DNA from: Bacteroidales bacterium
GTDB taxonomy: Bacteria; Bacteroidota; Bacteroidia; Bacteroidales; UBA4181
Length of the DNA stretch: 64,000 nt
Assembly (NCBI GenBank): GCA_031275285.1
Contig: JAISOY010000108.1
Coordinates: 1 to 64,000 of the forward strand
Direction: 5' to 3'
Each line of letters begins with the position of its first letter. Position 1 is the stretch's first letter. Below the pieces are notes generated by a model. It did no database searches. It saw nothing but the letters and a program-made list of their open reading frames with translations, and was not told the origin of the DNA. Below are positions 1-64,000 of this stretch, piece by piece. The position numbers and the translations under genes were made by a program.

Positions 1-3000
1 AATGGGCTATTGAAATCAACAACAATCGTTCCGGTACCATCGCTGAACTGATATCCTTCAGGTGCTTCAAACAAACCGGTTGCTTGCGTTAACGTTGGGT
101 TAACCGTCCAACAGGATACTGAATTCCTGATAGCAGGTGTAATTTCATTATGATTGACTTTCGGAATTACTTTTTTGTTTACCAAAAGTTCTTTAACATC
201 TTCTTCAGTGAACGTTGAGGGTATCTGTATATGATGACCTCCCTCCAGTTTGATATCGAGAATTTTTGATGCAGGTATTTGCGCATCCGTATCAGTAATC
301 TTTAGCCTGTAAATGTCATTAGAAATAGCATATAGATTCACATCAACCAATACCATATATTCTTTTCCGGAAGAAGGTATAAGTGCACTGTTTATAGAAT
401 TAGTTTCACTATTTTTTTTATCTATCAGAACATATTCACTTCCATCCTTCTCATATAAATACAATTCGCAGTTCTGTCTCATATTACTGGCAAATTCTAT
501 CTGATATCGTTCCGAAGAAAAATTCTTAAGCCTGAATGCTTTCACTTTACTCGTTCGGACAATATTTGGTTGTATTTTCAATTGTACTACCGGAACAGAT
601 GATTTTGTAAAATCACAAAAGTGTACATATGGAAGGTCTTTTTGACCATCTATTATTGGGGCGTTTTTAAATAATTCATCCAGAGAGCTTTCCTCTGTAT
701 ATTTGTCGACTTTCAATATATAACGGTCGTCCCTAATAGCGGAACCATGTACAATAAAGTAGTATTCTCCCGCATCCAATTTTTCTATCTTCCACGAACT
801 ACCATAACTCATCAACTCATAGGTGTTTTCCTTCTTGACGTAAATGTCGAAATTTCCTGTAACATCAGTCTGTAATGAAGATATAATAGCTATAATATTT
901 GTTTTGGCAGTAAGGTTGATTTTGTATGCCTGTGCAGATCTATAATATCCATTAGAAAAAAGACATGGAGAATTCCCCTTCTCAAATGATACCAGTACAG
1001 AACCGGGAAAACTAAGTTCAGTCGCATTGGCACATAAGTCATCAATAGTTATGGGCACGATTATTTTCAGAGACAATGAAAAATCACTGTTTTCAAAATT
1101 TCCGTGATAATCACTAACTGATACTACTACATAGTATTCGCCGGATTCATCGATAAGAGATAATAAATTCGGATTGTCGTTTCCTGTAACTTTCTGATAT
1201 TCGTCGCCATTCTCTTTATACAGCTCAATTAATGGCATATAGCCGGATGATTGTATTTGTGCCAACAGATGAGTTCCTACCTCCAGATTTACCTTATATG
1301 CTTGTGCGAAATTATAAGTGTAATAATAGTAATTATTACTGTATTGAATTTTTTTCTGAATCGGATCCGTTTTGCGGCCTGTAACAAAACAGGTATGGTC
1401 TTCATTAAAAAGCAACTCACCGGCATTGTCCAGCAAATCATCCAGAGTTGAATAGGTAAAAGGCTGGATACTAAGTGTGAAGTCGCCTGAAGTAAGGACA
1501 TTGTTGTATGTTGAGGAAATGATCAAATAATAATCACCGGATTCTTTTGCCTGATATTTCAATGACCTTGTTCCTGTAATCAATTGTACAAATTCGCCCC
1601 GAAGATTCTTTCTGGCTAAGGATACATTCGGATATAAAAAGTCTGATACTGCTTTAATACTGATATCTTCACCCTGAGTAAGATGTAATTTATAGGCTTT
1701 TGCAAAATAATAATTACCCATATCTGTAAAATCATTACCTTTTACACAAGGCTCGGATTCACCGCCCAACACATCCGTGAACGAAGCCGGCAAGGATATG
1801 GAAGACGCATTTTCGAGCAGGGTTTCTATCGGAATAGTGGTGAAAGCTCTTAGCTTTAGTGTATAATCGCCTTCATCCAAAGGGCTCTTTGCAGACACGA
1901 TGATATGATAGTTTCCGGATTGCGGTATCAGGTACGAACCATGAACTGCATCATTAAAATGTACCTGATGATAAGTTTGCGAATCATAGATGTACAAATA
2001 TTTTTCAACATCCGAAGTAAGATTATATTCCAATACTGTTCCGGCTTCCAGACTAACCTTATATGCATTGGAAAAATAACAATAACTGCTGTTTCCCTTC
2101 AACAATGAAGCGTGTTCATTATTTAAAGTTCCAGATCCGACAAAGGGGAGTGTTGTCGTACTTTGGGTTGCATCGATTAATCCCTTATAATTGATAGGGA
2201 TGGCTGTTTCTGTAATATTTAAGTCGTATTTGTCGTTTTGCAGACCGTTTGAAGAAACGAGGATATAATAATCATCTGTTTTTCCTGCGGGTACTACTAT
2301 TGGATAATAATAAGAATTGGATATAAGTTGATACTGGTCATCGATTTTCTGGTAGGCGGTAACTGTTGCATTGTGATCATACCCCTCCTTTATTCTTGCA
2401 GCTGTTCCGGCTTTCAGACAAAGACGATAAGCTGTGGCATAATTTACATAATGATCCCTGTCTACAATATTGCTTTGTTCATTCAGAACGCCCTGTATCT
2501 TACTTGGCAATGTATTTAACGGTTTTGCCTCAGATAAAACATCTTCAAGGGAATTAAGCTCGGTTATATGATCTATTTTTAATGAAAAATCGACGTTCCC
2601 ATTATTTGCTCCGGAAGATACAACTACATAATAATCGTCATTTTTACTTGCATAAAGAACATTACCTGAATAATCGTATGTCTGATTATATGTGCCGTTT
2701 TCTTTCAGGTAAACTTTTACATCAGCGCCTGTCAGATTGATCCTGATTCTCTCTTTGGCCGTCATGGTCACTTTAAATGCCTGTGCGTTGATCCAACTAC
2801 TGCCATCAACGACAAATCGTGATGGCGGCGTTCCCAGTATACCATTCAGGGAAAAAGGCATATCATTATAGTTCACTGGTATGGCTGATTCATACAGTTC
2901 ATTTATTGTTCCCGGAGCTTCTGTTTCCGTGATATTTAATGTAAACCCGATCGTTTCCAATGGTTGGTCCGTCAACATGAAGATAATGTATTCCCTATTT

Positions 3001-4145
3001 ACTGCCGAACTATAGCTTAATGAATTGGTATTCACATACGCGTTAGTTCGTAACAAATTATTACCACTTTTATAGTAAATACTGAAACTGGCATTCGTTT
3101 CTTCCGAATTGAAATCAACCCGGATCGCTTTTCCTGCTCCTATTTGTACTTTAAAAGCTTTTCCATGATAATAACTGCCATAAATATCCATAAAAGAAGA
3201 TTGTAATCCATTTCCCACAGGAGCTGTTAACGAGTAGGGAAGTGTTTCTATTTTTTCTGCCCCTTCGGCACATTCTTCCAATGAGGCAGGTGTTTTCATA
3301 CTTTCAGCCTCAAATGAATAAGTATAATTAAAACCGTACGGATAATGAGAACAATACACCATTGTGAAGACCAGATAATTGCCCGGTTGAGAAATCCTCT
3401 TTTTGCTAATTCCATTTGTATGGTGCCCTATCAATTTGAATTGTCCGGCATTTTCAGCAAAAATGTATACATAACTAGGGAATGAGTTTTTAATGGAGTA
3501 ACTAAGTAAGACAGACTCATCCGTATCAATGGAAAACTTATATGGTCGGACGAGATACATATCGTCTTGATATCCTATCCCATCCGTTCCACCAGCAACA
3601 ATAAATGAATTTCTTTCTTCCATTTCTCCTGATTCATTGAAAGGGAGCTCGGCAATGTTTGTGGCTTGTTCATATAACTCGGCAACCGTATAAAAATGAT
3701 GCGGAAGATCTAGCGTCAGTGTTGTTTTTTCAAAATCCTGACCATATTCACCCGTTATTACAATGTAATATTCACCGGTACCTTCAATTTGTGATGAAGT
3801 TTGAAATCTCAGTGCATTAGCAGATACATATACTCCATTATTTTTTTTGAAAAAATAAACATCAGGAACCATGTTGTCACAATAAACCCTCAATTTTTCG
3901 CCTTCAGCCAGGTTAACCTTAAATACCCTGGCATGATAATCATATCCTGAAATACCCAGTAAATTGTTATCCCCTGCAACCGGAGGCATACTCCCATCGT
4001 GGAAATCAATTTCAATGCTTGTAGGAATACCTGCGTAGTTAATGGTAACAGCATGATCAAATAATTCATTAACTGTAATTGGCGTTTGCGCCATAAGATT
4101 TACCTGGAAATAAATATAAAGGATGAATAGGGCGATTTTTTTCAT
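1..4145 (-). CDS. Large secreted repeat protein, partial (runs off left edge)
   Basis: The reading frame is open from an ATG at 4145 to the window edge without a stop, giving at least 1381 residues. The first ~20 residues are a signal peptide (MKKIALFILYIYF... ending in MAQ). The rest is about ten divergent tandem repeats of ~125 residues. Each begins with a motif like (T/S)(L/V)xELxExA, continues with a (K/Q)AYKVxLxAGxxL strand, and ends with a YYIVVSS-like strand. Repeat starts lie near 4082, 3695, 3295, 2915, 2560, 2190, 1835, 1455, 1060 and 690. After the last repeat (below about 270) the sequence changes character. The pattern resembles the bacterial pre-peptidase C-terminal (PPC) beta-sandwich, but that is inference. 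The function is probably cell-surface or extracellular; the C-terminus, and any sorting signal on it, is not in the window. Confidence 0.8.
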   Translation of the reverse strand, partial: MKKIALFILYIYFQVNLMAQTPITVNELFDHAVTINYAGIPTSIEIDFHDGSMPPVAGDNNLLGISGYDYHARVFKVNLAEGEKLRVYCDNMVPDVYFFKKNNGVYVSANALRFQTSSQIEGTGEYYIVITGEYGQDFEKTTLTLDLPHHFYTVAELYEQATNIAELPFNESGEMEERNSFIVAGGTDGIGYQDDMYLVRPYKFSIDTDESVLLSYSIKNSFPSYVYIFAENAGQFKLIGHHTNGISKKRISQPGNYLVFTMVYCSHYPYGFNYTYSFEAESMKTPASLEECAEGAEKIETLPYSLTAPVGNGLQSSFMDIYGSYYHGKAFKVQIGAGKAIRVDFNSEETNASFSIYYKSGNNLLRTNAYVNTNSLSYSSAVNREYIIFMLTDQPLETIGFTLNITETEAPGTINELYESAIPVNYNDMPFSLNGILGTPPSRFVVDGSSWINAQAFKVTMTAKERIRINLTGADVKVYLKENGTYNQTYDYSGNVLYASKNDDYYVVVSSGANNGNVDFSLKIDHITELNSLEDVLSEAKPLNTLPSKIQGVLNEQSNIVDRDHYVNYATAYRLCLKAGTAARIKEGYDHNATVTAYQKIDDQYQLISNSYYYPIVVPAGKTDDYYILVSSNGLQNDKYDLNITETAIPINYKGLIDATQSTTTLPFVGSGTLNNEHASLLKGNSSYCYFSNAYKVSLEAGTVLEYNLTSDVEKYLYIYDSQTYHQVHFNDAVHGSYLIPQSGNYHIIVSAKSPLDEGDYTLKLRAFTTIPIETLLENASSISLPASFTDVLGGESEPCVKGNDFTDMGNYYFAKAYKLHLTQGEDISIKAVSDFLYPNVSLARKNLRGEFVQLITGTRSLKYQAKESGDYYLIISSTYNNVLTSGDFTLSIQPFTYSTLDDLLDNAGELLFNEDHTCFVTGRKTDPIQKKIQYSNNYYYYTYNFAQAYKVNLEVGTHLLAQIQSSGYMPLIELYKENGDEYQKVTGNDNPNLLSLIDESGEYYVVVSVSDYHGNFENSDFSLSLKIIVPITIDDLCANATELSFPGSVLVSFEKGNSPCLFSNGYYRSAQAYKINLTAKTNIIAIISSLQTDVTGNFDIYVKKENTYELMSYGSSWKIEKLDAGEYYFIVHGSAIRDDRYILKVDKYTEESSLDELFKNAPIIDGQKDLPYVHFCDFTKSSVPVVQLKIQPNIVRTSKVKAFRLKNFSSERYQIEFASNMRQNCELYLYEKDGSEYVLIDKKNSETNSINSALIPSSGKEYMVLVDVNLYAISNDIYRLKITDTDAQIPASKILDIKLEGGHHIQIPSTFTEEDVKELLVNKKVIPKVNHNEITPAIRNSVSCWTVNPTLTQATGLFEAPEGYQFSDGTGTIVVDFNSP

Positions 4146-4451
4146 GCAAATGGGGAATAATTTAATGCTTATAAGAATAATAGCATGACAAAGTAAATAT
4201 TTATTTCACATATTCCAATTATTAGCTTCATTTTTACCTAAAAGTGGCAATGGAAATGTCAGCCAATTAAACGATTGGTATTATTTAAATTGAATAAATA
4301 AGAAGTGATCAAATTACACCATGATCATTTACAATTACAGATCGTGACCTTTATGGATATTTTTGTGAATAACATGATTGCTTATACGCAAAAAAGCTCA
4401 AAAAACATTTGTTCTTGAGCTTTTGTATGGCTTTTTACGATTGTTATTTTT
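4146..4451. other. Intergenic stretch, 306 bases
   Basis: AT-rich spacer between the OMP-like gene and the large repeat protein, both on the minus strand. Besides the hairpin at 4392-4424 I see no gene or other clear signal. It should contain the promoter of the repeat protein, but no full -33/-7 pair is convincing. Confidence 0.5.
4392..4424 (-). terminator. Rho-independent terminator after the OMP-like gene
   Basis: A 10-base inverted repeat (aaaagctcaa / ttgagctttt) with a 13-base loop. Read on the minus strand it is followed by a run of six T. It lies 28 bases past the stop of the minus-strand gene ending at 4452. Confidence 0.7.
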
Positions 4452-5219
4452 TTACATAAATTGTATTCCGATCGATAATCTTGGTAATTCTTTAGAGATA
4501 GCATCATTGTTAAAGATATCGGTAATCCGGTAATGCCCTATGATCGCAATTTTTTTCCACCCAACGCGAACAAACGGAGAGGCATTGAACGGATTAAACG
4601 CATACCCGTCACGATATTTCTTCTTATTGTTGACACTGGGTTTCACCTTATAAAATTTGCTGAAAGCAAAATCCCCCTGTATGCCTAAGTCAAAGTAAAG
4701 CCCACTGCTGTTTGAACGGTATTTGGCGGGGACTACGTAAAAACGGGTAAATATACTGGCAGCCAGATTACGGCTCCGGTATACCTGTTTACGAATATTA
4801 TCGGCGTCGGGAAGAAATCCGATGACTTCATTGGCAAATTCTTCATCACTTGCTGCATTTCTTAACCGGTAATTATAATTGGTAAACTGAAGGGAAGTTC
4901 CCAGTGAAAATATTTCATTGAAACTGAACCGGTGCATTCCCCCGAAGGTAAAATGATAACTGTTTCCTCCCCAGATGTCGAAATATTCGTCACCTCTGTC
5001 TAATGCCATAAAACTGATCCCTATGAAACCGGAGGTAGTGGAATATCTGTAATGGTTCTTTTTAGGCTTACCTTGTGAAGGAGGATCATTCTGCGGAATG
5101 ATTTCCTGTTCCTTATTTTGTTTGACGGATATTTCCATGGTTCCGATTCTCACAACAGACTGGGAGAATGCAATACCGGATACAAAAACAAAACAAAAAA
5201 TGATCAATAAGTGCTTCAT
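4452..5219 (-). CDS. Secreted protein, probable outer-membrane beta-barrel
   Basis: 255 residues from the ATG at 5219. This start is preferred over the upstream in-frame one at 5291 because it puts a clean signal peptide (MKHLLIIFCFVFVSG..AFSQ) at the N-terminus. After a polar linker rich in Q, K and P (residues ~25-60) come alternating aromatic/hydrophobic strands with Gly and Tyr typical of Bacteroidetes outer-membrane barrels. The protein ends in a hydrophobic strand closing with Phe-Met. No enzyme motif is visible. It is transcribed away from the dehydratase gene at 5407 and ends at a clear terminator. Membership of the neighbouring polyene-like cluster cannot be shown. Confidence 0.65.
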   Translation of the reverse strand: MKHLLIIFCFVFVSGIAFSQSVVRIGTMEISVKQNKEQEIIPQNDPPSQGKPKKNHYRYSTTSGFIGISFMALDRGDEYFDIWGGNSYHFTFGGMHRFSFNEIFSLGTSLQFTNYNYRLRNAASDEEFANEVIGFLPDADNIRKQVYRSRNLAASIFTRFYVVPAKYRSNSSGLYFDLGIQGDFAFSKFYKVKPSVNNKKKYRDGYAFNPFNASPFVRVGWKKIAIIGHYRITDIFNNDAISKELPRLSIGIQFM

Positions 5220-5406
5220 AAAGTTATTTTTAGTGGATAAAATCTTATCTGCAGAAAACCCTACAATTGTGTTGATCCGCTGCATGTTCAATATGTAGAC
5301 GAGCTAATTAAAAAAATGTTACATAGGCTTGAAAAAATATAAAACCATTCTTCTTTATGAAGAAAGAGCTATATTTAAAGTCCCAAAATTAATATCAGAA
5401 AGACCA

Positions 5407-5781
5407 ATGAAACTCAAGGGTGACTTATACAATGTTGTTGATTTGCATAAAGATGCAGACAAAATAGAATATATACTGCGGTTAAATCCGTCCCATTTCA
5501 TCTATCAGGCTCATTTTCCGGGAAATCCGGTTACGCCGGGCGTTTGCATTTTACAGATAGTTAAGGAACTATCCATGGAGCATCTTCAGTGTGATCTTTT
5601 CCTGAAAAAAATATCAAAAGTAAGGTTTTTACATGTGATCCATCCGGTGGAAAATAACCAGGTAAACCTTACGCTGACTATTTCCCAGGATGACCATAGC
5701 TATAAAGCAACAGCTACCGTTTATAACCAGGAACGTACGTTTACCCAGTTATCCCTGATCCTGGAAAATACAAACGGGTAG
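5407..5781 (+). CDS. FabZ-like hotdog (3-hydroxyacyl-ACP dehydratase family) protein
   Basis: 124 residues from the ATG at 5407; an in-frame TTG at 5329 would add 26 residues that do not look like the family. The core motif is AHFPGNPVTPGV, which holds the FabZ catalytic His (residue 36). The FabZ catalytic Glu, normally in LILEAxAQ, is Gln50 here (ILQIVKEL). It converges with the ApeP-like dehydratase at 5786-6229, only 4 bases away tail to tail. In aryl polyene systems the dehydratase is known to be a heterodimer of two hotdog proteins (ApeI and ApeP). By inference, this gene and its neighbour could be such a pair. Acts in the cytoplasm on ACP-bound acyl chains. Confidence 0.75.
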   Translation: MKLKGDLYNVVDLHKDADKIEYILRLNPSHFIYQAHFPGNPVTPGVCILQIVKELSMEHLQCDLFLKKISKVRFLHVIHPVENNQVNLTLTISQDDHSYKATATVYNQERTFTQLSLILENTNG

Positions 5782-5785
5782 GGTA

Positions 5786-6229
5786 TTACGACGCCTGACC
5801 GGCTATATCGGTCATAAAGATCTTCATTTCACCGGAAGCGATTAATGTTTCACCGACCTTTACCTGTGCCTGGACAAGAAGTGTAGATAATACCTCCTTT
5901 ACGATAGTAACTGTTGTCAGTAATTCTTCGCCGACACGGGGATTTCTTTCAATGACCAGATTTTTTACCTCTCCGATGAATCCCAGCTTTACTTCATCTT
6001 TCTGTATATATTTATTGACATATCCCATTCTCGCGGCTCCGGTTTGGGCAATGTTTTCAACAATTCCCGGTTCGGTCAGGAATTCGCCTTCCACAAAAAT
6101 GTTATCCGATTTTACCAATAGCTTTGTTGAGATTGATGTTTCATCAAAATAAGCCAGTGAATCCACCATCACGAACGGACGTTGCTGAGGTAAGAGTTCG
6201 GTGATATCTATTTTTTCTATTTGTTCCAT
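5786..6229 (-). CDS. ApeP-like 3-hydroxyacyl-ACP dehydratase
   Basis: 147 residues, hotdog fold. The motifs PFVMVD (residues 18-23) and GIVENIAQTGAARMGY are those of the ApeP-like dehydratases found in aryl polyene and flexirubin clusters. Aligned to FabZ, the Glu is kept (E58 in VENIAQ) but the catalytic His position of GHFPG is Glu49 (GEF). The FabZ-like gene at 5407 shows the reverse pattern. It is the last gene of the minus-strand cluster, 38 bases after the ketoreductase. Expected role: dehydration of the 3-hydroxyacyl-ACP intermediate during polyene chain extension. Confidence 0.8.
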   Translation of the reverse strand: MEQIEKIDITELLPQQRPFVMVDSLAYFDETSISTKLLVKSDNIFVEGEFLTEPGIVENIAQTGAARMGYVNKYIQKDEVKLGFIGEVKNLVIERNPRVGEELLTTVTIVKEVLSTLLVQAQVKVGETLIASGEMKIFMTDIAGQAS

Positions 6230-6267
6230 AAAAATACTTACCTGAAGGGAATTAATCCCGGATGTTT

Positions 6268-6996
6268 TTAAGTATATAACCCACCATTGATGGATACTAC
6301 CTCTCCTGTAATATAGGCAGCTTGTTCGGAAGCAAGGAATCCGACCAGCGCAGCTACTTCTTCGGGTTGCCCGAAACGTCCGGCCGGGATCATCGATTTA
6401 AGCGTGCCTTCATCCAGGTCCTGAGTCATATCCGTAGCGATATATCCGGGAGCTACGGCATTTACAGTAACTTTTCTCGCACCGACTTCCTGTGCCAGGG
6501 CTTTAGTCGCACCTATTACAGCTGCTTTAGCTGCGGAATAATTGGTTTGTCCGGGTAATCCTTTTAATCCCGATAAAGAAACCATGTTGATCACTCTGCC
6601 AAAACGTTTGGTCAACATATTTTTCAATAACCTGCGGGTTACATAGAAGAACCCGTTCAGGCTGATGTTAATGACATCATTCCACTGGGCATCCTCCATA
6701 AAAATCATCACAGCATCCTTACGTATTCCGGCATTATTCACCAATACGGCAATATAATCGTCAGGATGTTCTTTAGACCAGGTACCTATAGCAGTATCAA
6801 CATCTTCCTGTGAAGCTACATCAAAAGGGAGTAATTCGGCTTTTACGCCCTTTTCTTCCACCATTTTTTTGGTTTCCAGGGCAGCTTCCTGATTGGATGC
6901 GTAATTAATGATGACAGGATACCCCATATCTGCCAGCTGCAAACATACGGCACGTCCTATTCCCCTGCTTCCACCTGTTACTAATGCGTATTTCAT
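6268..6996 (-). CDS. 3-oxoacyl-ACP reductase (SDR, FabG/ApeQ type)
   Basis: 242 residues, the normal length for FabG. It has the nucleotide-binding motif TGGSRGIG (residues 7-14), NNAG (87-90), and the catalytic set Ser140, Tyr153 and Lys157 (YSAAK). The C-terminus (YITGEVVSINGGLYT) is typical of classical short-chain reductases. It reduces 3-oxoacyl-ACP with NADPH in the cytoplasm. Its place between the ApeP-like dehydratase and the LolA-like gene, on the same strand, argues that it serves the specialised polyene/lipid pathway rather than primary fatty acid synthesis. Confidence 0.9.
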   Translation of the reverse strand: MKYALVTGGSRGIGRAVCLQLADMGYPVIINYASNQEAALETKKMVEEKGVKAELLPFDVASQEDVDTAIGTWSKEHPDDYIAVLVNNAGIRKDAVMIFMEDAQWNDVINISLNGFFYVTRRLLKNMLTKRFGRVINMVSLSGLKGLPGQTNYSAAKAAVIGATKALAQEVGARKVTVNAVAPGYIATDMTQDLDEGTLKSMIPAGRFGQPEEVAALVGFLASEQAAYITGEVVSINGGLYT

Positions 6997-7085
6997 TTAA
7001 AAAAATTTGGTTTTAAGTGTGAAGGTTTAAAAGTTTTTTTATACCACATCGAACATGTAACTTTTAAACTGTGAGTTATTATGAG

Positions 7086-7733
7086 TTACTTTTGTTTTTG
7101 CTTTTGTTTTTTCGATGGTTGAAAAACATCTTCATTGATGGGTTGATTGAACTTTTGGTTGATCAATTCATAAATATTATAACTGCCGTCCGGTTCTATC
7201 GTTTGAAAGGTGGATAATATAGAGCCATTCTTGTCAAAACTCATGATCACCTTGACAATATTGCTTTTATTGGCTTTTTTATCTATATCAGCCGTAACAA
7301 CATAATACTGGTCCGTTTCCTCACATACAATTTTCTCAGCGCCCATCTGCTTCACATCTCCCTGCAGGCAAGCGGAGAGGATAGTCTTCATTCCCCTCAT
7401 TTTGGCGTTGGATTTGGACGTAGTTTCATTCCACTTACCTCCGGCCACCATAACGAATTTATCTTCATCGATCAACATCAGGTCGCCTGCCGGATCTTCA
7501 TAATACATGGCCATCTGATCGGGTTTGTCATAATAGAACAAACCATTGGATTTTATTTTTTCTCCTATAATTGACATATGTTTTATTTGCCTGAAATCAC
7601 AGGTTATGGTTTTATATTGAGTGTTCGCCTGTTTGATCTTTTCAACGATCCGGCTATCTGCATCACTGATTTCCTGGGCTCTTCCATAGACGGATCCGAA
7701 AATAATAAATACCAACAAAATGAAGTTCTTCAT
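7086..7733 (-). CDS. LolA-like outer-membrane lipoprotein carrier
   Basis: 215 residues from the ATG at 7733. An in-frame start at 7760 exists but would place nine extra residues before the signal peptide MKNFILLVFIIFG. The mature part has LolA features: an early helix (SRIVEKIKQANTQYKTITCDFRQ), SNGLFYYDKPDQMAMYY, and a closing charged tail KKQKQKQK. LolA-type carriers move acylated molecules across the periplasm. In aryl polyene clusters a LolA paralogue sits with the MMPL exporter, and here too it lies just downstream of the exporter and an FAD enzyme. Probably dedicated to the cluster product. Confidence 0.8.
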   Translation of the reverse strand: MKNFILLVFIIFGSVYGRAQEISDADSRIVEKIKQANTQYKTITCDFRQIKHMSIIGEKIKSNGLFYYDKPDQMAMYYEDPAGDLMLIDEDKFVMVAGGKWNETTSKSNAKMRGMKTILSACLQGDVKQMGAEKIVCEETDQYYVVTADIDKKANKSNIVKVIMSFDKNGSILSTFQTIEPDGSYNIYELINQKFNQPINEDVFQPSKKQKQKQK

Positions 7734-7832
7734 ACGAAACAAATTATATAAAATTGACAATAATTACTTTTAAATATTATATTAATTTGACAGTTCAAAA
7801 ATAATACCTAAAACGGATTTTCCATTCTCTGT

Positions 7833-9311
7833 TTAATGATATAATTCTTTCACAAGATATTCCATACCTGTAATTTTTGCACAAGTGAAAAAAGAGGTCA
7901 TAGATACACCCAGGATCCCATGGAGGTTTAAATTTTGCCCCGTCAACAATAGATTCGGGACTTGTGTCTGAGGTGTCAGCATGGTAAAGGGCAAGCGATT
8001 GTAATCTTTTTGTATGCCATAGGCCGAACCTTCCCATGTTCCGGTATAATCCCGGTAGGTCAAAGGAGTGCTGGTATAATACTTTTCAATATTTCCTTTT
8101 AATTCCGGAATCCTTTCAGAAGCCAGCCGGATACATGCTTCTGCTTTTTGATTTTTAAAATCCTTGTAGTCTTCACCCCTTCTTTCAACGGATGTATTGG
8201 CCCATTTCTCGACTTCAGCCCAATACATGGGGGTAAGAATATCGATATTCCTGGTATATTTTGTTCCTGATTCGGGAACCTGGTAACTGATCAATGCCGA
8301 TTGCGTTCCTGCCTTAGGATGATAGTTGCAATCCCAGAGGTCCTGATCCTTATACAGGTATATATTCCTGTTCAGATAAGGGACTGATTTTTCCTTTAAT
8401 TGCAGGTGTACCGTGAACATACCACGCGTATTGGACAAGCCGGAAATACGTTTTCTGTATATTTTCCGGACATGCTGGCTTTCCGGGATCAGGGAAAGCG
8501 TGAGTGCCGGGTGCATATCGGATATCACATATTTGCTTTCCACTTGTTCCTGGTTATTGTATTCAATCCGTACGATTTCTCCGTTTTCTTCTATCAGACT
8601 TGTTACTTTAGCCTTTGTCAAAATAGTGCCGCCCATACGACGGATCCCGGCAGCAAGCTGATCGGCAATTAATGATCCCCCTCCTCCCAAACGCCAGGCG
8701 CTTTGGATAAAGGAACTATTGATTTGTGCAAAAACATATAAAGGTAATTTGTCCTTACATAATTCCATGGTCAGGGACGCACCTGAAAGGACATCCCGAA
8801 GTAATGGATCGTCAATAGTCTCCTGTAAATACGAGTGAGCCGAACGAGCGAATAAAGAAGTTGTGAAAAAATCTTCTCCGGTGGGATTAAAGCTGTTTTT
8901 TATATTATTCCCCACCTGTTGCAGGAAACCGGCATAATTACCCAATTGTTGCCGTTGATGAGGAAATTTTTCTGATAGTGAGTCAACAAAACGTTCGAAT
9001 CCGGATGCAAAGAGATAAGAATGATCGTTCAATACAACTTCTGCAAATCCGGTTTCATCCATTTTATGCCAGGGTAGATCCAACAAGTCGAAATAACGGA
9101 AAAGTGTATGAAGTCCCTGCCCTTCTTCCAACCCGCCGACATAATGAAATCCCGTATCAAAAACTGTATTCCCGCGTTTAAATGTTTGCAGGCACCCGCC
9201 TAATTGTGGGTTTTTTTCCAGAATACAGACGTTATATCCTTTTTTTGACAGGATATAACCGCATTCCAATCCACCTAATCCACTTCCGATAATAACAACG
9301 TCATACTTCAT
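7833..9311 (-). CDS. Phytoene-desaturase-like FAD oxidoreductase
   Basis: 492 residues. The N-terminus has a Rossmann FAD/NAD motif (VVIIGSGLGGLECGYILSKK, with the acidic EK at its end), followed by GGCLQTFKRG, typical of the CrtI/phytoene dehydrogenase and amine oxidase superfamily. The C-terminus has the second FAD-contacting segment (NLLLTGQNLNLHGILGVSMTS). Its start overlaps the 3' end of the MMPL gene by four bases, so the two are translationally coupled. The substrate is unknown; desaturation, saturation or isomerisation of the polyene/acyl chain is plausible. A second gene of the same superfamily is at 16464-17966. Confidence 0.8.
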   Translation of the reverse strand: MKYDVVIIGSGLGGLECGYILSKKGYNVCILEKNPQLGGCLQTFKRGNTVFDTGFHYVGGLEEGQGLHTLFRYFDLLDLPWHKMDETGFAEVVLNDHSYLFASGFERFVDSLSEKFPHQRQQLGNYAGFLQQVGNNIKNSFNPTGEDFFTTSLFARSAHSYLQETIDDPLLRDVLSGASLTMELCKDKLPLYVFAQINSSFIQSAWRLGGGGSLIADQLAAGIRRMGGTILTKAKVTSLIEENGEIVRIEYNNQEQVESKYVISDMHPALTLSLIPESQHVRKIYRKRISGLSNTRGMFTVHLQLKEKSVPYLNRNIYLYKDQDLWDCNYHPKAGTQSALISYQVPESGTKYTRNIDILTPMYWAEVEKWANTSVERRGEDYKDFKNQKAEACIRLASERIPELKGNIEKYYTSTPLTYRDYTGTWEGSAYGIQKDYNRLPFTMLTPQTQVPNLLLTGQNLNLHGILGVSMTSFFTCAKITGMEYLVKELYH

Positions 9312-12300
9312 TTTCCGTTATTATTATTTTCCTGTGAGTAACAAACAAAAACAGCATCCTCCTGGCTTTTACCGAAACCAAGATCTGTTAGTACCCGGAT
9401 GTATTTATCCTGCTGATCTTTTCTGAGCACTACTTTCTTTGCTTTTGAAAACAAATCTATCATGGTTTTTTCATGGGTAATGATCCTGGTTTTATTGATG
9501 ATGACCATATCATACGATAAGTTCAGTACTGAATAATCCGTAGAAAATGTCATCCTGTCGGTTTTTGAAAAACAATTATCCGCCAGTGCAATGGCTTCCC
9601 AATCAGTATCAAACCCGGTAATATTGATTTGCTTGTCCGTCAATGCTACCCAATATGAACAGAATCCATAACCGCACCCGTAATCCAGTACGTTTTTTTC
9701 TCCTTCCAGTAGATTGCTGATTAACGCATAATTATTTGTTTTTCTTAAGTCCTTACTCAGGGAGTGTTCCAGGTCATAACCCTTATATAGGTAATTATCT
9801 TTTAGTATACGTTGCGGTTGGGGATTTTTCAGTGAAAACAGATTTGCAATACCGATTGGTGCTTTCCCTTTTTCCGTTCGACCAGTAATCAACAGTGAAA
9901 ATAAAAACGGTTGTAACGAATACGCAATTAGGATCGTTGCTCCCATCCCGATCAGTGTAGCAACACCAATCGAAGATATGGCCGGATGAACGGCGAAAAG
10001 GAGGGAGGATACGACAACTATCAATATGACAGCAGAAAAGAAAATGGCTGTTTTATGATACATCAGCAGAGGTGATCTGGTCCGGTATCCGGCAAGTAAT
10101 CCGTCCATGATGAAAATACTGTAGTCTACTCCGATGCCGAATACAAAAGCAGAAATGACAATGTTGATCAGATTGAATTCCATACCAAAAATAGCCATGC
10201 TTCCCAGGACAATATACCAACTAAGTCCCATCGGCAGGAAGGCCAGGATGGAAAGTACGATACTCCTGAAGGACAGTAGAAGCACCAGTAATACGAACAG
10301 GGATGATATGGTCAGTGTGGTATTGAAATCATCGTGGATCATTTTTACCATATCACTTGTATAATACATAGGGTCGATCACTACAAGATCAGGATCATCT
10401 TTGACGATATTGTCACCGACTTCTGTTAAATACTTCCTGTCCATTTGTACGGGAACAAAAACAAGGTACTGATCGTCGGTATATTCAATGATATTGTCCA
10501 GGATTTCTTCCGGTATTACATCTGCTTCATACAAAGATACAGGTTCGTATTCCGTATCAAGCATATCAAAAAAAGGAGTAAATGTTGTCGGTGCGAATTT
10601 ATATTTTTTCCCGGCCTCAGTAATATTTTTCCTGATATCCTCTTTCCTTTCGTCGGTCCAGAACTCGTTCCATCGGTCAATCCGTTCTTGCTGCTCATTC
10701 ATTGGAACGAACAAAGTGAAAGCAGCTGAATATCCTTTTATCTGATTTTGCTTAAGCGCCTCATCCAATCTGGAACAAAGCTTTTCACCATAAATCAGGG
10801 CAGAATCAAAGTCACCGGATGCTGCCGCGAAATAAACGGTCGCCTGTCCTTCGTTTGCTTTTGAGGACAACAGTTTCTGGGAACGTACCACTCTTTTATC
10901 ATGATAACCAATGTTCTGTAAGTCAGAATCAAACTTTACCTTATCCGATACTGCAAAGCAAACGGCACTGACAATTAAAATCAAAGCGATCAGCCATTTT
11001 TGCTTTTCGAATGGGAAAGAATTGATTTTTTCAAGGATGGCAAATGCTTTTTCAGATTTTTTATTGTTCCGGGGATTAAAGAATTGCGGTAGAAACAGCA
11101 AACAGAATACCGTAGTTCCTACCAACCCCAGGGATGCGAACAATCCAAAATCCTGTAATAACTCGGATTTAGTCAATACCAGTCCCATGAAGGCACCAAT
11201 GGTAGTAAGGGAACCCAAAATGACAGGAATGGTCTGATCTTTCAATACTCTTTTAGGATCACTGACATATTTGTAATGTGTGATCACATGCAGGCAATAG
11301 CTGAAAGCTACCCCCATGACAATGGCCCCGATCCCCATGGCCATTAATGACATGCTGCCTTTAATAAAGTACATAACAGCCAAGGCAAAGAGAACTCCGT
11401 ATATAACCGGAGTGATCAGGTAAACCAGTGTAGACCTGTTTCTGAAGCAAATAATCAAAAGGACAAAGATCAAAGCCAGGGAAACGGAAATGGTCAATAA
11501 TAGATCCTTTTTTATTCGTTTGGAATTGTAAACACTCTGGACGGGTGCACCATGGTATAATATTTCAACACCCGGATATTGTTGCTGGAAAGAGGCAATT
11601 TCCTGCTCTATCATCTCCGAAAGCCGGGTACCTTTTTTAGAATCAAATGATTTAAAGTTGGGGGAAAGAAATGCAATAGCGACAGTTGTATCCGATGTAA
11701 AGATGTGACCATTATAGAATGTAAAATTACCACCTAATCCACTGCCGATTCCACCTAATCCGGACATAAAAATGTTACGCAGGGCTATCGGGTCCTGGGT
11801 AATTACATCCCTGAAAGCCATCCCTGCTGTAGAGATTAATGTAGCGTAATTCTCTTCCATCTGTTTTTCTACCTGTTCTTTTTGCAGGAGGGAATCCAGT
11901 TGACGGTATTGGGAAGCTTCAAGGAATACCGGGACATTTTCGTAAAGGAATGTTATCCCGTTTTGAAAAAGACTTTCGTCAATCTGGTACAGGACATTGT
12001 AAATCGCATCATTAATTGTGTCTTTATCCAAAAGCGCCTGGACAAATTCATCACAGATATCAACCAACTCATCAGTATCTATTGTATCAGACACCGGATT
12101 GAACAATATAAAGATTTTATCTTTTACCTTCAGGTTAGAAAAGACCAGTTTTTCGGTACCGCCTTTTTCCACAGACGGTAGTAATTTGGAAATATCTTCC
12201 TCAAAATTGATCTTTAAACCGAAGTAAGCAAAAAATAGGGTGGTCGATATCAGGATACCATAAAATAGGGCTTTATGTTTCTTGAAATATAGGTATATAA

Positions 12301-12319
12301 AAATGGTAAATCTTGACAC
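9308..12319 (-). CDS. MMPL/RND-type exporter fused to a class I methyltransferase
   Basis: 1003 residues from a GTG at 12319. Residues ~1-800 have the RND/MMPL layout: a first transmembrane helix at ~18-36, a large periplasmic loop, a helix bundle at ~270-430, a second single helix near 445, a second loop, and a final bundle at ~690-810. The gated motif GIGVDYSIFIMDG in the second bundle is characteristic. The C-terminal ~190 residues are soluble and carry SAM-methyltransferase motif I (VLDYGCGYG, ~877-885) and an acidic motif II (ITGFDTD). Lipid or aryl polyene export to the outer membrane plus methylation of the head group is the likely pairing. The fusion is unusual; I see no stop or frameshift between the two parts. 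Confidence 0.85.
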   Translation of the reverse strand: MSRFTIFIYLYFKKHKALFYGILISTTLFFAYFGLKINFEEDISKLLPSVEKGGTEKLVFSNLKVKDKIFILFNPVSDTIDTDELVDICDEFVQALLDKDTINDAIYNVLYQIDESLFQNGITFLYENVPVFLEASQYRQLDSLLQKEQVEKQMEENYATLISTAGMAFRDVITQDPIALRNIFMSGLGGIGSGLGGNFTFYNGHIFTSDTTVAIAFLSPNFKSFDSKKGTRLSEMIEQEIASFQQQYPGVEILYHGAPVQSVYNSKRIKKDLLLTISVSLALIFVLLIICFRNRSTLVYLITPVIYGVLFALAVMYFIKGSMSLMAMGIGAIVMGVAFSYCLHVITHYKYVSDPKRVLKDQTIPVILGSLTTIGAFMGLVLTKSELLQDFGLFASLGLVGTTVFCLLFLPQFFNPRNNKKSEKAFAILEKINSFPFEKQKWLIALILIVSAVCFAVSDKVKFDSDLQNIGYHDKRVVRSQKLLSSKANEGQATVYFAAASGDFDSALIYGEKLCSRLDEALKQNQIKGYSAAFTLFVPMNEQQERIDRWNEFWTDERKEDIRKNITEAGKKYKFAPTTFTPFFDMLDTEYEPVSLYEADVIPEEILDNIIEYTDDQYLVFVPVQMDRKYLTEVGDNIVKDDPDLVVIDPMYYTSDMVKMIHDDFNTTLTISSLFVLLVLLLSFRSIVLSILAFLPMGLSWYIVLGSMAIFGMEFNLINIVISAFVFGIGVDYSIFIMDGLLAGYRTRSPLLMYHKTAIFFSAVILIVVVSSLLFAVHPAISSIGVATLIGMGATILIAYSLQPFLFSLLITGRTEKGKAPIGIANLFSLKNPQPQRILKDNYLYKGYDLEHSLSKDLRKTNNYALISNLLEGEKNVLDYGCGYGFCSYWVALTDKQINITGFDTDWEAIALADNCFSKTDRMTFSTDYSVLNLSYDMVIINKTRIITHEKTMIDLFSKAKKVVLRKDQQDKYIRVLTDLGFGKSQEDAVFVCYSQENNNNGK

Positions 12320-12358
12320 AGGTTTTGATGTTATGAATTAAAATGATAATGGTGGTTT

Positions 12359-12802
12359 TTATTCAGGCTGGACATTCCATTGTTTTTTCCATTTCCTGTA
12401 AAAGTCGGGTGCAGAGACTTCAAATATCCCGTCCCGTGTCATAAAAAGTTGAATGGTGCTGGCTTTCAAAACAACAGACATGTCAGATTCTTTATAAATG
12501 GTATAGTCAAATATCATCTTTGCCGAGTTACATGGTACATAAGTAGTTTCAACAACCAGTACCTCTTCATAAGAAATCATATTCATATACCTGATATGCA
12601 GGTCAACAATAGGAGTAACATAGCCATTATTGTAAACATCCATATATCCTATGCCGAACTTTTTGCCGAAAGCTTCTCTTCCGTTTTCCAGATACTTGAC
12701 ATAGTTGCCATGCCAAACCATATTTATAGAATCAACATCATAAAAATGAATATTTATTTTTGTTGTTTCTGATAATTTTTTTTGAATATTTTCTTCTTTC
12801 AT
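12359..12802 (-). CDS. Acyl-CoA/acyl-ACP thioesterase (4HBT, YbgC/FadM type)
   Basis: 147 residues from the ATG at 12802; a TTG two codons earlier is less likely. The hotdog motif YDVDSINMVWHGNYVKYLENGREAF (residues ~21-45) is the 4-hydroxybenzoyl-CoA thioesterase signature, with Asp and His at the expected places. It lies 40 bases upstream of the MMPL gene on the same strand and after a strong hairpin. Cluster thioesterases of this type are found in aryl polyene loci, where they release or proofread ACP-bound chains. Acts in the cytoplasm. Confidence 0.8.
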   Translation of the reverse strand: MKEENIQKKLSETTKINIHFYDVDSINMVWHGNYVKYLENGREAFGKKFGIGYMDVYNNGYVTPIVDLHIRYMNMISYEEVLVVETTYVPCNSAKMIFDYTIYKESDMSVVLKASTIQLFMTRDGIFEVSAPDFYRKWKKQWNVQPE

Positions 12803-12878
12803 TGACAATCAAAAGGCATTTGATCAATTCTTCCCCGATATAAATAATCGGATTTATCTTTTCATTCTTAATAAAGCT

Positions 12879-12912
12879 AAAGCTGATTGAACAATTTCGT
12901 TCAATCAGCTTT
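12879..12912 (-). terminator. Strong hairpin between ACP and thioesterase genes
   Basis: A perfect 14-base-pair stem (aaagctgattgaac / gttcaatcagcttt) with a six-base loop, 23 bases past the ACP stop codon. The T-tract after it on the minus strand is interrupted (tttagctttatt). It may terminate the ketosynthase-ACP transcript, attenuate it, or protect a processed 3' end. Confidence 0.55.
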
Positions 12913-12934
12913 GCTTTATACAATTTCAATTTTA

Positions 12935-13174
12935 CTAAAGTCTTTCCTCAATAAAATTATATAATATCTCAAATGTTTTTATAGATGTTATGTCTTGACC
13001 TTTGATTTCCACGCCAAATGCGCTTTCTATCAAAGCAATCATATCCACCAGGCTTAAACTGTCGAGATCTAATGTTTCTTTAATATCGGCATCAGGAGTG
13101 ATATCCGATACTTCTATCTCAAATTCCTCAGCCAGTGCATTATTAACTTTTTCAATGAGTTCTTGTCTTTCCAT
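12935..13174 (-). CDS. Acyl carrier protein
   Basis: 79 residues, acidic and helical, with the phosphopantetheine site DLDSLSLVD (Ser39). The length and the pattern of helices II and III (LVDMIALIESAFGVEI) fit a stand-alone type II ACP. It lies 28 bases after the ketosynthase gene on the same strand, so the two form a co-transcribed pair. It carries the growing chain in the cytoplasm. The position beside one ketosynthase rather than beside a complete fab operon suggests it is dedicated to this cluster. Confidence 0.9.
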   Translation of the reverse strand: MERQELIEKVNNALAEEFEIEVSDITPDADIKETLDLDSLSLVDMIALIESAFGVEIKGQDITSIKTFEILYNFIEERL

Positions 13175-13202
13175 TCTTGTCTGTTTTATTTATTTTTAAA
13201 GA

Positions 13203-14423
13203 TTAAATATTTTTTACAATGAGGGTAGAATTGGTTCCTCCGAAACCAAAAGAATTAGATAGGAACATATCAAAATTTTTGTCTACCCTTGATCCGGGAA
13301 TATTTAATTTTGCCGAATCTTCATCCGGATTTTCAAAATTAAGATTAGGTGCAATATAGTTATTTTTCATCATTAACATCGAATAAATCACCTCACTTGC
13401 ACCCGCCATCCACATTTCATGTCCAGTCATTGATTTGGTCGATGTTACTTCCGGTTTATAATCCCCGAATACATGATCGATCGCTTTTGCTTCATTTCTG
13501 TCTCCAACAGGAGTAGAAGTAGCATGGGCATTGACATATCCTATATCCCTGATATCAACTCCGGCTTCTTTTATGGCCATCATTAACGAACGGGCGGGAC
13601 CATCTACATTTGGAACCGAGATATGATCTCCGTTGGAAGAAAATCCATATCCACATATTTCCCCGATAATAGGAGCACCACGTTTAACGGCCGATTCATA
13701 GCTTTCAATGATAACGGTTGCTGCTCCACCTCCCGGAACCAATCCATCACGATCCCTGTCAAAAGGACGGGAAGCCCTGGTGGGATCGTTTTCCCTTATT
13801 GAAAAAGCACTGATGCCATCAAAACTACCGACGGAAAAGGGGTTTACCTCCTGAGCACCACCACAGACAATACAGTCTTGCAGTCCCCATTGGATCAGTA
13901 AACTTCCCAGACCAATGGAATGTGATCCGCTGGCGCATGCTCCGGAAATTGTCAGATTGATCCCTTTCAGTTTAAAAATACAAGCCAGGTTCATGGTCAC
14001 AGTGGAATTCATGGATTTAAAGATGGCCCCTGAACCGATCAACGTGGTATTTTTCTTTTCACGCATAATATCGACACTTCTTACTACGGCGTCGGCACTG
14101 CTGTCGTTTCCATACAACAAACCTACTTCATGTGTATCCAGAAAATCCTGGTCGATTTTCGCATTTTTTAATGCTTCTACAGTTGCTACATAGGCATAAG
14201 CACCTTCTTCCGGTATATAAACCCGTTGATTCCGGCTAAGTGCACCTTTCAGATCAGGCATATCTACTTTTGCCGTTAATCCTGACCGGAACCCCATTTC
14301 TTTCCTCTCCGGATCCAGAATAATCCCTGATACTCCATTGTAAAGGGATTTATTTACTTCTTCGAGATTTTTTCCTAAACATGAATAGATACCCATTCCT
14401 GTAATTACAACTCTCCTTTTCAT
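13203..14423 (-). CDS. Beta-ketoacyl-ACP synthase (KAS II / ApeO-ApeR type)
   Basis: 406 residues. The thiolase-fold condensing enzyme triad is intact: Cys163 (SGACASG), His300 (NAHATSTP) and His335 (KSMTGHEMWMAGASE). The C-terminus has the FGGTNS glycine motif. It extends acyl-ACP with malonyl-ACP. Only one ketosynthase is visible in the cluster and no chain length factor partner. It begins downstream of a terminator (14484-14509), and a possible -7 box (TATTTTTG on the minus strand, 14468-14475) lies before it, so it may start its own transcript with the ACP gene. Confidence 0.9.
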   Translation of the reverse strand: MKRRVVITGMGIYSCLGKNLEEVNKSLYNGVSGIILDPERKEMGFRSGLTAKVDMPDLKGALSRNQRVYIPEEGAYAYVATVEALKNAKIDQDFLDTHEVGLLYGNDSSADAVVRSVDIMREKKNTTLIGSGAIFKSMNSTVTMNLACIFKLKGINLTISGACASGSHSIGLGSLLIQWGLQDCIVCGGAQEVNPFSVGSFDGISAFSIRENDPTRASRPFDRDRDGLVPGGGAATVIIESYESAVKRGAPIIGEICGYGFSSNGDHISVPNVDGPARSLMMAIKEAGVDIRDIGYVNAHATSTPVGDRNEAKAIDHVFGDYKPEVTSTKSMTGHEMWMAGASEVIYSMLMMKNNYIAPNLNFENPDEDSAKLNIPGSRVDKNFDMFLSNSFGFGGTNSTLIVKNI

Positions 14424-14483
14424 GTGATGATCATATTTTTTTTAAGTATGACAGATTTCCCATCGTGCAAAAATAAAAAAACA

Positions 14484-14509
14484 GATGAAATATTCGAAAA
14501 TATTTCATC
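14484..14509 (-). terminator. Rho-independent terminator after the acyltransferase gene
   Basis: A perfect 11-base stem (gatgaaatatt / aatatttcatc) with loop cgaa. On the minus strand it is followed within a few bases by TTTTTTTATTTTT. It is nested in an outer repeat (acagatttc at 14451-14459 and gaaatctgt at 14523-14531). It separates the acyltransferase from the ketosynthase transcript. Confidence 0.75.
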
Positions 14510-14541
14510 ATTAAAACTTTCAGAAATCTGTTCATATGTGA

Positions 14542-15987
14542 TTAACTGCTCTTCCTTGCCCGCAACCAAGGCTGTATAAACCGCTCATAAAGATTACGAA
14601 CTATAGGTTTTGATCTTATCCCCAACGAAGTATCCAAAGATTCATAAAGATTGGTTCGTAATGAGATCAAATCATCCAGCTTCTTATTTTTGGATAACTT
14701 ATGAAATCGAAATTCGCTTAACCAGGCTTTCCATGTTTTGGCGTAATGCCATACAAATACGCCTAAGAACGGAAGACAAAACACATATATAGAGGCAATC
14801 AGAAATGAATTTGTCAACATCCATGTTATGGCAAAAATGGAAAGATATAATACCGGCATGGTAAATAATAAGCTGATCACGATTTTGATGGCGCTGTGCA
14901 ACATCGGATCTTTTACTTTAGATGTAACCATTCCGGGAGCATATAAAACCAGGATATTAGGGATCAATGAAAAAATAAAAAGAGGGAATAACAAAGCAAA
15001 CAAAACTCCTTTGGATAGCATTTTCCACGGATTGTATTTCCTATCGAAATTCCAGTCGTTAAGCCTTAATTGTTTTATTTTTTCTCCCAGTGTGAGAGTG
15101 TCCCGGTATATCTGCTGTACCAGATGATCGTCTTTTTCTTTCAAATGTTCCAAATCAGCAAACAACTGTTTGTCAGCCAATAATTTTTCCGGAAGTTTGG
15201 TGGGATTTAAACCCTTTGATTTTGCGTATTTAACCCCATATGTATTTCTCAGGTAATCTATGGCCTTATAATTATCCAGATCAGTAATATTCAGCATTAA
15301 ATCGGATACCTGTTGCCTGACCAGTGCATTTACCTGCCGTTGTGCGGTTCTTGGCTTGGTTTTGTATAACTCATAGAAAGGTGCTATAGAAATCGGTGTC
15401 CCGTATTTAATCACCATATCTTCCTGTATATCGAAATAATTTGAATAATGATTACAGGACGGAAGGACAAATAATTCTTTCTTAAAATCGCTTTTTCTTG
15501 CAGCTTCAAAAAGGATATGCAGGTAACCTGATGAGAATTTACCCAGCCAGCGTTTATCCTGATGTCCGGACTCGGGGAAAATAATGATGGTTCCATCATT
15601 TAATAATTCCTCTTCGGATACTTCAAAAGTATCAGTGTTATGTACCAGTGACTCCTCTCCATCAACAGACATACGGTATGCCGGTAGCAATCCCAGCCAA
15701 CGAAGCAAGCGATTGGCCAGTGGTTTGTTGAAAACATCGGCCCGCGTGATTACCTTATGTTTTCTTTCTCTTCTCCCTTTAACGGTAAGCAAAAGTCCCA
15801 ATGGATCACATAAGCTGTTTTGATGATTGGATACAATCATTAACGGACACTTTTCAGGTATGTTTTCTGTATTGACTGCATATACTTTCCGGTAATATAC
15901 ATGATCATGAAAGAAACCCACATACTTCTTGAATATCCGATACCCTAAACCGGGTTTTTCGTTTTGGATGTTTCTCTTTTTTGTCAT
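14542..15987 (-). CDS. PlsC-family acyltransferase with C-terminal membrane segments
   Basis: 481 residues. The acyltransferase motif is NHQNSLCD (His55, Asp61): five residues between His and Asp, as in the NHQNxLxD subgroup, rather than the classical four. A second motif FPESGHQDKRW follows at about residue 138. The C-terminal third has hydrophobic segments at ~335-355 and ~375-420, so it is an inner-membrane protein. It would transfer an acyl chain to a glycerol- or lysolipid-type acceptor. In polyene clusters such enzymes attach the chain to a lipid anchor. It is terminated separately from the ketosynthase gene, so co-regulation is not certain. Confidence 0.8.
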   Translation of the reverse strand: MTKKRNIQNEKPGLGYRIFKKYVGFFHDHVYYRKVYAVNTENIPEKCPLMIVSNHQNSLCDPLGLLLTVKGRRERKHKVITRADVFNKPLANRLLRWLGLLPAYRMSVDGEESLVHNTDTFEVSEEELLNDGTIIIFPESGHQDKRWLGKFSSGYLHILFEAARKSDFKKELFVLPSCNHYSNYFDIQEDMVIKYGTPISIAPFYELYKTKPRTAQRQVNALVRQQVSDLMLNITDLDNYKAIDYLRNTYGVKYAKSKGLNPTKLPEKLLADKQLFADLEHLKEKDDHLVQQIYRDTLTLGEKIKQLRLNDWNFDRKYNPWKMLSKGVLFALLFPLFIFSLIPNILVLYAPGMVTSKVKDPMLHSAIKIVISLLFTMPVLYLSIFAITWMLTNSFLIASIYVFCLPFLGVFVWHYAKTWKAWLSEFRFHKLSKNKKLDDLISLRTNLYESLDTSLGIRSKPIVRNLYERFIQPWLRARKSS

Positions 15988-16463
15988 TATTATTTATACT
16001 AAAGAGAGCGTAATATTTGATGTCCTGATTAATGGTGTGTATGCCTAATTTCGGACAATTTTAGATGAACTGGTTATCGAAAGAACTTGATCAATAATAA
16101 ACGTAAATATTATCGAATTGTTCATTTTATGAGTTCAAAAGGATTACGATAAAACCGTCTACATCACTGCTTTTGAAAGATCCGGATTTTCAGGTACGGA
16201 TGCTGTCTTTTTCAAATTGATTATTTCTCGAATCCCAAAACCATTAGTTTTACTAATAAAAAATTATTCCAAGCGACAAATATAATCTATTTTAGATTAC
16301 AATAAGTGTCCATTATTACTGTAAAAATGTTTGAAAAGTCGTTTTCCTGTTTTCTGAATTGTTTTAGTCTGTATTACACAAAATATATTCTTTTGTTTCC
16401 TAGTGAATTGCGAAGATATTATAGATTTTGTTAAACGCCAAATAATTATTTATTCGCAGGTGA
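15988..16463. other. Intergenic stretch, 476 bases
   Basis: AT-rich with no coding signal on either strand. It presumably holds the promoter of the acyltransferase gene. A possible minus-strand -7 box (TATATTTG, near 16277) has no good -33 partner. Nothing else is recognisable. Confidence 0.4.
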
Positions 16464-17966
16464 TTACACATCTAAATCAATGGATATTCCATTTTTCTTA
16501 CATATTCGTTGTATAGCGAATTTTCCTGCCATGGCAGCTAATGGTAGACCACCATTGGGATATACCCACTGTCCGGCAAGGTACATATTTTCTATTCCGT
16601 CGACAAGACCTCTGTGTCTTTTTCTTTTTATATTGGTTAATGGAAAGAAAGACATATAAGCACCCTGGTATGTCTTGCAATAACGATTGAATGTCAGCGG
16701 TGTCGCAACATCAGTCATCTCTGTTTTACCTGCCAGTTCGGGATATACAGCGGTCAATTCATCAATGATTGCTTTCGCAACTTTTTCTTTCTCCTGCCTG
16801 TATAAAGCGGGAGAATCTTCTTTTAACTGTTTCCAATATTTATATTCTTTATCCTCAATGGTCAACGTAATTAATGATTTACCATCTATATTGAATTCCG
16901 GATCATAACTGTAATTTTTCATGCTCAGTTCATGGTAAACCGTTTGGTTGATCGTCAATGGGTGTGTCAACTTGAGGCAAAGGAATTCCGGATATTTTTT
17001 CAGGTCAGCGTTTATTCCTAATGAGACCAATGTTGCTGAGAGAAACCTATAATTTTCGGGAGAATCGAATCGTTCTTTAAAGTAGGTATCTTCATATTTC
17101 CCTTGAAGTAGCTGGTGGAGTACGGTATATGCATCTACTGTCGGAACAATATAGTCTGCGGGTATTTCTGTACTGTCGTCGGTCAGTGTTATTCCTACGG
17201 CTTTCCCGTCACGAATGATGATATTTTTTACAGGAGTTCCGGTATGCATGATTCCTCCCAATTCTTCGAATTTCCCTCTCATCCGTTGTGCAAATTGATA
17301 TGATCCTCCCATGGGCCATCCTCCGTCACCGGAAGTCCGTATTCCCAATGTGAAGAAAAGGGTATTAGCCGGTAATTCAGTCGGCACAATTGAAGAAAGC
17401 ATCCTGCGGATAACATCTGATTGGAATCCGGATAAATAATCCTTGATGGATACCTTACTACTTTTTACCATTACTTTTCCAAACTTGAAATGTTTGAACA
17501 GCAAGTTCATTTTCTCAAAAAACGACATGTACTCAAATGGTTTTCCACCTGGAACAGGGGGGGTCTGGCACCGCCTGACAGACTCGATAAATTTTTTGAT
17601 CTCTGATTCATCGACCGGAGAAATGGACAATAACTCCTGTTCCATCTTATCCAGTTGCGAATACAGATAATATGTCTTCCCTTCGTGAATGGTAGCAACA
17701 ATATATTTGGACTGGTATATGGTTGTCTCATCATTAATAGCACCACATGTTTTCCATACACGGTACATGTCGGTACCTTTTTTGGATCCGGTAAGCCAGT
17801 GAATACAACCGTCGATATGGTACCCTTTCCTGTCCCATCCTGTACATATCCCTCCGGCGACATTGTGAAATTCAAAAATTTCCGCTTTAAAACCAGCCCT
17901 AAGTGCATAAATACCTGCAGTTAGCCCTGATATACCTCCTCCAATAATAATGATTTTTTTGTTCAT
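16464..17966 (-). CDS. Phytoene-dehydrogenase-like FAD oxidoreductase
   Basis: 500 residues. The N-terminal dinucleotide motif is IIIIGGGISGLTAGIYALRAG, then GGICTGWDRKGYHIDGCIHWLTG, a form seen in the CrtI/retinol saturase branch. The C-terminus has MYLAGQWVYPNGGLPLAAMAGK, the FAD-binding segment typical of these enzymes. The enzyme would desaturate, saturate or isomerise a conjugated or acyl chain. It is about 480 bases upstream of the acyltransferase and is the second member of this superfamily here (see 7833-9311). The two differ strongly in sequence, so they are not a recent duplication. The substrate is unknown. Confidence 0.75.
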   Translation of the reverse strand: MNKKIIIIGGGISGLTAGIYALRAGFKAEIFEFHNVAGGICTGWDRKGYHIDGCIHWLTGSKKGTDMYRVWKTCGAINDETTIYQSKYIVATIHEGKTYYLYSQLDKMEQELLSISPVDESEIKKFIESVRRCQTPPVPGGKPFEYMSFFEKMNLLFKHFKFGKVMVKSSKVSIKDYLSGFQSDVIRRMLSSIVPTELPANTLFFTLGIRTSGDGGWPMGGSYQFAQRMRGKFEELGGIMHTGTPVKNIIIRDGKAVGITLTDDSTEIPADYIVPTVDAYTVLHQLLQGKYEDTYFKERFDSPENYRFLSATLVSLGINADLKKYPEFLCLKLTHPLTINQTVYHELSMKNYSYDPEFNIDGKSLITLTIEDKEYKYWKQLKEDSPALYRQEKEKVAKAIIDELTAVYPELAGKTEMTDVATPLTFNRYCKTYQGAYMSFFPLTNIKRKRHRGLVDGIENMYLAGQWVYPNGGLPLAAMAGKFAIQRICKKNGISIDLDV

Positions 17967-18124
17967 TGTTTAAGTTCTATATGGTAGTTTCTGGTAATGA
18001 TTAAATGATTATTAAAACATTCTTTACTACAAGGGACAAAGTTAACAAAAATACCAGTTTAAGAAATTTCATTTTCTTAACGTAATAAAATGGCTCATTA
18101 TTGTGTGAATTAATGCCTGGTAAA

Positions 18125-18751
18125 TTATCCTATTAAAAAACTTAATACCGCTACAAGTCCGAGTAAGACGATCAGTATTCCGGCTGTCCTGTTCAGGTAT
18201 AGCAGGTAACGCGGGCGGAATTTATTCCGTAACATAGCGATACAGGTAGTTAGTGTGAACCACCACATAGATGCTCCGATAAAAACCCCGGCGAGAATGA
18301 ATGATCCTGAAAAATAACTGATATCCGAATCAACTCCGAAAAGAGCAAAAAAAGCCATGTATGTCAGGATAAAAGCAGGATTAACTATTGCAATGAGAAA
18401 TACCGAAACAAAGTCGCTTCTTAATGTTTCTTTTTTTTCCTTGTTCTGCCGGATTTGCATTACAGGATTCTTAAAAAAAGTAATCACTCCTAATACGATA
18501 ACACAGATTCCAAGTATGATTTTTAACAGTTCGATATTTTTTTCAATGAATGGCAACACAATTCCCAGGAAGAATGCAGCAATAGTCGCAGATAAAGTAT
18601 TGGCAGAAGCGGCTCCGAGTCCGGAAATAAATCCGGATTTCCGGCTTTTGGATAATGTTCGTTGGATGCAGAGTACTGCAATAGCTCCTGGTGGTATTGC
18701 TACCATTAATCCAGTTATTATCCCTATCCCTAAATTCAACAAAAATTCCAT
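18125..18751 (-). CDS. LysE/RhtB-family inner-membrane exporter
   Basis: 208 residues with six hydrophobic segments spread over the full length. The N-terminus (GIGIITGLMVAIPPGAIAVLCIQRTLSKSRKSGFISGLGAASANT) is the LysE family signature, with the conserved PPG. Family members export amino acids or related small molecules by proton antiport. The gene has its own spacing on both sides (158 bases to the FAD enzyme). Upstream are a possible -7 box (TATCTTTG on the minus strand, 18780-18787) and a small palindrome cctcaatttgagg (18796-18808). The substrate cannot be told from the sequence. Confidence 0.85.
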   Translation of the reverse strand: MEFLLNLGIGIITGLMVAIPPGAIAVLCIQRTLSKSRKSGFISGLGAASANTLSATIAAFFLGIVLPFIEKNIELLKIILGICVIVLGVITFFKNPVMQIRQNKEKKETLRSDFVSVFLIAIVNPAFILTYMAFFALFGVDSDISYFSGSFILAGVFIGASMWWFTLTTCIAMLRNKFRPRYLLYLNRTAGILIVLLGLVAVLSFLIG

Positions 18752-19318
18752 ATCCGGTGATATCAGTAATATCCAGCTGCAAAGATAACAGTATACCTCA
18801 ATTTGAGGTTATAAAAATACAAGTAATAAAAAACAATTAATCTCATATTTACTATACGTAATCAATTTGATCAATGTGACTTAAGAAAACAATAAATAGC
18901 AATGAGTGCTAAATTCAAAAACTTGTTCCCGTATCTTACGGGAAATATATCCAATAAAGAATAAATAGGGTTAGGACAGGAGGTATTGAATTTCTCTTTT
19001 AAGCATCGGAAAATTTAATATAGAGTCAACAAGCTTTTTATTTTTTGAGTAATATATAATGGGTAATACGGTCCATTTTATTTTTCGGGGTAATTATTGT
19101 CCCATTTTTTAATGTACCAATAGCAAACATCGCTTTTTGAGGATTTTTGATTTGAAATCCTTTCAACAGCAAGAGTTGATCTGTCGATGCATAGAGTTTC
19201 TGTATAGGCGCCCATTCCATCTTGTAACCAAAATGAAGTTATATGCATATAACAATGATACATAACAATTGTTTACTTTTCTATCACATTAGAATAAAAT
19301 ATTTTGGTATGTAGTGAA
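18752..19318. other. Intergenic stretch containing a short coding remnant
   Basis: 567 bases between the LysE gene and the GH78 gene. Apart from the promoter-like signals near 18780-18808 and the remnant at 19038-19247 nothing is recognised. The segment at 18800-19030 is AT-rich and without coding signal. Confidence 0.4.
19038..19247 (-). pseudogene. Short coding remnant, unidentified
   Basis: A minus-strand frame that reads protein-like from about 19247 to the stop at 19038 (~70 codons; ends ...MDRITHYILLKK). A stop lies just upstream, so it has no full N-terminus. The text includes GYKMEWAPIQKLYAS, LLLLKGFQIKNP and MFAIGTLKNGTI, which look like the beta-rich tail of a larger secreted or enzyme protein. 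The ATG at 19220 would give a 60-residue product, but no ribosome site is evident. It could be the leftover 3' end of a gene lost next to the glycoside hydrolase run. Family not recognised. Confidence 0.35.
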
Positions 19319-21595
19319 CTATATTTGCTCCAAAACAAAAGAATATTTCCCCGAACCTACATTTACTTTTACAAAAGCGCCGTCTACAATTCCCTTTTGA
19401 GCCAATCCGTTTATTGTCAAGACATATTTTTTTGATGTTTTTGGAATCCATATTTCGGCAGTGGCATTGGCCGGAATTTCTATTTCCATAGTGAATTTTT
19501 CATCGGGTTGGTTATTAAAAGCTACGGATATATCGCCTCTAATGGAGGGAATTCTTATCGAAGCCTGCTTAAGTGTTGCCGGCTGTGGTTTGATACGTAT
19601 TTTTTCAAATCCAGGTTCAATTGGTTCAATTCCCATTAATTTCCTCGGGATTATATTGGCAGGTGCAGCTCCCCAGGCATGATTCCAGTCCTGATTCGGC
19701 TTATATTTATTATCCCATGCTTCAAGTGATATGGTTGAACCTTCCCTGATCATATTGTACCAGCTTCGTTCGGCAGTGGAAGAAAGAAGCTCAAGCCCGT
19801 ATTGTGCATCATGCGAATTGTAGATGGCATCCATTAGGAATTGTGAACCATAAACACTGCAGGCCAGGCCTCTTGTCCGCATAAAATCACTGACCTTTTT
19901 TACATTCTTTTGCGGTACTATTCCAAAAGCCATAGGGAACATATTGGCATGTAAAGAACTGTGATCAGTGTCAATACCATCGTTATAATATCCTTTTTTG
20001 GGATCTAACATTAACCGGTTTATTTTTGTTTTAACCTGTTGAGCTTCCCTGTCATATTTTTCCTTATCTGTTTGATATCCCAGTACTCCGGCAATAACAC
20101 TCATTTGCCGTAAGGCTTCATAATGGTATGCATTTACCACGGTATTATAATCTGTAAATACAAAACCATCGGATTCTCCCGCTTCATTTTTCCCTAATCC
20201 CAGGATGCCGCTTTGAGGCCAGTCGACGATGTCACGCAACGCTTTTCCCTTGAAATGTATCGATTTGAGCAATTCGGGCGTTTGTTTTCCGGTTCTGGTG
20301 CTGATCAGGCCATTGTTTTCTTTCAGTCCGCCAAGCGTCTTGGCCTTGAGATCCTCATAAAAACGTTTCAATGAAGCCATATTCCCGGTGTACAGATAAT
20401 CATTCCATGCCATCAACACCGATTGCATGATCCATTCGGCAGGCCATGTGGCATAGTTGATGAGGTATTCATGACTATGACGGGCTATCGTAAACTCCCT
20501 GTCGACAGCATAATGACACAACTGATTGATTAATGCATCAGCTTCATAAGGGATCCTCTCCCTGTCACCATCTACATAGGTACCTGCGAAGGAAGTTGCT
20601 TTGATAGAATATTTGCAGAGATCCCATACGCGGTTCAATACAGTATCGGATGAGTGAAACTCCGATGCTGTTTCATTGAATGGATAAAATATGGTCTGCC
20701 TCATCATATCTGTTGTATTCAATGCAGGTGAATAACCTTCTACTTCGCAGTAACGGAACGGGTAAACTTCGCCGGTATAATCAGGCATTATAATCGGTTT
20801 TACACCGCTTTCATTGGCGGAAATATTTGTATTCCTTTTATCCGGGCGAATTTTGACCGAATAGGTGTGTGTGCCTGCCATCAGCGGTAACCTGTACATG
20901 GCATAACGAATGGTTCCACCCGGCTTACGGTCGACTTGTCCGTTTTTTGCGTGCTCTCCCAAATGAATAATCACCGTATCCATTTCCTTGAATGATGTCA
21001 ATGTCAATCGCAGCCGGCCAAAAGACGCTTTCCCGAAATCAATAAAATAATGTCCCTTATCTATTGTAGAAATTTTGACAGGGTGTTCATCACTTACCTG
21101 TAACGGATATTGTGCAGTCATGCCATCCATATTTTCGGCTGTAATAAAGCTTTTTACCTGTGAAAACGGGCTTTCCACACCATGATTGTCCCATACTTTT
21201 ACTTTCCAGTAATAAACAGTGGATGGCTGGAGCGCTTTCCCTGCATATGGCACAGATACTGAATTATTGCTTTCTGTGCGTCCGCTGTCCCACATATCGC
21301 CTTCATCTTTTGCCAATAATTTTGGTGATGTGGCGACTAAAATATGGTAAGCGGTTTGAAGCGTATTGGCTTGTTCGCTATTTACCACCCACCCTAAATA
21401 CGGGTTTGTATTCCGGATAGCTGCTGTCTGGTATCGCTCAATTAGGGAGCCGATTTCAGATAATGATATATTGGCAGGATAACCGTCGAGGAATACCCGG
21501 TCGGTATGTTCCAATAAATCTGTGGTAAGATGGGAAGGTGACTGGGCTATACAAAGCTGGATGCTGGCCAGAAAAACAATAAAAATCCGGGACAT
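19319..21595 (-). CDS. GH78-type alpha-L-rhamnosidase, secreted
   Basis: 758 residues with a signal peptide (MSRIFIVFLASIQLCIAQS). It has an N-terminal beta-sandwich region, then the (alpha/alpha)6 barrel. The segment DGDRERIPYEADAL (342-355) corresponds to the conserved acidic loop of GH78 that supplies the general acid. EGSTISLEAW and WNHAWGAAPANII near residue 610-640 match the second conserved catalytic region. The C-terminus is a beta domain that often caps GH78 enzymes. It would cut alpha-L-rhamnosyl ends from plant polysaccharides in the periplasm or outside the cell. It is the last gene of the minus-strand glycosidase run, 25 bases after GH51. Confidence 0.85.
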   Translation of the reverse strand: MSRIFIVFLASIQLCIAQSPSHLTTDLLEHTDRVFLDGYPANISLSEIGSLIERYQTAAIRNTNPYLGWVVNSEQANTLQTAYHILVATSPKLLAKDEGDMWDSGRTESNNSVSVPYAGKALQPSTVYYWKVKVWDNHGVESPFSQVKSFITAENMDGMTAQYPLQVSDEHPVKISTIDKGHYFIDFGKASFGRLRLTLTSFKEMDTVIIHLGEHAKNGQVDRKPGGTIRYAMYRLPLMAGTHTYSVKIRPDKRNTNISANESGVKPIIMPDYTGEVYPFRYCEVEGYSPALNTTDMMRQTIFYPFNETASEFHSSDTVLNRVWDLCKYSIKATSFAGTYVDGDRERIPYEADALINQLCHYAVDREFTIARHSHEYLINYATWPAEWIMQSVLMAWNDYLYTGNMASLKRFYEDLKAKTLGGLKENNGLISTRTGKQTPELLKSIHFKGKALRDIVDWPQSGILGLGKNEAGESDGFVFTDYNTVVNAYHYEALRQMSVIAGVLGYQTDKEKYDREAQQVKTKINRLMLDPKKGYYNDGIDTDHSSLHANMFPMAFGIVPQKNVKKVSDFMRTRGLACSVYGSQFLMDAIYNSHDAQYGLELLSSTAERSWYNMIREGSTISLEAWDNKYKPNQDWNHAWGAAPANIIPRKLMGIEPIEPGFEKIRIKPQPATLKQASIRIPSIRGDISVAFNNQPDEKFTMEIEIPANATAEIWIPKTSKKYVLTINGLAQKGIVDGAFVKVNVGSGKYSFVLEQI

Positions 21596-21620
21596 AATTC
21601 TTTATATTTATATGATTATT

Positions 21621-23162
21621 CTAATTTAATTCCAATACAACAATTGATTTTGCAGGGAGTTGAACATTTAGTATTCCCTTATTGATTTTAAATGTACTAA
21701 AATCAGCCGGCTTTACCAGGTCATTTTTTTCAAAAGTATTATGATCATTAATATTACCGGAGGTTAGCACTGTTCCCTTCACCTTCGCAATTTGCATGGC
21801 AGATATATCTATATTCACTTCACGTCCGGCTTCCAGGTCGATGTTGGTCAGGGATACGTGGTATTTGCCATTCTTGTCTTTAGAGGCCGAAACATTTACC
21901 ACCGGTATATTGCGGTGGTTAATTAGTTTAGTGTCTGATATGATATCTAACGGAAGAAAGGTGGCATCCTGATGTACCTTATACATATCGAATACGTGGT
22001 AGGTAGGGGTCAACAACATTTTGTCATCCTTTGTCAGGATTATCGATTGAAGTACGTTGACTACCTGCGCGATATTAGCCATTCGTATACGGTCGGCATA
22101 TTTGTGAAAGACATGCAGTGATAAGGCGGCAACGAAAGCATCGCGAAGCGTGTTCTGCTGGAACAGAAATCCGGGATTGGTTCCGGGTTCCACATCCCAC
22201 CATGTTCCCCATTCATCAACCAGTAAGCCGATATGCTTGTTCCGGTCGTATTTATCCATAATGACAATGTGCTTTTGGATGACTTCTTCGATTTCCATAC
22301 ATTTGGCTATGGTCCAGTAGTAATCGTCATTATTGAAGTTGGTGGCAGATCCTTTACTACCACTCCATCCTTTCACTGTATAGTAATGTAATGAAAGGCC
22401 ATTCATCCGGTGTCCGATATTTTTCATCAGTACTTCCGTCCAGTTATAATCATAATCACTGGCTCCACTGGCGACTTTATACAATTGGTTGCCGTCATAA
22501 TTACGGCAATATACCGCATATCGACGGTACAGATCGGCATAATATTCCGGTCTCATGTCTCCGCCACACCCCCAGCTTTCGTTACCTACACCCCAGTATT
22601 TTACTTTCCAGGATTTCTCCCTGCCGTTTTTGCGTCGCAAATTTGCCATGGGGCTGTCGCCATCAGAAGTAATATACTCCACCCATTTTGCCATTTCTTC
22701 TACAGTTCCACTTCCTACGTTGGCACTGACATATGGTTCACATGCTAATATTTCACATAAATTTAAAAATTCATGGGTACCGAAACTATTGTCTTCAACT
22801 ACTCCTCCCCAGTTGTTATTGACCATTTTAGGCCGCTGATCACGCGGTCCTATACCGTCCATCCAATGATATTCGTCGGCAAAACAGCCTCCGGGCCACC
22901 TGAGGTTCGGTATCTGAAGAGATTTCAAAGCATCCAGGACATCCTTCCGATATCCCCGGACGTTAGGTATGGAAGAATTTTCTCCCACCCAGATTCCACC
23001 ATAGATGCATGATCCCAGATGTTCGGCAAAATGCCCATAAATATGTTTACTGATGATCTGCCTGCCTTGTTCGGGATGAATCCGGACTGTGACATTTTTC
23101 TGCGAAGACGCAGTTAATGTGGTAAATAATAAGAAAAGGCCAGTTATTATCAGATTTTTCAT
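21621..23162 (-). CDS. GH51 alpha-L-arabinofuranosidase, secreted
   Basis: 513 residues with a signal peptide ([21 protein letters not shown]). The TIM barrel has the clan A catalytic Glu pair: acid/base Glu195 ([11 protein letters not shown]) and nucleophile Glu317 ([10 protein letters not shown]). [15 protein letters not shown] (~86-100) is also diagnostic. The C-terminal beta domain contains a hydrophobic core and ends [14 protein letters not shown]. The enzyme removes alpha-L-arabinofuranose from arabinan, arabinoxylan or arabinogalactan. It sits 16 bases after the GH2 gene and belongs to the same run. Confidence 0.92.
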
Positions 23163-23178
23163 ATTGGTATGGATATAA

Positions 23179-25599
23179 TTAATTGCTTACAGATAAAATG
23201 GTTTCAACAGGTTTTAACCAGGGTGCGGAAAATTTAACTTTAACAGTGCCTTCTGTTCCGGTAGTCTGGATGTATGCCAATAACCGGCCATGAAAAGCCC
23301 GTTGTTTATTGTCCCTGTAATTTCCCATATCGCTGTTATTGCTGGCCTCTAGTCCTAATAACTTCGCCGGCCCTTCGACCACGCAGGTAATCTCTTCATC
23401 CGAGATCATTACCGGAATACCGTTCATATCCACTACCTGAACGGTAACATGAACCAGGTCTTTATTCTTATCCGGATGAGGGTTGTCTACGAGAACGGTC
23501 AATGCATCCGGCCTTCCGGAGGTCCGGATATCATAACGGCATACTTCTTTGTCTCCCTTATATCCCACTGCTTCGAGTTTTCCGGCTTGATAAGGAATAT
23601 CCCAGGATATAATACCGGTATGGTCATCGTAATCTTTGAGCGTGCCTGTTTCCTTTCCATCCAGCAACAATTTCGCTTTTTCACAATTGGTATAACACAC
23701 CACACGGATGATCTGTCCTTGCTCATAATTCCATATCGACCAGGCATCCAGGGATAGCTGGCGCGGATTGTCCGGGGCCGGGTAAGTGCCGATATATATC
23801 ATAGGCCGGGTATCCCACAATGCCTGGCGAAAATATCCTCTGGGCTTTTGGAATCCTCCGAAATCAAGCAATCCGGAATAAAATCCTCTTGAGGGCCACC
23901 TTCCCGCTTCTCCCAGATAATCGATGCCGGTCCAAAGGAATTGTCCGAAGATATGCTCCTTGTCTCTGGTCGCTTTCCATGAATCCATTCCATGTCCGTT
24001 CTCACTTCCGTAAATGATCCTTTCAGGGTATTTCTGATGATCAGAGTCATACCTGTTTTCAGTATAGTTGTATCCAGTGATATCCACAGCCGAAGGATAT
24101 TCCGTTTCATTGGACATGATTACACCCGCCAAAGCGGCGGTTACAGGTCGTGATGCGTCCAGTTGTTTTACATCGGCAACCAGCCGTTTGGCTATTCCTC
24201 CTAAACGTTCGGCAGGAGGATTGTCCGGGAGATATCCGCCATAGACTGGCTGGCTGAAAGTGCTGCCATTCAAGCTGGGATGTGAATATGGATCGTTCGG
24301 ATAATCGACTTCATTACCGATACTCCACATGACAATCGACGGATGGTTTCTATCCCGCAATACCATTGCTTGTATATCCTTGTTGCTCCATTCATTAAAA
24401 AAGGAGGCGCTGCCCTGAAAACCGGGTTTCCCAACGTTCCACCCTTCCAGCCATTTCTTTTTGGGGAATTCCCATTCGTCAAATGCTTCATCCATTACCA
24501 GAAAGCCCAGCTCATCACAAAGTTCATAAACATCAGGTGCTTGCGGATTATGACTTGTGCGGATAGCATTACAACCTAAGTTTTTCAGGTTTTTCAACCT
24601 GCGTTCCCATACCTTACGGGGAACCGCTGCCCCAAGACATCCGGCATCATGATGGATACATACTCCTTTCATCTTCATCCATTGTCCGTTAAGTGCAAAT
24701 CCTTTATTTGCATCGAATGTAAGGGTACGGATACCCGTTTTTACAAGGCTTTCATCAATGACCTTCCCATTTTGAAGGATTTGGGTTTTTACACTATATA
24801 GGTAGGGCCGCTCAATATCCCATAATTCAGGGTTTTTGACCTTGATCTCCAGTGAATTTTTGTCGACTGAATTTGCTTTTGATGCGATTTTTTTCGTGTT
24901 TTTTGATACCGATCTGCCATCTGCAGATAATAGCTCAACCTGCACTGTGAGATTCCGGGTCGAAGAAGTTTCATTCTTTACATCTACCTGTACTTCCAAA
25001 AGGGCTTCTTTTCCGGTCACTTTCCGTGCCTGGCAGAATACTCCCCACTGGTCAATGTGAATAGATCCGGAATACACCAGATACACATTGCGGTATATAC
25101 CTGATCCTGTATACCAGCGGGAATCGGCTGATAAACTGTGGTCTACTCTTACAGCCAGTATGTTTTCTTCTCCATATTGGATATAAGGTGTCAGATCATA
25201 CATAAAAGATATATATCCGTTGGGCCTGGTCCCTAGGGAATGTCCATTAATAAATACCTCACTGTTGTTATATATGCCTTCAAAATAAATGAAGACTTTT
25301 CCTTCCTTTTTTTCGGAAGGAATATTCAATGTTTTTCTGTACCAGCCTATACCTCCGGGAAGATAACCTGTGCAGCTTGCCAGGGTTGGGCTTAAGGTAC
25401 CTTCTATGCTCCAGTCATGGGGAAGGTCGAGCTTTCTCCATTTGCTGTCATCGAAATTTACGGATGGGACATCTGACGGGTCGCTCAATGTGAACCGCCA
25501 TCCGTTATTGATATTTTCAGGCTGTCCGAAAGATACCTGGGAATATGACGGAACGGACAGTGCCGTTATAGTCAATATGAGTAATAATAATTGTCTCAT
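23179..25599 (-). CDS. GH2 beta-glycosidase (beta-galactosidase/beta-glucuronidase type), secreted
   Basis: 806 residues with a signal peptide ending near residue 20. Domains in order: sugar-binding jelly roll (~25-180, with [16 protein letters not shown]), immunoglobulin-like (~185-295), TIM barrel (~300-600) with acid/base Glu430 (SIGNEVDYP) and nucleophile Glu533 ([10 protein letters not shown]), then a DUF4982-like segment (~615-690) and a C-terminal Ig-like domain. DUF4982 is common in Bacteroides GH2 enzymes. The sequence cannot separate galactosidase from glucuronidase; the neighbours would suit either on arabinogalactan side chains. It lies 13 bases after the GH43-GH16 gene. Confidence 0.85.
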
Positions 25600-25612
25600 C
25601 TGTTATGGTAAT

Positions 25613-27553
25613 TTATTTTTTCTGATAAACCCGTACATAATCGATTTCATACTTCAGGGGGAATGTTTCATCGTCCGGAATGCCTCCGTTTATTCCACCT
25701 ATGGCCAGATTTAATAATATATAATGAGGCTGCCTGAAAGGATTTTTGTGTTCACCCAAAGATCCGTTGAACGTATCCTTTAACAAGGTCTCATTCAGTA
25801 AGCGATCATCGAGATAGATCCTGATAGCGTTTTTATCCCAATCCATCCGCCATATATGAAATTTTTCCGTCCAGTAAGGATCTTTATCAGTGAATTCAGT
25901 GAAAGGGAACATACAGGTATTCCATGCAGCATGATATCTTTTTTCGGTTCCCCATGCCGTATTGGCCAGGATATGTGGTACACCTTTTACCTGATAATAT
26001 TCCATGATATCTATCTCTCCGTTTGAAGGCCATTCCATAGAGTTTCCCAATGTCCATATAGCCGGCCATGCTCCACTGGCTACAGGGATCCTGGCCCTTA
26101 TTTCAAACCGGCCATACAGGAATTCTTTTTTACCGGTCGTTCTGATACAGGATGAGCTATATTGGGCATAAGGCCTTTTTTTACGCCAATCGTTATTACC
26201 AGGCGAATAATCAGGATTTTTTATCTGGTCTTTTTTTCCGCATATGGTAAGCAGTCCGTCTGCACAATTGGCATTATCCGGTTGATACCATTGAAATTCT
26301 TCATTTCTGACAAAACCGTTTTCATGACTCCATACACCGGGATCAGGTTGTCCGTTATTATCAAATTCATCATTCCAGACTAATTTCCATCCGCGTACAT
26401 CCTTTGGAACTTCTGCGACCGGCCGGACATCTTCGAAAATGTCCAAATCCCATTCATCTGCCCATTTCAATACAGGTAGTCCATCGTTAAACAGGACCGG
26501 TAACCAGATATACCCGCCTTCAATAGGTTTTTTTGGTGTCCAGCGATCTGCCATAAAAATGAAGGCGTCCTTTTTGCCGGATACAGGTAAAATATACGTG
26601 CTCTGGGAATGGAAAGTCAGTTCGGCCCCATCACCTTTACACGGATTCGGATATTCTTTCCATGGGCCCATAATATTTGTGGCGACATGAAGTCTGGCAG
26701 CATTTGGATCCCATCCGGTACATCCGGACGTGATCATGAAATATTTTCCGTCTTTTTTAAAGATAGCAGGAGCCTCATTATGGCCGGCAGGAGCCATACG
26801 CACATATTTTCCCGTATGGGTCAGATAATCATCGGAAAGTTCTGCTATATGTAAAGTGAAGTTTTCTTCGGATGAATAAATATGGTAGGCTTTCTTATCA
26901 TCGTCCACGAAGAGGGTCATATCCCGTGACATCTGTCCTCCCTGAAAATCACGGCGAACAAATAATCCGTCTTTAACGGCTTGCATCCACTCCGGGGTCC
27001 ACTCTTTTTCGAAACTTTCCGGACGAATTTCTGAGTTTCGTTGTTCTTCAGTCATATTTTCCGGCCATTTTCCGGCGTTGGGCCTGAAAGAACGGATATA
27101 GTTGTATGGGCCTGTGATCTTGTCTGATATGGCAATTCCAACCCGTGCCGCACGATATCCTCTTCCTTTTAGTTCCAGATGAAAAAACAGGATAAATTTT
27201 TGTGTTTTCTCATTGTATATCACTTTGGGACGTTCCATCACACAACCTGCGATAATATCACTTGTCGAATCATTCTGTTCGACAGGCAAAGCGACGCCTT
27301 CATTTTTCCAGTTATACAGGTCTTTGGAGGAATAACAGGTGATTCCGACCCATGCCGAATTGGATCGTTCTCCTTTATGTTCACCGAACCAATAATATTT
27401 TCCCTTGTGGTATATTATACCTCCGCCATGGGCATTGATATGTGCACCATTATTGTCAGGCCATGGCTGGCCGGGCAGAAATGAATTCCTTTGTCCCCGG
27501 ACATAGGGTAAAAGCGTAAAAATGACGAGACAAAAGACAAGCAATTTTTTCAT
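25613..27553 (-). CDS. GH43-GH16 two-domain glycoside hydrolase, secreted
   Basis: 646 residues from the ATG at 27553. The frame is open up to 27784, but the extra 77 codons overlap the neighbouring gene's 3' end and MKKLLVFCLVIFTLLPYVRGQ is a clean signal peptide. Residues ~22-370 are a GH43 five-bladed propeller very similar to the adjacent gene (INAHGGGI, YYWFGEHK, ERPKVIYN, SGCTGWDPNA, FHSQSTYILPV). Residues ~390-646 are a GH16 beta-jelly roll, beginning WKLVWNDEFD, with the nucleophile/acid motif EIDIME (~514) and ending YEIDYVRVYQKK. It is likely a combined exo- and endo-acting enzyme on a beta-1,3-linked glycan. That substrate is inferred from GH43_24-like and GH16 families. Confidence 0.88.
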   Translation of the reverse strand: MKKLLVFCLVIFTLLPYVRGQRNSFLPGQPWPDNNGAHINAHGGGIIYHKGKYYWFGEHKGERSNSAWVGITCYSSKDLYNWKNEGVALPVEQNDSTSDIIAGCVMERPKVIYNEKTQKFILFFHLELKGRGYRAARVGIAISDKITGPYNYIRSFRPNAGKWPENMTEEQRNSEIRPESFEKEWTPEWMQAVKDGLFVRRDFQGGQMSRDMTLFVDDDKKAYHIYSSEENFTLHIAELSDDYLTHTGKYVRMAPAGHNEAPAIFKKDGKYFMITSGCTGWDPNAARLHVATNIMGPWKEYPNPCKGDGAELTFHSQSTYILPVSGKKDAFIFMADRWTPKKPIEGGYIWLPVLFNDGLPVLKWADEWDLDIFEDVRPVAEVPKDVRGWKLVWNDEFDNNGQPDPGVWSHENGFVRNEEFQWYQPDNANCADGLLTICGKKDQIKNPDYSPGNNDWRKKRPYAQYSSSCIRTTGKKEFLYGRFEIRARIPVASGAWPAIWTLGNSMEWPSNGEIDIMEYYQVKGVPHILANTAWGTEKRYHAAWNTCMFPFTEFTDKDPYWTEKFHIWRMDWDKNAIRIYLDDRLLNETLLKDTFNGSLGEHKNPFRQPHYILLNLAIGGINGGIPDDETFPLKYEIDYVRVYQKK

Positions 27554-27572
27554 ACTAATTTTTATTACCAGA

Positions 27573-28706
27573 TTATTTGGTTTTGTTGAATGAATCCAGG
27601 TTCCATTCATCTTTCCATTTGATGACCGGTTTCCCGTTTTCAAATTGTATGGGTAACCAGACATATCTTCCGTCAATAGGATTTTTGGGAAGCCATCGGT
27701 CCCCCATGTAAATAAAGGCGTTTTTCCCGGCAACCGGTAGAACATATGTACTTTGCGAGTGAAATGAAAGGTTGGCATCTTCACCGGTGAAGGGATTTCC
27801 TAATTCTTCCCATGGCCCCCAGATAGAAGAAGCTACAGCTGAACGGCCGGCATTGGGTGCCCAGCCTGTGCATCCGGACATGATCAGGTAATATTTTCCG
27901 TCTTTTTTAAATATAGCCGGTGCTTCCATAAAACGTCCGGGAAAGAAACGTGCATATTTACCTGAGCAATCGGTATAATCGTCATTTAACTGTGAAATAT
28001 GCAATGTGCTGTTCTCTTCCGAAGAATAAATATGGTAGGCGGTTCCGTCGTCATCCACGAAAAGATTCATATCCCTGGCCATTTGCCCTCCGGGCATATC
28101 CCTGCCAAGCAGGTTCAAAGTGTCCGGGTGGGAGGGAAGGTCACCTCCACTGAAACGTTGTCCTTTTGATGGTATTTTATCTGATTTGTGTACCTCCAGT
28201 ACATTGACCGGCCAGTACCCGGCATTTGGCCGGATCGCCTTTACAAAGGTATATGGTCCTGCCGGCTGATCGCTTACCGCAATCCCGCTTAAAGCACCGG
28301 TATAACCTGCTCCTTTGGGTTCCAGATGAAACCACATCACATACTGGTTGTTTTTCTTGTTATAAATTACCTTCGGACGTTCGAGGATACACCCTTTTGC
28401 AATACTATGAGCGGGGTCATCCGTTATTACCCATAATGCCACTCCTTCATCTTTCCAGTTATACAGATCTTTAGATGAATAGCAATGTACACCAATCTGG
28501 GCTGTATTTCCCAGATCCCCGTCTGTCTTATGTTCACCGAACCAATAGTATGTGTCTCCCATCACCAGTATCCCTCCTCCATGTGCGTTGATATGTACTC
28601 CTTTGTCATCAGGCCATATCTGTCCGGGATAAAATGCATTTCTTTGTGCTGAAACCCGGATAGTGCACAAAACAGCAATAATGCTACAAAAAATAATCGA
28701 TTTCAT
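27573..28706 (-). CDS. GH43 (subfamily 24/34-like) glycoside hydrolase, secreted
   Basis: 377 residues with a signal peptide (MKSIIFCSIIAVLCTIRVSAQ). It is a single five-bladed propeller, homologous along its whole length to the GH43 part of the next gene. The usual GH43 catalytic-base Asp position near the N-terminus reads INAHGGG, so an Asn stands there; a Gln is conserved in FHSQSTYVLP. Exo-beta-1,3-galactanases of GH43_24 also lack the standard Asp base, and in one fungal member a Gln is proposed to act instead. The general acid region ERPKVIYN is present. First gene of the run; a minus-strand -7 box (TATCTTTG, 28725-28732) precedes it but has no convincing -33. Confidence 0.8.
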   Translation of the reverse strand: MKSIIFCSIIAVLCTIRVSAQRNAFYPGQIWPDDKGVHINAHGGGILVMGDTYYWFGEHKTDGDLGNTAQIGVHCYSSKDLYNWKDEGVALWVITDDPAHSIAKGCILERPKVIYNKKNNQYVMWFHLEPKGAGYTGALSGIAVSDQPAGPYTFVKAIRPNAGYWPVNVLEVHKSDKIPSKGQRFSGGDLPSHPDTLNLLGRDMPGGQMARDMNLFVDDDGTAYHIYSSEENSTLHISQLNDDYTDCSGKYARFFPGRFMEAPAIFKKDGKYYLIMSGCTGWAPNAGRSAVASSIWGPWEELGNPFTGEDANLSFHSQSTYVLPVAGKNAFIYMGDRWLPKNPIDGRYVWLPIQFENGKPVIKWKDEWNLDSFNKTK

Positions 28707-28736
28707 ATTTATATTATATAGTTACAAAGATATCTT

Positions 28737-28884
28737 TTAGAAATTTGTTCTCATTATTATTTGGTGTTCCTTCATGCAAATTCTTTTTCCTGCAATCAAT
28801 ACGGCTTTATACCCTAGAAGAAAATCACTCGCGACCAATTTCGAGGTATATTTGTCTGAAAAGCGCTCATATGTTTCATTTACG
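28737..28884 (-). pseudogene. Decayed 3' end of an aspartic protease gene
   Basis: The stretch 28760-28884 aligns by eye to 32302-32426, the 3' part of the intact aspartic protease gene. The frame reads VNETYERFSDKY.SKLVASDFLLGYKAVL against VNETYKRFSDKRVSGLIGSDFLLRHKAII. It has lost the upstream part with the catalytic DTG and runs to a stop at 28737. Its 5' edge overlaps the last codons of the cytochrome gene. It is therefore a broken second copy lying exactly at the downstream border of the oxidoreductase module. Confidence 0.7.
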
Positions 28885-29931
28885 GTATGATATTGTTCTA
28901 TATTCTTCATGACAACTGGTGCAGGTTAAGCGATGTATATCATTTTGGCTATTTTGACTCAGATATGTTGTATTTGCCTTTTTTACATCTATTTTACAAT
29001 TATCCGAGATATTGGTATGACATTTATCACATGATTTTTTAGTATTGTTAGAGTGTGGTTCATGGCATGCCATACAACTGATTCCTTCATGAACACCTAT
29101 TGGCGTCCGGTCATCTTCAGATCCCGTACGGTGTATATAGTCAGGAGAATGACACTGCATGCACAGCAATGCATTGGGATCTCCGGATACTTTAACTTTG
29201 CGGTTCCCATCTACCATATCCACTTTGGTCAAGTGGTCGCTACGCAGATGCATTTTGTCTGCCCGTATATAAAGGGCTGTTTTAGGATTGCTCACCATCG
29301 TTATTCGTGAAGAATCGACCATAGAGACATACCTTTTTGATACGGGATTTTCAGTATGGATCTGATGGCATGCCAGGCATGGAATTGCCGGACGTTCTTC
29401 TTGTTTTTTATCCCGAATACCCCATTCAGAAGAATTTCCCTCGAGGGTCATTAAATCGTGAATATTGCCTTCATAAAACATCCCATGGCAACGAAGACAA
29501 TCCCAATATGGTTTTTCCATAACATTATGGGTACTATCCAAAAATATTTCCCGGTAATTGACCGCATGTCCACCGGATAACCATCCTGCATATTCCGATT
29601 GATGGCAGGAAGCACAACGATCAGAGATTTCCAGTATCTGGTTTTCCGTTAATAAAATATCTTCATTGTGTTTATTGCTTTTCACATGACTGATCAGCAT
29701 TCCTATTTTTTCACTTAAAGAATGGTATCCGTTGGAAAGCGCTGTCCCATGACACTCAACGCATGATACATCTGCATGTGCAGATGTCATCCAGTCGGCA
29801 TGAGATGGAGCTACTTCGTGGCACTGTGCACAGGTATGTTTCGGGTCAAGTACGTTCCATGTGGTATATGAGGCAATAACCACCAGCATCAATATTCCGC
29901 CAACAATCAATATTATATGCCTGCGTTTCAT
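28876..29931 (-). CDS. Nine-heme membrane-anchored cytochrome c
   Basis: 351 residues. The N-terminal hydrophobic helix (~6-26) acts as an uncleaved anchor or signal. Nine CxxCH motifs bind heme: CAQCH, CVECH, CASCH, CLRCH, CLACH, CMQCH, CMACH, CDKCH and CTSCH. Many His residues outside the motifs could be axial ligands. The first part resembles NapC/NirT-type quinol-oxidising domains. It follows the GMC dehydrogenase gene by one base, so it is a plausible electron acceptor for that enzyme, passing electrons to or from the quinone pool. The C-terminal codons run into the protease remnant, so the original C-terminus may have been altered. Confidence 0.88.
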   Translation of the reverse strand: MKRRHIILIVGGILMLVVIASYTTWNVLDPKHTCAQCHEVAPSHADWMTSAHADVSCVECHGTALSNGYHSLSEKIGMLISHVKSNKHNEDILLTENQILEISDRCASCHQSEYAGWLSGGHAVNYREIFLDSTHNVMEKPYWDCLRCHGMFYEGNIHDLMTLEGNSSEWGIRDKKQEERPAIPCLACHQIHTENPVSKRYVSMVDSSRITMVSNPKTALYIRADKMHLRSDHLTKVDMVDGNRKVKVSGDPNALLCMQCHSPDYIHRTGSEDDRTPIGVHEGISCMACHEPHSNNTKKSCDKCHTNISDNCKIDVKKANTTYLSQNSQNDIHRLTCTSCHEEYRTISYRK

Positions 29932-29932
29932 C

Positions 29933-31594
29933 TTAAGATGATTTTATGCTGTTGAAGTTTTTTACTATGTATTCCCCGGTACGGTATGCAATTGCCATGA
30001 TGGTCAACACAGGGTTAAAGCCACCATTAGTCACTAAAACACTGCCATCTGCAACAAACAAATTTTCAATCTCATGTATTTGTCCGAAGGGGTTTACTAC
30101 AGATGTTTTTGGATCATTCCCCATCCTACACGTCCCTGCCTGATGTTGTCCTCCACTGGGGCTATAGGATACTTTACCGGGGATACCCCTGGGCCATACC
30201 TGTACAGCACCAGCTTCCTTTAGTATTTCTACGGCTTTGGAAGATAGAAAAATGCAATTGTCCCGGTCCAAAGGATGGCGTCCTCCGGACATTGCGGCTA
30301 CAGGAATTCCCCAATAATCCTTAACGGTAGGGTCGACGGTTATACGTGAGTCAAAATTGGGAATCTCCTGTACCGGGCCATGTAAACGGGCTGAACGATA
30401 GTAATATTTTCGTTGATAGTCTTTATGTTCTTTTCCCCAACGTGCACTTCCGGAAGGTCTGTTACCTGTAAAAGCATAAGGTAACTGGAAGAATTCCGTA
30501 CACAACATTCCTCCTCCCACTAATCCGGGGTTATGATGGTTAAAATCACATATGGCCATAGTGGCTCCTGGGCCGGTAAGGTCCAGTATGTCGAAGTCAA
30601 ACAACCCTGTTGCACCCGTATATACATGTCCTTGTAGATTTCTTCCTACCCAGTCATTATTATTCCCGGCTCCGTTAGGATGAAGTTTTGATTTGGAGTT
30701 CAGCAATAGCCTTGCTGTTTCAGTGGCAGCACCGGCGACAACGACCATGTCAGCGGTTTGTGTTTTGCCATTACCTTTTGAATCAAAATATTCCACACCC
30801 CTGGCACGACCTTTTTCATCAATGATAATATTTGCTACCATGCAACCGGTTTTTACTTCACAATTCCCTGTTTTCATCGCAACAGGAATGACCGTATTCT
30901 GTGTGCCGTTTTTCGCATCAACAGGACAGGCAAATCCGACACAGGTACGGTTACGGATACATCGGGGACGGCCATTATATGGAATGGAATTTCTCAGCAT
31001 GGGGATGGGAAAGGGGTGTAATCCCATTTTTTTACATGTTTCGGATAAATGCCTGGCCTCCCTGTTATATTCGAATGCAGGCATCGGGTAAGGTCTATTA
31101 CGCGGACCGGCAAAAGGATTCGTTTCATCTCCGGAAACGCCTATCTCCCATTCTGCTTTTTCGTAGTAAGGTTCCAGATCATCATATGTAACAGGCCAAT
31201 CTTCCAAAGAAGAACCTTCAACATGTCCGTAGATGCTTTTTAGTTTAAAATCTTCCGGCATAAAACGCCAGGCCATTCCGCCATAGCTTACAGTTCCGGA
31301 TCCTACGCATGCTGCATTGTGGTTATACCCTCCATTTGCGGGAGTGATTGTTGTCCTTTTCCCATCCGGACTTATTAAAACTCTCGGATTTCTTTTCCAA
31401 TCAGGTCCAAATGCATTTCCTAACTCCTGAATACGTTGGGAGATCAGTTCATCATTGGCATTTTTATCATATACGGGCCACTCCCCGCGTTCAAAAAGTA
31501 TTACAGACAGGCCATTAACAGCCAGTTCCTTTGCTATAACGCCACCTCCGGCTCCTGCCCCAACAATGATAACATTGACATGCTTATTTGCCAT
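29933..31594 (-). CDS. GMC-family FAD dehydrogenase (gluconate 2-dehydrogenase large-subunit type)
   Basis: 553 residues. The N-terminal FAD motif is VIIVGAGAGGGVIAKELAVNG, then a GMC signature around CVGSGTVSYGGMAWRF. The C-terminus has GGQHQAGTCRMGND and NLFVADGSVLVTNGGFNPVLTIMA, the active-site and FAD region of GMC oxidoreductases. No signal peptide is seen, so export would depend on the Tat signal of the small subunit. It overlaps the small-subunit gene by 11 bases and is followed directly by the cytochrome. Together they look like a membrane-associated sugar or sugar-acid dehydrogenase; the substrate is unknown. Confidence 0.88.
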   Translation of the reverse strand: MANKHVNVIIVGAGAGGGVIAKELAVNGLSVILFERGEWPVYDKNANDELISQRIQELGNAFGPDWKRNPRVLISPDGKRTTITPANGGYNHNAACVGSGTVSYGGMAWRFMPEDFKLKSIYGHVEGSSLEDWPVTYDDLEPYYEKAEWEIGVSGDETNPFAGPRNRPYPMPAFEYNREARHLSETCKKMGLHPFPIPMLRNSIPYNGRPRCIRNRTCVGFACPVDAKNGTQNTVIPVAMKTGNCEVKTGCMVANIIIDEKGRARGVEYFDSKGNGKTQTADMVVVAGAATETARLLLNSKSKLHPNGAGNNNDWVGRNLQGHVYTGATGLFDFDILDLTGPGATMAICDFNHHNPGLVGGGMLCTEFFQLPYAFTGNRPSGSARWGKEHKDYQRKYYYRSARLHGPVQEIPNFDSRITVDPTVKDYWGIPVAAMSGGRHPLDRDNCIFLSSKAVEILKEAGAVQVWPRGIPGKVSYSPSGGQHQAGTCRMGNDPKTSVVNPFGQIHEIENLFVADGSVLVTNGGFNPVLTIMAIAYRTGEYIVKNFNSIKSS

Positions 31595-32135
31595 CTTTGT
31601 ATCTGTTTTGTCCGATTAATAAAGGATAATCCAGTTTCATCATCCGGTAACTGACATAATCTTTATTCCCGCCATGTCGTGGAGACCCGTAAAAACCTTG
31701 CATAGTACGACGTAATACCAGGTTGAAAAAAGAAGCCTGATTAGCTTTCTGCCAGTATTCTCCGGGCAATTTATTCCTTTCCATATCTTTCATGATTGAA
31801 ACCTGTTCTACAGACGATAACTGTTCGAACAAACAATTGTGTTTTTCTTTACAAAAAGCCTGTAAGGCCACTATTCCATTCTTGAAGATTGCTTCATCAT
31901 CCGGAAATCTCAGGGTGGTTTGTTTATCTATAAAATTAATTACCCCTGCATCCGTCGCTCCCGGATCTTCGTCGGCAGGAATTATCTGTTCACACAATGC
32001 AATCAGACACGAAGCTTCTTCTTTAGTAAATATCCTGTAACCGGATTTCTGATTCCCGTTACATGATGAATACAATAATAAAGATCCGTATATGAATCCC
32101 AAATGCTTCAGAAAATTTCGTCTATTGTATTGCAT
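31584..32135 (-). CDS. Gluconate 2-dehydrogenase subunit 3-like protein with Tat-like signal
   Basis: 183 residues from the ATG at 32135; an earlier in-frame start would only add seven residues before the signal. The N-terminus YNRRNFLKHLGFIYGSLLLYSSC has the twin-arginine motif and a lipobox-like Cys. The remainder (FTKEEASCLIALCEQIIPADEDPGA) matches the small subunit of gluconate 2-dehydrogenase-type enzymes. Its likely job is to chaperone and export the GMC subunit by hitchhiking through Tat. First gene of the three-gene module. Confidence 0.82.
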   Translation of the reverse strand: MQYNRRNFLKHLGFIYGSLLLYSSCNGNQKSGYRIFTKEEASCLIALCEQIIPADEDPGATDAGVINFIDKQTTLRFPDDEAIFKNGIVALQAFCKEKHNCLFEQLSSVEQVSIMKDMERNKLPGEYWQKANQASFFNLVLRRTMQGFYGSPRHGGNKDYVSYRMMKLDYPLLIGQNRYKDGK

Positions 32136-32290
32136 GATTCTACAGGTAAGTGTCAAACAAAAGAACGGTTATGTAAAAATAAGATCTTTCCTGCTTTTAT
32201 ACATCCATCATTACGTTAAGAAACAGATCATAAAAAGTTATCATTCAAAGCGTACGATGTCAAATATCATAACAATAACCGGATGAATAT

Positions 32291-32728
32291 TTAGTATTGT
32301 TTGATATTCCTCAGTATAAGCTCTTTCCTCTTATAATCGATAATGGCTTTATGCCGTAACAGGAAATCGCTTCCGATCAACCCCGAAACACGTTTATCAG
32401 AAAAGCGCTTATATGTTTCATTTACATGACTGAGATCGATCAATACGACTTTCCAGTTTTTACGTTTCAGATCACCCAGTTTAAATTTTTCAATATTTCC
32501 GATACTGCTGATGAGTTCTCCGGCATTGATCCCTGTCGACTGTATTTCCTGTTTGATCCCTTTTTTTTCTGTGATTTCAGGAATGATCGAAGCGTCAAAT
32601 ACAGTTTGTGAGGCTCCGGTATCTATCAATAAGTCACATTTTTTCTTATTGATGGTTCCACTTACGAATAAATGGAAACTATTATCTTCACCTAATGTAA
32701 CAATTTCAATAGGGATGGTCGTTTTCAT
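32291..32728 (-). CDS. Retropepsin-like aspartic protease family protein
   Basis: 145 residues from the ATG at 32728. The frame is open further upstream, but those codons fall in the ComF gene. A single catalytic motif CDLLIDTGASQTVFD (Asp36) is followed by beta strands and a GLIGSDFLLRHKAIIDY segment, the second hydrophobic-Gly motif of clan AA proteases. Single-motif proteases of this kind act as dimers. No signal peptide or transmembrane helix is present, so it is probably cytoplasmic. The substrate is unknown. A decayed copy of its 3' end lies at 28760-28884. Confidence 0.82.
   Translation of the reverse strand: MKTTIPIEIVTLGEDNSFHLFVSGTINKKKCDLLIDTGASQTVFDASIIPEITEKKGIKQEIQSTGINAGELISSIGNIEKFKLGDLKRKNWKVVLIDLSHVNETYKRFSDKRVSGLIGSDFLLRHKAIIDYKRKELILRNIKQY
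32302..32426. repeat. Direct repeat partner of 28760-28884
   Basis: The 3' part of the intact aspartic protease gene, repeated in diverged form and the same orientation at 28760-28884. The two copies bracket the GMC/cytochrome module (28876-32135). The best-matching core is agaaaagcgcttatatgttt versus tgaaaagcgctcatatgttt. Confidence 0.65.
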
Positions 32729-32742
32729 TTTTTTAATTGGTT

Positions 32743-33444
32743 TTATATTGAAGCGAAAGCTAAAGCAGCTACACTGACTTTTGATTCCGGAGAGCACAGG
32801 ATCGTATGGATACAGGCTTCAAGCGTAGCGCCTGTTGTAATCACGTCATCAATTAGCAGTACGTGTTTCCCTGCCAGTGATTCGGGATCAGATAAGCCAA
32901 ATCCTGACGCCACGTTCTCCCATCTTTCATAACGCTTTTTACGGGTTTGCGTATTCGTTGCGGAATGACGGATCAGTGTCTTTGCATCCATCGGCTTGTT
33001 CATCGAAGCACCGACTCCCCTGGCAATCCATTCACTTTGGTTGTATCCCCGTTTGCTCATTTTTTTCGGATGTAGGGGGACCGGAACTACCACATCGATG
33101 TTATTGAAGCAGGATCGTTCAAGCTTTTCCCCCATTCTCTTTCCAAGGACTTCTCCTATTTGCTTTTGCCCCTGGTACTTCATTTGATGCATCAGTCTTT
33201 GTATCCGGTTCCCTTTTTTAAAAAAGTATTGGGCCGTGGCATTTTCCACTTCTGCCCTTCCCCAGAATATCTGTGCTACCTGATTGTCTTTTTCTTTATA
33301 AAAACCGGTTTCCGGAAGCTCATACAAGCAATGGCTACAGATGTGCATTTCTCCGTGCATCAATCCGTTAGAGCAACAAGCGCAGATATTCGGATAAAAT
33401 AGTCCGACAAATCCTCTGGTAAGTTCGGATACTACTGATGGCAT
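32743..33444 (-). CDS. ComF-family phosphoribosyltransferase-like protein
   Basis: 233 residues. The N-terminal zinc-ribbon-like cysteines (CACCSNG...CSHCLYELP) are followed by the ComF hallmark GYNQSEWIARG near residue 135 and the PRPP-binding loop VLLIDDVITTGATLEAC near residue 197. ComF proteins are linked to DNA uptake and recombination in naturally competent bacteria; the gene is also common in non-competent Bacteroidetes. It follows the polyprenyl synthase by 10 bases and precedes the protease by 14, so all three may share a transcript. Confidence 0.88.
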   Translation of the reverse strand: MPSVVSELTRGFVGLFYPNICACCSNGLMHGEMHICSHCLYELPETGFYKEKDNQVAQIFWGRAEVENATAQYFFKKGNRIQRLMHQMKYQGQKQIGEVLGKRMGEKLERSCFNNIDVVVPVPLHPKKMSKRGYNQSEWIARGVGASMNKPMDAKTLIRHSATNTQTRKKRYERWENVASGFGLSDPESLAGKHVLLIDDVITTGATLEACIHTILCSPESKVSVAALAFASI

Positions 33445-33454
33445 TCGTATTATA

Positions 33455-34438
33455 TTATTTGCTCCGTTTTAACAAAACGGCTGCTACTTTTTCCAATTCT
33501 TCCTTGCGGGATCCATCCGGTAATGTCAAATCTTTCAGGTGCTTCATGGTCTCCTGATAATAGATCTCCATTTTTTGTTGTGCCATTCCGTTCACATCCA
33601 ATTGGTCGTAGACCTGCTTTACCTGCCTGATCTTTTCCTCATCCTGTATATCTTTTCTGTTCAGTAGGGCTAATAAATGTTCCCGGGTTTTATTGTCGGC
33701 TTTTTCCAATGCCGATAATAGCAGGAATGTTTTCTTTCCGCTCAGGATATCTCCTCCTGTTGCTTTTCCGAATATCTTAGGGTCGGAATATACATCCAGC
33801 CAGTCGTCCTGTATCTGGAACGTCAATCCCAGTGATATGCCAAACTTGTATAATGCTTCCGAACTATGTTGGTCGCCGCCACCGCAAAGGGCTCCGATTT
33901 TTAGACTTGCTGCCAGAAGAACGGCGGTTTTTAACCGGATCATTTTCAGGTATTCATCAATGGAGACATCCGTGCGTTGTTCGAAATCCATGTCGTATTG
34001 CTGTCCTTCGCATACTTCCAGAGCTGTGTTGGAAAAAATATCCAATACCGAAGATAGTATTTCCGGCTTTGCCTGGCTAATATATTGATAAGCCAGTACC
34101 AGCATAGCATCGCCGGAGAGGATCGCCGTGCTTTCAGACCAGCGTTTATGAACGGTAGGGCGGTTTCTACGGACATCGGCATGATCCATTACATCATCAT
34201 GCAGTAATGTGAAATTATGGAAAACTTCAATAGCTACTGCAGGCATCAAAGCCTGTTCTATATTATCGGAAAACAGGTTACAGGCCATTAAAGTTAATGA
34301 GGGGCGGATGCGTTTACCTCCCGATTCAAGCGTATATGCAACAGGCTCGTAAAGATTGACAGGTTTTTTTTCGTGGATAGCCAGTTCTTTTAGTTGTTTT
34401 TCCACGAACGAGGAACATTGCTCAAGATTATATATCAT
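33455..34438 (-). CDS. Polyprenyl diphosphate synthase
   Basis: 327 residues. It has both aspartate-rich regions of trans-isoprenyl synthases: LLHDDVMDHADVRRNRPTVH (first Asp at residue 81) and FQIQDDWLDVYSD near residue 215. ESGGKRIRPSL (residues 38-48) is also diagnostic. It condenses isopentenyl diphosphate onto allylic diphosphates, probably to a C30-C45 chain for quinones. The chain-length-determining residues before the first motif are F75/T77, with no bulky pair that would point clearly to short products. Divergent from miaA, with a 145-base shared upstream region and a possible minus-strand -7 box (34481-34488). Confidence 0.9.
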   Translation of the reverse strand: MIYNLEQCSSFVEKQLKELAIHEKKPVNLYEPVAYTLESGGKRIRPSLTLMACNLFSDNIEQALMPAVAIEVFHNFTLLHDDVMDHADVRRNRPTVHKRWSESTAILSGDAMLVLAYQYISQAKPEILSSVLDIFSNTALEVCEGQQYDMDFEQRTDVSIDEYLKMIRLKTAVLLAASLKIGALCGGGDQHSSEALYKFGISLGLTFQIQDDWLDVYSDPKIFGKATGGDILSGKKTFLLLSALEKADNKTREHLLALLNRKDIQDEEKIRQVKQVYDQLDVNGMAQQKMEIYYQETMKHLKDLTLPDGSRKEELEKVAAVLLKRSK

Positions 34439-34583
34439 CAGGTTATATTTAATAAATCATTGCACACATAGGTTGATGCACAAAGATAGCATAAATGAAT
34501 CAACATGCCATTCCGGTAAATATTTTGCTACGTCTTTTTTCGTTATTTTTGGGGCGGTGTTAAAATACCATACTTATTTTTTG

Positions 34584-35477
34584 ATGAAACGTCTTGTCGT
34601 AATTATTGGCCCAACAGCTATCGGTAAAACACGGGTAGCTATCGAAGTGGCAAAGGCTTTATGTACTGAGATCATCTCTTGTGACTCCAGGCAGATGTAT
34701 CGTGAGATGCAGATAGGTACAGCGGTTCCTGATGCTGAAGAATTATTGGCGGTGCCCCATCACTTTATCGGTAATTTATCCATCCATGATTACTACAATG
34801 TAAGTATGTTTGAACAGGAGTCGTTGACGCTTCTTGAAAAATTGTTCGAAAAATATCCTGTTGTGGTGATGACTGGTGGTTCCGGACTTTATGTTGATGC
34901 CCTGACCAATGGTATCGATGATTTTCCTACTGTAGATAAAGAGATCAGGGAGGCAGTGACAGGCTGGTTTGAAGAAGAGGGTATCGAATACCTCCGGAGA
35001 CAACTGAAAATGCTTGATCCGGAACATTATGCGAAAGTAGACCTGCGTAATCATAAACGGATCATGAAGGCCATCGAAGTCAGCTTGCAGACAGGTAAGC
35101 CCTATTCTTCCTTTCTTACGGCAAAACAACGGAAACGCCCGTTTGAAATTTTAAAAATAGGGTTGAACCGTCCGCGGGAAGAGTTATTTGCCAATATTAA
35201 CCGCCGTACAGAGATAATGATGGATACGGGTTTATTGGACGAAATACATCGTTTATATCCGTTCCGTCATTTGAATGCACTGAATACGGTGGGGTATAAA
35301 GAATTATTTGCTTATCTGGATGAGACGCATGATCTGGATACGGCTATAGAATTGATAAAGCGTAATACACGGCGTTACGCCAAACGCCAGTTAACCTGGT
35401 TTGCCCGTGATCCTGAAATACAATGGATGCATCCTGATGAAACAGAAGGCATTATTGATTTATCGAAAAGAGGGTGA
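34584..35477 (+). CDS. miaA: tRNA dimethylallyltransferase
   Basis: 297 residues from the ATG at 34584. The frame is open upstream to 34356, but those codons overlap the opposite-strand polyprenyl synthase gene, and MKRLVVIIGPTAIGKT is the normal MiaA N-terminus. It has the P-loop GPTAIGKT, the family motif SCDSRQMYREMQIGTAVP, VMTGGSGLYVDAL, and a C-terminal RNTRRYAKRQLTWFARD region. It adds the dimethylallyl group to A37 of tRNAs reading UNN codons. A possible -7 box TATTTTTG is at 34544-34551. Confidence 0.95.
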   Translation: MKRLVVIIGPTAIGKTRVAIEVAKALCTEIISCDSRQMYREMQIGTAVPDAEELLAVPHHFIGNLSIHDYYNVSMFEQESLTLLEKLFEKYPVVVMTGGSGLYVDALTNGIDDFPTVDKEIREAVTGWFEEEGIEYLRRQLKMLDPEHYAKVDLRNHKRIMKAIEVSLQTGKPYSSFLTAKQRKRPFEILKIGLNRPREELFANINRRTEIMMDTGLLDEIHRLYPFRHLNALNTVGYKELFAYLDETHDLDTAIELIKRNTRRYAKRQLTWFARDPEIQWMHPDETEGIIDLSKRG

Positions 35478-35528
35478 TCGTTGTAACTTTTTAAATGGAC
35501 ACAAAATCGAATAAAATTAAATAAATTT

Positions 35529-35559
35529 TTTGTTGGTTTCGAAAAAGTGTTTACTTTTG
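35529..35559 (+). promoter_or_regulatory. Bacteroidetes-type promoter of tRNA-Val
   Basis: TTTG at 35529-35532, a 19-base spacer, and TACTTTTG at 35552-35559, an exact match to the TTTG-N19-TAnnTTTG form. It ends 18 bases before the tRNA. It is the clearest promoter in the window and supports the taxonomic placement. Confidence 0.75.
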
Positions 35560-35577
35560 CACCGCTGAAACAACAAA

Positions 35578-35652
35578 GGGAGCATAGCTCAGCTGGTTCA
35601 GAGCACCTGCCTTACAAGCAGGGGGTCACAGGTTCGAATCCTGTTGCTCCCA
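35578..35652 (+). tRNA. tRNA-Val (anticodon TAC)
   Basis: A 75-base cloverleaf. The acceptor arm GGGAGCA pairs with TGCTCCC and is followed by discriminator A. The D arm is GCTC...GAGC, the anticodon stem CCTGC/GCAGG has loop CTTACAA, and the T arm contains GGTTCGAATCC. CCA is not encoded. It is followed by a strong terminator. Confidence 0.96.
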
Positions 35653-35663
35653 CACTAAAAACC

Positions 35664-35692
35664 AAAGCCTTACATTTTATCTGTAAGGCTTT
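35664..35692 (+). terminator. Rho-independent terminator after tRNA-Val
   Basis: An 11-base stem (aaagccttaca / tgtaaggcttt) with a seven-base loop, followed by a T-rich run. It starts 12 bases after the tRNA. Confidence 0.85.
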
Positions 35693-35870
35693 TTTGTTTT
35701 TATGTGCCCGCAATTTGCCCACAGTTTTTTGATCACTTTATAATTTTGTGTGTGGAATAAAAATAGATCTTTGTTTTCCCATATGCAATAACAGTCTATC
35801 TTTTTTAAAATCATAGGTTTTGGGAAATTTATATCTTTGCAACTTTTACAGACCCAAATAAAAATACAAT

Positions 35871-36359
35871 ATGATAAGAAAATGTACTGATTCAGATATT
35901 AAAATGATATACGAGATTATAAACGATGCTTCAATAGCTTACAAAGATCATATTCCAGCAGACCGTTGGAAGGAACCATATATGCCGATGGATGAATTGA
36001 AACACGAAATTAACGAAGGAGTTGTATTTTTCTGTTTTGAAGAGGAGAATGAAATACTCGGAGTGATGGGTGTTCAGGATGTATTGGATGTCAAACTTAT
36101 ACGTCATGCCTATGTGCGGACAAATAGGCGGAAAGGAGGAATAGGTACCCGGTTACTCCATTATTTAACAGACAACCAGGAAAAAACCATATTGATTGGC
36201 ACATGGAAAGATGCAAAATGGGCTATAGACTTCTACCTCAAAAACGGATTCCGGGAGGTAACAGAGGAAGAAAAAAATATTTTATTGAAAAAATACTGGA
36301 ATATACCGGACAGACAAGTGGAAACATCTGTTGTCCTTACAAATAAGAAAACAGCTTGA
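35871..36359 (+). CDS. GNAT-family N-acetyltransferase
   Basis: 162 residues. The acetyl-CoA binding motif is RTNRRKGGIGTRLLHYL (~83-99), followed by ILIGTWKDAKWAIDFYLKNGFREV, a typical GNAT beta5-alpha4 region. A possible -7 box TATCTTTG lies at 35832-35839. The substrate is unknown; the family acetylates small molecules such as antibiotics or phosphinothricin-like compounds, or proteins. Stand-alone gene in the cytoplasm. Confidence 0.88.
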   Translation: MIRKCTDSDIKMIYEIINDASIAYKDHIPADRWKEPYMPMDELKHEINEGVVFFCFEEENEILGVMGVQDVLDVKLIRHAYVRTNRRKGGIGTRLLHYLTDNQEKTILIGTWKDAKWAIDFYLKNGFREVTEEEKNILLKKYWNIPDRQVETSVVLTNKKTA

Positions 36360-36843
36360 TGGAAGAACATGAAAATAAGAAATACTAAGCCCACATTATT
36401 CGAAAAAGCGGATTGTAATATATGGACCATAACCATGATGCAGAACGTTGAAAAGCTCTAGTAGTCTTCTATAATTTAAAACACAGCAGTTTCCATATCT
36501 GATTCGTAACTTAGGTAAATTTATCTGTTCATCAAACAAATATAGTGTCGAACACGGTGTAAAAGACAGCCCGCTCATGGAAATATGATGCTAGGAACAA
36601 GAAAATAAATAATTAAATAAAAGCCTGAAAAAAGATATCTGACAATATTAGAAAACATACAACTGTCAGATCAAGTCTTGTCTATTACAATTGATAGTTT
36701 TGATTGTGTTTGTATGTTTGCTTGAGCGGATGTGAGAATATGAAACGGGTGCCATCTTTATACACCAGATCGATCCATATGTTCCTCCCCATTTTACGAT
36801 AATCAGTTTATATATAGACAACCTAATACAAATATACAACAAA
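36360..36843. other. Intergenic stretch, 484 bases, partly gene remnant
   Basis: The right third is the kinase remnant at 36685-36829. The left part (36360-36680) holds a 60-codon minus-strand frame at 36396-36578 without a recognisable family or good start, so no gene is called there. Confidence 0.45.
36685..36829 (-). pseudogene. Decayed 3' end of the sensor histidine kinase gene
   Basis: 36691-36829 matches 38291-38430, the last ~45 codons of the intact kinase, at roughly 85% identity by eye. The frame reads KMGRNIWIDLVYKDGTRF.FSHPLKQTYKH against KWGGDIWIDPAYKDGTRF.FSHPLKQTHKH. It contains an in-frame stop near 36817 and has lost the native stop, reading on to 36685. It stands immediately downstream of the pseudouridine-synthase-like gene, so that gene is bracketed by two copies of the kinase 3' end. 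Confidence 0.75.
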
Positions 36844-38082
36844 CTATTTCGTTTTCTTAAGTACTTGTTTTGTAATGTTTTTACGGGAAGTTGATGTCCT
36901 TTTTGGGGCGTTTTTTCCTTTGATTAAAGTTGTTTTTTCCGGCTTTCCGGACAGTCTTTTCCCCTTATGAAACGATGCTTTATTTTCTGACTTACTGCTT
37001 GTATCTTTTTTATATTCGTTATATGTTCTGCTTTTACCGACTCTGGGTCCTGAATTAGTTTTTTTAAATACTCGTATTTCCTCATCTTTCCGGGAGGTAG
37101 AAGATCTTTTGGGCTTTTCGGCTCTGCCTGAACTTATAGAATCATCTTTCGTTCTCGTTGAATATTTCCTTTCTTTTCCGAACGATTTTGTATCGTCTGA
37201 GTTCCGGTATGCACCTCTTTTATATTCGCTGTAAGTCCGGCTTTTACCATTTTTTGACGTTAATGGCTTTTTTTTGAGGACCGTCTTTTTTTCGGGTGCT
37301 TCGGAGGCTGATTTCCGGGATTTTATGGTTCTGTTTACAGTGATTGGATGTTCTTCTGTATTTTCAGAGCGATTACTTTCCGGACGGAATAATTTTTTTT
37401 CTGGGTGTCTCTCAATCGATGATTTGTTTTCCAATTCTGATTTTTGATGGTCTGGTTTGTTGGGTAGCATTTTTTTAGGTATTCTCGTCCTTTTCTTGCC
37501 TGGAACTTCTTCAATGCTTTCCTGCGGATCAAATGCTTTAAGGAATAATGCTGTTTCCTCATGGTTTAAATGCCGGTATTTTCCTTGCTCTAAACCAGTT
37601 AGTTCGATATGCATGATACGTATACATTCCAGTTTTACGACATTATATTCCAAATATTCACATGTATGACGAAGTTTCTGATCCTGTCCCTGACTTAATA
37701 TAACTGATATGCTACATGCTCCAGTTTTTATCATATTTTTTAAGATAATTCCTGACTGTATTTCCTGGATAAAGGTCTTACTGATAGGTTTATTTACAGT
37801 TATATGATATTCCTTTTCGTAGTTATTCCCTGCCGCTGCTATTTTATCGGCAATACCGGAATCGTTGGTCAGCAAAACCAATCCCTGAGAATCGTTGCCG
37901 GATTGATCGATGGGAAACAATGGTCCGTCAATGCCGGTATCATCCATCATGTCAGGTACGGCTTCCTGGTCAGTATTTACAATACCTGGAGGTTTATTGT
38001 AAGCGATTATTATACTGCTGGTCTTTTTTGCCTTTATGTCATCAATGGGTTTATCTGCCTCTCCGATATGGTTACTTTTCAC
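36844..38082 (-). CDS. Pseudouridine-synthase-like protein lacking the catalytic Asp, with long basic tail
   Basis: 412 residues. Residues ~25-195 follow the RsuA/RluB/RluF catalytic fold: IIAYNKPPGIVNT (~25-37), a segment matching FPxGRLDxDSxGLLLLTND, KEYHITVNKPIS, and ELTGLEQGKYRHL at the end. The key motif reads FPIDQSGNDSQGLVLLTND, so the catalytic Asp of GRLD is Gly62 and the Arg-Leu before it are lost. No S4 domain is present. Residues ~200-412 are Lys/Arg/Ser-rich and disordered, with repeats of GKSRTY(S/N)EYK. It may bind rRNA without modifying it, or be decaying, although the frame is intact. A possible -7 box is at 38109-38116 (minus). Confidence 0.7.
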   Translation of the reverse strand: MKSNHIGEADKPIDDIKAKKTSSIIIAYNKPPGIVNTDQEAVPDMMDDTGIDGPLFPIDQSGNDSQGLVLLTNDSGIADKIAAAGNNYEKEYHITVNKPISKTFIQEIQSGIILKNMIKTGACSISVILSQGQDQKLRHTCEYLEYNVVKLECIRIMHIELTGLEQGKYRHLNHEETALFLKAFDPQESIEEVPGKKRTRIPKKMLPNKPDHQKSELENKSSIERHPEKKLFRPESNRSENTEEHPITVNRTIKSRKSASEAPEKKTVLKKKPLTSKNGKSRTYSEYKRGAYRNSDDTKSFGKERKYSTRTKDDSISSGRAEKPKRSSTSRKDEEIRVFKKTNSGPRVGKSRTYNEYKKDTSSKSENKASFHKGKRLSGKPEKTTLIKGKNAPKRTSTSRKNITKQVLKKTK

Positions 38083-38290
38083 TTGATTTCTATTTCTTTA
38101 ATGATCGGCAAAAATACGTTCTTTAATTGATAAATTTTTCTTTTCCGGATATCGCTGATGAATTATGTGCTAAGCTATTGATTTAATTTGCATTAAGATT
38201 TAAAATCATATATAATGCTATTTTTAAAGCTCTAATAAATTGCTGAAAGAAGAAGCATGAAAGACATGAATAAAAGAAGATATCACATCA

Positions 38291-38430
38291 TTGATAGTTT
38301 TAATGGTGTTTGTGTGTTTGCTTGAGTGGATGTGAGAATACGAAACGAGTACCATCTTTATACGCCGGATCAATCCATATGTCTCCCCCCCATTTTACGG
38401 CAATCAGTTTACAGATAGCCAAACCTAATC
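38291..38430. repeat. Direct repeat partner of 36691-36829
   Basis: The 3' end of the intact kinase gene plus nine bases beyond its stop. It is repeated in the same orientation at 36691-36829. The two copies bracket the pseudouridine-synthase-like gene. The conserved core includes ttgatagttt and gcttgag.ggatgtgagaata. Confidence 0.75.
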
Positions 38431-40222
38431 CTGTACCTTGCGCATATTCATTCAATTTTTCGAACCGTTCAAATACGCTTTTGTGCTTTTCAACAGGTAT
38501 GCCGCATCCAGTGTCTGTAACCGAAAAAAGAACATTTTCATTATTTTGATCTACCTCAAATGCCAGGGTTATAGTGCCGTCTTTTGTGAACTTTAAGGCA
38601 TTAGATAACAAATTGATTAATATTTGTTGCAATCGTTGATTGTCTGTATAAAGATCGAATTTTGGATAAATTGGATCAAAGATGATCTCATTGTTGTTTT
38701 TATCCACATATTTTACTGTTTCCAGGACTTTTTTAGAAAGTTCAACGATGTCACATGTTTCGTAGGACAGTTCAATATTTTCTGTTTCTAATCTGGAAAT
38801 ATATAAAATATCATCAATTAACCTCAGTAACAGTTTGGAACTGTTTTGAATGATTTCACAATACGATTTTCGATTTTGTGGAGTATGCTCCTTCATGACC
38901 AGGATGTTGGCAAAGCCCACAATAGCATTAAGCGGCGTGCGGATCTCATGGCTCATATTGGCTAAAAAGGCTGATTTGAGACGGTCGGATTCTTCTGCTG
39001 CCTCTTTGAGTTTTTTCACCCGGAAGAAGTAGAAAAATACAATCAGGTAGCCCAGCAACAACAGACCGAACACAGCCGCAATGGTAATCAGCGGATATTT
39101 ATAGGACTCCATGGCAAAGGAGCGGTTAAGCATTTGGTGGGGCAATGGCAAGGAGCTCTTGCGAATACCCGATTGCTTCATCTTTATCCGGTCAAAGACA
39201 AATTGATTGGGAATATCCTGTATATTTTTGTCAGTTACCACAGCGACTGATTGGTCGACATATTCAAACGCCCGTAACGACAGGTCCTTGCCAATCGTCT
39301 GACTCATGGGGATATAGCCTCCGATCACTCCTCCTTGCTCCATACCCGCCGGAGTGAGAGCAAAGCTGGGTATAGCGGGATTAGTCCCGGTTATCTGGCT
39401 AAGTACGCCGGATACGGAATAGTTGTCATTCATGTCAATACGCCACGAACCCAACAACAAAGCCGTATTAGGGGGCAAGTGCTTAATTTGCTCGATAATT
39501 TCAGGGAGAGAAGCTTTGCGCCCATCCAGCAGAATCAGTTTCAATTCAGGAAAGTTATGCATCTGCTTTTTGACCAACGCCTGGATCGACACTCCGGCGA
39601 AAGAGTTGTCCGAAAGAAAAGCGATATGTTCCACCATCGGATAGAGGTGTTTGATGAGCTCCACGTTTTTGTTTATATCATAAAAACAAAGAGCACCGGA
39701 AACAGCATCTCCCCATCCCGGAGAATCCGAAACATCGACGCTCTCGGGTTCCCATTCACGCAGATCCGTGCCTACCTCCGGAAGTTTGACTGTATTTTGG
39801 TTCATCAATCCGCACAGCACTGGTATGGTATGGTCTATAATCTCTTGATCCTGCGATATAAAGGCGCTCCAGGCCGCAAGCCCCAGGATAATGATCAATG
39901 CCGGCCGTTTTTCACCCTGATAGGTGAGCAGGAGTTCCCTCATCTGTCCCACCCATCGGTGAATCCCCGACAGACTTTCAAAGTTCATGTTCTGGATGAG
40001 TATGGGGTGTTTACCCCCCAATGATTTATAGTTCCTGATGAACTCTGATATATTGTCGTCTATGTTGGGGAGACCGGGATTAGAGGAGCTAATGATCAAA
40101 ATGGGCCTTGAAGAGGTTTGTGCATAGAGACTGCCTGACGTCAAAGCCATCGCAAGCAGGAACAACAACACGATCCCCCACTGGGGACACCTGAAACCGA
40201 AATAAAAAGCTTTAACTTTCAT
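38300..40222 (-). CDS. Sensor histidine kinase with ABC-substrate-binding-like sensor domain
   Basis: 640 residues. It has a signal/first membrane helix at ~15-35, a periplasmic domain ~37-345 that looks like the ABC-type substrate-binding sensor fold, and a transmembrane helix ~376-400. HisKA follows with phospho-acceptor His425 (NMSHEIRTPLNA), then the HATPase domain ~520-635 with NLLSNALKF, VTDTGCGIP and GTGLGLAICK. No receiver domain or output regulator is attached and no response regulator gene lies next to it, so its partner is elsewhere. The ligand is unknown. A decayed copy of its 3' end lies at 36691-36829. Confidence 0.9.
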   Translation of the reverse strand: MKVKAFYFGFRCPQWGIVLLFLLAMALTSGSLYAQTSSRPILIISSSNPGLPNIDDNISEFIRNYKSLGGKHPILIQNMNFESLSGIHRWVGQMRELLLTYQGEKRPALIIILGLAAWSAFISQDQEIIDHTIPVLCGLMNQNTVKLPEVGTDLREWEPESVDVSDSPGWGDAVSGALCFYDINKNVELIKHLYPMVEHIAFLSDNSFAGVSIQALVKKQMHNFPELKLILLDGRKASLPEIIEQIKHLPPNTALLLGSWRIDMNDNYSVSGVLSQITGTNPAIPSFALTPAGMEQGGVIGGYIPMSQTIGKDLSLRAFEYVDQSVAVVTDKNIQDIPNQFVFDRIKMKQSGIRKSSLPLPHQMLNRSFAMESYKYPLITIAAVFGLLLLGYLIVFFYFFRVKKLKEAAEESDRLKSAFLANMSHEIRTPLNAIVGFANILVMKEHTPQNRKSYCEIIQNSSKLLLRLIDDILYISRLETENIELSYETCDIVELSKKVLETVKYVDKNNNEIIFDPIYPKFDLYTDNQRLQQILINLLSNALKFTKDGTITLAFEVDQNNENVLFSVTDTGCGIPVEKHKSVFERFEKLNEYAQGTGLGLAICKLIAVKWGGDIWIDPAYKDGTRFVFSHPLKQTHKHH

Positions 40223-40300
40223 CTAAAATCTGAAACCTGTTAGGTGACATTTTCGGCTTATGCGGCAGATTCTGTTTTAGAATCATTTTCCAAAAAAATC

Positions 40301-40714
40301 TTAAAATAGAGAGAAAAGAATATAGATCGATCCTGATACAACTGTATAGCCCGATTCGATCATGACTGACTGGAGAAAATGCTTCCAGCCGCCATATTTA
40401 AAGGTGTTGGTACACATCTGCCATCCGGCGATAGTGAACACCGTAAAAAAGGCAAAACCGACCGATAAATAAGCTATGGTAAAACAGACCAAACCATACA
40501 TAGAACCTGTAATGAGCTGGATAATAAACGAACGAATCCACCCGTAGGGCGTATTCTGATCGGGCATATCAACTTTAAAGACCACTCTCCAGGTATTGAA
40601 AAAAAGCAGTGAATACCAGATGGCACCTACAGCAAAAGCGGCGACCACCGAGAAAGCAAACCACACCCAATTAATTTGAGCAATAATCATGGACAGATCA
40701 GAGGTATTTATCAT
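40301..40714 (-). CDS. DUF1761 family membrane protein
   Basis: 137 residues with four hydrophobic segments. The N-terminus INWVWFAFSVVAAFAVGAIWYSLLFFNTWRVVF is the DUF1761 pattern (hydrophobic helix, GAIWYS, W-R). Members are small inner-membrane proteins of unknown function. It lies 15 bases after the truncated integrase and 78 bases before the kinase on the same strand, but no joint role is evident. Confidence 0.75.
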   Translation of the reverse strand: MINTSDLSMIIAQINWVWFAFSVVAAFAVGAIWYSLLFFNTWRVVFKVDMPDQNTPYGWIRSFIIQLITGSMYGLVCFTIAYLSVGFAFFTVFTIAGWQMCTNTFKYGGWKHFLQSVMIESGYTVVSGSIYILFSLF

Positions 40715-40729
40715 TATATTCTTTTGTTG

Positions 40730-41179
40730 TTATTTCTTGAGCACTTCGCACTCTTTGGGTTTTAATTTTAATCGTTCAACATCAGCTGTTGTATGATACC
40801 GTGCCTTTTGTTCCGGTTTAATAGAGATCATTACAGCATATATTAAAGCAGTATTAACCATATTGGTTAATACTTTACTTAACCTGCTATTTAAAGCATC
40901 AAATGAAAGTCCGCCACGATTTATCAAATCAATCAATGTCGACTTTGCCCTGTTAAAAGGATTTTGGATATTTGTCCTGGCTTCCTTCAAATATTTAGGC
41001 ATGGGTTGATCGGATAATTTTTCCCATTCCTGTTTTGTCAGAATTTTTCCGGTAGTATAGTATTTCCTTACTCTGTTTTGAGTGAATCGAATTTTAACAT
41101 GGTATTTATTATTTGCTAATTGCGTTCTAATACCAAAAGAATCAGCAATTAAAATATCACCTATTGAATAATGAAACAT
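40730..41179 (-). pseudogene. Truncated tyrosine recombinase (integrase N-terminal part)
   Basis: 149 residues. Residues ~10-100 match the Arm DNA-binding and start of the SAM-like domain of Bacteroidetes conjugative-element integrases (KYHVKIRFTQNRVRKYYTTGKILTKQEWEKLSDQP). The catalytic domain with the R-H-R-Y residues is absent. After residue ~105 the sequence no longer resembles the family and stops. It is a remnant of an integrated element. A -7-like box (TACTTTTG, minus, 41205-41212) remains upstream. Confidence 0.7.
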
Positions 41180-41677
41180 ATTTCATATCTTAAAAACGTA
41201 AATACAAAAGTATGAAATAATATATTATTTATTAATGAAATTAAAAGAAAAGAAATATGTGTTTTTGGTTTGAGCATAAACACTTATGTGTAGAAGGAAT
41301 TTTGAGAAAACAGATAGGATATAAGGCTATTATGTGTATATGTAAATGCCATTTGCCGCAGCTTTTCGGGCTGTTTTTAATACATTTTTCAATGCTATAT
41401 AGCCCTATTCAGTAATTATATGATTGAATCATTTTACTGGCTACATTTATTTTATTTGTAAGGAATTTGTCAAACTAGCTCGAATTTAATTGGATTTCAG
41501 TGATTTCTGAGCTTTTCCCGTTTTGCGGATTTGGGTTGGGTTTTGTTTTGAGGATAAGAAAGAGATGAAAATAGCTTAAATTTGTGGAGCTCAATCAGGA
41601 TAAATTACACTATTTGTCACATATATTTTGATAAGCAAAATTTTTTATAAACCTGTATCAGTATTAAATATCTTCCA
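41180..41677. other. Intergenic stretch, 498 bases
   Basis: AT-rich region between the truncated integrase and the DUF695 gene, which diverge from it. No gene, tRNA or strong hairpin is seen. It marks the border between the remnant-rich region and the RNA repair island. Confidence 0.4.
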
Positions 41678-42766
41678 ATGAAAAGTAAACCTGACAATAA
41701 GAATGATGAATTGAATGATCGATATGAAAAGTTCTGGCGCTGGTTTCAGGAAAATGAAAAGGAGTTCTTTTTCACAGTGAAACAGTCTTCAAATATAGAA
41801 GAGCGTTTTTTCGATCAGTTGTCGCCGAAACTGGGTGAGATCAAAGACGGATTTTTCTTTCTGGCAGGGATGCTTGGCGATGATATTGCCGAATTGGTAT
41901 TCACCGCCGATGGCAATATTGCGGATATGGTATATATCGAAGAATTGGTAAATACGGCGCCAGATATTGCAGGCTGGAAGTTTACAGCACATAAACCCCC
42001 GATAGATATTGAAAAATTCAATATACGTATGGGAAATTACGAGTTCAGCAAAAACAATTTGTTTTTCTATTCGAACGATCACGATGAATATCCTGATGAA
42101 ATAGATATCTCAGTTATCTATACCGATTTCAACGAAGCCGATCAATCGTCTATTGTCAATGGGGTTTATATATTTTTGGATAACTACCTGGGTGAATTAA
42201 AGTCAGTTACCGTTATCGATAATTTACTTGTTGTCGGGCCGGATGAGGCACAAAAGGAACTTATTCCGATCGGCAAATTGAACGATTTCCTGACCTGGCG
42301 GGAAAAGGAATTTGTCGAAAAGTATGACGGAGAACGGCATAATACAGAAAATGATAGTTATTCGAGCCTTGAAGCCACATTGGAAAACGGTAAGCCATTG
42401 ATAGCGATAGTAAATTCTACCTTGCTTGCATGGGATCATAAAGCATCGCACCCATGGATATTACGGATCGAGATGAAATACGACGGAGAAGAAAATAATG
42501 GAATGCCCGATAAGCCTACATATCAGCTTCTTGATAAGATCGAAGATGAAATTATGAGTGAAATGCATGATGTAGATGGATATCTGAATGTCGGTCGGGA
42601 AACGGCAGATAGTGTCAGGGAAGTTTATTTTGCGTGCAAAGATTTCAGGAAACCGTCAAAGGTAATGTATCAACTGGTTGAAAAATATACGGATGAAATT
42701 GATATTTCCTTTGAAATATATAAAGATAAGTATTGGCAAACATTTCAACGGTTTATGGTCGACTAA
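41678..42766 (+). CDS. DUF695 domain protein
   Basis: 362 residues, acidic, with no signal peptide or membrane segment, so cytoplasmic. The C-terminal half (ATLENGKPLIAIVNSTLLAWDHKASHPWILRIEMKY ... MPDKPTYQLLDKIEDEI) fits DUF695, an uncharacterised domain. The N-terminal half is a second alpha/beta segment with WRWFQENEKEFFFTV, as often seen before DUF695. It is 16 bases upstream of the first nucleotidyltransferase gene, so it may be the first gene of that operon. Function unknown. Confidence 0.65.
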   Translation: MKSKPDNKNDELNDRYEKFWRWFQENEKEFFFTVKQSSNIEERFFDQLSPKLGEIKDGFFFLAGMLGDDIAELVFTADGNIADMVYIEELVNTAPDIAGWKFTAHKPPIDIEKFNIRMGNYEFSKNNLFFYSNDHDEYPDEIDISVIYTDFNEADQSSIVNGVYIFLDNYLGELKSVTVIDNLLVVGPDEAQKELIPIGKLNDFLTWREKEFVEKYDGERHNTENDSYSSLEATLENGKPLIAIVNSTLLAWDHKASHPWILRIEMKYDGEENNGMPDKPTYQLLDKIEDEIMSEMHDVDGYLNVGRETADSVREVYFACKDFRKPSKVMYQLVEKYTDEIDISFEIYKDKYWQTFQRFMVD

Positions 42767-42782
42767 AAGATGAATTTTCTCA

Positions 42783-43535
42783 ATGCAAACCATTATCATC
42801 AATAAATTATCAGATATTCAGAGAGAATATGGTATAGATATTCTCTTTGCATGTGAGTCGGGTAGTCGCGGCTGGCAGTTTCCTTCGCCCGACAGTGACT
42901 ACGACGTTCGGTTCATCTATTCCCGTCCGATTGAAGCCTATCTTTCGGTTGCTGAACGTGATGACCAGATCGGTTTTCCGATTAATGACGAACTGGATGT
43001 TTATGGCTGGGATATACGTAAAGTCCTGCAATTGTTGAGAAAGTCGAACACCACACCATTCGAGTGGCTGCAATCGCCCATCGTGTACATGCGGCAGCAG
43101 GGATTCAGGGATGAACTATGGGAACTATGCCAACAATATTTCGACCGTCGCTCCAATATCCATCACTATCTTGGCATTGCCCGCGGAGCATTGGAAACGG
43201 TGGTAAATAACGACGAAATAAAAATCAAGAAACTGTTTTACGTGCTTCGTCCGTTGCTGGCAGCTAAATGGTGTCTGGAAAAGAACGCCATCGCACCGAT
43301 GTCCATCAAGCCTTTGATGACCCTGATGCCCGACGGTTTACAACAACTCATGCTCGAACTGATCGATCGGAAATCGACAGCGCCTGAAGGATACATCATC
43401 AAAATAAAACCCGAATTACAGCAGTATATTGATCATGAGTTTGATATTTGTACACAGGCATCTTCAGAAATGCCCAAAATGAGTTTTGATGTAGAGCCGC
43501 TGGATATCTTTTTCAGGAAAATTATCAAACCGTAA
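42783..43535 (+). CDS. Pol-beta-superfamily nucleotidyltransferase (COG3541/RlaP-like), first copy
   Basis: 250 residues. The catalytic motif is ACESGSRGWQFPSPDSDYDVRF (GS...DxD, residues ~23-44), a DNA polymerase beta-type active site with both metal-binding Asp residues. The middle has a helical region ending NTTPFEWLQSPIVY. The family is COG3541, described as RNA-ligase-associated Pol-beta (RlaP) because it often lies beside rtcB. It shares one base with the next gene (taATG). Predicted role: adding nucleotides to RNA ends before or after ligation. Confidence 0.82.
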   Translation: MQTIIINKLSDIQREYGIDILFACESGSRGWQFPSPDSDYDVRFIYSRPIEAYLSVAERDDQIGFPINDELDVYGWDIRKVLQLLRKSNTTPFEWLQSPIVYMRQQGFRDELWELCQQYFDRRSNIHHYLGIARGALETVVNNDEIKIKKLFYVLRPLLAAKWCLEKNAIAPMSIKPLMTLMPDGLQQLMLELIDRKSTAPEGYIIKIKPELQQYIDHEFDICTQASSEMPKMSFDVEPLDIFFRKIIKP

Positions 43536-44593
43536 TGACGATCGGCGAAATAAAAGATAAAGGATTACTGTTGTTCGAATGCATCAGTGGAAGCCGTGCA
43601 TATGGTTTGGATACCCCGAAATCGGATACCGACCTGAAAGGTGTATTCTATCTGCCTAAAGACCAATTCTACGGGTTGAATTATATCCCACAGGTAAGTA
43701 ATGAAACCAATGATGAAGTGTATTACGAACTGGGGCGATTCGTAAAGTTGCTATCCAAAAACAATCCGAATATATTGGAGATATTGGCAACTCCGGATGA
43801 TTGTATCCTGTACAGACATCCCGTCATGGATCAGCTCCATATAGGTATGTTCTTATCCAAGCTTTGTAAAGATACGTTTGCAGGATATGCTATTACACAG
43901 ATACGTAAGGCCCGCGGACTGAAAAAGAAGATCGTGAATCCTGTAGATAAAGAACGGAAATCTATACTCGATTTCTGCTATGTCGTAAAGGGTTATTCAT
44001 CTGTTCCTGTACGGGAATGGTTATCGGCAAAAAGGCTTCGCCAGGAACAATGCGGTTTGGCTGCCGTCCCTCACGTTAAAGGTTTGTATGCTTTATTTTA
44101 TGACCATGCGGATATGTTTGCTTACAAAGGAATAATAAGCGGCGACACTGCTAACGATGTATCGGTAAGTTCCATTCCGAAAGGAGAAAAGGAATTGATC
44201 AACCTGTATTTTAATAACGACGGTTATTCGGCATATTGCCGCGAATACCGTGAATATTGGGAATGGGTGGACAAACGCAATGAAGACCGTTATCGCAGTA
44301 CCATGCAGCACGGCAAGGATTACGATGCAAAAAACATGATGCATACCATCCGCCTGTTACAAGTAGCGGAGGAAATCCTCACAACAGGACAACTTCGTGT
44401 TAAACGCCCGAACAGGGAAGAACTTTTATCCATCAAATCGGGAAAAGCCGGATATGATGATCTGTTACAACAAGCCAACGGGTTAATCGAACGGATAGAA
44501 GCGGCTTATGTATCGAGTCCGTTACCCGATGTTCCTGATGAAAACCTGATAGGGCAGGTATTGGTACAAATGCGGACGGAATTGTATGGATAA
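43535..44593 (+). CDS. Pol-beta-superfamily nucleotidyltransferase (COG3541/RlaP-like), second copy
   Basis: 352 residues. The active-site motif is CISGSRAYGLDTPKSDTDLKGVF (residues ~15-37), again GS...DxD. It has ~100 more residues than the first copy, with an inserted region around 220-280 rich in Tyr and charged residues (YCREYREYWEWVDKRNEDRY). The two copies are clearly diverged paralogues, not a recent duplication. They are translationally coupled and probably work as a pair or on different RNA ends. RtcB is 1.4 kb downstream on the same strand. Confidence 0.82.
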   Translation: MTIGEIKDKGLLLFECISGSRAYGLDTPKSDTDLKGVFYLPKDQFYGLNYIPQVSNETNDEVYYELGRFVKLLSKNNPNILEILATPDDCILYRHPVMDQLHIGMFLSKLCKDTFAGYAITQIRKARGLKKKIVNPVDKERKSILDFCYVVKGYSSVPVREWLSAKRLRQEQCGLAAVPHVKGLYALFYDHADMFAYKGIISGDTANDVSVSSIPKGEKELINLYFNNDGYSAYCREYREYWEWVDKRNEDRYRSTMQHGKDYDAKNMMHTIRLLQVAEEILTTGQLRVKRPNREELLSIKSGKAGYDDLLQQANGLIERIEAAYVSSPLPDVPDENLIGQVLVQMRTELYG

Positions 44594-44949
44594 TAATGTC
44601 CTGATTTTCATAATGGATATTTTTATAATTTAGATTACAGGAATTTTTGCCGAAATATACCGTTTGGACGATTAGAGGCCGGTAAAGATGACGGTAATTG
44701 GCTTAATTTCAAAATATCTCGTCATTCTAAAATGAGTGTTCCTATATTATTTATATAATAAATGTAATAAAGAGTTTGCGAAAATTGAGAGCTAAATACA
44801 CTCTAATGTAAGTATGTGTGTAACGCTGATTGAAAGTATAAGTGCATAAAATAATGATATTTACCTCTTCATTTTGAGCATGACTGTGATACCATATATG
44901 TTTTTCAGAATAATTATGTTACTGTAAATACGTGTGAATAAAAATAAAA
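44594..44949. other. Spacer between the nucleotidyltransferases and the RNA leader
   Basis: 356 bases of AT-rich sequence without a convincing gene. A 69-codon minus-strand frame at 44861-45070 crosses the promoter and leader and is judged spurious. The downstream genes start from their own promoter at 44950-44982. Confidence 0.45.
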
Positions 44950-44982
44950 TTTGATTTTTTTCAAAAATATCCCTTACATTTG
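44950..44982 (+). promoter_or_regulatory. Bacteroidetes-type promoter of the RNA leader / rtcB operon
   Basis: TTTG at 44950-44953, a 21-base spacer, and TACATTTG at 44975-44982. Transcription would begin about 44988-44992, leaving an untranslated leader of ~215 bases before the ATG at 45208. Confidence 0.55.
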
Positions 44983-44988
44983 CCCCAC

Positions 44989-45190
44989 AAAAATGTTGAA
45001 CCCTTAAAGAATGGAGGGTCTTATTATGCTGGAGAATAACATATAACCTTTTAGATTGGCCTTTCGGCAAAACTGCCGAAAAGTATTTTTATTTTTAGAA
45101 TAGGGACGTGGCCGTATGGCACGTTGGTTGGCCAATCTCCCTGAATCATTTTTATTATAAACAGATTGGCAACAGTTTTTACTGTTGTGA
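44989..45190 (+). ncRNA. Candidate structured leader RNA upstream of the rtcB operon
   Basis: Helix P1 pairs agattggcc (45053-45061) with ggccaatct (45130-45138), nine perfect pairs. Inside it P2 pairs tttcggca (45062-45069) with tgccgaaa (45074-45081) around an aaac loop. P3 pairs acgtg+cc (45106-45113, one bulged G) with gg+cacgt (45118-45124) around gtat. Together they form a three-way junction. A second agattggc at 45163-45170 can pair with gccaatct (45131-45138) instead of the first copy, and is followed by hairpin caacagt/actgttg. Two weaker 5' hairpins (45000-45019, 45021-45039) precede P1. It may be a regulatory switch or a substrate of the encoded repair enzymes. Family not recognised. 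Confidence 0.5.
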
Positions 45191-45207
45191 TCTTTATTGC
45201 TGATTAT

Positions 45208-45963
45208 ATGTTATTTGACAATCTGCCGACAGCACGGCAGAAAAAGCGAAAAATAAGAAAGGATTTCGATAAACGGTTGTTGGCATTGGAACGGGAATAC
45301 CGAAATGTTTGCCGCCTGATACGCGATCTCGGTTATGAAGAACTGGCCGTTCCCTATCAGTGCGGATGGAAACGCAGCTTTGTGCTTCGTGACGAAGAAA
45401 AGCAAAGCACACGTGCAGATTTCTTCGGAAATATCCTCGAAAAGATCAATTCTGTACAGTTCAGTACGCGCAAGGATTTTAAAAAGAAACGCCGTCGCCG
45501 TGGAAAGTCGGGGTATGTTGTCCGTCCGCAGGAGTTGAAAAAGTTAAGCCTGTGGGAATTTCAAAAGATGCAGTTCACCGGAGAAGAGGCTTCGTGGTTT
45601 ATGGAGGAGGAATATTGGTGTCCGCACGGCAAATGCTGGCGGACGCAATACATCTTTCGTGAACAGTGGCGCTTCGTACTGAAAACCGAGCCGAACATGA
45701 TTACCCGCAAGAGAAAGCTCGATCGGGAACTAGAACAACGCCAATCCGAGTTAGACCGACTTCTCGGCTCCTATCCCGCAAAGCCGCGGCTTGATTGGCT
45801 GCGCGGATACGGGTATAAGTGGTATAAGGCCTGGGGTTACATGGAGGATGTACGTCTGTCCGAAAATCCTTTCAAAAACAAACAAAAAGAACAGGTAGTA
45901 TGGGAATTGTTCGAAATAGATCGAGTCACTCCCGAAAACATCTCATTAGAAATTTTATCATGA
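45208..45963 (+). CDS. Unidentified basic protein upstream of rtcB
   Basis: 251 residues from the ATG at 45208. A TTG at 45166 is in frame but lies inside the leader hairpins and would add a hydrophobic stretch unlike the rest. The protein is strongly basic, with KKKRRRRGKSGYVVR around residue 95-110, a CPHGKCW motif near 145 flanked by aromatic residues, a charged coiled-coil-like helix (RKRKLDRELEQRQSELDRLL, ~175-195), and a Trp/Tyr-rich C-terminus. No known domain is recognised. Its stop overlaps the rtcB start (ATGA), so the two are translationally coupled. An RNA-binding helper of the repair system is a reasonable inference. Confidence 0.7.
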   Translation: MLFDNLPTARQKKRKIRKDFDKRLLALEREYRNVCRLIRDLGYEELAVPYQCGWKRSFVLRDEEKQSTRADFFGNILEKINSVQFSTRKDFKKKRRRRGKSGYVVRPQELKKLSLWEFQKMQFTGEEASWFMEEEYWCPHGKCWRTQYIFREQWRFVLKTEPNMITRKRKLDRELEQRQSELDRLLGSYPAKPRLDWLRGYGYKWYKAWGYMEDVRLSENPFKNKQKEQVVWELFEIDRVTPENISLEILS

Positions 45964-47363
45964 ATTTATCCATAAGAACAAAAGATTTAAGTAAAATCGG
46001 TTACACCGACAATGTAGCCCGAAGTATTGCCACCATTGCAATCAACAAGCATTGTAAACGCCGGATCAAGCAGGAAGTGCTCGCCGAACTGGCAGATGTG
46101 ATACAAAACCCGTCCGGTTATCACGGACACACAGTCTGGGGACGACTGGCCGAACATTTCTGCCCGCAGGAAGAACAGGAAACATACACCTGTTACGACC
46201 TGCGCGAGTCGTCGCAAAGCTTCAAATGTTATGGCGGCAAATATATCGACCAACCCGCCCGACAACAAATGGAACTGGCCATGCGTCTGCCCGTTACTAT
46301 ACAGGGAGCTTTGATGCCCGATGCACATGCAGGTTACGGTCTGCCCATCGGCGGAGTGTTGGCAGTCGACAATGCCGTGATACCTTACGCTGTAGGTGTC
46401 GATATCGGATGCCGCATGTCCCTGTCAATATTCGAAGAATGTCCGCAACACCTACAACGCTATGCTCATCAGTTGAAGGAAGCATTAAAGGAATTCACTC
46501 ATTTCGGAATGAATGGATGCCTTGGTTTCACTCAGGAACATGAAGTACTCGACCGGACAGAATTCAGGGAAATACCGTTGCTGAAACCTTTGCATGGTAA
46601 AGCGGTCAGACAACTTGGCTCATCGGGCGGTGGCAATCATTTCGTGGAGTTCGGCGATCTGGAGCTTTTTCCCGACAATGTGCTCGGATTGCCCGCAAAC
46701 CGTTACATGGCGTTGTTGTCACATTCGGGTTCCCGCGGCTTAGGTGCGGAGATAGCCCGCCATTACAGCAATATTGCCCGCGAAAAATGCCGGCTTCCGC
46801 GGGAAGCGCAACATTTCGCGTGGCTGGACATGCAGTCTGAGGAAGGACAGGAATACTGGCAATGTATGAATCTTGCGGGAGATTATGCCGAAGCCTGCCA
46901 TGAACGTATTCATGCCAACCTTTCTAAAGCGACGGGGTTGCAAAAAATTGCCAATGTGAATCACCACCATAATTTCGCATGGAAGGAAATCCTGCCTGAT
47001 GGGCGCGACGCCATTGTCCACCGTAAGGGCGCGACGCCTGCCCACACAGGCGAAGCAGGCATTATCCCCGGAAGCATGACCACGTCAGGCTATCTGATTT
47101 GCGGAAAAGGTGCGCCCGAAGCCCTTTATTCGGCGTCGCACGGTGCCGGACGAGCCATGTCGCGTCAGAAAGCTAAAGAAAGTTTCACTCGATCGGAACT
47201 GAAGAAAATGCTGAATTCGGCAGCTGTAACGCTCATTGGTGGCTCTGTGGAAGAAGCGTCATTGGCATATAAAAATATCGACCATGTCATGGAAGCACAA
47301 ACGGCATTGGTAGAAGTGCACGGACGCTTCATGCCACGGATAGTAAGAATGAATAAAGAATAA
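45960..47363 (+). CDS. rtcB: RNA ligase RtcB family protein (RtcB2/PrfH-coupled type)
   Basis: 467 residues from the ATG at 45960, which overlaps the upstream stop. The frame is open earlier but those codons lie within the preceding gene. Metal-binding motif VGVDIGCRM (Asp148, Cys151), GGGNHF, SHSGSRGLG, NVNHHHNF, HRKGATPAH and GSM, and the guanylylation region SASHGAGRAMSR are all present. An N-terminal extension of ~70-90 residues distinguishes it from the short housekeeping RtcB. It joins RNA 2',3'-cyclic phosphate or 3'-phosphate ends to 5'-OH ends with GTP and Mn. Together with PrfH, RtcB of this type is known to mend ribosomes cut in the decoding centre. Confidence 0.92.
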   Translation: MNLSIRTKDLSKIGYTDNVARSIATIAINKHCKRRIKQEVLAELADVIQNPSGYHGHTVWGRLAEHFCPQEEQETYTCYDLRESSQSFKCYGGKYIDQPARQQMELAMRLPVTIQGALMPDAHAGYGLPIGGVLAVDNAVIPYAVGVDIGCRMSLSIFEECPQHLQRYAHQLKEALKEFTHFGMNGCLGFTQEHEVLDRTEFREIPLLKPLHGKAVRQLGSSGGGNHFVEFGDLELFPDNVLGLPANRYMALLSHSGSRGLGAEIARHYSNIAREKCRLPREAQHFAWLDMQSEEGQEYWQCMNLAGDYAEACHERIHANLSKATGLQKIANVNHHHNFAWKEILPDGRDAIVHRKGATPAHTGEAGIIPGSMTTSGYLICGKGAPEALYSASHGAGRAMSRQKAKESFTRSELKKMLNSAAVTLIGGSVEEASLAYKNIDHVMEAQTALVEVHGRFMPRIVRMNKE

Positions 47364-47368
47364 TTGAA

Positions 47369-47773
47369 ATGAAAGACATAAGACAAGATTACGAATTAGC
47401 GGAGTGCATCAGTTTATGGGGGTGGAAATACCATCATTTGGGAATTCCAACAGATAAAGTAATGCCAAATGAAAGGTATTTGCCTCACTTGAAATTTTAT
47501 GTTTCAGGATTTAATACAAGTCCGTTTGGAATTGAGTGGATGAGGTTCGACAAAGATTGTCCAATATCAGATATAATAAAAACAGTTCCTCATATTGCGT
47601 TTGAAGTTGATGATATTGACAAGGAATTTGCCAGACATAGTTTTGAAATTATTTCTGAACCAGGTATACCCTCTGATGGAGTTAGGGCAGCAATGATTTT
47701 GCATCATGGAGCTCCTGTTGAGTTAATAGAATTTAAGGTGAAAAACCTTGTTAGTAATCGAAAAAATGGATAG
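47369..47773 (+). CDS. VOC-superfamily (glyoxalase-like) protein
   Basis: 134 residues. Its beta-alpha-beta-beta-beta pattern and the segment VPHIAFEVDDIDKEFARHSFEIISEPGIPSDGVRAAMILHHGAPVELIEFK are those of the vicinal oxygen chelate fold. His in PHIAF and Glu in LIEF are plausible metal ligands. The base and codon use is more AT-rich than rtcB and prfH on either side. It is placed between rtcB (5-base gap) and prfH (8-base overlap), which are normally adjacent. The substrate is unknown. Confidence 0.7.
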   Translation: MKDIRQDYELAECISLWGWKYHHLGIPTDKVMPNERYLPHLKFYVSGFNTSPFGIEWMRFDKDCPISDIIKTVPHIAFEVDDIDKEFARHSFEIISEPGIPSDGVRAAMILHHGAPVELIEFKVKNLVSNRKNG

Positions 47774-48386
47774 AATATACTTACAGGTCACATCGGGGCG
47801 CGGTCCAGCCGAATGTTGCCGTGTAGTCGCCAAAGTATTGGAAATCATCCTTGCGGAAGCAAAGAGAAATGGTTATTCGGCGGAAGTCGCGGAGCACGAG
47901 GAAGGCGAACTGAACCGTACGCTTTTTTCGGCGTTGGTACTCATACAGGGACCCAACCTTACGAAATTTATCCGTTCGTGGGAAGGAACTGTCCTGTGGA
48001 TTTCCCGTAGCCCGTACCGTAAATTTCACAAAAGGAAAAATTGGTTCGTGGGTGTTCAAAAGCTTGATATTCCTGAAAAAATGAATTATGATGAACGGGA
48101 TATCCGTTTTCAGACCTTGAAAGCTTCTGGCCCCGGCGGACAACATGTCAATAAGACAGAATCAGCGGTAAGAGCTATCCATGTTCTTTCGGGAATCAGT
48201 GTCATTGCTTCGGACAGCCGTTCACAGTTGCAAAACAAACGTCTGGCTTTGGAACGCCTGTTAATAAAACTGGCTGCAAGGGAACAGGAAAAGGCCCTTG
48301 TCTTGACACAGGATAGCTGGCAAAACCATAACTTGTTGCAACGGGGAAACCCGATAAGGGTTTTCAAAGCAGAATTGAATACCTGA
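47766..48386 (+). CDS. prfH: Peptide chain release factor homologue PrfH
   Basis: 206 residues from the ATG at 47766, overlapping the VOC gene by eight bases. It contains the class I release factor catalytic loop LKASGPGGQHVNKTESAVR (GGQ at 124-126) but lacks the stop-codon-recognition domain of RF1/RF2, and has instead the short N-terminal domain of PrfH. PrfH hydrolyses peptidyl-tRNA on ribosomes whose 16S rRNA has been cut near the decoding site, allowing RtcB to religate. Gene order after rtcB fits this, apart from the VOC gene between them. Confidence 0.92.
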   Translation: MDRIYLQVTSGRGPAECCRVVAKVLEIILAEAKRNGYSAEVAEHEEGELNRTLFSALVLIQGPNLTKFIRSWEGTVLWISRSPYRKFHKRKNWFVGVQKLDIPEKMNYDERDIRFQTLKASGPGGQHVNKTESAVRAIHVLSGISVIASDSRSQLQNKRLALERLLIKLAAREQEKALVLTQDSWQNHNLLQRGNPIRVFKAELNT

Positions 48387-48527
48387 AAATATTTGGAAAA
48401 AGATGAATCTGAGGTTGGTATTGTGATACCTGATGGTATAGATTTTAGGGTAAATATATGAAAATGACTTAACAGATATAATCATAGATTCATTAAATCT
48501 ATCCGTAATGGAAAAGATACAGAAATT

Positions 48528-49055
48528 TTATATTTCTATCTTGTAAAGGACATGTTCTTTTAAAGGGTGATGATCAGGCACGGCCGGATGTGGAAATTCT
48601 TTTGTTTTCGCCATCCCTATTTTCTGCATTACCCTTTCTGAACTTTTATTCGGAAGTGAAGTGAATGACCAAACCGTCTTGAACGGTAGTTGCTCTTTCG
48701 CATATAAAATGCAGGCTTTAGCTGCTTCCGTTGCATAACCGTTATTCCAATCTTCATACCGGATGCGCCACCCGATCTCAACGCCCGGAGCAAAATCAAC
48801 ATCAAAAGAAATCCTGTGGAAACCCGTATATCCTATGAATGCTCCATCTTCTTTTTTTTCAAGTGCATACAGTCCGTAGCCATGCTGAATGAATTCGTCA
48901 CATATCCTTAGATAAAAATCCAAAGATTCTTTTTCCGTTAACGGTTTCGGGAAATATCTCATCACATGAGAATCGCTGTTGATACGGGCAAAAGGCAGAA
49001 TGTCCTCTTCTTTCCAGTCCCGTAATAATAGACGAGGAGTTTCGATATATACCAT
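48528..49055 (-). CDS. GNAT-family N-acetyltransferase (RimJ/RimL type)
   Basis: 175 residues. IETPRLLLRDWKEEDILPFARIN at the start is the RimJ/RimL/GNAT type 3 signature; GWRIRYEDWNNGYATEAAKACILYA (~98-122) is the acetyl-CoA binding loop. It points away from the RNA repair operon, converging on prfH with 141 bases between. A possible -7 box (TACCTTTG, minus) is at 49081-49088. The substrate is unknown. Confidence 0.88.
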   Translation of the reverse strand: MVYIETPRLLLRDWKEEDILPFARINSDSHVMRYFPKPLTEKESLDFYLRICDEFIQHGYGLYALEKKEDGAFIGYTGFHRISFDVDFAPGVEIGWRIRYEDWNNGYATEAAKACILYAKEQLPFKTVWSFTSLPNKSSERVMQKIGMAKTKEFPHPAVPDHHPLKEHVLYKIEI

Positions 49056-49291
49056 AACAATGTTTCACTTATTATTGCGACAAAGGTATTGAAATGTAGC
49101 CTGTTTTTACCTGTCCTCCCGGAAGAACAATACTATGTAGTTATATGGTACTTTTACACTCTTTGCTACCGGGCGATTTTATTGTATGGTAAATCCATAT
49201 TTTCTGTGCAATATGATCACGCAAAAGATATGGATCGATGGAATAATGATAAATCCTTGAAAACAGCATGATCCCAGATCCATCAATTCGG

Positions 49292-50311
<1,020 letters not shown>

Positions 50312-50345
50312 TTAATAAAATAACTGTTATTCAACTTTCTCCTTA

Positions 50346-50377
50346 CAAAAGTACGATATTGTATTATTGGCACCAAT
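50346..50377 (-). promoter_or_regulatory. Promoter of gap with overlapping palindrome
   Basis: On the minus strand the -7 box TACTTTTG is at 50346-50353. After a 20-base spacer, TTGG at 50373-50376 can serve as the -33. The -33 lies inside the perfect palindrome attgg-ca-ccaat (50366-50377), a candidate operator in the divergent region shared with the AraC-type regulator. Confidence 0.5.
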
Positions 50378-50445
50378 GACATATTATATACAAATACTGC
50401 CAATTTGTGAAAAATGATTATGTTTGTAGAAATATTAAGGATCCT

Positions 50446-51444
50446 ATGAAAGAAAAGAATCACGTAAAGCATATTGTAATATTGGTTCATCCATATTCGA
50501 CTTTATTGAATGTATCTGCACCTGTAGAAGTGTTTCAAACGGCAATAAATAACATGGATAGAGTTGAAAACAACGTAAATTTTTCATACCGGATCCATGT
50601 TGTATCTGCTCAAAAAAGTAGAAAAGTTGAAATGAATCCGGGAATATCCATGAATTGTGAGAGTTCTTTCAAAACAATTACTTATCCGATAGATACTCTT
50701 ATCGTAGCAGGAGCACCAAGGAAAAACAAATTAAAACGGGATGTATTAATCTGGCTAAGAGAGCAAGCAGATAGCGTACGTCGTATTTGTTCCATGTGCG
50801 CAGGTGCTTTTATTTTGGCAGAAGCCGGGGTCCTAAAGGGGAAAAACGCCGTAACCCATTGGCAACTTTGCGAGGAGATGGCCTGTACATATCCTGAAAC
50901 GACAGTGAATATGGATGCCATTTTTGTTAAAGATGGAAATGTATATACCTCGGCAGGTGTTACTGCAGGTTTGGATCTGGCATTAGCTTTGGTAGAGGAA
51001 GACCTGGGGAGAATATTTGCTCTCCTGGTTGCAAAAATAATGGTGCTTTTTCTGAAACGACCGGGAAACCAGACACAGTACAGCACTATACTTGAATATC
51101 AGAAGACGGATCATCAACCTGTAAATGAAATTACAAACTGGATATATAACCACCTGCATGAAGATATTACTGTAGAAAAACTGGCAGAGATCTCCTTAAT
51201 GAGTCCCCGTAATTTTGCCCGGGTATTTGTCCGGGAGTTAAACATAACACCTATCAAATATGTCGAAAAACTGAGAATTGAAGCAGCTTGCCGCCATTTA
51301 ACGGAAACACAATTGACCATCGATGAGGTCGCGCACTTATCGGGATTGAAAAATTCAATAAATATGAACCGGATATTTTTAAAAACCTTTAATACTACTC
51401 CATCACAATACAGGAAAAACTTTAGTTCATCCCTTGCTTCGTAA
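50446..51444 (+). CDS. GlxA-type transcriptional regulator (DJ-1/PfpI + AraC HTH)
   Basis: 332 residues from the ATG at 50446; a GTG at 50407 is possible but would sit on promoter sequence. Residues ~10-190 form a DJ-1/PfpI-like domain with the nucleophile-elbow Cys in SMCAGAFILAEAG. Residues ~235-330 are an AraC-type double helix-turn-helix (ITVEKLAEISLMSPRNFARVFVRELNITP ... IDEVAHLSGLKN). Regulators of this class sense small molecules and activate transcription. It diverges from gap, its most likely target by position. Confidence 0.9.
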   Translation: MKEKNHVKHIVILVHPYSTLLNVSAPVEVFQTAINNMDRVENNVNFSYRIHVVSAQKSRKVEMNPGISMNCESSFKTITYPIDTLIVAGAPRKNKLKRDVLIWLREQADSVRRICSMCAGAFILAEAGVLKGKNAVTHWQLCEEMACTYPETTVNMDAIFVKDGNVYTSAGVTAGLDLALALVEEDLGRIFALLVAKIMVLFLKRPGNQTQYSTILEYQKTDHQPVNEITNWIYNHLHEDITVEKLAEISLMSPRNFARVFVRELNITPIKYVEKLRIEAACRHLTETQLTIDEVAHLSGLKNSINMNRIFLKTFNTTPSQYRKNFSSSLAS

Positions 51445-51574
51445 TTTTATCGTGAAATAACGGTCGATTTCATCATTCTTTCGTATGGCAGCTTTCATTA
51501 TTGTTAATGTTGTAAAAATATTTTGAATATAATTTTGACAAACACCTTTTAAATTGTAACTAGCCTGAGAATAA

Positions 51575-51601
51575 TACGTATTATATACGTACTTAATTTT
51601 G
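51575..51601 (+). promoter_or_regulatory. Palindrome next to a -7 box before the giant surface protein gene
   Basis: A perfect palindrome tacgtat-tat-atacgta (51575-51591) ends two bases before TAATTTTG (51594-51601), a TAnnTTTG box. No good -33 is found at the usual distance, so the site may need an activator or be repressed through the palindrome. The leader to the ATG at 51723 is about 115 bases. Confidence 0.4.
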
Positions 51602-51722
51602 ATTGTTTTTTATTTATAAAAACATTGATCAAAGTATGCCTAGGATAAAAATAACATTTTTATCTTTATGCGGATGCTAAATAGATGACCTTATAGGGTT
51701 GTTATTGTAATGAGAACGACGG

Positions 51723-54700
51723 ATGGGCTTTAGGGAGGATAAAAATGGGTGTGTTTTTTTCAGGCAAAATATATTAATAGTAATATTCTGTTTCATATCG
51801 CATTATGCTATAGCTATACCTGTTATCACGAATGTCCAGGCCAGATCGGGCGATACTGGTTGCGGCAACGATGGCAGGATAACCATTACGGCTACCGGGA
51901 CCGGGACTTTGTTTTATGCCGTAAAAAAAACTACGGATGCCACATATTCTTCGAGACAAACCGGTAATGTTTTTGACGGTCTCATGTCCGGAACATATAA
52001 AGTGATGGTGTATGATGATAATGGTCAGACCGAATCGACGAATTCTTATACTTTAAATAATAAAAGCAACACTTCACTATTTGAGATTACCACGCCGCCA
52101 CAGGTAACTGTTGATGTTATTTCCTGTGAAGAGACCGGGAAGATCACCGTTAAGGGACAGAAGGGAAGCAATCCTTATACTTATCGTATATTGAGCGGAC
52201 CTACATCTAAACCTGATATTGTTACCAATTCAAGTAATGCGCAAAGTTTTACCGGATTAGCTACCGGTACTTATAATATTATGCTGTTTGATGCCTGCGG
52301 AACAACCTATTACCTGAATAATATAGATGTCCGTTCGAATAATCTGGGAAGCAGCGACCTGAATGTTTTTGAATTTAACGGACCGGTCACATACACAGGG
52401 GGGTATTGCGGGATTACATTTACCCGCGACCGCTCTTATATATTTTTAACCAATGCCGGAGGTGATACTTTATTTATGCATGGAGGTAATGAGGTACCTT
52501 CAGGTTCTGCTATGCCGGTACGACTGGAATATCCTGCCGGGTCGGGTAATTATACCGCCTGGAATAACAACCTCACAAGTTTCTCCATACCATCAGGTAC
52601 CTACCAGGCAGACGAAACGGCATATAGGATACAAATGAGAAATCCGTGCAATGCTTCCGATATTGTGACATCTCCCATATATCATTTGATCTATCCATAT
52701 GATTGGAGACGTACAGTATGCGGTTATGAACTTTTCAGGCAAATACCCAATTATACATGCAATGGAAATGTATTATTGCAACTTGTGAACACGGTTAATT
52801 CTGGGCAACAGTTTTCATTTATGTGGAATGGGTCAGGCGACGCCTATACATTGGATTTTTCGGGCATACCTGATGGTACCTATCATACTAGTATTACTAC
52901 AATACATGGTACCTATCCGACAGCTGACCTGACAGTAGAGCAGGAAGACTATATGGATGTCGGGCTGGTTGATGATGTTGTGAACTATCCGATGAACCGG
53001 GGATGTGATTTTTCTACCGTGGGATTGCGGACAACAAAAGTGCCATCCACCAATACTATTCCTATTACATATACGATCCTTTCCGGTCCCATGAACAGGC
53101 CAGCCGTTACCGGCACACAAAATATGACCCTGTGGGACGATCTGGTAGAGGGGACTTATACGATTCGGATTGACCGTGGCGCTTGTGGTGTCAATATTGT
53201 GGAATACCATGTACAGCCTCCCGTTTCAGGGTTTGATGCCATGGTTTCATATACAGGAGGATATATTTGCGGATTGTATAGAATTACAGGAAAGGGATGG
53301 TACCTGGATCCTGACGGAAATATTTCCGATTCGGACATCAGCTACGGGGTATCTGTTTTTGATGCCAATACAGGTATATTTATGGGGACAGCGGCCACGA
53401 ACGTTTTAGGAAATATGTCATTCGAATCTGCTGTGGATGTGCCTCCGGGAACATACCGGGTGTCTTTTGCCAGCAGTGCCCCAACTACTGCATCATGCCG
53501 TTATATCGACAGGTATATCACTATTTCAGAACCTGATCTGTTAACTATTGATCCCACCATTTCAGGAGGTTTGATATGTGCGGACGGATATGGAACTTTA
53601 CATATCGGCGTTACCGGAGGGAGCGGACAGCCTGTATATTATCGTATCAGGCCTGCAGCCTCGCAAAATGAAAATGATTATACGGCCTACCAATTGTCTC
53701 CTGATTTTTATGTACAAGCCGGTGATTATACCGTGCAGGTGCATGACGGTTGCGGCTCCGACTCCCGGAATGTTTCATTAACAGCAGGGTCGGTAGATGC
53801 GAACATTATAGTGGCCGGAACGGCATGCGAAGGAACAGATGTAACATTAAGTTTACAGGTTATAGGACAAATAACGGATGTATTGTGGACACTGCCTGGC
53901 GGCGGTCAGCTATCGGGGCGAACAGTTACAATACGGAACCTTTCTTCCGGCGATATAGGCGAATATTCTGTTACTTTTAATTCCGGGGGCTGTTCATGGA
54001 CTGAATCTGTAACGCTTGTGGTACATCCGAAACCTGAATTTGAATTTGAAGCAATGATGTCGACCTGTCAACCGGTTGACTTGCAGAGCCTGAACACCAT
54101 ATCAGGTGATGTCTCCGGGTTGACAATGTCGTATCTCAATGATCGTTACACACCTGTTGCAAATCCATCCCTGGTGGAAACAGGAACTTATCACATTATC
54201 GGGACAAGCAGTTATGGATGTATGGATACCTCAACCGTTTCCATAACAGTCAATCCTCTTGCTACAGCAGGGATCATTATAGCCAATCCGGTGGAAAAAT
54301 GTACCGGTTTGGAAACAACACTTACAGCAGCGCCATTGACATCTGCAAATATTGATCATCCTGTATTCCGTTGGTATGCGGGGCAGGATACGGATGAGGT
54401 ACTGCATACAGGTACTGATTATGCGTTGGGTATCATCAATGTAAATGTAATCACTACTTTTGATTATTATGTTTCAGTATCGGGCGATAATTATTGTGAA
54501 AATCCGAAAGGAAGCCGTAAACAAGTAACCTTAACCGTATATCCGAAACCTGTTGTACAGATACAGACACCGGGTGATATCAATAATTTGTGCCATAATA
54601 GTACTATTGCCCTGAATACAACGGTTACAGGAGGTTCAGCTATTACATGGTACGGATGGTATGATAGGACAGAAGATGTCTCGAATACAGTACAATTTGC

Positions 54701-57700
54701 TCCCGGTCCTCTTTCTGCCAATGTAATATACAATCCGGATCCTTCCGAAGCGGGAGATGTGACGAAGCTGTACGTAAGGGTATACGACCGGGTGTGTGGG
54801 TATGTTGCCGATACAATAAGGATACGGGTATTTCCGCTTCCAACCGATATGGGTCTCGAGCTGGTAGAACAGCCGGTTACTTTCCAGGAAATGTGCGAAG
54901 ACACAGTTTATATTCTCAAAGTAAAGGCAACCGATATAGGTGATTTAAGCAATATAAAAGTTCGACTTGATGATGTAAATGCAACAGGTATAGCTATTAA
55001 AGATGCTGATGTAAAATATCCTTATGTCTCGGGTGCCTGGGAAACTATGGATATAATTGATTCCGATGTTACAGGCGTAACCTGGTCGATTGACAATCTG
55101 TTGCCTTCCGGGGATTCTTTGCAGGTGCGAATTACAGTGGCTGCCGAATGCGGTTTTTTCAGTGGAACGAATGTCGACTTCTATCTCGATGCTACCAGCT
55201 CCTGTGGTGATGACCTGCCCCAAAAAGTTATTTCTTCGGATCCGTTTTTTACAAAGCAGGATATCTCCCAGTTGAACACATATGATGTGACCAGTACATT
55301 CAATACAGGGATAATAACCAACCAAACGGGAGATACCGTTACATGGCGCTTGCAGGCAGTAGTGCATGGAATACAGCAGACGGATGAAGATAAAGAAACC
55401 TTTGTAGCACTCGTTCCTGCAGGTTTGACACCTGTTCCTGACAGTTACAATCCGGTACAAAATGCTCCTGACAGAACATCATTGTCATATATTGATGATG
55501 AATTCGGGATAGAATTCGGTCTTCCTATGGTTTCAGGCCTTGTAGAGGGTGATGTTATTATTGCGGAATTTAAATTTCTTGCTACCGGAGCACCTTGTGG
55601 AACATATGATTTTTACAGTGAAGTGGTTTTTACCGATTCCATTGATTGTGGAGCAGATAGATGTACCTTCAATTCAACACGTGGCGGTGTTTATCCCACA
55701 TTAACCGTAGAACGTTACCAGTTCAGCCTGGCCGATAGTATTTATGGAAGGACCATAGATAATTTGTGGTACGGAAATATTCATGTAGAACTGGAAACAC
55801 AGTTTTTTGCAGGAGATTCTGTTACTATAGATTTTTATATTGACAGGGATAATGATGGTATACTTTCTTCTGCCGATACTTTGGTACGTACTATATATGA
55901 TGTGACAAGAAACTTATCTCCCGGTGAAATTTTTGGCGTCAATTTCGATAGTGTCTATATAGAACAGGAGAAGCCCTTGCTGGTCGAAATACATGGAGAT
56001 GCTTTGTGCGAGCCGTTTATTTTTCCTGTAGCTACGCTGATGGGTGTTGATACTCTTTGCCGGCTGGATACAACCTTATATTACACCACCTCAGGTATGT
56101 CCAATTACAAGTGGGATGTAATTACTCCCGATGGTATTTCAGGGGCTACACCGGTACGTATCCCTCTGGAAGGTTCTTCGGAAACAAATTACATCAATGA
56201 AAATGTAGCAAGGATTGTCTGGAAAAAAGCAGGCGATTATACTGTCTGGGCACAATACAGTTTACCTGCAGGCCCGCTGCGGGAAATAGACCGTACATTC
56301 TTTCCTATAAAGGTAAACGAACGTCCTGTGGTTGCTTTAACCGGTAGTCATGATACTACAATCTGTATTGGTGCACAGGTGGAACTGGGGCAATTTTTCA
56401 CTGAAACTACAGGTGTAGGGAAACTCTTATTCTATAGGGTGGAAAGTGATGGCAATCTGACATTCCTTTCCGACCAGCTTCCTTTGTACGTCAATCCGGT
56501 AGATACGGCTTTATATAGAGTGACAGCCATTGCAGGCCCGTCAGGTTGTGAGGCGGAAAACTTCATTGATTTTTATGTCAATGTAAACAGGATGCCGCAT
56601 ATTTGGTCTGTCAATGTTAATGAACAGCCCGGATGCGGAACGAATACAGGTAGCATAAAAGTTTACGTAACAGGTGGCAGCAGCAATTATGCATATAGTC
56701 TTAATGGAACTACTTATACGGACTTGCCTGCAGATGGTATTATCGGGAATTTACAGGCAGGCGACTATCATTTGTATGTGCGGAATAGGAATTGGGGCGG
56801 ATGTCCTGTTTCCATAAGTGAATCTGTTAGCCTTAGTCCTTCGAACAGCGGACTGCATGCTTCGGCATTGGTGACAGATGCGTCTTCCTGTACGACGACT
56901 GACGGTACCATACAATTAACCGTTAACGGAGGTATACCGCCTTACCGATACAGGGTAAACGATGGTAGTTATGTATCTCTCCCAGCCGATGGTATCATCG
57001 GAACCGGATTTGCTGCCGGTGAATATACCATCAGGGTTCTCGATGTCACCAATTGTGCCACTACACCCGGAATTGTCCAGGTGAAAGCTTCATCAGGAAT
57101 AAATCTTGTCCTGAACCAGCAAACCGCAGCAGCCTGTACTGCCGATGGCCTGATGGACATCGTGCTTTCCGGCGGGACGCCGCCTTATTCTTATCGTCCG
57201 GGTGGAGAAGGATGGGTGCCTATGGACGGAATATCCGAAACTATTCTGCTGCCTGCAGGTACTTATAAGATCTTTGCCAAAGATGCCAATGGATGTGAAA
57301 CTTCGGCAACCGGTACATTAGCCGGTACAAACGGACTTTCTGCCGATCTAATAGAGACGGTAAATGTACCGTGCAATGGTAACGGAACAGGAAGCATCCG
57401 TTTAAATATCAGCGGAACAGGACCTTTAAAATATAGTCTGGATGGAGGATTGACACAATTGCCCGCTGCCTCCGGCGAATTTATGATACCGGATTTACCA
57501 GTAGGTATTTATCAGGTATTGATTTTTGATGCCAACGGATGTCAATTCAGGTTTGAAAGTATACATATAGGTAAGGATCCGGATTTTGCCCAGGCTGTTG
57601 ACAATCGTGTATATACATACATGAACCAAAGCGTAAAGGGACAACTCAGTTATGACGATTATGACTTCAACCAGCAGGCACTGACAGTTAATGGTTATTC

Positions 57701-59003
57701 CCGGGCCCGTAACGGTGATATTTTGATTACTCCAAGCGGCAGTTTTGAGTATACTCCTTATACCGATTATGTAGGTAAAGACAGCGTACAGTATTCTATT
57801 GCCAACATTTGCGGCTTCCAAAGTACTGCATGGCTTTTCATCAATATTCTTTCCGTGAATGATACAGTCAATCGTCCGCCTATAGCTTTGGATGATGATT
57901 ATGTGATAAAGATGGGACAATCCCTGTTGAATTTTGACGTAACCACAAATGATTATGATCCGGATGGCGACCCACTAACTACTCCGGTTGTTATGGTCCA
58001 GGTATTAAGAGGTCGTTTGACGCAGAACGGGGACGGCACCTTTAATTATTCCCCCAATGCGAATTTTACGGGAGTGGATATTTTCACCTACAGGATCTGC
58101 GACTCCAAAGAAACATGCAGTACCGCGCAGGTACATATTACCGTATTGCCTGTTGAGGTATTTGATAACCAGATCGTCGCATTACCCGACGCCTATTCGG
58201 TAATGAAATTCGATACACTAAAAGTCCTGGACGTATCGGTTGGAATTTTAAACAATGATATATACCCTGAAAATTCTATTCCAACAATAACCATAACAGA
58301 TTCAACAGCTTTCGGAAAACTGGAGATGAACCACTCTGACGGGACTTTTGTGTATACACCCAATAAAGATTATTCAGGATTCGACGGTTTCAGTTATGCG
58401 TTATGTACAAACACTTCAGCAAAATGTGATACGGCCAGGGTGAGTATTTTCATTATGGAACGGGATTGCCAGGTCACTTATTTGATAGAAGATACCATAT
58501 CGCTCTGCAGTAATGATTCTGTTAACGTAGCAGCCTTAATTCTACCGGGCAGCCTGAATGTCGACACCATCGCATTCTTTGCCGATCGTTTGCACCATAC
58601 ACCTGTTACTGAAGAATACATTAAAACAGCAGGGGATTATTATATCAGGATAACCAGTATCTTTGGTTGCAATGTGTCCGATTCGGTTTATATAAAAGTA
58701 ATTCCAGGCCCACAACCCGTTATCAGTACGGGTTCGGATAATGCCTGTACAGATGACCGGGTCTTATTTATTACCGGAGATAATTTCAAGTCTTATCAAT
58801 GGAACATCGTTTCAGGTTCAGGAGGCATTATGGATGGAACAGGAACGACTAATACCGAATATTTCACATGGAGTGTGGAAGGGATAAAAGAGGTTTCAGT
58901 AACAGTAACTGCAGATAATAACTGCATGGGAACATCTATTAAAACGATTGAGATTGTTCCGCGGTCAGAAACAGGACCCTTGTATAGGGTTCCGAACAGA
59001 TAA
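51723..59003 (+). CDS. Giant secreted surface protein with SprB-like and cadherin-like repeats
   Basis: 2426 residues. The N-terminal signal segment (ILIVIFCFISHYAIA) follows a 15-residue polar start. The first ~750 residues are Cys-containing beta repeats with GTY(K/N/T) endings. Ig-like and PKD-like domains occupy ~750-1550. SprB-type repeats follow (~1620-1930; GGIPPYRYRVN, GGTPPYSY, AGTYKIFAKDANGC). Then come three tandem-95/cadherin-like repeats (~1960-2250; PPIALDDDY, NDYDPDGDPL, TYRICDSK) and two final PKD-like domains. The protein stops at YRVPNR with no type 9 secretion C-terminal domain visible, which is unusual for this class. Probably an adhesin or gliding/surface protein. Confidence 0.85.
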   Translation: MGFREDKNGCVFFRQNILIVIFCFISHYAIAIPVITNVQARSGDTGCGNDGRITITATGTGTLFYAVKKTTDATYSSRQTGNVFDGLMSGTYKVMVYDDNGQTESTNSYTLNNKSNTSLFEITTPPQVTVDVISCEETGKITVKGQKGSNPYTYRILSGPTSKPDIVTNSSNAQSFTGLATGTYNIMLFDACGTTYYLNNIDVRSNNLGSSDLNVFEFNGPVTYTGGYCGITFTRDRSYIFLTNAGGDTLFMHGGNEVPSGSAMPVRLEYPAGSGNYTAWNNNLTSFSIPSGTYQADETAYRIQMRNPCNASDIVTSPIYHLIYPYDWRRTVCGYELFRQIPNYTCNGNVLLQLVNTVNSGQQFSFMWNGSGDAYTLDFSGIPDGTYHTSITTIHGTYPTADLTVEQEDYMDVGLVDDVVNYPMNRGCDFSTVGLRTTKVPSTNTIPITYTILSGPMNRPAVTGTQNMTLWDDLVEGTYTIRIDRGACGVNIVEYHVQPPVSGFDAMVSYTGGYICGLYRITGKGWYLDPDGNISDSDISYGVSVFDANTGIFMGTAATNVLGNMSFESAVDVPPGTYRVSFASSAPTTASCRYIDRYITISEPDLLTIDPTISGGLICADGYGTLHIGVTGGSGQPVYYRIRPAASQNENDYTAYQLSPDFYVQAGDYTVQVHDGCGSDSRNVSLTAGSVDANIIVAGTACEGTDVTLSLQVIGQITDVLWTLPGGGQLSGRTVTIRNLSSGDIGEYSVTFNSGGCSWTESVTLVVHPKPEFEFEAMMSTCQPVDLQSLNTISGDVSGLTMSYLNDRYTPVANPSLVETGTYHIIGTSSYGCMDTSTVSITVNPLATAGIIIANPVEKCTGLETTLTAAPLTSANIDHPVFRWYAGQDTDEVLHTGTDYALGIINVNVITTFDYYVSVSGDNYCENPKGSRKQVTLTVYPKPVVQIQTPGDINNLCHNSTIALNTTVTGGSAITWYGWYDRTEDVSNTVQFAPGPLSANVIYNPDPSEAGDVTKLYVRVYDRVCGYVADTIRIRVFPLPTDMGLELVEQPVTFQEMCEDTVYILKVKATDIGDLSNIKVRLDDVNATGIAIKDADVKYPYVSGAWETMDIIDSDVTGVTWSIDNLLPSGDSLQVRITVAAECGFFSGTNVDFYLDATSSCGDDLPQKVISSDPFFTKQDISQLNTYDVTSTFNTGIITNQTGDTVTWRLQAVVHGIQQTDEDKETFVALVPAGLTPVPDSYNPVQNAPDRTSLSYIDDEFGIEFGLPMVSGLVEGDVIIAEFKFLATGAPCGTYDFYSEVVFTDSIDCGADRCTFNSTRGGVYPTLTVERYQFSLADSIYGRTIDNLWYGNIHVELETQFFAGDSVTIDFYIDRDNDGILSSADTLVRTIYDVTRNLSPGEIFGVNFDSVYIEQEKPLLVEIHGDALCEPFIFPVATLMGVDTLCRLDTTLYYTTSGMSNYKWDVITPDGISGATPVRIPLEGSSETNYINENVARIVWKKAGDYTVWAQYSLPAGPLREIDRTFFPIKVNERPVVALTGSHDTTICIGAQVELGQFFTETTGVGKLLFYRVESDGNLTFLSDQLPLYVNPVDTALYRVTAIAGPSGCEAENFIDFYVNVNRMPHIWSVNVNEQPGCGTNTGSIKVYVTGGSSNYAYSLNGTTYTDLPADGIIGNLQAGDYHLYVRNRNWGGCPVSISESVSLSPSNSGLHASALVTDASSCTTTDGTIQLTVNGGIPPYRYRVNDGSYVSLPADGIIGTGFAAGEYTIRVLDVTNCATTPGIVQVKASSGINLVLNQQTAAACTADGLMDIVLSGGTPPYSYRPGGEGWVPMDGISETILLPAGTYKIFAKDANGCETSATGTLAGTNGLSADLIETVNVPCNGNGTGSIRLNISGTGPLKYSLDGGLTQLPAASGEFMIPDLPVGIYQVLIFDANGCQFRFESIHIGKDPDFAQAVDNRVYTYMNQSVKGQLSYDDYDFNQQALTVNGYSRARNGDILITPSGSFEYTPYTDYVGKDSVQYSIANICGFQSTAWLFINILSVNDTVNRPPIALDDDYVIKMGQSLLNFDVTTNDYDPDGDPLTTPVVMVQVLRGRLTQNGDGTFNYSPNANFTGVDIFTYRICDSKETCSTAQVHITVLPVEVFDNQIVALPDAYSVMKFDTLKVLDVSVGILNNDIYPENSIPTITITDSTAFGKLEMNHSDGTFVYTPNKDYSGFDGFSYALCTNTSAKCDTARVSIFIMERDCQVTYLIEDTISLCSNDSVNVAALILPGSLNVDTIAFFADRLHHTPVTEEYIKTAGDYYIRITSIFGCNVSDSVYIKVIPGPQPVISTGSDNACTDDRVLFITGDNFKSYQWNIVSGSGGIMDGTGTTNTEYFTWSVEGIKEVSVTVTADNNCMGTSIKTIEIVPRSETGPLYRVPNR

Positions 59004-59342
59004 TTATTGATGTGATCAAATGATTTTTCGGGGATAAATTGCCGGCTATCCGTTTTTTAAAGTATTCTTTCTGATTGGATGATCCGCATTTGTGACCATT
59101 TTATACGCTGTTAACCCTATAGATGCGGGTAATTTCCTGAATAACTGATACCCAGGATCAATACCCATTTATCCGGCAGTTCGGTCAAAGACTGTCAACT
59201 CTATGTCATTAAGCCTGGGGCGACGGATCTGATTCAAAAAAACTTTTTGTTCTATTTTTTAGGCTTTCCGATATTTTATTGTAATTTGCAGTGAAATAGT
59301 TAATAGTACATACAAATCAATAACATTTAAACTGAAACACAG
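59004..59342. other. Intergenic stretch, 339 bases
   Basis: Follows the giant surface protein stop. All frames contain frequent stops; no leftover type 9 sorting domain was recognised in any of them. The AT-rich right end should hold the promoter of the VOC gene. No hairpin stands out. Confidence 0.4.
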
Positions 59343-59759
59343 ATGAAAAGCGTAGAACCTTATTTGATTTTTAACGGAAATTGCGAAGAAGCATTTACAT
59401 TTTACCAATCAGTTTTTGGTGGCGATATGAAAATAATGAGATTTCGCGATATGCCGGAAAAAGATAAGAAAAATGTTCCACAGGCAGATATGGACCGGGT
59501 TGTACATGTTCTGCTACCTGTCAGCAAAGCCGTGTCGTTGATGGGATCCGATTCACTATCGTCAATGAAAATGAAAACCGGCGATAATGTTGCACTCACC
59601 CTGAATGTCGAAAGCAGAACTGAAGCCGAACAGATCTTCGGGAAACTTTCCGGGGGAGGAAAAGTGACCATGCCGCTGGGAAAAACATTCTGGGCGGAAT
59701 TGTATGGAATGGTTACCGACCGGTTTGGTATCAACTGGATGGTCAATTATTACATATAG
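59343..59759 (+). CDS. PhnB-like VOC family protein
   Basis: 138 residues. The N-terminus VEPYLIFNGNCEEAFTFYQSVFGG is the PhnB/YdcE-type glyoxalase-like signature, and the C-terminus (FWAELYGMVTDRFGINWMVNY) is equally typical. Such proteins form dimers of the vicinal oxygen chelate fold; most have no known reaction. Convergent with 59791-60336, 31 bases apart. Confidence 0.85.
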   Translation: MKSVEPYLIFNGNCEEAFTFYQSVFGGDMKIMRFRDMPEKDKKNVPQADMDRVVHVLLPVSKAVSLMGSDSLSSMKMKTGDNVALTLNVESRTEAEQIFGKLSGGGKVTMPLGKTFWAELYGMVTDRFGINWMVNYYI

Positions 59760-59790
59760 ATAGAATTACAACGATGGATGGAGGAGCGCG

Positions 59791-60336
59791 TTACTTATCT
59801 TCATTGATAATTAACCGGCTTCCTCCGGAATCGACTTTAACATTATTTTGTTCCACCCACTCTTCGGCATATTGTCCCAGGTAAAAAGTGCCGGTAAAAC
59901 CTCCGATTTCTGTTCGTTTGATAAGTTTTCGCCTCAAAACACTTAATAGGGAATCTGCCCATTTTACAAAGTTTTCGTCTTTCCTGACCAATTTCGAGTC
60001 CATATAATAGTCCGATTGAAAATATAATCGTCCCCTTGTGATCACTCTGAGTTCAGGTATTTCCCTGCTGCTGTCCAGATCCATGACAGGCGAATATCTG
60101 TCGATGGTCCATTGTCCGGTATTGATTCCTGCTAATTCTTTAAGTTTTATTTTATCCAGGTCCTCCATCCTGGCAAGAAACATGTTTTCTGATTTTTCAA
60201 TTGATATATGCTCAGTTTTTTCCAATTTATTTTCGGGATATAATCCGGGTAAAAAAACGGCCTTTCGTTTTCTTAATATTTCGAAAAACGATTCAAGGTC
60301 TTTTGAATGAAGATAAAAGTTTATTTGTTTTCCCAT
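59791..60336 (-). CDS. Hypothetical protein
   Basis: 181 residues from the ATG at 60336; a start five codons earlier (60351) is also possible. No signal peptide or membrane segment. The sequence is alpha/beta with a motif KQINFYLHSKDLESFFEILRKR at the start and GGFTGTFYLGQYAEEWVEQ near the end, resembling small uncharacterised Bacteroidetes proteins of phage- or immunity-like size. Family not recognised. Confidence 0.6.
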   Translation of the reverse strand: MGKQINFYLHSKDLESFFEILRKRKAVFLPGLYPENKLEKTEHISIEKSENMFLARMEDLDKIKLKELAGINTGQWTIDRYSPVMDLDSSREIPELRVITRGRLYFQSDYYMDSKLVRKDENFVKWADSLLSVLRRKLIKRTEIGGFTGTFYLGQYAEEWVEQNNVKVDSGGSRLIINEDK

Positions 60337-60450
60337 TTTATTTGTGAACAACCTTTTTCCCTGCGCTTAGGTTTATTTGTCTTTTCATACTGCAAATTAC
60401 ATGTGAACAATAAAAATAACCGATCAAAATTTGATCATTACCCGTTCACT

Positions 60451-60792
60451 TTATTTCCTTAGAATCTTCTCCATTGGCTTTCCTTTAGCCAATTCATCGA
60501 TTAATTTATCCAGATAACGGATTTTTTGCATCAGTTCGTTTTCAATTTCCTCGACACGATGGCCGCAAATGACACCTGTAATTTTTGACGCATTCGGATT
60601 CATAAGTGGCGCCAGAGTGAAAAAGGTTTCAAAATCACTATTGTTGTCGATTTGTTGTTGCAATGTTTGCCCATCATATCCTGTCAGCCAGAAAATAACA
60701 GTATCCACCTCTTCTTTCGTACGTCCCTTTTTCTCCGCTTTTTGTATATACAACGGATATACACTCGCAAAAGAGGTTTTAAATATTCGCAT
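60451..60792 (-). CDS. DUF2200 family protein
   Basis: 113 residues. [37 protein letters not shown] at the start and [33 protein letters not shown] at the end are the DUF2200 pattern, a cytoplasmic family without known function. Full length. Stand-alone minus-strand gene. Confidence 0.85.
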
Positions 60793-60946
60793 ATGATTTA
60801 TTTTACAGTTTATTAATCATCAATTTTTTAATCGTCGCTATAACATATATAATCATGCGTAAGCAGTAAGACAAACACACTGAAGTTAAAAAACTAATAT
60901 TTTGTCTTCAGCATGTATAAAATTAAGCTATTTGTGACAAAGTGTT

Positions 60947-61798
60947 TTATAATTTTCTGATCATTTCAAATTGTTTTCCTTTTATATCAATATTTTTCAC
61001 TTTTAAGAAATCAGTGATCGAATTACATGATATGTCTGCATTGATAACTTTAACGGAGTCGTGCCTGTTTAATTTGATGATCTCGTGAAGTAATAAAGAT
61101 GCAATGCCTTTTCTTCTGTATGGTTGGTCAACCGCTATCTGGGTAATATCTCCCGAAACAGGTTCGAACACGCAATATCCCGTAAGTTTGTTTTCAATGA
61201 ATGCGCCCAGGCTGATAAAACCATCGATAGCCCTTTTAATGGATTCAAAACTGTTCTGCCATGAAGGATAAAAATCCCAAAAATCCGGAATCGAACTGAA
61301 TTTTTCGATCTCTATTTGACGGATCGAACAGGGGATAACTGATCTTTTGATTTCATTATGGATTTCCTCATTTCTCTGCGTAAAATAATTGAATTCACGG
61401 GTGACTTCGAAGCCAAGGTTCTTATAGACCGAAACAGCTTTTGTATTATGCTGCAATACTTCCAACAGGTATTGTCGGATATTTGCTTTGCTTAAATGCG
61501 GGATGGAATATTCGAAGATTTTTGTAGCCAGACCTTTTCCCCTATATTCCTTGAGTGTTCCTGTACCTGTATCATATGCCGTTGGAACCCCGTTGAAATT
61601 TCCGGTTCCGTTACAGGTAAAAGCCACTATCCTGTTCCCTTCAAAAGCCGCAAATGACAACCCGGGATCAAAACCGCGCCTTCGGAACATGGCCTGGAGC
61701 TGTACTTTGTTTAGCTGAAGTTCGTAATCGGCAAATGCTGAGCTGAATGCCTCGAATATCGTGTTAAAGTCTGTTCTGCCCAGTGATTTTATTTCCAT
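60947..61798 (-). CDS. GNAT acetyltransferase with two GNAT-like halves
   Basis: 283 residues. The first half has an acetyl-CoA loop (GTGTLKEYRGKGLATKIFEYSIPHL, ~80-104). The second half has another (ITQIAVDQPYRRKGIASLLLHEIIKLN, ~221-247). Both P-loop-like RGKG and RRKG motifs are intact, so each half may bind cofactor, or one may be structural. Cytoplasmic; substrate unknown. Confidence 0.85.
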   Translation of the reverse strand: MEIKSLGRTDFNTIFEAFSSAFADYELQLNKVQLQAMFRRRGFDPGLSFAAFEGNRIVAFTCNGTGNFNGVPTAYDTGTGTLKEYRGKGLATKIFEYSIPHLSKANIRQYLLEVLQHNTKAVSVYKNLGFEVTREFNYFTQRNEEIHNEIKRSVIPCSIRQIEIEKFSSIPDFWDFYPSWQNSFESIKRAIDGFISLGAFIENKLTGYCVFEPVSGDITQIAVDQPYRRKGIASLLLHEIIKLNRHDSVKVINADISCNSITDFLKVKNIDIKGKQFEMIRKL

Positions 61799-61973
61799 GA
61801 TCTGAATTGTTTTTGGTTTTTTAGAAAATGCATTGTGGCGTTATGTGGGCTGAATTTCGGTTAATTGCCGGAATGTGACCTTATTTACCAGGCGAATTAC
61901 TTATAGAAGTGTATTTTTGATATTATGTGATTCATCCAACTGATCATAAGTTATTCGGTGGATCAGTTCAGGT

Positions 61974-63152
61974 TTAATTCAATGGTATTCCCATCCAGGT
62001 ATATTTATAAAATAACGATTTTCTAAATGCTTTTTTAGTACTGAAATACTTATTTACAAAAGCTTTTTGTTCATTAAGTTGTGTAGTAGCTTCATTAATT
62101 GAGTTCTTTAACTGATTTGTTGAATTTATGGTATTTAAGTCTGTTGTGATTATATTTTGTAGTAAATTTTGTGATTCGGTCAATGATTTTTCAACCGATT
62201 CAACCATTTCTCTAATTTCAGATTCCGTCTTTTGAGGTTTAAATTGTTTATTCCTGTAGTCGACAAATCTATTTAGCTTACCTATGCCTTCATTGTATGA
62301 GTAGACTGCAGAATTATAAAATTCAACAATAAGTTGGTTTTTATAATATTCTATGTTTTTTATGTTGTCTTGTAGCTGATTGTATGTGAGTGTGTTTTTT
62401 ACGCCATTTTGCTCAATTCTTCTGTTTGTGGATATAAGTTGTTCTATTTTTGTGGCATTTTCATATACCTCTAATGTGTCAACATAATTAAAAAATGGTT
62501 TTTCTTTATTGATTTCAGTACGACCTTCGTAAAATTCTTGCGAAGAAATTGGATAATTCAAAAACTGCCATAAAAAATCAAATGGCATATGTGATTTAAT
62601 TGAATTTTCAGGAAGTGTTTTAAAATAGTAATTATTCACCTCTTTTATTAATTTGTTATTTTGTATATATCCGGAACCCCATGTTGGGTCAAACAAATAC
62701 CATTTAGAGTCAACTAAACTTGCACACCAAACGTGTGGAACATAATCTATAAAATCCTTTTGTCTTGTATATCCGGAAATTATATACGTTCGTATTCCCA
62801 ACTGATTTCCTACCTCATTGAATAAATAAGCAAAATGCATACAAATACCTTTTCTATTTTTTAGGAACGCATCAATAATTTCTTGTGGTTCACTATAAAA
62901 ATTGATAGCAAACATATTTTCAACATCATATTCAAAATTCTTGACAATCCAGATAAAAGTGGCCCTTAATTTATCTGTTTCTGTAGAAAAATTATCATTT
63001 ATAAACTTTACGAATTCTTGTATGGTGTTATTATCAGATGAGTTTATGAGTTCAGTTACTTTTTTATCTACTTCTTCGTATACATTGTTTTGAATTTGTG
63101 CATTCAACGTGAATGTGATAATAAGGAGAAATAAAGTGATTAATTTTTTCAT
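61974..63152 (-). CDS. Secreted transglutaminase-like (cysteine protease fold) protein
   Basis: 392 residues with a signal peptide (MKKLITLFLLIITFTLNAQ). The catalytic set of the transglutaminase/protease superfamily is present: Cys104 (GICMHFAY), His140 (PHVWC) and Asp155 (YLFDPTWGSG). A TDKLRATFIWIVKNFEYD helix precedes, as in bacterial members. The C-terminal ~160 residues are helical, Asn/Gln-rich and coiled-coil-like. It is probably periplasmic. The coding sequence is more AT-rich than its neighbours. Confidence 0.82.
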   Translation of the reverse strand: MKKLITLFLLIITFTLNAQIQNNVYEEVDKKVTELINSSDNNTIQEFVKFINDNFSTETDKLRATFIWIVKNFEYDVENMFAINFYSEPQEIIDAFLKNRKGICMHFAYLFNEVGNQLGIRTYIISGYTRQKDFIDYVPHVWCASLVDSKWYLFDPTWGSGYIQNNKLIKEVNNYYFKTLPENSIKSHMPFDFLWQFLNYPISSQEFYEGRTEINKEKPFFNYVDTLEVYENATKIEQLISTNRRIEQNGVKNTLTYNQLQDNIKNIEYYKNQLIVEFYNSAVYSYNEGIGKLNRFVDYRNKQFKPQKTESEIREMVESVEKSLTESQNLLQNIITTDLNTINSTNQLKNSINEATTQLNEQKAFVNKYFSTKKAFRKSLFYKYTWMGIPLN

Positions 63153-63478
63153 TTTTCAAATCTTTTTAACATTGCTCTCGCCTAATATTATAAATATACG
63201 ACTTTTTTTCTCGGAAAAGCGTTTAATATGATTAATATCACAAATCTTCTATAAACAATAAAAACCATTTCCCGTCCAAAATACGAACTTTTGTCATTTA
63301 ATCAAAAGCTTGTCGATCAATCTTGTATTGATATTCCTTTGTGCGATGTCAATTATTTGAAAACGAGAATGTTTGTAATATGTCACTCTTGTCGTTCAGG
63401 ATGAATAACCTATAGCATAGATCATCCAAATTTATGCTAATGTCCATTTGATGTTATACCACCCGTTAGGCAAAGCCG
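63153..63478. other. Intergenic stretch, 326 bases
   Basis: Spacer between the HEAT-like gene and the transglutaminase-like gene. AT-rich, frequent stops in all frames, no strong hairpin. It likely holds the promoter of the transglutaminase-like gene. Confidence 0.4.
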
Positions 63479-63997
63479 CTATTTCTTACTTTCCTTTATG
63501 GCGGATAAATAGATTTTCTTTATACTATTTTTCTCTTCCTTTTCACAAATTTTTTCCATTACCGGAAGTAAACCGGAGGTATACTTTGTTTTCAGTTTCA
63601 AAATTTCACCCAAAGCAAAAGCGGAACTCCAGCGAACGACAGTACCATCATGTTCCGTATTGAGGAGAAGGTGATCAATGGCTTTTTCAAGCTTTGCCGG
63701 AAACAGATGGGCGATATTTCCAATTACTTTTGCACTTTCCCATTTTATTCTTGGGGCTTTTTCCTTTAGTGTGCCGGTTACGAAATCCAGCATCATTTCA
63801 TTTGCCATATCCGGGTTTTGCCGGGTGGCGTATTCCATTGCTTCTATGCAGGTGGCTTTTGCAGGATCTTTTGATTTTTCAGCGAAAGCAATCAACTCAT
63901 CAACAGATAATGACTGGTCAAGAATCCAATTACGAATGGTTTCCGTCTTTTCTTTTGGCTTGATCGACTTATCTTTCAGAAGTGCATCAATTCCCAT
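63479..63997 (-). CDS. HEAT-repeat-like protein, possibly extending past the right edge
   Basis: 172 residues from an ATG at 63997, three bases from the window end, so a further upstream start cannot be excluded. It is entirely helical with repeated pairs such as DPAKATCIEAMEYATRQNPDMANEMMLDFV, APRIKWESAKVIGNIAHLFP and TVVRWSSAFALGEILKLK, a HEAT/armadillo pattern. HEAT proteins bind other proteins or nucleic acid; no catalytic motif is seen. Cytoplasmic. Confidence 0.75.
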   Translation of the reverse strand: MGIDALLKDKSIKPKEKTETIRNWILDQSLSVDELIAFAEKSKDPAKATCIEAMEYATRQNPDMANEMMLDFVTGTLKEKAPRIKWESAKVIGNIAHLFPAKLEKAIDHLLLNTEHDGTVVRWSSAFALGEILKLKTKYTSGLLPVMEKICEKEEKNSIKKIYLSAIKESKK

Positions 63998-64000
63998 ATT

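Follow-up and report, generated by a model that had tools for sequence, protein, structure and literature searches.

DHQ and DHE, two neighbouring genes of a Bacteroidales bacterium, very probably encode the two halves of one heterodimeric 3-hydroxyacyl-ACP dehydratase of the flexirubin/aryl-polyene type, whose single composite active site would take its His from DHQ and its Glu from DHE. The genes lie in a stretch of 64,000 nucleotides, hereafter the window (Bacteroidales bacterium, UBA4181; assembly GCA_031275285.1, contig JAISOY010000108.1, positions 1-64,000, forward strand; Table 1). An earlier note on this DNA had proposed that the pair forms a split active site, and this proposal is supported by the mirrored conservation of the two residues, the near-perfect co-occurrence of the two genes, and the structural models, each of which matches best one chain of 6qsr, the crystal structure of the ApeI:ApeP heterocomplex. 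E. coli ApeI/ApeP and 6qsr itself also divide the residues in this way. By analogy with ApeI:ApeP, DHQ and DHE most probably function only together.

Table 1. Features of the window discussed in the text.
Feature	Position	Strand	Details
DHQ, ApeI-like hotdog subunit	5407..5781	+	124 aa, ATG at 5407, catalytic His36 (predicted role)
DHE, ApeP-like hotdog subunit	5786..6229	-	147 aa, catalytic Glu58 (predicted role), His loop shortened
Ketoreductase, NCBIfam flexirubin FlxB equivalog	6268..6996	-	410.8 bits, cut-off 340
LolA-like lipoprotein carrier	7086..7760	-	
FAD-dependent oxidoreductase, carotenoid-desaturase-like	7833..9311	-	
MMPL/RND-type exporter with C-terminal methyltransferase-like part, one frame	9308..12319	-	
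4HBT thioesterase-like protein	12359..12808	-	
Acyl carrier protein	12935..13174	-	
Beta-ketoacyl synthase	13203..14423	-	
Lysophospholipid-acyltransferase-like protein	14542..15987	-	

The FabZ catalytic residues are divided between the two proteins as the earlier note had described. DHQ retains the FabZ His as His36 (codon 5512-5514, cat) within an AHFPG motif and carries Gln50 (codon 5554-5556, cag), 14 residues further on, at the position of the FabZ Glu, while DHE retains the Glu as Glu58 (codon 6058-6056, gaa, minus strand) within a VENIAQ motif and is without the His; each subunit thus has one of the two residues, and no chain has both. The further claim that Glu49 of DHE (codon 6085-6083, gaa, minus strand) stands where the His should be does not hold, as no His-to-Glu substitution has taken place. 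Alignment revealed that the His-bearing loop of DHE is shorter than that of FabZ and of the genome's own LpxC-FabZ, the spacing between the two positions being 14 residues in FabZ versus 9 in DHE (residue 49 to 58), and the residue-49 column is variable across the DHE family (G in 110, N in 15, D in 9, E in 8, H in 2, and A, R, Q and T in one each of 148 sequences). Some His occurs within the loop in 8/148 sequences, at shifting positions. Both reading frames are intact, and each carries the residues that are invariant in its own family.

The conservation of these positions was analyzed in homologues drawn from a sample of the class (295 genomes), 60 relatives, and 80 named Bacteroidota loci. 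Before the counts were made, rows that scored below 60 bits (two weak ones), lacked the two columns, or lay within other rows were removed, and overlaps were merged, giving 100 distinct DHQ and 148 distinct DHE sequences; the 60-bit floor removed one LpxC-FabZ (L002, that of the genome itself) from the DHE set. The His of DHQ was present in all 100 distinct homologues, both among the 51 rows from the named loci and among the 49 from the remainder, and the H, F, P and G columns of the His loop were likewise invariant (100/100). The position of the FabZ Glu in DHQ was occupied by Q in 84 sequences, E in 7, H in 3, K in 2, and L, D, S and R in one each. Conversely, the Glu of DHE was present in 68/68 sequences from searches without a Glu-demanding pattern and in 148/148 with the named loci included, although the latter loci are not counted toward invariance because the pattern used to search them demands Glu; the E, A and Q columns of the Glu helix were conserved in 148/148. 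As a control, the LpxC-FabZ of relatives was found to keep His and Glu in one chain in 20/20 cases. This mirrored conservation suggests that, in each subunit, precisely the half required by a single composite site is maintained, and since the split residue pattern recurs through the class, it exceeds chance.

At 84/100, the Gln of DHQ does not appear to drift freely, suggesting from the sequences that it may have a role of its own. In a quick tree of the 100 DHQ sequences, built with the scored column included and with roughly half of its forks left open, 13 changes were counted among Q, acidic (E/D) and other residues, versus a mean of 15.6 after shuffling. Seven of the 100 DHQ homologues, including L068, L072 and L044, carry both His and Glu, and those of L068 and L072 adjoin DHE; to judge by their residues, such homologues may also act alone or as homodimers. 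Comparison of the DHQ and DHE profiles with hhalign gave no match (probability 3.2%), so that a recent duplication as the origin of the two genes is unsupported; a deep common hotdog origin is possible.

In the class sample (n=295; E <= 1e-10 for both DHE and DHQ), both genes were found in 52 genomes, DHE only in 4, DHQ only in 5, and neither in 234 (Fisher p 5e-47, a value that overstates independence because the sampled genomes are related); both genes were therefore present in 52 of the 61 genomes holding either. With the exception of G054 (98%) and G050 (91%), the nine genomes with a single gene, namely G054, G196, G216 and G249 for DHE and G050, G151, G209, G223 and G264 for DHQ, are all less than 80% complete, and weak DHE-like matches are present in G050 and G151. 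Among the 60 relatives, 20 held both genes, none held DHE only, two held DHQ only (57 and 58% complete), and 38 held neither. In six genomes of the same genus, DHQ and DHE are on different contigs, which counts against reading them as a pair.

Both chains proved to be hotdog proteins, as had been proposed, on the strength of a Pfam FabA domain in DHQ (28 bits versus a cut-off of 23), weak FabZ matches in DHE, and confident structural models. Single-chain models were generated with AlphaFold2 from alignments of 53 rows for DHQ (A4) and 59 of 81 sequences for DHE (A5), with mean pLDDT values of 95.3 and 93.4, respectively, and both match hotdog dehydratases of the PDB. In the DHQ model, His36 ends a short helix (31-36) and Gln50 lies inside a long helix (45-60), while in the DHE model Glu58 is near the start of a long helix (53-75). 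When VIA-align 2 was run on the Foldseek candidates, the two models separately matched the two chains of 6qsr, 'The Dehydratase Heterocomplex ApeI:P from Xenorhabdus doucetiae', each at rank 1: DHQ matched 6qsr_A (Z 15.8, 1.9 A, 111 residues, 21% identity), with a lead of less than 1 Z over the runners-up (3esi_A at 15.5 and one FabZ at 14.9), and DHE matched 6qsr_B (Z 21.4, 1.4 A, 138 residues, 14% identity; next 19.7). The Foldseek order itself placed FabZ chains first for both models, with 6qsr_A at rank 29 for DHQ and 6qsr_B at rank 8 for DHE. At the sequence level, the best PDB match of a profile of DHQ and 12 homologues (A1) was 6qsr_A (E 2.9e-9), while several FabZ stood ahead of 6qsr_B (E 4.2e-7) for a profile of DHE and 19 homologues (A2).

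Neither protein belongs to FabZ, as each chain is without one of the two residues and scores below the NCBIfam equivalog cut-off of 113 bits (DHQ 25.3 bits; DHE 40.2 bits, a weak match that is accompanied by matches to FabZ of the PDB). DHQ also fell below the cut-off of the Pfam ApeI-like family PF22818 (17.7 versus 28.5 bits) and DHE gave no match to the Pfam ApeP-like family PF22817 at E 0.1, so the two proteins are not filed in those two Pfam families. At E 0.01, matches to the ApeI-like and ApeP-like families were obtained for 5/13 and 1/20 members of the two alignments.

The closest known system is ApeI:ApeP (6qsr from X. doucetiae, with homologues in E. coli and Acinetobacter), which like DHQ and DHE consists of two different hotdog subunits and which, according to PMC8041823, is heterodimeric and has only one active site. 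The 6qsr chains, as aligned, indicate the same division of residues, with ApeI keeping the His and ApeP the Glu; in E. coli CFT073, ApeI has the His and an Asp at the Glu position, and ApeP has the Glu without the His. DHQ and DHE differ from this system in their low identity to it (~21% and 14%, and below the Pfam cut-offs), in the Gln, rather than Asp, at the Glu position of DHQ, and in the convergent orientation of the window genes. FabZ has the same hotdog fold, the same two positions, and a site that is composite across the homodimer, but both residues are in one chain, whereas DHQ and DHE have one each.

Within the Bacteroidota, FlxF and FlxS are predicted dehydratases of the flexirubin cluster of Chitinophaga pinensis, according to the accessible part of PMC3992019, where neither a split site nor a heterodimer is mentioned for them. 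DHQ and DHE are likened to these proteins by gene order, the order in relatives fitting the lettering flxB, flxC, flxF, flxS, and an FlxB equivalog (NF053542; score in Table 1) adjoins the pair in the window. Searches of the open-licence PMC literature found nothing linking flexirubin with both heterodimer and dehydratase.

Based on these comparisons, the following mechanism can be proposed. In PMC2692856, the active site of HpFabZ is given as His58 and Glu72' (the prime denoting the other subunit), composite across the dimer, and with such a cross-subunit arrangement a DHQ:DHE dimer would have one complete site and one dead one. The live site would consist of DHQ His36 and DHE Glu58', which homology predicts to lie in one pocket, while the second site, with Gln50 and no His, would be dead. 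The pair would dehydrate 3-hydroxyacyl-ACP supplied by the adjoining FlxB-type ketoreductase, and so give rise to the conjugated double bonds in a lipid of the aryl-polyene/flexirubin type. We infer from the same comparisons that DHQ and DHE bind one another, as well as their reaction and its product. It is conceivable, if unlikely, that the dead site is kept dead by selection across the Bacteroidia and that its Gln pocket has taken on another task, for instance accommodating the polyene as it grows or a further ACP arm; the dimer would then be asymmetric, catalysing at one site and binding at the other, and in this genus its halves would also have come to sit in separate transcription units.

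The tail-to-tail arrangement of the two genes was borne out, their stop codons being separated by 4 bases (5782-5785), as was the convergent order of DHQ relative to the main cluster, whose main genes, from 6268 to 18751, are on the minus strand. The earlier note had called this orientation unusual, which it is, but it is a local rearrangement rather than part of the mechanism, as other adjacent pairs are co-directional. Both genes were found in 52/80 named loci and in 12/40 stretches from the class sample, on the same strand in all 52 and all 12 cases. In the stretches from near relatives, both were found in 3/20, two with the genes on the same strand and one (L245) with the genes on opposite strands, ~12 kb apart. 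The genes are adjacent in six other loci (L115, L116, L170, L180, L068 and L072), where DHE precedes DHQ on one strand at a distance of between -70 and 19 bases (the value of -70 assumes the start of the longest ORF), and the closest relatives of the window's DHE among the named loci are those of L115 (60% identity) and L116 (59%). As these six pairs are co-directional, the convergent pair in the window reflects either a secondary, local inversion of DHQ or a mistake in the assembly. DHQ would then need a promoter of its own; otherwise, the orientation is silent on mechanism. We found no inverted repeats around DHQ that explain the inversion, nor any promoter or terminator patterns that do so (promoter-like, 5 versus 3.7 expected by shuffling; terminator-like, 2 versus 0.7).

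The usual gene order in related clusters is KR, KS, ACP, DHE, TE, KS, KS, LolA, DHQ, and DHQ and DHE are far apart in many of them. Two tandem DHE-like genes, both with the Glu, occur in L047, L053, L064, L067, L069, L074 and L187. By eye, the DHQ frame runs on into a C-terminal family 2 glycosyltransferase-like part in L109 (634-1860), L143 (16472-17776) and L178 (16857-18002), and in E. coli CFT073 apeI adjoins a family 2 glycosyltransferase gene. The homologue of the window's MMPL exporter (9308-12319) in L116 is shorter (836 aa), and positions 1-4452 of the window hold a minus-strand open frame of ~1400 codons that runs off the contig start. The only aromatic-ammonia-lyase match of the genome, a tyrosine ammonia-lyase of the FlxA type (NF053541, 844.8 bits, cut-off 700), lies outside the window among neighbours unrelated to the pathway (G000 contig C67:16860-18278, L257; L278:9774-11333, minus strand), and the genome's six ketosynthase-family matches are on six contigs, so that the flexirubin-type pathway looks scattered in this genome.

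The division of residues between the two proteins could be read in other ways. DHQ could be the only catalytic subunit, with DHE acting as a scaffold or substrate channel and Gln50 or another residue doing the second job, as in HadAB of Mycobacterium tuberculosis, likewise a hotdog dehydratase composed of two different subunits with only one active site, in which, according to PMC4491049, the His-Asp dyad is wholly on HadB and HadA has none. This precedent and the presence of Gln at that position in 84/100 DHQ speak for catalysis by DHQ, but in our pair His36 and Glu58 are in different proteins, the invariance of the DHE Glu (68/68) would be needless in a pure scaffold, and the residues found instead of Gln in the other DHQ sequences (E, H, K, L, D, S or R) have no common chemistry. 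We therefore consider this reading improbable.

Less probable still is that DHQ and DHE do not act jointly, each forming homodimers with other roles (substrate or ACP binding, isomerisation, or thioester chemistry) or partnering other hotdog proteins such as FabZ. The opposite strands of the genes here, their distance in many clusters, their separate contigs in same-genus genomes, and the absence of a mutual match between their profiles are all in line with separate roles; set against these are the co-occurrence in 52/61 genomes, the complementary loss of residues, the adjacent co-directional pairs elsewhere, and the independent recovery of both chains of the ApeI:ApeP heterocomplex. That the window copy is merely a broken dehydratase pair left over from a scattered cluster would fit the spread of pathway genes over several contigs and the inversion of DHQ relative to its close relatives, but it is hardly credible given the intact frames with family-invariant residues and the confidently predicted folds.

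The principle of a split dehydratase is already known, and what is added here is its breadth in the Bacteroidia and the preference for Gln in DHQ. The pair can be recognised by sequence from HFP...PG....Q in one protein and G..E(N/H).AQ without the His loop in the other, and neither gene alone should be called a working FabZ. On the heterodimer reading, the two annotated dehydratases of flexirubin-type clusters would gain a joint role as one enzyme, with an active site built from both.
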